A DNA stretch of 37,918 nt, taken from assembly GCA_025963905.1 (NCBI GenBank), contig JAOPZW010000206.1:1-37918 (forward strand), written 5' to 3'. The translations under genes were made by a program, and so were the position numbers. Positions 1 to 37,918 of this stretch are shown piece after piece. The stretch comes from Solirubrobacterales bacterium. Lineage in GTDB: Bacteria > Actinomycetota > Thermoleophilia > Solirubrobacterales > Solirubrobacteraceae. The notes below the pieces were generated by a model that was not told where the DNA came from, searched no databases, and saw only the letters and a list, made by a program, of their open reading frames with translations. The number at the start of each line of letters is the position of its first letter. The stretch's first letter is position 1.

Positions 1-977
1 GCGGCGGCGGGGCGGGGCGTGGCGCGCGCGGCTGGCGCGGCAGGCGCTGTGCCACCCCGCCTGACGCGGTCGCGGCTCCGGTGCCGCGCTGCACGGTGGT
101 GGCGCTGGTCCCGGGACCGGTGACGCGGGTCGCGGAGGTTGCCGGGCCGACGCCGCGCGCGCCCTCGGCCAGTGCGACACGCATCTCCTCGGCGCTGGCG
201 AAGCGATCGCGGGGGTCCAGCGCCAGCGCGCGGTCGACCGCCGCGGCGAGCTGCGGCGTGACCTCCTCGTTGAGCTCGTGCACCGGCGCGGGGATCTCGC
301 GCTGCTGCTTGAGCGCCAGCTCGGTGAGCGACTGCGCCTCGTAGGGCAGGCGTCCTGAGAGGAACTGGTACGTCACGACGCCCAGCGCATAGATGTCGGC
401 AGCAGGGCCGACGGGCTCGCCGACCGCCTGCTCGGGCGCCAGATAGGCCGCCGTGCCCAGCACCGAGCCGACCTGGGTGATCGACGACTCCTCGCTCAGC
501 GCCTTGGCGATCCCGAAGTCGGCGAGCTTGACGGTGTCGTCCTCGGCGCGCAGGAGGTTGCCGGGCTTGACGTCGCGGTGCACGACGCCGTTGCGGTGCG
601 CGTACTCGAGGCCGCGGCAGGCCTGCGACACGATCGGAAGCGCCTCGCGCACGCGAAGCACGCCCTCGTCCGAGAGGATCTCGGCGCCCGACCTCCCGCG
701 GATGTACTCCATGACGATGTAGTGGCGCGCGCTCGCGTCGTCGAAGCCGAAGTCGAACACCTGGACGATGTTCGGATGCACGAGGCGCGCCGCCGCCAGC
801 GCCTCGCGGCGGAAGCGCGAGATGAAGTGGCTGTCCTGGGCGAGATGCTCGGCCAGGAGCTTCACGGCGACGTGGCGCTCCAGGCGGCGGTCGAACGCGA
901 GCACGACCGTCGACATGCCGCCGATCCCCAGCCGCTCGCCGAGCTCGTAGCGGTCGACCAGCACCTCGCCGGCCATC
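1..977 (-). CDS. Ser/Thr protein kinase (PknB-like), C-terminus runs off window
   Basis: Reverse-strand reading MAGEVLVDRYELGERLGIGGMSTVVLAFDRRLERHVAVKLL...HRDVKPGNLL...KLADFGIAKAL...GTAAYLAPEQ; kinase HRD, DFG and APE motifs. Not in the ORF track because it is open at the window edge. Confidence 0.93.
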
Positions 978-1527
978 AGCCCGTCCCTCCGCCGGTCCCC
1001 GGGGTCGCTCCGCCGGTCCCGCCGCCCTGGGTCGTCCCGGTCGGGGTGGTCGGCGTGGTCGAGGTCGTCGTGGTGTCGGTGGGGGTGGTGTCGGTCGTCG
1101 TCGTGTCGGTGGTCGTCGTGTCGGTGGTCGTCGTGTCCGTCGTGGTCGTGTCGGTCGTCGTCGTCGTCGGGGTGGAGGTCGTGGTGTCGGTCGACTGGGT
1201 CGGCGCCGTGGTCTGCGTCTGCGCCTGCGCGCACTGCACCGGCGCCCGGGCGCTGAGCGCGCCGGCGCCCTGGTTGAGGCGATCGACGAGCTTCTGGTCC
1301 ACGGTGCCGGGCAGCCTCAGGATGTCACCCCGCACGCGGGTGGCGGCCTGACCCGCCGCGTTGCAGTCGCCCGCGCTCACGGCGCTGCTCACGGCGCCGA
1401 GGTCGTTGGTGAGCCGCGCGGCGTCGCCGGCCGGGATGAGGCCGTTGCGGTCGCCGCATGCCACCAGGAACGCCGCGCCGACGCCGAGCAGCGCCGCCAG
1501 CAGCAGCGGGAGCGCGCGCACCGTCAC
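976..1527 (-). CDS. Lipoprotein with Thr-rich (DTTTT)n repeat tail
   Basis: Signal plus lipobox LLAALLGVGAAFLVACG; DTTTT pentapeptide repeats; overlaps the kinase start. GTG start chosen. Confidence 0.75.
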   Translation of the reverse strand: MTVRALPLLLAALLGVGAAFLVACGDRNGLIPAGDAARLTNDLGAVSSAVSAGDCNAAGQAATRVRGDILRLPGTVDQKLVDRLNQGAGALSARAPVQCAQAQTQTTAPTQSTDTTTSTPTTTTTDTTTTDTTTTDTTTTDTTTTDTTPTDTTTTSTTPTTPTGTTQGGGTGGATPGTGGGTG

Positions 1528-2255
1528 TGGCCGTACTCCAGGCGCTCGGCGAGCGAATCGGGCAGCCGCGCAGCGCGGATCGCGGCGCCGGCGCCGGCGA
1601 TGTCGTACTCGGTCCGCCGCCACGATCCGGTCCACGACGTCGTGTCGAGCATCAGCCATGCCGCCCGGGCATCGCCGTCGCGAGGCTGGCCGACGCTGCC
1701 CGGGTTGAGGATCCACTCGCCGCCGGCGAGGTCGAGCTCGTCGTCGCCGCGGCGCGGCTCGCCGGTCGCCGGCTCACCGTCGCGGCGGACGAACGACAGC
1801 GCGACGTGCGAATGGCCGACGAGGCAGATGCGCTGGTCGGCGGCGTCGAGGCACAGCTCGGCCAGGAGCGCGCTGAGGACGTACTCCCACACCGGGTCGC
1901 GCGGGCTTGCGTGGTAGAGCCCGACCTCGCCCCCGACGCCCTTCGGGCTGAGCGAGGCCAGCCAGTCGCGATGGTCCGGATCGATGACCTCCTGCGTCCA
2001 GCGGGCGGCGAGCGCGGCGCCGCGGGAGAACTCGTCCAGCGAGAGGTCGCCCGTCACGGCCAGGTCGTGGTTGCCCGACAGGCACAGCGTGGCGTGCTCG
2101 CGCGCCAGCGCGCAGCAGTCGTTGGGGTCGGCGCCGTAGCCGACGATGTCGCCCAGGCACCAGACCTCACGCGCGCCGGTGCGCGCGATGTCGGCGAGCA
2201 CCGCCTCGAAGGCGTGCCGGTTGCCGTGGATGTCGGAGACGATGGCGACCTGCAT
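1524..2255 (-). CDS. Metallophosphoesterase (calcineurin-like, YfcE/MJ0936-type)
   Basis: MQVAIVSDIHGNRHAFEAVL...CLGDIVGYG...LSGNHDLAV...LVGHSHV; D-x-H, GD, GNHD and GHxH motifs. Confidence 0.93.
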   Translation of the reverse strand: MQVAIVSDIHGNRHAFEAVLADIARTGAREVWCLGDIVGYGADPNDCCALAREHATLCLSGNHDLAVTGDLSLDEFSRGAALAARWTQEVIDPDHRDWLASLSPKGVGGEVGLYHASPRDPVWEYVLSALLAELCLDAADQRICLVGHSHVALSFVRRDGEPATGEPRRGDDELDLAGGEWILNPGSVGQPRDGDARAAWLMLDTTSWTGSWRRTEYDIAGAGAAIRAARLPDSLAERLEYGQ

Positions 2256-2280
2256 GAAACGGCCCAATAGAGTGCGGAAG

Positions 2281-3501
2281 GTGAACGGCGGGCGAGTGCG
2301 AGTGACCGTCGCCGTGGTGGCCGCGCTGGGCGTCGCCGAGGCGGCCGTCCTGCTGCTCCGGCCGCGCAGCGGGGTCATCGAGCCCGCGCCGGTCAGCGCC
2401 ACATCTTACTTCAGCCCGGCCGAGCTCGACCGCGCGCGCGACTTCCGCCGGCCGCAGCTGGCGCTCTATGCCGGGACGCTGCTGGTCGACGCAATCGTCC
2501 TGGTGTGGCTCGTCAGGCGGCCGCCGGCCCGCCTGCGCGGGCCGTTGCGCCGGCCGGTCCTCGTGGCGGCCGGAGCCGGTGCGGCCCTGTCGCTGACGCT
2601 GAACGCCGCGTCGCTGCCGCTCACCGCGGTCGCCCACGCCCGGGCGGTCGACGTCGGGCTCTCGACGCAGTCGTGGGGCGCGTGGGGAGCCGATCTCGCC
2701 AAGGCGTGGGCGATCGGCGCCGCGGGCGCCGGCGCAGGAGCAGGAGCGGCGGTCGCGCTCATGCGGCGCTTCCCGCGTGCCTGGTGGCTGCCCGCCTCGG
2801 CCGTCGTGGTGGCCTTCAGCGTGGCGATGACGTACGCGGGGCCGGTTCTCCTGGACCCCGTGTTCAACCGCTTCACGAAGCTGCCGCCCGGCCGGACACG
2901 CAGCGACGTGCTGGCCGTGGCCCGGCAGGCCGGCGTCCGGGTCGGCGAGGTCTACGAGGTCGATGCCAGCCGCCGCACGACCGCCGCCAACGCCTACGTC
3001 ACCGGCCTGGGCGCGACCAAGCGGGTGGTCCTCTTCGACACCCTGCTGAGTGGCTTCAGCCGCGAGGAGCTGCGCCTCGTCGTGGCCCACGAGCTCGGTC
3101 ACGTGCACTACCGCGACGTCTCGCACGGGCTGCTCTACCTGCTGCTCGTGACCCCGGGCGGGATGTGGGCCGCGGCGCTGCTCACGCGCCGCCTCGCGCC
3201 GTCCGAGGCGCTCCCCGGCCCGGCGTCCCTGCCCGCGCTGGGCCTGGCGATCGGCGTGGTCGCGCTGGGGGTCGGGACGATCTCGAACCAGCTCTCGCGT
3301 CGCGTCGAGGCTCGTGCCGACAGCTTCTCGCTGCGGGTGACCGGCGAGCCCGAGTCGTTCATCGCCTTCGAGCGGGGGATCGCGCTGCGCAACGTCGCCG
3401 ACCCCGACCCGCCCCGCTGGCTGACGTTCCTGATGGCGACGCACCCGCCGACGATCGACCGCATCGGCATCGCCCGGGCCTACGAGCGGGGCACGCGCTG
3501 A
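2281..3501 (+). CDS. M48 family metallopeptidase (Ste24/HtpX-like)
   Basis: HELGH zinc motif (VVAHELGHVHYRDV), multiple TM segments, ARADSFSLRVTG. Confidence 0.92.
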   Translation: MNGGRVRVTVAVVAALGVAEAAVLLLRPRSGVIEPAPVSATSYFSPAELDRARDFRRPQLALYAGTLLVDAIVLVWLVRRPPARLRGPLRRPVLVAAGAGAALSLTLNAASLPLTAVAHARAVDVGLSTQSWGAWGADLAKAWAIGAAGAGAGAGAAVALMRRFPRAWWLPASAVVVAFSVAMTYAGPVLLDPVFNRFTKLPPGRTRSDVLAVARQAGVRVGEVYEVDASRRTTAANAYVTGLGATKRVVLFDTLLSGFSREELRLVVAHELGHVHYRDVSHGLLYLLLVTPGGMWAAALLTRRLAPSEALPGPASLPALGLAIGVVALGVGTISNQLSRRVEARADSFSLRVTGEPESFIAFERGIALRNVADPDPPRWLTFLMATHPPTIDRIGIARAYERGTR

Positions 3502-3523
3502 GCCCGCCGCGGGGCTGCCGGGC

Positions 3524-3820
3524 CTACGGCCCGCCGAACTCGGGCAGGTTCTTGATGCCCTCGCGGGTGCGCCACTTGGAGTAGTTGTCCTCCATCGCGT
3601 CGATCAGCTCGCGCATGAAGCGGGGCGAGAGGTTGATGCGGCTGACCACCACTCCGGGGATCTCGTCGTCCTCGACCTCGTGGTCGACGCGGGCGAACGT
3701 GAGCGTGAACTCGTAGTCCGAGTGGCTGACGTTGGCGAAGTTCGCGTACTTGCCCGCCATGTGCTTCGGATCGAAGTGGATGTTGATGTGGCGCTCGTTG
3801 GGCTGCTGTTCGTCGGCCAT
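3524..3820 (-). CDS. DUF3467 family protein
   Basis: MADEQQPNERHINIHFDPKHMAGKYANFANVSHSDYEFTLTFARVD...NLSPRFMRELIDAMEDNYSKWRTREG, characteristic DUF3467 pattern. Confidence 0.85.
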   Translation of the reverse strand: MADEQQPNERHINIHFDPKHMAGKYANFANVSHSDYEFTLTFARVDHEVEDDEIPGVVVSRINLSPRFMRELIDAMEDNYSKWRTREGIKNLPEFGGP

Positions 3821-3841
3821 GGTGCACTTAGTATCGCGCAC

Positions 3842-4249
3842 GTGAGGCTCATCGTCCTGGCAGTCGGCCGTCTGCGATCACCGTTCGCCGACGATGTCCA
3901 GCACTACCGCAAGCTGCTGGCCCGCCACGCCCGCCTGGAGCTCGTCGAGGTGCGCGAGGACGAGCACGTCGGGCGCCGACTCCCCGAGCGGGCCTATCTG
4001 TCGCTGCTCGCGGCCGGCGGCGAGACGTATGACTCGGTGGGGTTCAGCCGCTTCCTGGAGGATCGCCGCCAGTCCGGCCGCGACCTCTGCTTCGTCGTCG
4101 GCGGCGCCTACGGGCTGGAGCTCGACCAGGCCGACCACCGCCTGTCCCTGGGCCCGATGACGCTGCCGCACCAGCTGGCCCGCGTCGTCCTGCTCGAGCA
4201 GCTCTACCGCGCCCACAAGATCCTCGCCAACGAGCCCTACCACCACTGA
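3842..4249 (+). CDS. rlmH: 23S rRNA (pseudouridine1915-N3)-methyltransferase RlmH
   Basis: FVVGGAYGL...LSLGPMTLPHQLARVVLLEQLYRAHKILANEPYHH, RlmH signature; GTG start. Confidence 0.95.
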   Translation: MRLIVLAVGRLRSPFADDVQHYRKLLARHARLELVEVREDEHVGRRLPERAYLSLLAAGGETYDSVGFSRFLEDRRQSGRDLCFVVGGAYGLELDQADHRLSLGPMTLPHQLARVVLLEQLYRAHKILANEPYHH

Positions 4250-5300
4250 TGGCGGACCGGCCCGGCGAAGGACGCAGCCAGCTCTCCCGGCGCAGTCGCG
4301 AGCGCCTCGAGGTGCTCGCGTTCCTGAGGCGGATGCGAACGCTCGCCGTCGCGGTCGCCGTCGTCCTGACGGCGGGCACGATCGGCTTCATGGCCACCGA
4401 GGGGGTGTCGGCGTGGCTGGGCTTCGAGTGGTCCCTCGACACCATCGCCACGATCGGCTCCATCCCGCCGCCCCACACCACCGGCGGTCAGGTGGTCAAG
4501 GTCGTCCTCATCGCACTCGGCGTCGGTACCCTCTTCTACGGCCTCGTGACCGTGACCGAGGTCTTCGTCTCGGGCCACCTCGCCGAACTGCTCGCCCACC
4601 GCCGCACGCAGAAGCTCATCGACGCCACCAGCGACCACTACATCATCTGCGGCTTCGGCCGGGTGGGCCGGCAGGTCGCGCGCGACCTGCGGGCCGCCGG
4701 CGCGCGGTACGTGGTGATCGACGACAACCCCGAGAGCCGCGACCTGGCGGCGGGCGTCGGGATCCGCTTCATCGAGGGTCAGCCATCCGACGACGAGACG
4801 CTGCGGGCCGCCGGCATCATGCGCGCCCGCGCCGTGATCGCGTGCGTGGACTCCGACGCCGAGAACATCTTCACGACGCTCAGCGCGCGGTCGCTGCGCC
4901 CGGACATCGCCATCGTCGCGCGCGCATCCGTCGAGAGCTCGGAGCCCAAGCTGCGCCGCGCCGGCGCCGACCGCGTCATCTCGCCCTACAAGGCCAGCGG
5001 CGCCGAGATGGCGCGCCTGGCGCTGAATCCGCAGGTCTCCGGCGTGGTCGACGTCGCGCCCGAGTACCGGATGGAGGAGATCACCGTCGCGCGCGGCTGC
5101 GAGGGGGAGGGGCGAGCCGTCGGCGACATCCGCGGGGGTGCCATCATCGTGGGCGTGCGCGATTCCAACGGCCTCTTCGAGCCTCAGCCGCCGGCCGAGC
5201 GCGTGCTCGCCGCCGGCGACTGCGTGATGGCGATGGGGACGATGCGCACGATGGACCGGCTCGAGGCGCTGTTCAACCCCGCCCGCGCCCAAGCTCGCTC

Positions 5301-5304
<4 letters not shown>
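4249..5304 (+). CDS. Potassium channel protein with TrkA-N/RCK domain
   Basis: Two TM segments, TIATIGS-like filter region, IICGFGRVGRQVARDL Rossmann motif, TrkA-C end. Confidence 0.9.
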
Positions 5305-6932
<1,628 letters not shown>

Positions 6933-7093
6933 CCCGGGCCGCACGGCCCGGCTGAGATCACGCACGAGATCACCCGCGAAACCGGTGCACTTGCACCGGG
7001 CGTTCCGGGACGGCAGAGTGTTGCGGCCCAGGGGGGTCTGGCCAACCTCCGGGGCATTGTTCGACTTTCTGGTGGATCTACGAGGAGGTTGCG

Positions 7094-7252
7094 ATGCGCA
7101 TGAAGTCCCCGGAGCACCCCGAGCCGCCCCGGCCGGATGACGCACCCGGCTACGCCGACCGCGACGACGACGACACCACCGAGCAGACCGGCGGCGGCAT
7201 CGACCCCGACGACGACCGCTGGGCGACCGAGGCCGGCGATTCGAGCGACTAG
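7094..7252 (+). CDS. Small acidic protein (52 aa)
   Basis: MRMKSPEHPEPPRPDDAPGYADRDDDDTTEQTGGGIDPDDDRWATEAGDSSD with GAGGAGG RBS; too short for the ORF track. Confidence 0.55.
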   Translation: MRMKSPEHPEPPRPDDAPGYADRDDDDTTEQTGGGIDPDDDRWATEAGDSSD

Positions 7253-7287
7253 GGCCGCGCCAGGGGCGCGGCGCGTGGTCCCCGGAC

Positions 7288-8043
7288 CTAGAACCGGTAG
7301 AGGAAGTCCAGGCCCAGCTTCTGCAGCAGGCTCTGGGCCTCGACGTTCAGGCGCGTCAGCTCACCGCTGAGCATGAGGACGCCCATGAGGATGAGGACGC
7401 AGCCGGAGACGGCGGTCACGAGCACGTAGTGCTCGCGGATCCAGCGGAACGCCGAGGTCATCCGGTCGAACGCCAGCGCGGTCAGCAGGAACGGCACCGC
7501 GAGGCCGAGCGAGTAGCAGGCCAGCAGCACCCCACCGTGCCCGACGGTGTCCGACGTCGACGCCGCGGCGAGGATCGAGGCCAGCGTGGGGCCGACGCAC
7601 GGCGTCCACGCGATGGCGAAGGCGAGCCCGGCGATGACCGGGCCGCCGGCGCCGGCGCGGCGGATCAGCGCCTCCGGGCGCCATTCGCGGCCGAGCTTGG
7701 GCACGAACGGGGTGGCGAGGAAGAACACGCCCATCGCGACGATGACCACGCCGGCCGCGGTGTCGAGCGTCTGCTTGGAGTTCTGCAGCGACGTGCCGAT
7801 CCCGGTGGCGGTCATCCCGAGGGCGACGAACATGATCGTGAACGACAGGCAGAAGATCGCGGCGGGCCACAGGACACTGGCGACCTTGTGCTCGCCCGCC
7901 TGCATCTCGGAGACCGTCACACCCGAGACCGCCGACAGGTAGCCGGGGACGAGCGGCAGCACGCACGGCGAGACGAACGACACGAAGCCGACCGCGAACG
8001 CCGCGACGACGGTCGTGTCGGCTTGGGCGGCGGCCAGCAGCAA
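7288..8043 (-). CDS. ccdA: Cytochrome c biogenesis protein CcdA/DsbD-TM
   Basis: FVSFVSPCVLPLVPGYLSAVSG and AIAWTPCVGPTLASIL motifs with multiple TM segments; start codon uncertain. Confidence 0.93.
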   Translation of the reverse strand: MLLAAAQADTTVVAAFAVGFVSFVSPCVLPLVPGYLSAVSGVTVSEMQAGEHKVASVLWPAAIFCLSFTIMFVALGMTATGIGTSLQNSKQTLDTAAGVVIVAMGVFFLATPFVPKLGREWRPEALIRRAGAGGPVIAGLAFAIAWTPCVGPTLASILAAASTSDTVGHGGVLLACYSLGLAVPFLLTALAFDRMTSAFRWIREHYVLVTAVSGCVLILMGVLMLSGELTRLNVEAQSLLQKLGLDFLYRF

Positions 8044-8057
8044 GGTTCCCCCGATCC

Positions 8058-8537
8058 TCAGACGTCGTAGCGGGCGAGGTCTTCGTCGAGCCGGCGCGCA
8101 TCCGCGGCGCTCAGCTCGGGCGCGCCGGCCGCGGGCGCCGTCGACGCCGCCAGCCGCGTGCGGCGGCGCCAGCGCGGCGCGACGAGCGCGGCTCCCGCCA
8201 GGAGCGCCGCCACGACGGCGATCGGGACGAGGTACACGGCGAGGCTGAAGCCCTTGTCCTCGGGCAGCGCGAGGATCGCCGGGCCGTAGCGGGCCTTCAG
8301 CGTCGCCTTGATCTGCGACTTCGTCAGGCCCTGGGCGATGAGGTCGCGGATCTCCTTGCGCTCCTGGTCCGCGCGCGGGCTCTCGGCGATGTTCAGCGGC
8401 ACGTTGCACGTGTCGCACATCACCTCGCTCTCGATGTCGTTGAACGAGGCGCGCGGCTGGGCGGCGAGCGCGGCGGTGGGGGAGGCCAGCGCGAGGAGCA
8501 GCAGCAGCAGCCCCGCGGCGGCGATCGCCCGGCGCAT
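8058..8537 (-). CDS. ccmH: Cytochrome c maturation protein CcmH-like
   Basis: SEVMCDTCNVPLNIAESPRADQERKEIRDLIAQGLTKSQI (CxxC) plus TM. Confidence 0.9.
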   Translation of the reverse strand: MRRAIAAAGLLLLLLALASPTAALAAQPRASFNDIESEVMCDTCNVPLNIAESPRADQERKEIRDLIAQGLTKSQIKATLKARYGPAILALPEDKGFSLAVYLVPIAVVAALLAGAALVAPRWRRRTRLAASTAPAAGAPELSAADARRLDEDLARYDV

Positions 8538-9088
8538 CACGCCGGCGCCTCCGCGCGGGTGATCGCGCTGTCCAGGAAGCCCGGGCTCACCTGGCCGCGC
8601 GAGATCGCGACGACGTGGCCGCTGCGGTCCAGCACGAACGTCTCGGGGAGCTTCGTCGTGCCGAACTTCGGCGCGAGCTGCAGCTTGTCGTCGCGCACCG
8701 TGGGATAGGTGAGCCGGTACTTGGCGACGAAGTCCTTGGACTGCGCGGCGTAGTCCTTGTAGGTGACGCCGAGCACCGTCCCGCCACTGGCCTTCAGGCG
8801 CGCCTGGGCCTTCTCGAGCTCGGGCGCCTCGGCGGCGCACGGGTCACACCACGAGGCCCAGAAGTTGAGGACCACGACCTTGCCCTTGAGGTCGCCCAGC
8901 GCCATGCGCCCGCTGCCCGTGAGGTCGGGCAGCGCGACTCCCAGCCCGGGGGCGGGCGGGCGCCTGCCGAGCTTCACCGCGGAATCAAGCGAGGTGTCGT
9001 CCCGGCGCTGGACGACGCCGTAGACCAGCAGCCCGACGAGCGACAGGGCGAGCACGGCGACCACGACGGGGACAGCGGACCGCTTCAC
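8537..9088 (-). CDS. TlpA/ResA-like thiol-disulfide oxidoreductase
   Basis: VVLNFWASWCDPCAAEAPELEKAQ (WCDPC) and N-terminal TM. Confidence 0.94.
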   Translation of the reverse strand: MKRSAVPVVVAVLALSLVGLLVYGVVQRRDDTSLDSAVKLGRRPPAPGLGVALPDLTGSGRMALGDLKGKVVVLNFWASWCDPCAAEAPELEKAQARLKASGGTVLGVTYKDYAAQSKDFVAKYRLTYPTVRDDKLQLAPKFGTTKLPETFVLDRSGHVVAISRGQVSPGFLDSAITRAEAPA

Positions 9089-9127
9089 GCCACGAAGGGT
9101 AGTCCGCGGCTATCCTTCGCGGTCCGT

Positions 9128-9200
9128 GCGGCGGTAGCTCAGTTGGTAGAGCATCAGCTTCCCAAGCTGAGGGTCGCGAGTTCGAGCCTCGTCCGCCGCT
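9128..9200 (+). tRNA. tRNA-Gly(CCC); attachment-site tRNA
   Basis: 73-nt cloverleaf read by hand: acceptor GCGGCGG/CCGCCGC, D-arm GCTC/GAGC, anticodon stem TCAGC/GCTGA with loop TTCCCAA, T-arm GCGAG/CTCGT with TTCGAGC. Confidence 0.97.
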
Positions 9201-9202
9201 CT
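9152..9202 (+). repeat. attL-type core direct repeat (51 bp, within tRNA-Gly)
   Basis: catcagcttcccaagctgagggtcgcgagttcgagcctcgtccgccgctct identical to 37606-37656. Confidence 0.95.
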
Positions 9203-9206
9203 AGTG

Positions 9207-9232
9207 AAAAGCCTCGCATTTGCGGGGCTTTT
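9207..9232 (+). terminator. Intrinsic terminator after tRNA-Gly (element-borne)
   Basis: AAAAGCCTCGC-ATTT-GCGGGGCTTTT, 11-bp stem with one wobble. Confidence 0.8.
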
Positions 9233-9343
9233 CCACGTTCCGGGCAAAGACGTTCCGGAAACCGGCTTGACTTCTGTTCCCGCATGCTGTTCTAATTCGC
9301 CCTCAAGCCGCCCCCCGAACACCGGGCAAGCGGGCAAAAGAAA

Positions 9344-9374
9344 GGCCCCGACGGTGCGCTAACACCTCGGGGCC
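9344..9374 (+). promoter_or_regulatory. Leader hairpin upstream of 9398 ORF
   Basis: GGCCCCGA-(C)-GGTG-cgctaa-CACC-TCGGGGCC, 12 bp with one bulge, preceded by AAGAAA. Confidence 0.6.
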
Positions 9375-9397
9375 AGGCACAGGAGAAACGAGCTCCC

Positions 9398-9661
9398 ATG
9401 CAAGACGAACGTACCATCGCCGTCAACGTCGACGACCTCCGCCAGCTGGCGTTCTACGCCGCTCAGGGCATCCTCGATGAGTCCGAAAGCCCTGACGTCG
9501 AGATCGACGACAACGGCGCCAAGCTGGCCGACCTGCTCGCGATGGCATTCGCCCACGCCAACCTGGCCGCCGACGCCAACGGCGACGACCTGCCGCACGA
9601 CCAGGCCGACATTGTGGAGGCGCTTTCCGGCCAGCTGACCGCTCGCCGCCTGGCCGCCTGA
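9398..9661 (+). CDS. Small hypothetical protein (87 aa)
   Basis: RBS aggag upstream of ATG; acidic protein; followed by a hairpin (9686-9712) before the integrase. Confidence 0.75.
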   Translation: MQDERTIAVNVDDLRQLAFYAAQGILDESESPDVEIDDNGAKLADLLAMAFAHANLAADANGDDLPHDQADIVEALSGQLTARRLAA

Positions 9662-9685
9662 GACTTCCGCCCACGACGACCCGCG

Positions 9686-9712
9686 CAGGGCCCCACGGAT
9701 CGCGGGGCCTGC
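9686..9712 (+). terminator. Hairpin between 9398 ORF and integrase
   Basis: GCAGGGCCCC-acggatc-GCGGGGCCTGC. Confidence 0.4.
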
Positions 9713-9732
9713 CGCGTGAAGGGAACCGACCC

Positions 9733-11115
9733 ATGGCAAAGGCACGCCGCATCACCGGACACGTAGTGCTGGAGGACCGCAAGGACGGGCCCCGCGTGTT
9801 CATCGCCAAGTACCGGCGCGCCGAGGGCACGCCGACCCGCAAGGTGCTGGGCCCGGCGTGGGCGAAGCCGGCGCACAGCAAGCCTAAGCGCGGAGCTCCT
9901 GCGGCCCGACGCTGGCGCGTGGCCGATGGGCCGCGGCCGGACGGGTACCTGACGCCGCAGGACGCGCAGGACGCGCTAGACGCGCTCCTGACAGCAGAGC
10001 GGGCGAAGGGTGTCCAGGTGGCGCGCGTCAAGCCCGCCGGGCGGACGTTCGGCGAAGCCGTGGACGCCTATCTGACCTACGCCGAGCGGGTGAAGAAGAT
10101 CGCGCCGTCCACGCTGAACCACTACCGCTCGATCACGCGGGTTCACCTGCTGCCGTCGTTCGGAGCGGATACGCCGATGCGTCGGGTGACGACGGCGCGC
10201 GTCGAGGAGTTCCGCGAGGCGCTGCTCGATGAGGACCGGCTGTCGCGGTCGGCCATGCGGCAGGTGATGAACGTCCTGAGCGGCGTCCTCAAGCGCGCCC
10301 ACTCGCAGCGATGGATCGCCCACAACCCCGCGGCCGACGTCGAGAGCATCCCGATGCCGAAGGCGTCGGGTGACTTCAACGTCCTCGAGCCCGTCCAGGT
10401 GGAAGCGGTCGCGCGTGCCGCGGCGGAAGGGTGGGCGCCTGTCGTGGCCGGCGAGCGGGGGAAGCGGCCGAGCGGCAAGCCAGCGACCAGGGTGTCTGAG
10501 CGGATGGCGCAGGCGCTCACGGACCAGCGGAGGGCGGACGCCGAGCTCTACGCCGCCATGATCCGGTTCGCGGCCTACACCGGCCTTCGCCTAGGCGAGC
10601 TACGGGCGCTCAGATGGCGCGACGTCGCGTGGGGCAACAGCACTGTCCACGTCCGCCTAAACGCGCCGACGTCGGCGCCTGCGGCCAGCGCGGAGAAGCG
10701 CCCCAAATCGGAGCTGGTGCGATCGGTGCCGCTGACCGATGAGGCGGCGCGGGCCATCGAGCCGTTGAGCAGGCGCGAGCACTTCACCGGGCCCGACGAC
10801 CGCGTGTTCCCCTCGCCTAACGGGGGGCTGATCGACGGCGGGCGAGTGCGGGACGCGTTCTATGTCGCGCTCGATGCGGTCGGCCTGGGGCACTTGCGGA
10901 CGAAGGCTGAGCCCATCGTCCTGCATGACCTCCGACACTCGTTCGGAACGGTTGCGGTTCGCGTCGCGCCCGTCACGGACGTCCAGGCGTGGATGGGGCA
11001 CGCTGACCTGACCACCACGCAGCGCTACATCCACCACGTCCCGCAGGCCGACGCGGCGCACCGGCTCAGCCAGGCGTTCGCAGTCGAGTCCCGGCCGCCG
11101 GCGCGCGAAACATGA
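9733..11115 (+). CDS. int: Tyrosine recombinase / integrase
   Basis: TGLRLGELRALRW, HDLRHSFGT, WMGHADLTTTQRYIHH: R...HxxR...GH...Y catalytic set intact. Confidence 0.97.
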   Translation: MAKARRITGHVVLEDRKDGPRVFIAKYRRAEGTPTRKVLGPAWAKPAHSKPKRGAPAARRWRVADGPRPDGYLTPQDAQDALDALLTAERAKGVQVARVKPAGRTFGEAVDAYLTYAERVKKIAPSTLNHYRSITRVHLLPSFGADTPMRRVTTARVEEFREALLDEDRLSRSAMRQVMNVLSGVLKRAHSQRWIAHNPAADVESIPMPKASGDFNVLEPVQVEAVARAAAEGWAPVVAGERGKRPSGKPATRVSERMAQALTDQRRADAELYAAMIRFAAYTGLRLGELRALRWRDVAWGNSTVHVRLNAPTSAPAASAEKRPKSELVRSVPLTDEAARAIEPLSRREHFTGPDDRVFPSPNGGLIDGGRVRDAFYVALDAVGLGHLRTKAEPIVLHDLRHSFGTVAVRVAPVTDVQAWMGHADLTTTQRYIHHVPQADAAHRLSQAFAVESRPPARET

Positions 11116-11447
11116 CGCGAGCCCGGCGTAAGGCTGTCGCCGGCGGTGCTACCTTCAGCGCCGACTGGCACGCTGGCATGGACGCGCTCGACGACAGCGA
11201 CCGCAGAGAGCTCCTCATCTTCGCCGGGCAAACGCTTGAGGGCGCGCAGGACTCGCCCGCCGGCTCGTTCGCCTGCTGGTGGCTCCTGCTGAGAGCGGGG
11301 GAGGCGCTAGACCTGGCTGAGCCTGTCGACCGCCGTCGAGCTTCGCGTTCGATGGCTCGAGCCGCTGCGCGCTGGACGCGGTGTCGACTACGGCGGCGGC
11401 GGCGGCCTGCCCGACAGCCTCACTCCTACTCGTCAAAGCGGCCGTAG
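11112..11447 (+). CDS. Hypothetical protein
   Basis: ATGA overlap with integrase stop; C-terminal half has low-quality composition. Confidence 0.45.
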   Translation: MTRARRKAVAGGATFSADWHAGMDALDDSDRRELLIFAGQTLEGAQDSPAGSFACWWLLLRAGEALDLAEPVDRRRASRSMARAAARWTRCRLRRRRRPARQPHSYSSKRP

Positions 11448-12551
11448 CGGGGCTCGAATGGCCACGCCGCGCGGGTTCGTCAGGTGCCAGTCGCGGCGGA
11501 TCTTCTCAAGGCGACCCACCGCGGTGAGCAGGCCCTCGCCCGCGGCACCCCGCGCCGCACGTAGATCATCGCCCTGCAGTTCGAGGCGAACGTCTCGGGT
11601 GGTCTCGTCCACGCGGGCTTCGACGAGGACGACGCCGCTCAGGGGGTGCTCGTCGGTCGCGAGCTCGTCAGCCACGAACCCTCTGATCCAGCCCGTCAGG
11701 AAATAGTCATCGCGAGGGTCGTGCTGGGCGATGACGTCGCGCAGCTCCGGGAAGCGAGCAAAGTGATGGGATTCGAGCGTGACGTCATCGGGCGCATCGG
11801 GGTCTGGCCGACTCCACCGTCCACGGAACTCGACCCGTAGCGCGGGGCTCTGCGTGTCGAGACGGATCATCGCGTTGAGCAGGTTGGTCGACACGCCGCG
11901 GGCGACGGCCTCCTCCAGTTCGTCAGCGTCCTCCGGGATCTGGTTCTCGACGGTCTGCCTCGCGGCAGCGAGCGCTCGGAGGGTATAGACCAAGGTCTCG
12001 TGAACGGGGCTCGCGGGCAGCGTCTCGCCGGTGTCGAAAGTGAGCTGGGTTTCAGCGGGCGCATAGACCTCCAACATGAAGCTGCCCGTCACAGGGGGCG
12101 CCAGCTCGAACTGGTCGACGACCGCGCGGGCCGCGTCGGGGAGCCCGCCTCGGTAGCCCGCGCGGCCACCGGCGAAACGAACGCGCGCGCCATTCCAGAT
12201 CAGTTGCCGGATCGACTCGACCAGGTGGGCGCCACGCTCTAGCGAGATCCGGCCCGAGGCCGTCGTCGGATCCACGACCCGGACCTCAAGTACATCGGAC
12301 GTGCTCAGTATCCGCTCGACGACCTCCCCCTCGGGAAGGCCGGCCGTCCACGCCAAGCGTCGAACTGCCGACCACAGGAGATCGCCGAAGTCCCGATCGT
12401 CCGGGTGTTCCGGCACGAGAATGGCCGGCGCATCGGCGAGTTCTGGATGCATCCAGCTGCCGCCGACGGCACCGGCGCCGATCTGCTCCCAGCCGGCGCC
12501 ACGGAGGAAGGCCCGGAGCTGGCTGGGGCTGATGTCGATCGGTCGGCTCAC
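11433..12551 (-). CDS. Hypothetical protein (372 aa), partner of DUF4365-like gene
   Basis: Long ORF overlapping the upstream gene by 4 bp; no family recognised with confidence. Confidence 0.85.
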   Translation of the reverse strand: MSRPIDISPSQLRAFLRGAGWEQIGAGAVGGSWMHPELADAPAILVPEHPDDRDFGDLLWSAVRRLAWTAGLPEGEVVERILSTSDVLEVRVVDPTTASGRISLERGAHLVESIRQLIWNGARVRFAGGRAGYRGGLPDAARAVVDQFELAPPVTGSFMLEVYAPAETQLTFDTGETLPASPVHETLVYTLRALAAARQTVENQIPEDADELEEAVARGVSTNLLNAMIRLDTQSPALRVEFRGRWSRPDPDAPDDVTLESHHFARFPELRDVIAQHDPRDDYFLTGWIRGFVADELATDEHPLSGVVLVEARVDETTRDVRLELQGDDLRAARGAAGEGLLTAVGRLEKIRRDWHLTNPRGVAIRAPLRPL

Positions 12552-13081
12552 GCCTGACGGAGCATCTCAGTTAGGCCAGCGGTATCGAACCGCTGCGCGG
12601 TCGGAACCCTGATCCGTCGGTACTGCTGGTCCGTCGGCTCGCCGGTCACACCGACCCACCACGCCGCCGCACCCAGCGTCGCCTGGTCCGACGTGAGCTG
12701 CACCAAGGAAGCCGGCGGCGGCGGTACAGCCACCACAACGAAGAACCGCGGGACGTTTCCTCGCTCGAGCAGGCGGTTGTACCGGCGACCTTCCAGGTCG
12801 TGTACGACGTATTCGCCCTGCTCCACGAACTCGGGGTTCTGTTTGGACTTCAATTGGAGGCCGATGGTCCGGATCTGCCCGTCGAGCGGGTGCCAAGTCT
12901 GGACGGTGATGTCCATCTGGTTCGCGTCGATCAGTTTCACCTCGGCGGTGAGGCCGGCCGCCGACGCAACGGCCTGGACGAACGCCCACGAGAACCACTC
13001 CTGCCAGTGCGCGCGCGGGACGTCGCCGTCCAGTTCGAGGGGCAGCACTTCTGCTGCATAGTTGACGTTGGGGTACGGCAT
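12548..13081 (-). CDS. DUF4365-like protein, putative PD-(D/E)XK nuclease
   Basis: MDITVQTW...IGLQLKSKQNP...GEYVVHDLEGRRYNRLLERGNVPRFFVVVAVPPP...AAWWVGVTG; D...QxK core and DUF4365-like layout. Confidence 0.75.
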   Translation of the reverse strand: MPYPNVNYAAEVLPLELDGDVPRAHWQEWFSWAFVQAVASAAGLTAEVKLIDANQMDITVQTWHPLDGQIRTIGLQLKSKQNPEFVEQGEYVVHDLEGRRYNRLLERGNVPRFFVVVAVPPPPASLVQLTSDQATLGAAAWWVGVTGEPTDQQYRRIRVPTAQRFDTAGLTEMLRQA

Positions 13082-13210
13082 GGAAGGCGTGGATCGTATG
13101 GATCGGCAGTTCGCCCAGTCGATGCATACGATTATCGCTGGCCCAGCCGAGCCCCCTGCGACCTGCCGCTCAGCCCGCCAGTCCGGCGATCACGAGCGCG
13201 AGAGCGAACC

Positions 13211-13795
13211 TCATGGCGAATGCTGCTTCCTCGCCGCGATGAGGGCGTCGATCGTTGACTGAACGTCCCTGCCTGACACGCTCCGCGTGCTGACCGCCTG
13301 GCCCGCGGGAGCGCAGTAGGCCATGGCGCTCACGTTCGACGAGACCGACGAGGCGTAATTGTCGAGCAGCACGCTCCACGAGTTCGCACCGCCGAAGCTG
13401 TCATTTCCGAACACTAGGCCGCTGTCGTCCGAGTACCCGCCCGTTACGACGTTCTGACCCGCCGGGCACGTTGCCGTGACCGAACCGATGTTTCCTGCGG
13501 CGATCACGGCATCCTGCTTGACGCGCGTGAGCTTGTTGACAACGGTCGGCCCGGCGGGACCGGGCGGCCCGGCCGCACCCGCCGCGCCGGGGAGGCCCTG
13601 GGCTCCCTGCGGACCTTGCACTGACCCCTTGAAGTCGGCGGGTGTCAGCGACTTGTCCTTGACGTCGCGGCCCGTCAACGAGCCGTCCTTGACCTGCTTG
13701 CCCGTGATGAGCCCTCCCGCTACCGCGCTCCCAGTGCAGGCCAAGACCACGGCCAGAAGACTGAGCACGAGCGAGGGCGTGACGCGTCTACGCAT
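13211..13795 (-). CDS. Secreted collagen-like protein with C-terminal two-Cys domain
   Basis: Signal LVLSLLAVVLACTGSAVAGG, GKQVKDGSLTGRDVKDKSL, GPQGAQGLPGAAGAAGPPGPAGP Gly-X-Y tract, VTATCPAGQNVVTGGYS...MAYCAP. Confidence 0.85.
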   Translation of the reverse strand: MRRRVTPSLVLSLLAVVLACTGSAVAGGLITGKQVKDGSLTGRDVKDKSLTPADFKGSVQGPQGAQGLPGAAGAAGPPGPAGPTVVNKLTRVKQDAVIAAGNIGSVTATCPAGQNVVTGGYSDDSGLVFGNDSFGGANSWSVLLDNYASSVSSNVSAMAYCAPAGQAVSTRSVSGRDVQSTIDALIAARKQHSP

Positions 13796-13914
13796 CGAAA
13801 CCTCCCCTTCCCTAGTTCCCCCCAGCCGGACCGATCTGGCTGGACCTAGGGCCGGACGCTACCGCTTCGTGACATTTGCATCAAACGTCCGGCCAAGTCT
13901 CCCCGGCCGATGGC

Positions 13915-14230
13915 TCACCGAATGACGGGCGCCAGGTTGAGGATCACTTGGTATCGCCACGAACCTCGCTCCCGAAGCTGCTCGAGGTGTTGGGCCGTGG
14001 GGCGTGGCCGGACCCACCGGCGGCCGTAGCGGGCGCGCACCCCCGGCCCGACACGCTCGAAGCACAGCCCCGACGGCCGTTGACGGGCAGCCTCGGCGAC
14101 CACCCGCGTCGCCGAGGTCGCGCCTGTCGCACGCTCGCCGGCCCCCGGACGCCAAAGGATGGGCAGGCCCTCAACCTTTGGCGCGCCGAAACCGATGCTG
14201 TTCCACAGCGGAGCGTCATCACGGCGCCCA
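13915..14230 (-). CDS. Possible hypothetical protein (start uncertain)
   Basis: Minus frame ...NSIGFGAPKVEGLPILWRPG...GSWRYQVILNLAPVIR has plausible composition; no family match. Confidence 0.3.
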
Positions 14231-14254
14231 TGGAATTGGGGGGAGGGAACGCCC

Positions 14255-14959
14255 ATGCTGAGAAGGACTGCGGCGCGTGTCGCATCGCTCGCGTTCATCG
14301 GCGGAGCTCTTGTCGTCGCGGGTTGCGGCGGAGGTACCGCCAAGACCAGAACGGTCACTGTTACCCAGACTCGCGTACCAGCCGTAACAACGGCTTCTAC
14401 TCGCAGCAAGCCGGCGGCTCGTTCCCCACGCACCGCTCGCACCACACCGGTCGCGCCTCCGTTCGTCGCGTGTGACGCGAGCATCGAGGCCAAGGCAGGA
14501 ACGACCACTTGCGGGTTCGCTCAGAACGTGTTTTGGGCGTACTGGACGCAAGGGGAGCCAGACAACGTTTCCGCCTACAGCCCGGCGACCAAGCGGACAT
14601 ACGCCGTGACTTGCAGCGGCGCACCGACGGTGGTTTGTAGGGCGGGCGATGGCGGCCAGGTGCGCTTCCCAATGAGCGCTGTCGCGGCATACGATCAGGG
14701 CCAAGCCGACGTGTATGCGGCCTCGCATGACGTCGGGCCGGATGGGGGCAAGGCGAGCCCGAGCGCTACGACCCCGGCCCCCACGTACGAGACCCCGGCG
14801 ACGCCCACCCCCTCGCCCGGTGACAGCGGTCCGAACCCCTCGAACGAGATACCCAACTACGACAACGGCACCGGCTACCCGGTGCAGTGCGCTGACGGTA
14901 TGTGGTCGCAATCGGGCGGACGTCCCGGCGCCTGCTCGGGTCATGGAGGAGAGGGCTAG
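14255..14959 (+). CDS. Lipoprotein of unknown function
   Basis: IGGALVVAGCGGG lipobox, paired Cys residues, Pro/Thr-rich linker, CADGMWSQSGGRPGACSGHGG C-terminus. Confidence 0.8.
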   Translation: MLRRTAARVASLAFIGGALVVAGCGGGTAKTRTVTVTQTRVPAVTTASTRSKPAARSPRTARTTPVAPPFVACDASIEAKAGTTTCGFAQNVFWAYWTQGEPDNVSAYSPATKRTYAVTCSGAPTVVCRAGDGGQVRFPMSAVAAYDQGQADVYAASHDVGPDGGKASPSATTPAPTYETPATPTPSPGDSGPNPSNEIPNYDNGTGYPVQCADGMWSQSGGRPGACSGHGGEG

Positions 14960-15200
14960 TGCGTCGCGTTGCGGCTATTGGAGCCCTTGCCCGCCCGGCG
15001 CGCGGGCCTAGCGGCGGCGAGAGGGCCGCCAACGCCATGAGGCGACCGTCGCCGCGGGTCGCAGTCCCACTCCGACGTCGAGCGCGGTCCAAGCCGCCGA
15101 GCACGCAGCCCGCGGCGTCGCCGTACTTCTGGGTGGACTCGCCTGCCATCAGCGACCGCCGCCCTCACACGCCTCGCGAGTAACGAAGTCGGGAATTCGC

Positions 15201-16193
15201 CTAGCCGCGGAAGCCAGCCACGGCGGCCCGATCTATGTCGAGCTCGGGCCCGAAGTCGGTCCGCACCACGATCGCACCCGGCAGCAGTTGCTCGACGCGC
15301 GCGACCTCATCATCGTTGAAGACGGTGACCGCGAGCTTCCTGGGCTTGGCCGCCGCGATCGCGCCTACAAGCGCCGGATCGTGGAGGGAGTGCCCGAGCA
15401 CGAACACGTGGTCCGCCTGGTCGAGGGCGGCGCGGAACTGCGACCAGAGGCCGCTGACCGTGGCGTCGTTGGTCGGGTCCTTTCCAGGGTCCGGGTAAAG
15501 CACTACCGGACTCCCGAGGTTCTCCAGGTACGGCTGATCGGCCATGTGGTCACGAACTTGGCCGTCCTTCTCGTACCAGCCCACGGCGCCGTGCAGGTGG
15601 ATCACGGGCGTCACGTCCGTGGCGGTCGATCCGAGTCTTTCGGGCTCAAGGATCGGGACCCGATTCGGTCGCTGCGGGAAGCCGGTGAAGACCTTGCGCC
15701 CGAGGCCGACGAGCGCGCTCTCCGCCGCCCGGTCGTAGTTGGTGGTCGCTACGACTAGTGCGTTCGGGTCGCCAAGCTCACGCAGCAGCTCTTGGTACGC
15801 CGTGGTCGCCCGATTATCGTCCACGCGCTGTTGGCCGAACTGCTCGTAGAGCGTCTCGTTGAGGGCCCTCGTGATGACCCCAAGGCGCTCACCCGTCTTC
15901 CCGCGGGCGACCGTTACCTCTCCGTAGTGATGCCCGGGATTCTGACCGCCGAGTCCCGCGAAGCGCTCCTCTAGGTGCCGTATCTGCTGCCAGCGAAGCA
16001 GGAGCCCGAGCGCTTCCTCGAACTGTTCGCCGGTCATGCCGGGTCCAAGGTGGCACGCGGCGGCTAACTGAGGCTCGCGGCCATCGAGTACCTCGCACAG
16101 CCGGTTAGACCAGTCCGGCATCAGCGGAAGCGGGTCGCTCGACGCTCCGAGCCGGCGGCTCGCCCCGGCACCGGCGATCAAGAGCAGGGTCAC
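15201..16193 (-). CDS. SIR2-family protein (putative NADase)
   Basis: LLIAGAGAS N-terminus, VVATTNYDRAAE, VIHLHGAVGW, VFVLGHSLHDPALVGAI. Confidence 0.9.
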   Translation of the reverse strand: MTLLLIAGAGASRRLGASSDPLPLMPDWSNRLCEVLDGREPQLAAACHLGPGMTGEQFEEALGLLLRWQQIRHLEERFAGLGGQNPGHHYGEVTVARGKTGERLGVITRALNETLYEQFGQQRVDDNRATTAYQELLRELGDPNALVVATTNYDRAAESALVGLGRKVFTGFPQRPNRVPILEPERLGSTATDVTPVIHLHGAVGWYEKDGQVRDHMADQPYLENLGSPVVLYPDPGKDPTNDATVSGLWSQFRAALDQADHVFVLGHSLHDPALVGAIAAAKPRKLAVTVFNDDEVARVEQLLPGAIVVRTDFGPELDIDRAAVAGFRG

Positions 16194-16282
16194 GCCGCGA
16201 TCGTAGAGGCGCGTCCCGACGACGGTCGTCCGGTGGCTTGCGCTAGTAGGCTCACGCCCGTCCGGCCGGGGGAGGAAGCATC

Positions 16283-17836
16283 GTGTCCAGCAGTAACTGG
16301 GTTCAGCACCAGCGCGACACCGAGCGCAAGCGCCGTGAAGCCAGCCGGGCGGCTGGCGAATCGGAGCGTGAGCGGCTGCGCACGGAAGCGGAGTCGTGGC
16401 GTGAGGGCGCGTGGGACCGCGAGGGCAAGCAGGATCTAGCCGAGGCCCGCGCCCGGGAGGTGCAGTGGCTCAACGACGATTTGCGGGCGAGGCTCGTGGC
16501 ACTGCAGACGCTGCTGTCCGCGACGCTGGCCACCGACGACACGATTGACATCGCGCGCCTGAAAGTGTCGCCGACGACGCCGCAGTTTGACGCCGGGGGC
16601 TTGGACCGGCCGCTTCAGCGGCCTGCGTCGCTGACCACCTTGCGAGCGCTCGTACCAGGCGCCAAGCAACGTCATGCCGACGCGATGGAGCAGTTCCATG
16701 CTGACGAACAGGCGCGCGAGAGGGAGCTTGCGGCCCGGCGCGCCGCACACGAGCAGGACGTCGCGGCGATCCGCGACCAGGCCGCCGCGCAGGACGCCGA
16801 GGTCGATGCCTTCGCCGCCGCGTATGCGGCCGGCGAACCGGACGCTGTCGTCACCTACTCCTCGATGGTGCTCGCGGCCAGCCGGTACCCCCACGACTTC
16901 CCCCAGCAGCACAAGGTCGCCTACGTCCCCGAGTCGCGACAGCTGGTCGTCGAGACGGACGTTCCACCGATCGCCGTGGTGCCGGAGCAGGCCGAATATC
17001 GCTACGTCAAGAGCAAGGACGAGATTGCGGCCAAGGCGATGCCGGCGGCGCAGCGGCGCAAGCTGTACGCGAGTGTCGTGGCGCAGGTGGCCCTTCGGAC
17101 GGTCCACGAGCTCTTCGAGGCCGATCGCGGCGGGCACCTCGAATCGATCGTCGTAAATGGCCACGTCGATGCCGTCGACCCTCGCACCGGGCAGCCGATA
17201 CGGCCGTGCCTGGTCACGCTGCGAACCACGCGCGACGTGTTCGACGGGCTCGACCTCGGGCACGTCGAACCCGAAGCCTGTCTGCGCGGCTTGAGCGCAT
17301 CGGTCTCAAAGAGTCCCGCCGAGTTGACGCCGGTCCGGCCCGTGCTCGAGTTCTCGATGGTCGACCACCGGTTTGTCGAGGAGGCCGACGTGCTCTCCGG
17401 GCTCGACCAGCGCGCGAACCTGATGGAGCTCACGCCTGGGGAGTTCGAGGCGCTCATCACCAACCTCTTCGAACGCATGGGGCTGGAGACGCGCATGACG
17501 CAGGCGTCGCGTGACGGTGGGGTTGACTGCGTCGCGTTCGACCCGCGCCCGATCTTTGGGGGCAAGGTTGTCATCCAGGCCAAGCGCTACAAGCACACCG
17601 TCGGTGTCAGCGCGGTCCGCGATCTGTTCGGCACCATGCAGAACGAGGGTGCCAGCAAGGGGATCCTCGTCACCACCAGCGGCTACGGCAAGGCCTCGTT
17701 CGAGTTCGCGGAGGGCAAGCCGTTGGAGCTTCTGTCCGGCAGCAACCTCTTGTACCTGCTCGAGGAACACGCGGGCATGGAGGCGAAGATTGAGCCACCA
17801 GACGACTGGGTGGATCCGGCAGAGGACGTCGGCTGA
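16283..17836 (+). CDS. Restriction endonuclease, Mrr catalytic domain, with N-terminal coiled-coil
   Basis: C-term LTPGEFEALITNLFERMGLETRMTQASRDGGVDCVAFD...VVIQAKRYKHTVGVSAVRDLFGTM...GILVTTSGYGKASFEFA; D...QAK motif. Confidence 0.92.
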   Translation: MSSSNWVQHQRDTERKRREASRAAGESERERLRTEAESWREGAWDREGKQDLAEARAREVQWLNDDLRARLVALQTLLSATLATDDTIDIARLKVSPTTPQFDAGGLDRPLQRPASLTTLRALVPGAKQRHADAMEQFHADEQARERELAARRAAHEQDVAAIRDQAAAQDAEVDAFAAAYAAGEPDAVVTYSSMVLAASRYPHDFPQQHKVAYVPESRQLVVETDVPPIAVVPEQAEYRYVKSKDEIAAKAMPAAQRRKLYASVVAQVALRTVHELFEADRGGHLESIVVNGHVDAVDPRTGQPIRPCLVTLRTTRDVFDGLDLGHVEPEACLRGLSASVSKSPAELTPVRPVLEFSMVDHRFVEEADVLSGLDQRANLMELTPGEFEALITNLFERMGLETRMTQASRDGGVDCVAFDPRPIFGGKVVIQAKRYKHTVGVSAVRDLFGTMQNEGASKGILVTTSGYGKASFEFAEGKPLELLSGSNLLYLLEEHAGMEAKIEPPDDWVDPAEDVG

Positions 17837-18270
17837 CGTCGCAGCGGAGCGTGGCGCGCGGCGATGAAGTATCCCGTCGACTGGAGCCCTCTGCCGTATT
17901 AGGTCGCGCGGCGGGCCGCTCGGGAGAGGCGGCCGCCGCAGCCGACACCCGGCCGCCGCCCCCGGCGACGGGTAGCCAGGCATGCCCGCGAGCGCAGATC
18001 CTCAGGCCCCGACGAGGACCAGTAGCGCTGTCCGAGCCCTGCGGGCCGCTTGCCAGGTTGATGCGCGCCGGGCGTGGCCTTCCAGCGCGGTCGGATAGGC
18101 GAGCGCCAACGCGCCACGTTTGAGCCGACGGCGGCGGATTCTCTGCCAACGCCGTCAGGAAGCGGGCGATTCCGGCGCCGCAGACGCGGTAGCCCACGCC
18201 CCGATTGTGCCCTTTTGCAGGGACTTCGCGCGGCAAAATGCTCGATCAGCACGGCGAGCATCGTGGTGGC

Positions 18271-18525
18271 ATGAACAATCCACCCACACGCCGTCGTCGG
18301 CTGTTCATGCATCCGGCGACCATGGCCCTCGCCGCCGCGGGATCGAGTTCGGTTGACGTAGCCGCCGTGCTCGGCGTCACGTCCGCGGCCGTGAGCAGCT
18401 ACTTCGCCGGGATCAACCGGCCACACCCGGACCTACCCGAGGCGCTGCGCGAGCTCGTCGGCGCCGACGCGGCGCGGAATGTCCTCGCCCTGATCCCCGA
18501 GCGGGACGCGCAGGGCCCCGCATGA
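18271..18525 (+). CDS. Small HTH (XRE-like) regulator
   Basis: SSVDVAAVLGVTSAAVSSYFAGINRPHPDLPEAL helix-turn-helix; first gene of the replication operon. Confidence 0.7.
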   Translation: MNNPPTRRRRLFMHPATMALAAAGSSSVDVAAVLGVTSAAVSSYFAGINRPHPDLPEALRELVGADAARNVLALIPERDAQGPA

Positions 18526-18600
18526 CCCCCTCAACGACGGACGCCCGCCCCGCGGCACACGGAGCGAGCGTCGAAATGCGTACAGCAGAAAAGAGCAGCG

Positions 18601-18870
18601 ATGACCACTATGGCAGAGCGACCGGACGGGCACCTACTCCGGCCGGGCAGCCCAGGCGGCAAGGCCCTGCGGCCCCCGCCGGCGGGCACCCGGTACAGCG
18701 TGACCAACCTCGGCAGCGGGATTTGCACCGCGTACGACGCCGGGGGTCGCGTGCTGGGGGAGTACCAGCGCTGGGCGCCGGTGTCCGAGAAGGACAAGGC
18801 CCACGCTCGGCAGCACGCGCCGAAGGATGGGCCAATCCGGGTCACCCCGCCGTCCCCGTGGCCGCGATGA
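18601..18870 (+). CDS. Small hypothetical protein (89 aa)
   Basis: ORF overlapping the next gene by ATGA (18867-18870). Confidence 0.65.
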   Translation: MTTMAERPDGHLLRPGSPGGKALRPPPAGTRYSVTNLGSGICTAYDAGGRVLGEYQRWAPVSEKDKAHARQHAPKDGPIRVTPPSPWPR

Positions 18871-19823
18871 CGCGCGCCGAGCAGGCCACGGCCTACCTCG
18901 ACGCGCTGATCTGCGCGGCGCCCGTCGACAGCCACCACCTCGAGCTACGTTGGCGCGGGGACGGCAAGCCGATGCGCTCGGAGTGGTTCGTGGAGCCGGA
19001 CGGACTGCAGCGGGGGGCGAACCCCGCGGCGCTGGCCCCCATCGCGGAGCGGGCGGTAGCGCTCGCCGACCAGGGGGGCGAGGTGTTCGCGGGCGTGGGC
19101 CTGCGGACGCGGGCGGAAGGGACCAAGGACGCGGTCCCCATGCTCGGTCTCGCCTGGGCTGACTGCGACTCCCTCGACGCGACGGCGCGGCTGGGCAGCT
19201 TCCCGTTTCGGCCGTCGATGACCGTGCGGTCCTCGCCCGGCAAGGTCCACGCCTACTTCCGGTTGGAGCAGCCGCACCCGACCGAGGTCGTCGAGGACGT
19301 GAACCGTCGGCTCGCGCTCGCCCTGGGCGCCTGCCCGCATGTCGCGGACGCGGCTCGGATCCTGCGCGTCCCCGGGACCTACCACACGAAGACCGGCCGG
19401 CCTCAGAACGTCAGCCTCTACATGAACCGGCCGACCGTGACGCCGCTGGCGGACCTGTTGACGCTGCCTGCCCCGCAGGCGGCGGCACCCGCACCGACGA
19501 CCACGGGGGCGCCGGTGGCGGGCCCGCGGAGCGACGACCTGGACGACCTGCGGGCGATTCCGGCCACGGTGTACGTCCCGCTCCTGACCGGCCGCGAGGT
19601 TGGCCGGGACGGGAAGGCGTGCTGTCCGGTGCATGGGGGCGGAGCGGAGAGAAGCGCGTCTCTGCATGCCTACCCCGACGCCGAGCGAGGGTGGTTCTGC
19701 TACGGCTGCAGCAAGGGCGGCGACGTCCTGGACCTCGTGGCGCACATGACGGGCCTCGACACCCGTGTCGACTTCCCGCAGATCGTGTCCATCGCGCGGT
19801 CGCACCTGGGGGGCGGTCGCTGA
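18867..19823 (+). CDS. DNA primase: RepB-type/prim-pol core with C-terminal CHC2-like zinc finger
   Basis: LGLAWADCDS...PSMTVRSSPGKVHAYFRLE...AARILRVPGTYHTKTGRP then CCPVHGGGAERSASLHAYPDAERGWFCYGCSKGGDVLDLVAHMTG. Confidence 0.88.
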   Translation: MTRAEQATAYLDALICAAPVDSHHLELRWRGDGKPMRSEWFVEPDGLQRGANPAALAPIAERAVALADQGGEVFAGVGLRTRAEGTKDAVPMLGLAWADCDSLDATARLGSFPFRPSMTVRSSPGKVHAYFRLEQPHPTEVVEDVNRRLALALGACPHVADAARILRVPGTYHTKTGRPQNVSLYMNRPTVTPLADLLTLPAPQAAAPAPTTTGAPVAGPRSDDLDDLRAIPATVYVPLLTGREVGRDGKACCPVHGGGAERSASLHAYPDAERGWFCYGCSKGGDVLDLVAHMTGLDTRVDFPQIVSIARSHLGGGR

Positions 19824-21142
19824 TGAGCGATCTGGACCTCAGCCACCTGCCCGACGACGTGGCCAGCCACCTGCTGTCCAAGATCCCGAACACCTCGACC
19901 ACCGCGAGCAGGGGCGGGGGCGACAGCAGCGCGTCCACCGGCCGACGACTCCAGGTCACCTGGGCCAGCCAGGTCAAGCCCGAGTCCGTCGAGTTCATGG
20001 AGGACGGGCGCATTCCGATCGGCAAGCTCACCGTCCTCGCTGGCGACCCTGGTCTGGGCAAGTCGCAGTACACCTGTCTCATCGCGGCGAAGATGTCGCG
20101 GTCGGCCAGGGTGCTGATGCTCAACGCGGAGGACGACGAGAGCGACACTCTCCGTCCCCGCATGGCGGCGGCCGGCGCGAACCTGGAGAACGTCGGCTTC
20201 GTCAAGATGCGCGACGAGCACGGCGACGACGGACTGGTGCTGCCCGACGACGGCGCCCAGCTGCGCGCCAAGGTGGAGCAGACGGGCGCCACCCTGGTCG
20301 TGGTCGACCCGATCATGGCCCACCTGGGAGGGAGGGTCGACGGGTACAGGGACCAGGACGTGAGGCGAGCGCTCGCTCCGCTCCACAACATGGGCAGCGA
20401 CCTGGGCGTAACGGTGATCGTCGTAGCCCACCTGAAGAAGGGCGCCGAGCAGATGGCGCTCAACAAGATCGGCGGGTCCATCGGCTTCGGGGCATCAGCC
20501 CGCAACGTGCTCGCGTTCGCACGCGACCCCGACGACCCCGACGGCGACCAGGGGGACCGACGCATCCTCGGCCACATCAAGGGGAACAACGGCCGCCTCC
20601 AGGATGCGCAGCTCTACCAGATCGAAACCGCCTGGGACGGCTTCGTGGAGACCAGCCGACTCGTCTACACCGGCGACAGCGAGCAGTCGGTGCAAGACCT
20701 CCTGGCGCCGCCCCAGGTCAAGGCCCCGACGAAGATCGAACTGGCGAAGGAGTTCCTGTCGAAGGCGCTGGCCCAAGGGCCGCGCTCGACGCTCGAGGTT
20801 ACATCTGAGGCTGAGGCTCAGGGTATCTCCGACCGCACGCTGACGCGCGCCCGGGGCGACATGGGCGTCCGTTCGGAGCGGGGCGAGGACGCGAGGTTCT
20901 ACCTCTCGCTGCCGACCTCCGCCAACAGGACCCCTGCCAACCTCCCAGGGGAGAGTGTGGTTGGCACTGGTGGTAGACAAGACACGCTCAGTCTTTCGGA
21001 GTTTGGCTCTAGTGAGCCAAATCCGGAGACCTCCGCCATGTCTGCCATGTCTGCCAACTCTGCCGACCCCCAAGGGGTGGCAGAGGTCCCCGGCCAAGGT
21101 CGACCGATCCCCACGGCGGGCCCCGAAGGGGCGTCGTCGTGA
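19823..21142 (+). CDS. RepA/RecA-like (AAA_25) replicative ATPase
   Basis: GKLTVLAGDPGLGKSQYTCLIAAK Walker A, TLVVVDPIMAHL Walker B, VTVIVVAHLKKG, GSIGFGASARNVLAFARDP. Confidence 0.92.
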   Translation: MSDLDLSHLPDDVASHLLSKIPNTSTTASRGGGDSSASTGRRLQVTWASQVKPESVEFMEDGRIPIGKLTVLAGDPGLGKSQYTCLIAAKMSRSARVLMLNAEDDESDTLRPRMAAAGANLENVGFVKMRDEHGDDGLVLPDDGAQLRAKVEQTGATLVVVDPIMAHLGGRVDGYRDQDVRRALAPLHNMGSDLGVTVIVVAHLKKGAEQMALNKIGGSIGFGASARNVLAFARDPDDPDGDQGDRRILGHIKGNNGRLQDAQLYQIETAWDGFVETSRLVYTGDSEQSVQDLLAPPQVKAPTKIELAKEFLSKALAQGPRSTLEVTSEAEAQGISDRTLTRARGDMGVRSERGEDARFYLSLPTSANRTPANLPGESVVGTGGRQDTLSLSEFGSSEPNPETSAMSAMSANSADPQGVAEVPGQGRPIPTAGPEGASS

Positions 21143-21906
21143 GCGCGCCGACTCGCGCCGCGGGCGCCCGCATCCGACCGCTCGACATGGCTGCGCTGAT
21201 GGCGCAGCCCGAGCACCGGGCCGCATATCGCATCGACCGCTTCGCCCAGGACGGGGCGCTGACCATCCTTGCCGCGAAGGGCGGCAGCGGGAAGTCCTGG
21301 CTGGGGATGGCGGCGTGCGCCGCCGTCCAGGCCGGGGCGCCACTCGCCGGCATCCCGGTGGAGAGGGGGCCGGCCGTCTACGTCGACGCCGAAATGGGCG
21401 GCCGTCAGCTGGCCGACCGCTTCCGGGTGGCGGGGATCCGCGCCGACGCCTTCGGTGTGCTCGACGCCCTGGGCCTCGACATCGGGGCGCCCGGCGGCGT
21501 GGGGCACCTGACCGACGAGCTCCGGGCCACCGGCGCCCGTCTGGTCGTGCTCGACTCCCTGCGCAAGCTCGCCCCGGCGATGAAGGAGAACGAGTCCGAC
21601 GACATGGGAGGGCTGCTGGCCTCGCTGACGCTGATGGCCCGCAGTCTCGGCGCCGCGGTGCTCCTCATCCACCACGCGGGCCACGGCGAACGGTTCACGC
21701 GGGGAAGCTCGGCGATCCGCGACCAGGTGGACGCCCTGTTCGGGCTCGAGCGCGACGGCGACGCCCTGCAGCTGTCCTGCTCCCCGGCGCGCGGCGGCAA
21801 GTTCCGCCTCGACGTCGAGCCCGAGGACCGGCAGCTGCGCCTGGCCGTGGGGGAGACGCCCGGCGTAATCGTGGCCGAGGCACAGGCGCCGGCGGCTGTC
21901 GCATGA
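21139..21906 (+). CDS. Second RepA-like (AAA_25) ATPase
   Basis: GALTILAAKGGSGKSWLGMAAC Walker A, ARLVVLDSLRKLAP Walker B, AAVLLIHHAGHGE, GSSAIRDQVDALFGLERDG; GTGA overlap with previous ORF. Confidence 0.92.
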   Translation: MSAPTRAAGARIRPLDMAALMAQPEHRAAYRIDRFAQDGALTILAAKGGSGKSWLGMAACAAVQAGAPLAGIPVERGPAVYVDAEMGGRQLADRFRVAGIRADAFGVLDALGLDIGAPGGVGHLTDELRATGARLVVLDSLRKLAPAMKENESDDMGGLLASLTLMARSLGAAVLLIHHAGHGERFTRGSSAIRDQVDALFGLERDGDALQLSCSPARGGKFRLDVEPEDRQLRLAVGETPGVIVAEAQAPAAVA

Positions 21907-22013
21907 GCGTCACCGTGCGACAGCCCGCTTTCCGCGGATTTGCAGGCAGTTCGCTGTTCCGGGGATGGCGGCCCGACAGGTGTGGCGCGCATCATGCGTG
22001 TCAGATCCGATGA
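21903..22013 (+). CDS. 36-aa micro-ORF
   Basis: MSVTVRQPAFRGFAGSSLFRGWRPDRCGAHHACQIR, ATGA junctions at both ends (21903-21906 and 22010-22013). Confidence 0.45.
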   Translation: MSVTVRQPAFRGFAGSSLFRGWRPDRCGAHHACQIR

Positions 22014-22567
22014 CCGACCACCGCGCCAAACCTGGGCTGGGGATCCGCCACGGGGACGATCACGTCGTGGAGGAGCCGGACGCCGACGTCGTGTACTCGT
22101 TCATGGTGCGCCAACGCCTCCGCGAGACCGCCGAGGACGCGTGGCTGGAGGTGGTCGCTCGCTCTATCGCCGAGGGCAACTGTCCCGCTGGTGCGTCCGG
22201 CTGGCGGCGACTCAGGCAGACCGCCGAGCAGATGTTCGCCCTGGTCGTCGACCGCCTCCGCTACGCCACCCGCCAGGGCGACGCCGGCAGCCAGAACCGG
22301 CTGGTGGCCGAGCTCAGAGAGTTGGGGCAGGCACGCAAACAGGCGGCCAGCACCCCCAGCGAGGCGACGGCGGAGCGCCTGCGGACCTGCTACCTGGAAC
22401 TGGCCGCGACCAGCATCGTCCTGGCCGAGCGCTGCACGCGCCCCCCGGAGTTGCGCCGTGGCCGGAAGTCGTCGACCAACCGACACCGGGCGCTGAGGTT
22501 CTGGACGCCCAACGCCGCCGAGCTCGAGGATCTGCTCGCCGTCGCGGCGGAGGGGCCGGCCGCGTGA
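22010..22567 (+). CDS. Hypothetical protein
   Basis: Helical protein MTDHRAKPGLG...; coupled by ATGA/GTGA overlaps in the replication operon. Confidence 0.8.
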   Translation: MTDHRAKPGLGIRHGDDHVVEEPDADVVYSFMVRQRLRETAEDAWLEVVARSIAEGNCPAGASGWRRLRQTAEQMFALVVDRLRYATRQGDAGSQNRLVAELRELGQARKQAASTPSEATAERLRTCYLELAATSIVLAERCTRPPELRRGRKSSTNRHRALRFWTPNAAELEDLLAVAAEGPAA

Positions 22568-22896
22568 GCGGTCCCACGCTCCAGGCGCTCGACGGCGGAC
22601 GCGACCAAAGCGCCCCCGGGCCCGCGATCGTGGAGCTCGCCGCGGCCGTCGCGAAGGCGCTGGACGATCCCGCGTTCGCCGCCTCGGTCGCCCACTTCCG
22701 CAAGCGGCCGGTCACCGTGCTCTCCGAACCGCTGCTCGACGCCGACGCCGTGGCCGAACTGCTCGACATCCCCGCGAGGACGGTTCGCCAGTACGCGGCG
22801 GAAGGGCGCCTGCCGTCGCGCCAGCTGGGCAAGCACATCCGCTTCGTGCGGGCCGAAGTCGCCGACGCCCTAGAGCGCGGCCTCATCGGCGCGTAG
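22564..22896 (+). CDS. Excisionase-like HTH (MerR/HTH_17) protein
   Basis: LLDADAVAELLDIPARTVRQYAAEGRLPSRQLGKHIRFVRAEVADALERG, excisionase-family HTH; GTG start. Confidence 0.88.
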   Translation: MSGPTLQALDGGRDQSAPGPAIVELAAAVAKALDDPAFAASVAHFRKRPVTVLSEPLLDADAVAELLDIPARTVRQYAAEGRLPSRQLGKHIRFVRAEVADALERGLIGA

Positions 22897-23312
22897 CGGG
22901 CCGGACCAAGCCCACACGCCCCCGGGGCGCCCGTGGCCTCCTGTGCCCCCTGACGCGCCTCGGGCGCCCTCCTGGTCGTGCGCAGGGGTGTCAAGCACGC
23001 TTGACGCGGCGATTCATGCCGGCGACGCTCAGGCTCGCGTACCAGGGGTGCCAGCATTGGCAGGACGCCACGTCGGCCGGGGTCGGCGGGGTCGCTCCGC
23101 GTGGATCCCCGAGCCGAGAACCGGAACCTTAGTTCCGCTTCGTTACGCGTACGCGCGAGGAAAACGCCAGCGACCGCTAGTAAACGCCTCCAAACAGCCT
23201 CCATGACGCCCGCCGGCGCATGCCGGCGTCGCCGGGCCACCGGTGCATCCCGCGGACGAATGGCCTAGATGACAGGTCAAGGTCCGGCGCGGTGGTGTCG
23301 ATCTCTCTGCCC
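22897..23312. other. Palindrome-rich intergenic region
   Basis: GTCAAGC-AC-GCTTGAC (22990-23005), CGGAAC-CTTA-GTTCCG (23122-23137), CGCGTACGCG (23146-23155). Confidence 0.6.
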
Positions 23313-23510
23313 ATGCATCTGGTCTACATGGGCAACCACGGGATCCTGGACATCCACGCGTTCTCGACGTTGGTGAGCGTGGTGATCCTTGTGGGCGGGA
23401 TGTACGGCTTCATGCGGATGCTCTACGACATCGGCCGGAAGTTCGGCGGGCCGCGTCGCGAGTTCGGCGGGTCGATGCCAGACCCCCGGGCGCGGCCCCG
23501 GGAGCCCTAG
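23313..23510 (+). CDS. Small membrane protein
   Basis: MHLVYMGNHGILDIHAFSTLVSVVILVGGMYGFMRMLYDIG; one TM segment. Confidence 0.55.
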   Translation: MHLVYMGNHGILDIHAFSTLVSVVILVGGMYGFMRMLYDIGRKFGGPRREFGGSMPDPRARPREP

Positions 23511-23617
23511 GGCGGATCGCGCCGCAGCGCGGTGATGGCGGCGCTCAAGCCATCCAGTGCGAGCGCCGATGAGACCTGCGTACCTACCACGCCGTTCGGC
23601 ATCGGGGGTCGGGAGCC

Positions 23618-24253
23618 ATGATGGAGAAGCTGCTCGGGGGGGCGGGCGCGATCGCTGCGACGGTCTTCGTCGGCTTGCAGTTCTTCCTGTTCGTCGGTGG
23701 TGTCAGCTACCGCAAGGACTGCCTGGGCAGCGCGGGGCAGGTCAAGAGCAGCTGGACCTTCACCTGGTTCGCGCCGATCCCGTACCTCTTCCGCCCCTCC
23801 GAGGCGGGCTGCCAAGTCCACACCGGGACACGGGTGGCGCTCAACGCGGTGGGTGTCGCAGCGTTCGCGAAGCCGACGACAACCAACCTGGCCGACAAGG
23901 CCGTTCAGGGTGCGCACAACATGAGCGACGACGAAGCCTATTTCGCGCGCATGAAGGCCCGCGTGGTCGAATTCGAGAACGCGCCGCAGGCCAAGACCGT
24001 CGACGACGGCAGGCGAGCGTTTGACAAGGCCATCGGTTCACTCAGTGCGATCACCCCGACATCGAAGTACGCGGCAGCGCACGCCGCGCTGCTTGCGGCA
24101 CTTCATGAGGCGCGCGCTGGCTTGGACGAGATCGAGCGTGCCCATTACTCCGCTGGCACTGCTGACGACCGGCGCGTGGCGGCTCAGTTTCGGGCGGCCT
24201 TCGGGAAAATCGGCGGCGCCATCACCCAGCTCAATCAGCTGCACGGCCGCTGA
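23618..24253 (+). CDS. Membrane-anchored hypothetical protein
   Basis: N-terminal TM (GGAGAIAATVFVGLQFFLFVGGV), soluble helical C-terminus. Confidence 0.75.
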   Translation: MMEKLLGGAGAIAATVFVGLQFFLFVGGVSYRKDCLGSAGQVKSSWTFTWFAPIPYLFRPSEAGCQVHTGTRVALNAVGVAAFAKPTTTNLADKAVQGAHNMSDDEAYFARMKARVVEFENAPQAKTVDDGRRAFDKAIGSLSAITPTSKYAAAHAALLAALHEARAGLDEIERAHYSAGTADDRRVAAQFRAAFGKIGGAITQLNQLHGR

Positions 24254-24304
24254 GCGTCGGCGAGCCCCACAGACCCCGGCGCCGGCCACCGCGGCCCGTT
24301 GCGG

Positions 24305-24604
24305 CTAGCGGCGTCGCGCGAGCCGGCGCAGCGACTCAACACCGTGCGGCAGCCGCTCCACCAGAGCGAGCGCGTAGCGTCCGTCGGCCAGCCCCACGGG
24401 GGTCTCCGCGAGCAGTCGGCCCACCCACCGCGCGGCGGCCCTATCGAACCGTGGGTCGTGCTCCTGCGCCATGAGGACCAGGATCTCGAGCGCGTCGTCC
24501 AGCTGGATCTGCTCTAGCTCCGCGGCGGCCAAGAGGACGACGGACAGCTGACGGGTCTCGAGGGAGCGCCGGAACCGTGCGTGCGGGCTGCCCTTGATCG
24601 ACAC
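24305..24604 (-). CDS. Hypothetical protein (~99 aa)
   Basis: VSIKGSPHARFRRSLETRQLSVVLLAAAELEQIQLDDALEILVLMAQEHDPRFDRAAARWVGRLL...; GTG start inferred. Confidence 0.6.
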   Translation of the reverse strand: MSIKGSPHARFRRSLETRQLSVVLLAAAELEQIQLDDALEILVLMAQEHDPRFDRAAARWVGRLLAETPVGLADGRYALALVERLPHGVESLRRLARRR

Positions 24605-24815
24605 GAACGCATGTTCCCATGCCGGTGCAAGTCGCAGTGTGGGCCCCCCAGAGGCCCAGCAGCCGCCACGTGGCCCAGCGGAATTGGAGCTGGCGGCTGC
24701 AGGGGGACGTGCGACTGTCCACTGGGTTGACACGCCTTGGTACTGTGGACCTATTCCTCCCCGCCGTCCGGCCTTGTGCCGCACTGGCGGGGTTCTTTTT
24801 CGGAGCGGTTGAGGC

Positions 24816-25436
24816 ATGGAGAGCATCGCCGTCTTCTTCGACTGGCAGAACGCCTACAAGGGTGCGCGCAAGGCGTTCGGTCTTCAAAACCAGCCGAACG
24901 AGTTCGGGAACTTCAGCCCGCTGCGCCTAGCGAAGATCCTCGCTGCCGGGAACGACAGGGGCAGCGACGGCCGCCTCGTACGCGTGGAGGTTCACCGCGG
25001 CCTACCGTCGTCGGCGCGTGACCCAGTCGGGTACGGCGCCAACCGCCGGCAAGCGCAGGCATGGGTTACCGAGGCGCCCGAGCTTGTCTTCCCTCGTCTG
25101 CGACCGCTTCGCTATCCCGCAGATCACGAGGAAAGCCAAGAACCAACAGAGAAGGGTGTCGACGTGAATCTCGCGCTTGGCGCGGTCGAGCGCGTCCTGA
25201 TGAATCAGTGCGACATCGCGATCCTGTTCTCCCATGACAGCGATCTGGCGCCGGCGCTCGAAACGATCTGCCGCGTCGTGAGCCACAACCACGTAGAGAC
25301 CGCGTCTTGGCGCAGCAGCAGCTTTCAGGGCCGCATCCCGAAGACCAGGGGTGTCTTCAACCACGCGGTTGGCTGGGAGGCCTTCCAGCGGGTCGCTACG
25401 CCCGTGAATTACGCCCGCCAAGGCAGTAAGGCTTAG
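24816..25436 (+). CDS. NYN-domain (LabA/PIN-like) ribonuclease
   Basis: IAVFFDWQNAYKGA, KGVDVNLALGAVE, AILFSHDSDLAPALE: acidic NYN motifs. Confidence 0.88.
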   Translation: MESIAVFFDWQNAYKGARKAFGLQNQPNEFGNFSPLRLAKILAAGNDRGSDGRLVRVEVHRGLPSSARDPVGYGANRRQAQAWVTEAPELVFPRLRPLRYPADHEESQEPTEKGVDVNLALGAVERVLMNQCDIAILFSHDSDLAPALETICRVVSHNHVETASWRSSSFQGRIPKTRGVFNHAVGWEAFQRVATPVNYARQGSKA

Positions 25437-25510
25437 GCGCTGAGCAGGCCGTCGCGTGGGCCTCTTCCGCGACGGCCAGGGCTGGGGTGCCGCTGCTCCC
25501 AAGGGTCTGC

Positions 25511-26545
25511 TCAGTCTGCTGCTGCTGCTTCTGCTTCTGCTTCTGCTGCGTCTTTGCTGGCCTGGTAGCCCTCACGGTCAAGAACGAACCGGATCGTGTT
25601 CTGCGTCTGCTGCTGGATCAGCACGTAGTACCGATCGACCGCGAGCTTTGCGAGAAGCCGCTTGGCCGTGCCGAGCGGCAGGTTCAGCTCCTCGTCGACC
25701 TCTCGAAAGTGCACGAGGACGCCCTTGAAGTTCCGGCTATCGAACCCAAACAGGCCGCGCCAGGCAGGGTTCAACCAGTCATCGTCCAACACCTCAGCGA
25801 GCTCGTCTTCCGAGTACGCCTCGTACGGCCCGTTGTAGACAGCACCCGAGCGTAGGTCGCTCTCCGCGACGGTGAGGTCGCCGTAGCGAGGCAGCTTCGC
25901 CTTGATCGTGGCGTAACGGAAGCCTTTGAGGTTTCCGAATTCGAATAAGTCGACCAGCGTCTGGAAGACGAGCCGTGTCTCAGAGGCCTTGCCGAGCGAC
26001 ATAGCTTGCAACCGACTGAGCGGTTCAGGCAGGTCAGTCTTGTCGACCTCGGGAACGCATACCGGCAGGATGCGGCCTTCGCCCTCCTCCATCTTGGCCC
26101 ATGACGCGCCAACCTCGAACCAGATCCAAGGACGGTTGAGCGACACCGGCGTAATGAGGACGATCACCGCGCTGGCCTTGCGCAGCTTGTCGTTGATATT
26201 CGCCAGCCAGTCGGCGCCAGGGGAAACCTTCCCAGGGACGCTCGTGGCGAACACATCTACCCCGTTCGCGAAGATGCGAGTGATCTCGTCGTGGATCACC
26301 CGAACGATCGGTTCGTCCGTCGCCGCGTGGCTGAGGAAGACGGTTGGCTTCTTGATCCCTGGGCCGGGCACAGCGCGGACGAGTGTAGGCGCAGAGGCGG
26401 TCGTGCTCGGCCAGCGGCGCAGGTCGAACGCCCAGGAGCGGACCGCAGACCATGACCATGGCGTCTGCGGCCCGCGCCGGGCAATGGGTTCGCGCCCCTG
26501 CTGGTCCGGCGGTGACGCGAACGCCGCAGCAAGGTAGCCAGCCAT
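25511..26545 (-). CDS. TIR-domain protein with C-terminal wHTH-like region
   Basis: PTVFLSHAATDEPIVRVIHDEI, ASAVIVLITPVSLNRPWIWFEVGASWAKMEEG (catalytic Glu context), ILPVCVPEVDKTDLPEPLSRLQAM; start M at 26545 inferred. Confidence 0.88.
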   Translation of the reverse strand: MAGYLAAAFASPPDQQGREPIARRGPQTPWSWSAVRSWAFDLRRWPSTTASAPTLVRAVPGPGIKKPTVFLSHAATDEPIVRVIHDEITRIFANGVDVFATSVPGKVSPGADWLANINDKLRKASAVIVLITPVSLNRPWIWFEVGASWAKMEEGEGRILPVCVPEVDKTDLPEPLSRLQAMSLGKASETRLVFQTLVDLFEFGNLKGFRYATIKAKLPRYGDLTVAESDLRSGAVYNGPYEAYSEDELAEVLDDDWLNPAWRGLFGFDSRNFKGVLVHFREVDEELNLPLGTAKRLLAKLAVDRYYVLIQQQTQNTIRFVLDREGYQASKDAAEAEAEAAAAD

Positions 26546-26614
26546 CACGGCGCGCTGGACGGATGACCGGCTCCTTGCGCCCAACGGCGCCTGTGTCGGG
26601 GGAAGCGACCCTTC

Positions 26615-27673
26615 ATGTGTGATGCCGTGCCGACCGCAATGCAAGAGGATCCCGCCATGCGCGGCGTCGGCTCCATCGAACTCAGCTGGCCCGAAGACCC
26701 CCGCGCTCGAGAGCAGATGCGTGGTTTCGTCGCCGAGCTCGCCGATTGCCGCAGCGTCGACGATGCCTTCGTGGCCGGGATCACGGACGACCCAGACGGC
26801 GAGGAGCGTCACCAGCGGCCAGACCTAGCCATGAAGGCAACGGCGCGACTGCGAGTTTGGGGCAGCGACGACGACGCGGTCTCTCGTGCGTTTGACCTTG
26901 TCGTCTGGCTCGCCCGAGACGTCCTGGGTCGGCACTTTCCGGCACTGCCCGTCATGGTGCCGGAGAGCGTCTCCGGGGGTGCCGACCTTGCGCGAGCGCT
27001 CGACCCGGCACTCCGGTCCGCGGAAGAGGCCGCACGCGAGGCAGCCCGGATCGATGAGCGGGCCGACACAGCGCGGGCGCACCACTGGCTGTTGGAAAGC
27101 GCGGTTCGCTCCGCCAGGTACCTGGGGTCCATCCCGGGACGCGTCAACATCACGACGTACAGGCCGAACCGCCAGTCGAACCCCCTCTATGCATGCGAGA
27201 AGGTCGCGTCGCGCTGTGGCGAGACGTTCCTCTACGCAGTCGCTCTCGAACCGTTGGCTGCCGCGGCACTGGAGCGTCTCGGACACCCCGACTTCGTCAC
27301 CGCAGGCACCGCCCGCCGTGGACGGGAGGCGCTGTTCGCCGCCGGCATCACCGAGTTTGGAGCCGGCCTCGAGCGGCTTGCCATTGCGCTCGTGGACGCG
27401 TACGACCGCGCGAGCGCCGCAGGCCCGGTGCCCGCTTCGACCGCGCTCGCCGCGGCTGAGGCTGTGACGCCCCGCGAACACGATGCGGTTGCGTTGGTCC
27501 GCGAGAGTCCGCAGCTGAGCGACCGGCAGTTCCCGCCCACAGCCACCACTTTTGCGGCCGCCGCCGAAGAGGTCATGGCTCGTGCGGTCGCCGAGATCGC
27601 CACCCACCTTCACAGCCAAAGTGCCGCCCGAGAGATCGCAGCCGTCAGCGTCGACCGGGCACCCGGGCGCTAG
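26615..27673 (+). CDS. Hypothetical protein (352 aa), divergent to TIR gene
   Basis: Long ORF; alternative ATG at 26657; no family recognised. Confidence 0.8.
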   Translation: MCDAVPTAMQEDPAMRGVGSIELSWPEDPRAREQMRGFVAELADCRSVDDAFVAGITDDPDGEERHQRPDLAMKATARLRVWGSDDDAVSRAFDLVVWLARDVLGRHFPALPVMVPESVSGGADLARALDPALRSAEEAAREAARIDERADTARAHHWLLESAVRSARYLGSIPGRVNITTYRPNRQSNPLYACEKVASRCGETFLYAVALEPLAAAALERLGHPDFVTAGTARRGREALFAAGITEFGAGLERLAIALVDAYDRASAAGPVPASTALAAAEAVTPREHDAVALVRESPQLSDRQFPPTATTFAAAAEEVMARAVAEIATHLHSQSAAREIAAVSVDRAPGR

Positions 27674-27676
27674 GCG

Positions 27677-28162
27677 CTACGGCCCGAGGGTCGCCCGTGC
27701 GCCGACGGCCGTGGAGCGGACCTGAAGCCCGCCCTCGCCGTGTGCACAGACCGCCGTGGGGGCGACCCTGCCGCGACCCCCGTTCTCGTTGACGGCGTTG
27801 ACGAGCCAGCCGCCCCCGCTTCTCACCCCATCGGGCACGCTGCCCAGGATGGTCGCCCCGTCGAATCCGTTGAAGCCCCCGCCGACGACCACGGCCCCTT
27901 CGTCGCACGTGACTGTGACGTTCTGCATGCCTGCGCCAGCCTTCACACGCGGGGCGTTGAACGGATCGTCGGCGCGCTGCTGCACGACAAGCGTGGGGTG
28001 GAAGCGGCCGAGACGAGCGCGTTGCTCGGCGAGCTGCGCGGTAAGTCGATTGGTCTCCGCCCGTTCTCGCGTCGCAGTGTCGCGTGCGTTCAGTGCGATG
28101 TACACCGCGACGCCGGCAACTGCGAGCGCCACGACGGGCACGACGCGTTCGATCCACCGCAT
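27677..28162 (-). CDS. Membrane-anchored protein with two-Cys surface domain
   Basis: TM VVPVVALAVAGVAVYIAL; VTVTCDEGAVVVGGGFNGFDG...VAPTAVCAHGEG resembles the C-terminal domains of 13211-13795 and 28871-29321. Confidence 0.8.
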   Translation of the reverse strand: MRWIERVVPVVALAVAGVAVYIALNARDTATRERAETNRLTAQLAEQRARLGRFHPTLVVQQRADDPFNAPRVKAGAGMQNVTVTCDEGAVVVGGGFNGFDGATILGSVPDGVRSGGGWLVNAVNENGGRGRVAPTAVCAHGEGGLQVRSTAVGARATLGP

Positions 28163-28294
28163 TGTGGAGAAGCTACACGGCGGAGCCCGCGCTCTGCGAC
28201 GAATGTCGAGCGCCGTCCGCAGCTCGGCGAAGTGTGCCCAACCCCTCGCCCGTAAGCTCGAGCACGTCGCGACGTGACGGCGCGACGGTGACCG

Positions 28295-28507
28295 CTAGCC
28301 GATGGCGACGGGCCTGGGGGGCGCCGGCCACTGCTCGATGCACGCGACCTGGTCAACGGCGACGTATACCGCGCCGCCCGCGGTGTCGAACATCGTGAAC
28401 GGCTCGCCGTGCTTGAGCTTGTCTTCGCTGAGTCGGCGTCGGACGTCGCTCGCGTCCTGTTCGAGCGTGATCTCGGCGCCGCCGGCGAACGTGATCTTGG
28501 TCGGCAT
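28295..28507 (-). CDS. Small hypothetical protein (70 aa)
   Basis: MPTKITFAGGAEITLEQDASDVRRRLSEDKLKHGEPFTMFDTAGGAVYVAVDQVACIEQ, compact beta-rich protein. Confidence 0.75.
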   Translation of the reverse strand: MPTKITFAGGAEITLEQDASDVRRRLSEDKLKHGEPFTMFDTAGGAVYVAVDQVACIEQWPAPPRPVAIG

Positions 28508-28518
28508 GGCTCACGACC

Positions 28519-28779
28519 CTACCGAGCGGGAGGCGGCATCGCGGTTGTGGACGAGCGTCGATCGAGGATCTGCTGCACGCGCCCCGCCGTCACGCCGGCG
28601 GCCTCGGCGACGTCGCGTCGAGTAGCGCCGTGCTTGGACGCCTTGCGGGCGAGCGCATCGCGTCGGCGCTGGGCGTCCTGCAGCGACGCGGCCAGCGTCG
28701 CGCACTCCTGGCCGACGTCACGGAGCTCCTCGAGTGCGCGGTCGGCCGCGCGTGTGTTTACGTGCTTGACAAACGGCAT
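28519..28779 (-). CDS. Small HTH regulator
   Basis: MPFVKHVNTRAADRALEEL...KHGATRRDVAEAAGVTAGRVQQILDRR; HTH at C-terminus. Confidence 0.75.
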   Translation of the reverse strand: MPFVKHVNTRAADRALEELRDVGQECATLAASLQDAQRRRDALARKASKHGATRRDVAEAAGVTAGRVQQILDRRSSTTAMPPPAR

Positions 28780-28794
28780 GCGTTTACCTACTAT
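28766..28794 (+). promoter_or_regulatory. Sigma70-type promoter for 28871 gene
   Basis: TTGACA (28766-28771) - 17 nt - TACTAT (28789-28794). Confidence 0.7.
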
Positions 28795-28870
28795 ACAAGT
28801 CCGAACACACCTCGTAAATCGGCTCGGCGGCGTGCCAGCGCCCCGAGCCATGGCAAGGAAGCAGGCTTCC

Positions 28871-29321
28871 ATGCGTGTCAAAGGTATCGCCGTGGCACAT
28901 GTCGCCGTGGCGCTCGTCCTCGTCGGCCTTCTACTGACCGGGGCGGCGACCGCCGCAACGCTCATCACCGGACGACAGATCCAGGACGGCACCATCACGG
29001 GCGCCGACATCAGGGACCACTCGCTGACCGCGAAGGACTTCCGCGGCAACCTCACGGGCCGGCCCGGTCGGCGGGGCGACAGGGGCCGCTGGTGTGACGA
29101 CCATGACCATCCTCAGCGCCGACACGACGCTGGGCGCCGGGGGCACCGGCACGGCGTCCGCGACATGCCCGGACGGGCGGCCCTACCTGGCCGGCGGCGC
29201 GATCATCCGCAGCGGCCAGGTCGACACCGAGCAGGTCGCGCCGAGCGACAACGGCGTAACCGTCACCGCGCACGCCGCTGACCCGACCACGTTCGCCGCC
29301 TACGCGGTCTGCACCGTCTAG
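28871..29321 (+). pseudogene. Collagen-like surface protein, frameshifted (paralogue of 13211-13795)
   Basis: MRVKGIAVAHVAVALVLVGLLLTGAATAATLITGRQIQDGTITGADIRDHSLTAKDFRGNLTG in one frame; GPVGGATGAAGVTTMTILSADTTL...ASATCPDG...AYAVCTV in the +1 frame. Confidence 0.75.
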
Positions 29322-29914
29322 AAGCCGACGGTATCCACCCACAGCTTGCGGTTGGCGAACGTCCCCGTGGACGGGCCGGCGCTCACGTTGTACTGCAGCT
29401 TGAATGTGTGGCTTCCGGCGGCCAGGAAAGCGCCGGCGACGATCAGCCCGGAGACGATCTGCGCGGACGTCGTCGGCGAAGCGCTTGCGCTGCTAACGAC
29501 CAGTGACGTCGCCGCCCCGTCGACCATCAGGGTTGCAACCGAGCCGGGCCCGCCGCCGTTGTTCGAGAGGTCGCACTGAACGCCGACGATCACTAGCCCG
29601 TTCGTCGGCACGGTCACGGTCAGGGACGGCCCCACGGTCGCTAGGTCGACCCGTGGCACGCTCGCCGTCGTCTCCGGCGTGGCGACCTGAGCGAAGCCGC
29701 GGCGAGTGATACCGCCGGCCGTGATGCCGAGCATGTCCGCCAGCGCTGCGGCGATGTCCACCGCCTGAATAGAGCCATCCGCGATGTTAGTGCTGTCCAG
29801 GCCGCCGTTGACGAGCGCGAGGATCTGACTGAGGCAGGTGGGTATTTTGGCTTCCTCAGTGCTGTCGGGGGCTCCGACAATAGGTAGCGACGGGTTGATA
29901 AGGGCCATGGTCAA
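29318..29914 (-). CDS. Fibre/appendage-like virion protein (putative)
   Basis: Beta-rich C-terminal domain (GLVIVGVQCDLSNNGG...GSHTFKLQYNVSAGPSTGTFANRKLWVDTVGF), ATGA-coupled to the upstream tail-like gene. Confidence 0.6.
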   Translation of the reverse strand: MTMALINPSLPIVGAPDSTEEAKIPTCLSQILALVNGGLDSTNIADGSIQAVDIAAALADMLGITAGGITRRGFAQVATPETTASVPRVDLATVGPSLTVTVPTNGLVIVGVQCDLSNNGGGPGSVATLMVDGAATSLVVSSASASPTTSAQIVSGLIVAGAFLAAGSHTFKLQYNVSAGPSTGTFANRKLWVDTVGF

Positions 29915-31413
29915 TCCTTCCTGGGACTGGCGTTTATGGTGTAGCCATCGACTTCAAAGTGGTCATCGGTGGCGTTATAGAAAGTGAACGACCACGAGCG
30001 CGCGACGCCCAGCGTGTAGAGCCAGCCCTCGCCGATCTGCCCGCCACCGCCGAACGTTCCCTGCAAGCCCCCGAAGGTCCCAGCGCCTCCGAACAGCTTG
30101 TCGTTCGGTGAGAAGTTCACCCCCGACGCCTCTAGCGCCCCGTTGAAGGCCGCATAGTCCGTCGCGACGTACACGTCCATCTTCCCGCGGGCATCGATGT
30201 GGACCTCGTTGACGCGCTTGCGCAGGTTCGGGGCGCCGAACGCGTGAAACGGGCCCGACCAGTACGACTCGAAGATCGTCCCGTTGTCGCGAATCTCGCC
30301 GTCCTTGAACATGTGCCAGATGTCGCCCGTGCCGGTCACCAGGCCCATCAGGTCCGGGTCGGCGCCGCGGTCCCACGTCGCCAGCTGGGCGACCGTCGGC
30401 GAGTGGATCCACCAGGAGTTGAGCTCCGTGTCGTAATCGAGGATCAGCTGGACGCCGCTCACCTTCGCCGACATGTAGTAGTGGCCGTTGACGTAGGCGG
30501 CCGTGACGTTCGCCAGGTCCGGATCCGTGATCTGGTCGAGCGTCGGCTGGATCGACTCGCCGATCCGCCGCACGGTGCTGCCGTCAGTGATGTGGACCCC
30601 GAACTGCGGATCCAGAAAGAACGTCCCCTCCGGGGTGGCGACCACGCTGCGCGGCGAGATCGTCCCGATGTTGTCGGTGAACTTGCGGTTCGCCGACGTC
30701 TCCGAGTTGTACACCGACCAGATGCCGCGCTCCTTGAACACCAGCAGGTAGCTGCCGGTGCTGCGCAGCGCGGTGATCGGCAGGCCGTCGTCCGGGTTGA
30801 ACTTCGTCACGTTCGCGGCCGGCCAGCCCGTCGGGTCGCCCAGGCTGGACCAGAAGATCGAGTACGGCGTCGCCGCGACCCCGGCCACCCACAGCGTGTT
30901 GTCGTGGTAGGCCATCAGCGTCCCGTTCGGCAGCGTGCCGCTCACCGCCGTCCAGGTGCCTGTCCCGGCCAGGGTGCCGTCCGTGCGGCGCGGAGTGTCG
31001 GTGCCGTTCATCCCGTACGCCGGGCCCTGCGCCCCGATCACCGGCATCCGCAGGAACGTCCACGGGGCCGTCGTGGACACCGACGCGGCGGCCAGCAGCT
31101 GGGTGACCGCGTAGTTGCTGGCGATGGCGACCATGCCGCCCGCGGTGCTCGAGCAGACCGCGAACGACGAGCTGCCGTTGCCGACGATCGACAGATCCTT
31201 GTACGTCCGGGTCGCGTCGTTCACCAGCCGCAGGCAGCCGTTGCGCTTGCTGACGTTGCCGCGGTGACGGCTCACCACGTTCAGCAGGCCGCGCGACTCG
31301 CCGCCCCACCACTTATGGCGGTAGAAGTACGGCTCGATCAGGCGGTACGGACCGTCGGCGGTGTTCAGCCCGCCACCGAAAAACCCGAACTCGGATGGCG
31401 TGCCCCTAGCCAA
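29911..31413 (-). CDS. Podovirus-type tail nozzle/stabilisation-like beta-propeller protein
   Basis: LLNVVSRHRGNVSKRNG, MAYHDNTLWVAGV...IFWSSLGDPTGWP, ITALRSTGSYLLVFKERGIWSVYN, VATPEGTFFLDPQFGVHITDG: repeat pattern of gp12-like tail tubular/propeller proteins. Confidence 0.75.
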   Translation of the reverse strand: MARGTPSEFGFFGGGLNTADGPYRLIEPYFYRHKWWGGESRGLLNVVSRHRGNVSKRNGCLRLVNDATRTYKDLSIVGNGSSSFAVCSSTAGGMVAIASNYAVTQLLAAASVSTTAPWTFLRMPVIGAQGPAYGMNGTDTPRRTDGTLAGTGTWTAVSGTLPNGTLMAYHDNTLWVAGVAATPYSIFWSSLGDPTGWPAANVTKFNPDDGLPITALRSTGSYLLVFKERGIWSVYNSETSANRKFTDNIGTISPRSVVATPEGTFFLDPQFGVHITDGSTVRRIGESIQPTLDQITDPDLANVTAAYVNGHYYMSAKVSGVQLILDYDTELNSWWIHSPTVAQLATWDRGADPDLMGLVTGTGDIWHMFKDGEIRDNGTIFESYWSGPFHAFGAPNLRKRVNEVHIDARGKMDVYVATDYAAFNGALEASGVNFSPNDKLFGGAGTFGGLQGTFGGGGQIGEGWLYTLGVARSWSFTFYNATDDHFEVDGYTINASPRKD

Positions 31414-31864
31414 GGTGATCGCCCCAGGTGCGGCCAGCCAGCGCGTCGCGCGTGGTCGAGTAGTTCAGGCCCAGGTCGGCGGCCAGGCGCGCGGGGATGG
31501 CGCCCTCTGCGTGGCGCCGGCGAATCTCGCCGACGATGTCGACGTCCAGCCAGCGCGCGGCGTTGCGGCGGCGCAGTTCGCTCTGCGGGAACGGGGTTTG
31601 GCAGTCGGGGTTGACACAGAGCCGGGAGTGCGCGCAGTGATCGAGAAGAACCTCGGAGGGGAGGGGCCCGTGCTTGCGCTCGAAGTAGACGCGGGCGGCT
31701 GAACGCCCCCGGTCCGGGCCCCCGCGCTCCTCCGCGTAGCCGGTCCCATTGACGGCGCGTTGCCAGATCCAGCAGCCGCGCTCGTCGACGAGGTAGTCGG
31801 CCGCGGTGGGTGGCGTCTCGGGCTCGCTGGGCGCTGCGGTGGACGTGTTCGTGGTGGTGCTCAC
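31406..31864 (-). CDS. HNH endonuclease-like protein
   Basis: GCWIWQRAVNGTGYAEE...RVYFERKHGPLPSEVLLDHCAHSRLCVNPDCQTP, phage HNH_3 pattern; GTG start at 31864. Confidence 0.85.
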   Translation of the reverse strand: MSTTTNTSTAAPSEPETPPTAADYLVDERGCWIWQRAVNGTGYAEERGGPDRGRSAARVYFERKHGPLPSEVLLDHCAHSRLCVNPDCQTPFPQSELRRRNAARWLDVDIVGEIRRRHAEGAIPARLAADLGLNYSTTRDALAGRTWGDHLG

Positions 31865-31871
31865 CCGATCG

Positions 31872-31910
31872 AGATTGGCCCCGGTGCCGATCCAGGCGGC
31901 ATGCACCCAA
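31872..31910 (-). promoter_or_regulatory. Shared 39-bp leader motif, copy B
   Basis: 34/39 identical to 37173-37211; ends 7 nt upstream of the HNH GTG. Confidence 0.7.
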
Positions 31911-31941
31911 ACTCGATCGGCGTCCGGGCGAAGATGGGGGC

Positions 31942-32373
31942 ATGGAGACAGCAAGCACGAACACACACGCCACGACCGGCCCCTTCGGTGGCAGCGACAC
32001 CTTCGGCGGGAACGGCACCTTCGGCGGCGCAACCACGTCCACTCCGACCGGGGGGCCGACGCGCAACTTCGGCGAGCGTGTCGGCCAGGTCGGCGGCACG
32101 GTCAGCACCACGGCCAGTACCCGCACCACGACGCGGGGATGGATGCGGGAGCAGGAGGCCGCCGCGTACATCGGGTGTGGCCTGCCTCACCTGCGGCGCC
32201 TCAAGGCCGACGGCCTGCCCTACCACCTGGTGGACGGCGATCCCGAGCTCCCGGTGTACCTGGTCAGCGAGATCGAGGAGTGGTGGCGAAACCAGCGCCG
32301 GCGCCCGCTCGGGTATCCGAGGGGGCCGCGTCAGCCTCGCTACCGGCGGCGGGACAAGGCGGCGGACGCATGA
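31942..32373 (+). CDS. HTH_17-like DNA-binding protein with N-terminal TFGG repeats
   Basis: GPFGGSDTFGGNGTFGGAT N-terminus; MREQEAAAYIGCGLPHLRRLKADGLPYHLVDGDPELPVYLVSEIEEWW. Confidence 0.75.
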   Translation: METASTNTHATTGPFGGSDTFGGNGTFGGATTSTPTGGPTRNFGERVGQVGGTVSTTASTRTTTRGWMREQEAAAYIGCGLPHLRRLKADGLPYHLVDGDPELPVYLVSEIEEWWRNQRRRPLGYPRGPRQPRYRRRDKAADA

Positions 32374-32696
32374 GCCTGGGAGACGCGGTCGGCGCCTTCG
32401 TCGAGGCCGACGACGTCGAGGTGTGGATCCCGAATCACCGCGTGAAGTCGCCGCGCGACCTGATCGAGCGCATCCGCTCCGAGGTCAACCGGCTCACGCC
32501 CCTTGTCGAGCATCTGCACAGCGGGCGCCCGGCGCTCTACAGCAGCGAGGCCGGCGCGGTCGCGGTCGAACTGATCCTCCTCCTGAACGAGCTCGGGGAC
32601 GTCCTCGGCTACGACCTGCTGGGCCAGCTGGAGGACCAGTACGCCGCGGCCATTGCTGCGGCCAGCGCACTGGCCCCCGACGCCGCCAACGACTGA
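32370..32696 (+). CDS. Hypothetical protein (108 aa)
   Basis: MSLGDAVGAFVEADDVEVWIPNHRVKSPRDLIERIRSEVNRL...; ATGA overlap with the HTH gene. Confidence 0.75.
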   Translation: MSLGDAVGAFVEADDVEVWIPNHRVKSPRDLIERIRSEVNRLTPLVEHLHSGRPALYSSEAGAVAVELILLLNELGDVLGYDLLGQLEDQYAAAIAAASALAPDAAND

Positions 32697-32741
32697 CGCC
32701 GCGGGGGGCGCCCGTCTATGGGCGCCGCTACGGTGCGCCAC

Positions 32742-32909
32742 ATGAAACGGGCGCTCCTGGTCGGACTGCAGGTTGCGGTGTGGCCGTTCTACGCCGTCGC
32801 GTTCCTGCTCGCCAGCGGCCTGCTGCTCGCGCTCGGCGGCGCGGTCCTGTTCGTCGGCCTGACCTACCTGCTGCAGGCCCTCCGCTGGCTGGCCCAGCTG
32901 CCGCTCTAG
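32742..32909 (+). CDS. Small membrane protein (holin-sized, unassigned)
   Basis: MKRALLVGLQVAVWPFYAVAFLLASGLLLALGGAVLFVGLTYLLQALRWLAQLPL; two TM segments. Confidence 0.6.
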   Translation: MKRALLVGLQVAVWPFYAVAFLLASGLLLALGGAVLFVGLTYLLQALRWLAQLPL

Positions 32910-32924
32910 CGCCCCGCTGGGGAT

Positions 32925-35900
32925 TCAGCGCAGCGACGGCAGCGGGGGCAGCGAGGGCAGCGGCGGCACCGGAGGGACGGGCGGGAGATTGGGGAGCGCG
33001 CCGGACTTGAGGGCCTGGTCGGTGGTGACCGTGCTGCCGCGGCGCGCCTTGGCCGCCGCGATGTTCTGCTTCCCCTTCTCGCCGCCGGCCGGGAGCAGGA
33101 ACTCCCGCAAAACCTGCCCGATGCCATGGCCCTTCTCGGCCAGGCCGGGGCTGCCGGTCCCGGCGGGGAACCACAGCGACGAGTCGCTCGTCTGCCGGCC
33201 CTTCAGGAGGACGCGCTCGGCGGCGCGGTCGTAGGGGCTGATCTTCATGAACTCGGCGAGGGCGATGCGCAGGCGATCGGCGGCGCTCAGGTCGCTCGCG
33301 TGCTGGACGTACTGCGTCGAGCCGCCCACCGTGTACATCTGGTCGAACGCGACGTTCTTGCCGACCACCTGGTTGATGACGATGGACGCCAGGGGGCCCA
33401 TCATGCTGACCGCCGACTGCGGCCCCTCGAACTGCAGCGCGTTGAAGAACGGGTTGAGCCTGGCCGCGGCGAACTTCCGCCCGCCCTGGTCGTAGTAGTT
33501 GCCGAGCTCCCACGCCGGCACGTCGCCACCGAAAATCTGCTTGAGCTCCTCGGCCTCAAGGTGACCCAGCTGCAGCAGGATGGACGACATGATCGGGTGC
33601 TCGACGGGCATCGTGTAGAACGCCAACCGCAGGCTGAAGCGCAGGAAGCCGTAGAACATCGTCGCCCGGCCGAACACACGACGCTCCTTGGTCGTGTAGG
33701 TGGTCCAGTCACCCAGGAAGTCGTGGACCGCCTTGGCGTTCTTCTCGAACGTCTTCCCCTCGCGCATCACCTCGCGCATCAGGTCCGCGGGGTCGGTCAG
33801 GGTGAGCGTGTGGGCGATCCGCTTCTGCATCGCCAGGATGGTGCTCGCGTTCTTGCCCATCTGCTCGTATGCCGCCCGCTTCGTGCGGTTGTAGAAGATG
33901 GCGCGGCGGAAGAAGTTGTTCTGCGCGTTGTCGGCGCGGAAAATGAGGTTGAGCGGATTGCCCGCGTGCGCCTTACGGTAAAAGGCCGTCGACTTCATCG
34001 CACGGTAGGCGTTCACCAGGCGGCTGTTCGATGCGGCGCCCAGGTGGCGCTGGTCGTCGTACCAGGTGTGGACGCCGATGTAGGGCTCAATCGCGCTGCG
34101 CTCCGACTGTGAGAGCGTGCGCCACCAGCGCTGCGCCTTGATCGCGTCCACCGGACCAACGCCGGCCAGCCCGGTCATCATCGCGTTGGACGCGATCTGG
34201 AACTGCAGCCAGCCGGGGTTTCCCAGCAGGGTGCGCGAGACCTTGCCCTTCGCGATGTCGTAGGACCGCGCGATGGTCCCCGACGGGCGCAGGTCGGCGT
34301 GGATCTCCTCGTACACCGCCCGCGGGACCACCGACCACCCGGAGGTGCCGTGGAAGTCCTGCGGCAGCGTGGCGAGGCGGCTGGCGTCGAACGCCGAATC
34401 GGACAGTGCGTCCTGAATGTGGCGGGACTCGAACGTCGGGTCCTGAATATTGACGTCGCCGCCGCCCGCGTTCTTGTCGGCCTCGTGGCGGGCGGTCCGG
34501 TAGCGGCCGGGGTTCCAGAAGGCGACCGAGTCGGGGTGGATGCCCCGGCGGTCCAACTCGTCGCGCAGGGCGTCGAGCGTCATGTCCCGCAGGTCGGGCA
34601 CGGTGTGGCGCTCGAACTCGCTCGAGACCAGGTTCCAGTTGTGCTTGCGCTTGATCCCCTTCTGGAGGCTCAGGAGGTGCGCTTCGGGGCTGCTGTTCTC
34701 GCGGCCGGTGCGGTGGAGGGCGCCCGTGTAGCGCTTCGTGCCGGCGACGGCCTTCGTGCCGCCGAGCGCGAAGGCGGAGAACACGCCCATCGGCGCCTTC
34801 TCCGACGGGAAGTAGCCGGGCGTGTCCAGGCCCTCCTTCTGTGCCCTGCGGGCGAAGGCGGCGATGTGCTCGGCGGTGATCGCGCTGACCGGGACGCGAC
34901 GACCCGCGACCTCGTACCCGCCCTCGCGCTCGATCTTGCGCGCCATAGCGGCGTCGTCCTTGGCCGCCCTGAGCGCGGCGGCAGCCTTGTCGACGGCCGC
35001 CTTACGCCGCAGTGCCTCCGCCTGGACCTTCTCCGCTCCGCGCAGCGTGGCCGACGGCTTGCGAGACAGGATCGGCGGGCGGACGATCTTGCCCTCCGCG
35101 TCGGTGGCTGACGCCGACAGGCGCTTGACGGCCGCGGCCTTCGACGCCTTGAACACCTCGCGGGCTGACTCCAGGTGGCGCTCGGCTCGGGCGGCGCGGG
35201 TCTCGATGGCGTGGCGCTCGTCGGTCGTCCACTGGTCGGGGTTGCGGTGCGCGTTGCCGTGGGCGGCCTTGGCGGCCCGCATTTCGCGCTGGGCCTCGCC
35301 GAGCTCGCGCGACGCCAGGACATACGCCTCGTCCTTGCGGAGCATTTTCGTGTCGGCCTGGGTGGTGAGCACCTCAGCACGGCCCTGTGAGCGGCCAGCA
35401 GGGCGCTCGTGGCGGGCTGCGGCGCCCTGCAGCGACTGGTGGGCTGCCTCGGCCTTCCCGACCGCCTGCCGGGCCTCTGTGACGCCGGCCTTGGCCTCCG
35501 CGCCCGTGAGCACCCGCGCTTCGCCCAACAGCTCCGCCTGGGCGGCATGGCGCCGGCGCATGGCGGCATCCGCGGAGACGCCGGGATCCTCATGTCCGAT
35601 CTTCGCCGCGCGCTCGCCCTCGTCCCTGGCGACCTGCGCCAGCCTGGGGGTGAACGCCTGATCGGCGTGGTCGATCAGGAACTGGATCTCGGGGATCTCG
35701 TTCTGGCGCTTCGGGATGCTCCTGCCGGTCGCCGCCTCGTGCTCGACGCGGGCCTTCGTGACGTTCTGCAGATGGGTGGACAGCCAGGTGCGCGCCGCCT
35801 CTGGGGTGCGGATGCCGAACTGCACCGCGTACTTGAACGCCCGGCGCTCGGTCCCGTTCAGCGAGTCGACGTTCTTGCGGGCGGCCTTCTGCTCGCGGTG

Positions 35901-37163
35901 GCCCTCGGCACGCATGGCGGCCATGCGTGCGCCCCTGTCCTTGGCAACCAGGCGGCGCTGCGCCCGATCGGTCGCACCCGGGCGGATGTGCGTGACCTCG
36001 CCGGCGACCTGCGCCTGGCGGACCTCGAGCGGGGCTGAGTCCTTGGCGGCGCGACGGGCCTGGACGCGAGCGCGCCCGGCGTCGCGCACCGCCCCCGCGA
36101 CGTTGCGGGCGAGGTTCGGGTGGATCGGCTGCTCCTTGACGGTGTCGCCAGAGACGCGGAGCGCGGGGCGCGACGTGGCCACGCGCTCCGCGGTCTTGCC
36201 GAGCTTGCCCGCCTCAGCCAGGCCCTGGGCGGTGCGCCCGACCGCGGCGCCGTTCACGCCCGCCACGGTCGCCAGGTCAAGCACCTCCGGGGCCGCGCCC
36301 TCCTTCTTGATCCGGTCGCGGAACTTCTGCGGGTCCTTGATGACGTCGCCGTAGCGGCGGTTGACGTCGGCGACGACGCCCTTCGCGGCCTTCTCCGGGT
36401 GGGCGCCCGCGTAGATGAGCCCGGCCGGGATGGAGACGATCGCCTCGCCGAGTCCCTTCGCCGTCTTCGGCAGCACCGCGCCCGGATCCTCGATCGCGGC
36501 CTTGGCGGACTGGTAGGCGGAGGCGCCGAGCGTCGGGAGGATCTTGCCGGGGAGCTCGGCCGCCTTGTCGAGCGCGCCGGCCTTCTTGAATCCGGCCTCC
36601 TGCAGCTGCTGGGGGTCCGTGAGAAAAAGATCCGACTCGCTCGGCTTGTGGGCCGCCTGGCGCTGTGCGGACTGCGCGGTGTTGAAGCGGTCGACGGCCT
36701 TCTGGAACCGCGAGGTGCCCGGCACGACGCCCAGCTGACGCAGGCGCTCGACGCTCGCCTCCTGCTTGCCCAGCGGGCGCCCCGTCTTCATCAGGAGGCC
36801 GATGTGATGGTCAATCGCCGCGCGAGTGTCCGCGTGCAGCTGCTTGTCATTGGCCTCGAAGCGCCCGGTCTTCTTGTTCAGGACGTCGAGGAGCGCCAGG
36901 GGGCGCTGCTGGGGCGCTGCGGGCATCGTCGAGCCTGCGGGGTGCCGCACCTCGGGCGGCAGCCCCGGCTGTTTGACCGGAGCCGACGACACCTGTGCCC
37001 GGGCCTGCCGGACCGCCTCGGCCCGCTTGCGGTTGAGGGCGTGCCCCACGGCCACCACGGCGTGCTGCTCCTTGACGGCCGGGGACGGGGCCGCCGGGCG
37101 CCGGCCAGGCGAGGGCTTCGGCTTGCTGGGCTGCTTGGCGCCGTTGGGGTCGTCGGTACGCAT
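32925..37163 (-). CDS. Very large phage ejection/internal virion-like protein (LPD38-like C-terminal region)
   Basis: ~1412 aa; Ala/Lys/Arg-rich coiled-coil middle, C-terminal FRRAIFYNRTKRAAYEQMG...FLGDWTTYTTKERRVFGRATMFYGFLRFSLRLAFYTMPVEHPI...LEAEELKQIFGGDVPAWEL pattern; start ATG at 37163 preferred over the ORF-track start. Confidence 0.7.
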   Translation of the reverse strand: MRTDDPNGAKQPSKPKPSPGRRPAAPSPAVKEQHAVVAVGHALNRKRAEAVRQARAQVSSAPVKQPGLPPEVRHPAGSTMPAAPQQRPLALLDVLNKKTGRFEANDKQLHADTRAAIDHHIGLLMKTGRPLGKQEASVERLRQLGVVPGTSRFQKAVDRFNTAQSAQRQAAHKPSESDLFLTDPQQLQEAGFKKAGALDKAAELPGKILPTLGASAYQSAKAAIEDPGAVLPKTAKGLGEAIVSIPAGLIYAGAHPEKAAKGVVADVNRRYGDVIKDPQKFRDRIKKEGAAPEVLDLATVAGVNGAAVGRTAQGLAEAGKLGKTAERVATSRPALRVSGDTVKEQPIHPNLARNVAGAVRDAGRARVQARRAAKDSAPLEVRQAQVAGEVTHIRPGATDRAQRRLVAKDRGARMAAMRAEGHREQKAARKNVDSLNGTERRAFKYAVQFGIRTPEAARTWLSTHLQNVTKARVEHEAATGRSIPKRQNEIPEIQFLIDHADQAFTPRLAQVARDEGERAAKIGHEDPGVSADAAMRRRHAAQAELLGEARVLTGAEAKAGVTEARQAVGKAEAAHQSLQGAAARHERPAGRSQGRAEVLTTQADTKMLRKDEAYVLASRELGEAQREMRAAKAAHGNAHRNPDQWTTDERHAIETRAARAERHLESAREVFKASKAAAVKRLSASATDAEGKIVRPPILSRKPSATLRGAEKVQAEALRRKAAVDKAAAALRAAKDDAAMARKIEREGGYEVAGRRVPVSAITAEHIAAFARRAQKEGLDTPGYFPSEKAPMGVFSAFALGGTKAVAGTKRYTGALHRTGRENSSPEAHLLSLQKGIKRKHNWNLVSSEFERHTVPDLRDMTLDALRDELDRRGIHPDSVAFWNPGRYRTARHEADKNAGGGDVNIQDPTFESRHIQDALSDSAFDASRLATLPQDFHGTSGWSVVPRAVYEEIHADLRPSGTIARSYDIAKGKVSRTLLGNPGWLQFQIASNAMMTGLAGVGPVDAIKAQRWWRTLSQSERSAIEPYIGVHTWYDDQRHLGAASNSRLVNAYRAMKSTAFYRKAHAGNPLNLIFRADNAQNNFFRRAIFYNRTKRAAYEQMGKNASTILAMQKRIAHTLTLTDPADLMREVMREGKTFEKNAKAVHDFLGDWTTYTTKERRVFGRATMFYGFLRFSLRLAFYTMPVEHPIMSSILLQLGHLEAEELKQIFGGDVPAWELGNYYDQGGRKFAAARLNPFFNALQFEGPQSAVSMMGPLASIVINQVVGKNVAFDQMYTVGGSTQYVQHASDLSAADRLRIALAEFMKISPYDRAAERVLLKGRQTSDSSLWFPAGTGSPGLAEKGHGIGQVLREFLLPAGGEKGKQNIAAAKARRGSTVTTDQALKSGALPNLPPVPPVPPLPSLPPLPSLR

Positions 37164-37172
37164 GTACCGCCC

Positions 37173-37211
37173 AGATTGGCCGCTGTGGTGATCGAGGCGG
37201 CATGCACCCAA
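37173..37211 (-). promoter_or_regulatory. Shared 39-bp leader motif, copy A
   Basis: AGATTGGCCGCTGTGGTGATCGAGGCGGCATGCACCCAA; ends 9 nt upstream of the large gene's ATG. Confidence 0.7.
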
Positions 37212-37605
37212 CGTTTTCGCCTGGGGTTCTGAAATCTGACCGACCACACGCTTTCAGGAGGGCGAATCCAGAAGGGGGGGTGCCCTTCTGAGCGGACCGT
37301 GACAGGGCTGGCAGGCAATCCGCTCCGGGTGTTGTGGACCCGATGTGGGGGAGTGAGAAAAACCTGGGACTCCGCCGCGATCCTCCGTACCCCCGGGGCC
37401 CCGGCCGGTGTCCCGGCCGGCCGACCACATTCGCGCCATCGAACCCATGATCGGTGCGCGCCGCAGCAGCAGCGCTGTTCCCTGTCGCTGTTCCCGCTTG
37501 CCCGCTGTTCCCTATCGCTGTCGCCGCACCGGTGCGCGCACCTGTCAGCAACCACCCCTAGTTACGGGCGATCACGTGGCAACGCGGAGCAACGGGTAGC
37601 GCTCC

Positions 37606-37656
37606 CATCAGCTTCCCAAGCTGAGGGTCGCGAGTTCGAGCCTCGTCCGCCGCTCT
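37606..37656 (+). repeat. attR-type core direct repeat (51 bp tRNA-Gly 3' fragment)
   Basis: Exact copy of 9152-9202. Confidence 0.95.
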
Positions 37657-37667
37657 GAAGGGAAGGC

Positions 37668-37918
37668 TCAGCGCATCGCGCCCGACATCATCCGGGCGTG
37701 GGGGACCGTGAGCCCGGGGACGGAGCCCGGCGCGGCGACCAGGGCGATCCCGGTCACCAGGAGCAGCGCGGCGATGGCGTAGGGGAGGGCCCGCCCCCAG
37801 GGGAGCGTCTTCTCGGCGGTGATGAGGGCGGCGACGAGTGCCATCCAGGTCAGGCTCATCACGCCCAGCGCGAAGAGCGCCGCCATCAGCGCCCAGCAGC
37901 AGCCCAGGCACCAGGCGC
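37668..37918 (-). CDS. DUF2182-like integral membrane protein, N-terminus off window
   Basis: CLGCCWALMAALFALGVMSLTWMALVAALITAEKTLPWGRALPYAIAALLLVTGIALV. Confidence 0.85.
   Translation of the reverse strand, partial: AWCLGCCWALMAALFALGVMSLTWMALVAALITAEKTLPWGRALPYAIAALLLVTGIALVAAPGSVPGLTVPHARMMSGAMR

What the first reader, a model, noticed from the sequence alone, without database searches (positions are those of the whole stretch)
29318..37163. Tail/ejection genes without capsid, portal or terminase: possible tail-encoding satellite
The minus strand encodes an HNH, a podovirus-type tail-nozzle-like beta-propeller, a fibre-like protein and a ~1412-aa ejection-like protein, all intact. I could find no major capsid, portal, terminase, scaffold or lysin gene between the att sites. 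Known satellites usually encode head-side or packaging-redirecting functions and take tails from a helper. This arrangement would be the reverse: bring your own tail/ejection apparatus and borrow a head, so it could retarget a helper's host range. The alternative is a decayed prophage, but the tail ORFs are unbroken and still organised in coupled operons.
Basis: partly seen in the sequence, partly recalled or inferred. Interest (0 to 1): 0.8.

Follow-up and report, generated by a model that had tools for sequence, protein, structure and literature searches.

The report
Satellite-like island carrying podovirus tail-tip genes
A 28-kb DNA element in an actinobacterium carries anti-phage genes and the tip and DNA-ejection parts of a short-tailed phage but no head or packaging genes, so it may be a phage parasite that fits its own tail tip onto a helper's head, although a rearranged prophage remnant is not excluded.

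Summary
Between a 51-nt att duplication in tRNA-Gly(CCC) (9152-9202 and 37606-37656) lies a 28.45-kb element. It has an integrase, a primase, two AAA_25 ATPases, several defence genes and, on the minus strand, a P22 gp10-type nozzle, a short fibre and a ~1412-aa ejection-type protein. No capsid, portal, terminase, head-tail adaptor or lysin gene was found.

Homologous nozzles occur in three prophages and several IMG/VR contigs, in the order capsid-adaptor-nozzle-fibre-...-ejection. The window departs from this: the ejection gene lies on the other side of the nozzle, a plus-strand mini-operon lies between them, and both tail units begin with the same 39-nt leader. The int/primase/ATPase core has its sister in an island without virion genes, not in these phages. 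The nozzle shows no excess loss at conserved sites.

This favours a satellite-like element that acquired part of a podoviral tail over a simple prophage deletion, but it is a single instance and nothing shows mobilisation. Only nozzle, fibre and one ejection protein are present, not a whole tail. Vibrio PLE satellites were recently shown to build chimeric tails, so the concept has precedent; a podoviral version with its own fibre would be a new variant.

The parts
9152..9202 (+). attL core, 3' half of intact tRNA-Gly(CCC) 9128-9201
   Evidence: 51-nt identical repeat with 37606-37656; left flank syntenic with genome G170 up to and including its tRNA-Gly
37606..37656 (+). attR core (truncated tRNA copy)
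   Evidence: the right host flank continues on contig C443, part of which aligns near the right end of the insertion in G170
9733..11115 (+). tyrosine integrase
   Evidence: Phage_integrase 3e-23; 46% identical to the integrase of the tail-less sister island in G005
11433..13081 (-). two-gene candidate defence system PDC-M02B (11433-12551) and PDC-M02A/DUF4365 (12548-13081)
   Evidence: PADLOC 1e-51 and 1e-27
15201..16193 (-). SIR2-like defence effector
   Evidence: SIR2_2 1e-6; PADLOC SIR2 2e-9
16283..17836 (+). type IV (Mrr) restriction enzyme
   Evidence: Mrr_cat 1e-30; PADLOC mREase_IV 1e-103
18522..19823 (+). primase (RepB-primase/CHC2)
   Evidence: 37% identical to the primase of the G005 island; no match in 50,697 phage records
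19619..21142 (+). AAA_25 (RepA/DnaB-like) ATPase; true start probably further downstream
   Evidence: AAA_25 4e-25
21139..21906 (+). second AAA_25 ATPase
   Evidence: 4e-30; 56% identical to the one in the G005 island
22732..22896 (+). excisionase-type HTH (end of ORF 21940-22896)
   Evidence: HTH_17 2e-9; excisionase family 1e-7
24816..25436 (+). NYN-domain protein
   Evidence: NYN 4e-7
25511..26812 (-). TIR-domain protein (start uncertain)
   Evidence: TIR_2 6.5e-15
29318..29914 (-). short tail-fibre-like protein, overlapping the end of the nozzle gene
   Evidence: phrog_7565 minor tail protein 9e-17; N-terminus shared with the post-nozzle fibres of related phages
29911..31413 (-). podoviral tail nozzle (P22 gp10 / Sf6 gp8 / T7 gp12 type)
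   Evidence: homologues in three prophages and several IMG/VR contigs
31406..31864 (-). HNH endonuclease, first gene of the nozzle unit
   Evidence: phrog_826 6e-14
31872..31910 (-). 39-nt leader repeat, copy 1, 7 nt before the HNH start codon
   Evidence: only two copies in the genome
31941..32373 (+). divergent excisionase/regulator-like gene next to leader copy 1
   Evidence: phrog_66 7.5e-5, residues 95-182 of ORF 31810-32373; no Pfam hit
32370..32909 (+). two further small genes (32370-32696; membrane-type 32727-32909), function unknown
   Evidence: no family hit
32925..37163 (-). large ejection-type (internal virion) protein, 1412 aa
   Evidence: homologous by sequence and synteny to 1498-, 1505- and 1697-aa podophage proteins
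37173..37211 (-). 39-nt leader repeat, copy 2, 9 nt before the ejection-gene ATG
   Evidence: 34 of 39 identical to copy 1

Best explanation
This is a non-conjugative, satellite-like integrative element in tRNA-Gly(CCC), with a core of integrase, primase and AAA_25 ATPases and anti-phage cargo, which acquired part of a podoviral tail: the nozzle, its docked fibre and the large ejection protein. Proposed working: when a related podophage infects or is induced, the element excises and replicates with its own primase/ATPases. The two tail units, tagged by a common 39-nt leader and probably controlled by the divergent excisionase-like regulator, are expressed. The element's nozzle and fibre then assemble on the helper's portal and adaptor, and its ejection protein enters the helper head. 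The resulting chimeric particles carry the element's tip and host-recognition fibre. Shown: gene content, att sites, homologies, rearranged order, unique shared leader, conserved nozzle. Inferred: helper dependence, timing, regulation, chimeric assembly and packaging.
For: Complete att-bounded element without head genes. Nozzle fold and podophage homologues. Where the neighbourhood is preserved, phage order is capsid-adaptor-nozzle-fibre-internal proteins-ejection; the window has ejection / plus-strand operon / HNH-nozzle-fibre, which one deletion from that order cannot give. A 39-nt leader precedes both tail units by 7 and 9 nt, occurs only twice in the genome and has no counterpart among the repeats of three related prophages. 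Core genes match a sister island in G005 around which no virion gene was found (integrase 46%, primase 37%, ATPase 56%), not the podophages. The nozzle differs at 5 of 51 otherwise invariant columns, the same as the G165 prophage (5 of 51); phages range from 1 to 14. The window's ejection protein scores better against the G453 phage protein (4e-22) than those of two other phages do (8e-11, 1e-5). GC3 of tail genes exceeds that of core genes (0.924 vs 0.874, p 4e-7), consistent with a separate origin. PLE satellites make chimeric tails from their own and helper parts (PMC12987554).
Against: Single instance: among 232 genomes of the order the nozzle occurs in four, and the other three carry full prophages. 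The partial tail set lacks the adaptor, other internal proteins and transglycosylase. No small-terminase, capsid-size or packaging-redirecting gene was identified in the element. No helper prophage of this type was found in the host assembly (assembly 88.6% complete). At least one cargo gene near the tail block looks frameshifted. The test for constraint is coarse and would miss recent loss of function. The link between leader and regulator is proximity only.
Confidence: 0.45

Rival explanations
1. Composite remnant: a podoviral prophage and a separate defence-carrying integrative element used the same tRNA-Gly; the prophage lost its head, packaging and lysis genes and was rearranged, leaving three open tail genes because the decay is recent.
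For: The tRNA-Gly site is a hotspot, occupied by another insertion in G170. The tail genes lie together beside attR. The tail set is incomplete. A frameshifted cargo gene lies nearby (about 28.9-29.3 kb).
Against: Needs deletion of the whole head region plus repositioning of the ejection gene while keeping three unbroken ORFs; both surviving units carry a 39-nt leader not seen among repeats of related phages; nozzle conservation is not reduced.
Confidence: 0.38
2. Anti-phage decoy: the nozzle, fibre and ejection proteins are expressed to poison assembly of related podophages (defective tips), as part of a defence island, rather than to carry the element.
For: The element is rich in defence genes; tail assembly is a known target of element-encoded defence (Tai systems, PMC11364771; Rta, PMC12987554).
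Against: A decoy would not obviously need a full-length ejection protein together with a fibre, and I know of no tail-targeting defence that is itself a structural homologue (own knowledge).
Confidence: 0.1
3. Assembly or binning chimera joining phage and island sequence.
For: The host genome is a 512-contig assembly, 88.6% complete with 5% contamination.
Against: One contig carries host flank, attL, the element, attR and host flank; both flanks correspond to the same locus in G170.
Confidence: 0.04

Closest known systems
PLE satellites of Vibrio cholerae (chimeric tails, PMC12987554)
   Same: Integrated element that encodes a partial tail pathway without the rest of the tail and mixes it with helper tail parts (shown for PLEs, proposed here); anti-phage function
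   Different: PLEs supply a tape measure protein, tail assembly chaperone and baseplate hub for a contractile tail and keep the helper's fibres; here the parts are a podoviral nozzle, fibre and ejection protein. Homology to PLE proteins was not tested and mobilisation is not shown
Capsid-forming PICIs (cf-PICI)
   Same: Satellite-like anatomy (integrase, regulators, primase-type replication) with structural genes of one half of a virion
   Different: cf-PICIs encode capsid, portal and terminase and borrow tails; this element is the reverse
MulchRoom/MiniFlayer satellites of Streptomyces (PMC10690885)
   Same: Actinobacterial satellites; MiniFlayer has its own tail fibre and a podovirus-like look
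   Different: They encode a full head and packaging set and lack replication genes; this element has replication genes and no head
Podoviral prophage of Paraconexibacter antarcticus 02-257 (NZ_CP098502) and relatives
   Same: Homologous nozzle (about 35% identical), fibre N-terminus and large ejection protein
   Different: Complete with terminase, portal, capsid and adaptor; different gene order; no shared replication genes
Integrated island in genome G005 (same family)
   Same: Sister integrase, primase and AAA_25 ATPase
   Different: No tail or other virion gene recognised around it

Membership tests
Phage satellite (general) | Integrated element with its own integrase and replication genes, bounded by att sites | tested here: met
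Phage satellite (general) | Lacks a complete virion gene set | tested here: met
Phage satellite (general) | Mobilised in particles by a helper phage | not testable with these tools
   needs induction or infection and particle sequencing
PICI / cf-PICI | Capsid, portal and terminase genes (cf-PICI) or terminase small subunit / capsid-redirecting gene (PICI) | tested here: not met
   no such PHROG hit among coding-type ORFs; the 150-ORF scan shows none in its 25 most-matched families. A divergent small gene could escape profiles
PLE | PLE gene content (tmp-tac cluster, capsid scaffold, SviR) | not tested
   no search with PLE proteins was made
Complete podoviral prophage | Terminase, portal, capsid and adaptor together with the tail | tested here: not met
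   tblastn of all proteins of two related prophage regions hits only nozzle, fibre N-terminus, ejection protein and integrase, plus three chance-level matches
Tailocin | Self-sufficient tail particle (tube/sheath, or complete short tail with connector) | tested here: not met
   no adaptor, tube or sheath gene found
Integrative conjugative element | Relaxase or FtsK/TraB-type transfer gene | tested here: not met
   no such family among the ORFs scanned with Pfam
P22 gp10-type nozzle | Nozzle beta-propeller fold | tested here: met
P22 gp10-type nozzle | Gene directly after the head-tail adaptor gene | tested here: not met
   true for the phage homologues but in the window an HNH gene precedes the nozzle

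The most novel reading that the evidence does not exclude
A phage satellite that inverts the cf-PICI plan: it supplies the receptor-binding and ejection end of a short-tailed virion (nozzle, fibre, ejection protein) under its own leader-tagged regulation, and takes head, connector and packaging from a podophage helper, thereby changing which cells its particles enter.
Probability: 0.33. Interest if true: 0.8.

Novelty: new variant of a known kind. Interest (0 to 1): 0.58.

Why it matters
Satellites were long thought to act only on heads and packaging; chimeric tails were first shown for PLEs in 2026 (PMC12987554). A podoviral element carrying nozzle, fibre and ejection protein would show that satellites can also swap the host-recognition and DNA-delivery end of a virion, a direct route to changing transfer range. 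It would also give a testable case in Solirubrobacterales-type hosts, whose phage biology is little studied.

Tried and rejected
Simple deletion derivative of a podophage: rejected as the sole account because the order is changed and the core is unrelated. Helper prophage in the same genome: none found with related capsid or terminase profiles or Terminase_6N. Leader repeat as an RNA structure: folding z-scores -0.45 and +1.75, no support; a viral-contig scan with its first 16 nt gave six hits that were not followed. First nozzle model, from four sequences, was too poor to use (pLDDT 40). Close relatives of the ejection protein: none in INPHARED or by pattern scans; a whole-order search failed twice on the server. 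Solved-structure search by sequence profile gave nothing significant. Replication genes in viral contigs and phages: no primase match, only distant helicase matches, mostly to actinophages.

Full report
What is there. The window is a whole contig (C41) of a 512-contig assembly; relatives with homologous tail genes include Paraconexibacter antarcticus, placed in the same family by the genome tool. A 51-nt identical repeat, the 3' half of tRNA-Gly(CCC), bounds 9203-37656. The left copy lies in an intact tRNA; the right copy is only the 3' half, although ARAGORN calls it a tRNA. In genome G170 (single contig) the window's left flank aligns at 70-82% nucleotide identity up to that genome's tRNA-Gly, and part of the right flank (contig C443) aligns about 19 kb further on, beyond another insertion that contains integrases. 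The att assignment is therefore sound and the site is an integration hotspot.

Gene content. Core: integrase, RepB/CHC2-type primase, two AAA_25 ATPases and an excisionase-type HTH. Cargo: PDC-M02A/B, SIR2, a type IV Mrr restriction enzyme (PADLOC 1e-103), a NYN protein and a TIR protein. Tail: fibre 29318-29914, nozzle 29911-31413, HNH 31406-31864, ejection-type protein 32925-37163.

Tail identity. The nozzle matches virion families at 1e-10 to 1e-11. Its model from 10 sequences (pLDDT 67, pTM 0.70) matches the tails of Pa223 (8e-19), VP1 (4e-17), P22 gp10 (6e-14) and Sf6 gp8 (9e-13), with T7 gp12 further down. Full-length homologues lie in prophages of P. antarcticus (G165), G110 and G453, each with terminase, portal and capsid genes recognised by profile or by homology, and in IMG/VR contigs L059-L065, where portal, scaffold, capsid or adaptor genes sit upstream of the nozzle wherever the contig reaches that far. 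The fibre's first ~45 residues match the fibre that follows the nozzle in these phages, and its C-terminal half matches a minor tail protein family. The 1412-aa protein matches the large protein at the end of the same operons, in G165 next to a transglycosylase-type gene.

What is missing. tblastn of all proteins of the G165 and G110 prophage regions against the whole window hits only nozzle, fibre N-terminus, ejection protein and integrase, apart from three short chance-level matches. PHROGs scans of coding-type ORFs found no head, packaging or lysis family other than the nozzle's own families. A scan of 150 six-frame ORFs lists none among its 25 most-matched families; 27 further families were not displayed, so this part is not exhaustive. 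The adaptor that directly precedes the nozzle in the phages is also missing, as are the other internal proteins and the transglycosylase.

Why not a simple deletion. In the phages the order along transcription is capsid, adaptor, nozzle, fibre, internal proteins, ejection protein. Here the ejection gene comes first, beside attR; then a plus-strand mini-operon (an excisionase/regulator-like gene with a phrog_66 match at 7.5e-5, and two small genes); then HNH, nozzle, fibre. Both minus-strand units start with a 39-nt leader (34 of 39 identical) ending 7 and 9 nt before the start codon. It has two copies in the genome and no counterpart among the repeats of three related prophages. One copy lies between the HNH gene and the divergent regulator-like gene, which suggests, without proof, common control. 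The core genes are closest to an island in G005 (integrase 46%, primase 37%, ATPase 56%) around which no virion gene was recognised, and the primase has no match in phage records.

Are the tail genes alive? In a leave-one-out test over eight nozzles, the window's differs at 5 of 51 otherwise invariant columns; the seven phage sequences differ at 1 to 14. This argues against long decay but would miss recent loss of function. No close relatives were available for dN/dS. Tail GC3 is higher than core GC3 (0.924 vs 0.874) and near that of the host genes (0.907), consistent with separate origins of tail and core; the fibre alone (0.84) does not share this.

Mechanism. My preferred account (0.45) is a satellite-like element that fits its own nozzle, fibre and ejection protein onto a related podophage's head and connector. 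Nothing shows induction, packaging or transfer; no related helper was found in the host assembly; and it is one instance (nozzle in 4 of 232 genomes of the order, the other three being full prophages). A composite remnant (0.38) is nearly as likely. A decoy role is possible (0.1).

Literature. PLEs of V. cholerae encode a tape measure protein, tail assembly chaperone and baseplate hub and assemble chimeric tails; the authors call them the first satellites known to do so and report predicted tmp genes in unrelated satellites (PMC12987554). cf-PICIs encode heads and borrow tails, and the Streptomyces satellites encode heads, one of them with its own fibre (PMC10690885). I found no report in the searched library of a satellite carrying a podoviral nozzle, fibre and ejection protein, but most subscription papers and all preprints are missing there. 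Hence: new variant of a known kind, if functional.

Noticed in passing
window 28860-29321 (+): A secreted collagen-like protein of the type intact at 13211-13795 appears split between two frames near 29.07-29.10 kb: a broken gene or a sequencing error in a GC-rich repeat.
   Followed up: no
window 13211-13795, 27677-28162, 28860-29321: Three secreted-type proteins within the element appear to share a C-terminal pattern; seen by eye only.
   Followed up: no
window 11433-17836: Dense defence cargo: PDC-M02A/B, SIR2 and a type IV restriction enzyme in one stretch, with a TIR gene at 25511-26812.
   Followed up: partly
L051 10202-10273 and following (G170): The same tRNA-Gly(CCC) locus in a related genome holds a different ~19-kb insertion with integrases; one ORF of the scanned G170/G005 set has a weak terminase small subunit match (1e-6).
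   Followed up: partly
window 26615-27673 (+): 352-aa protein without a family hit, overlapping the TIR ORF 25511-26812 on the opposite strand; the TIR start is probably further downstream.
   Followed up: no
L047 633-1055 (G453 phage contig): Array of repeats with a 12-nt period in the phage region beyond the ejection and transglycosylase-type genes.
   Followed up: no
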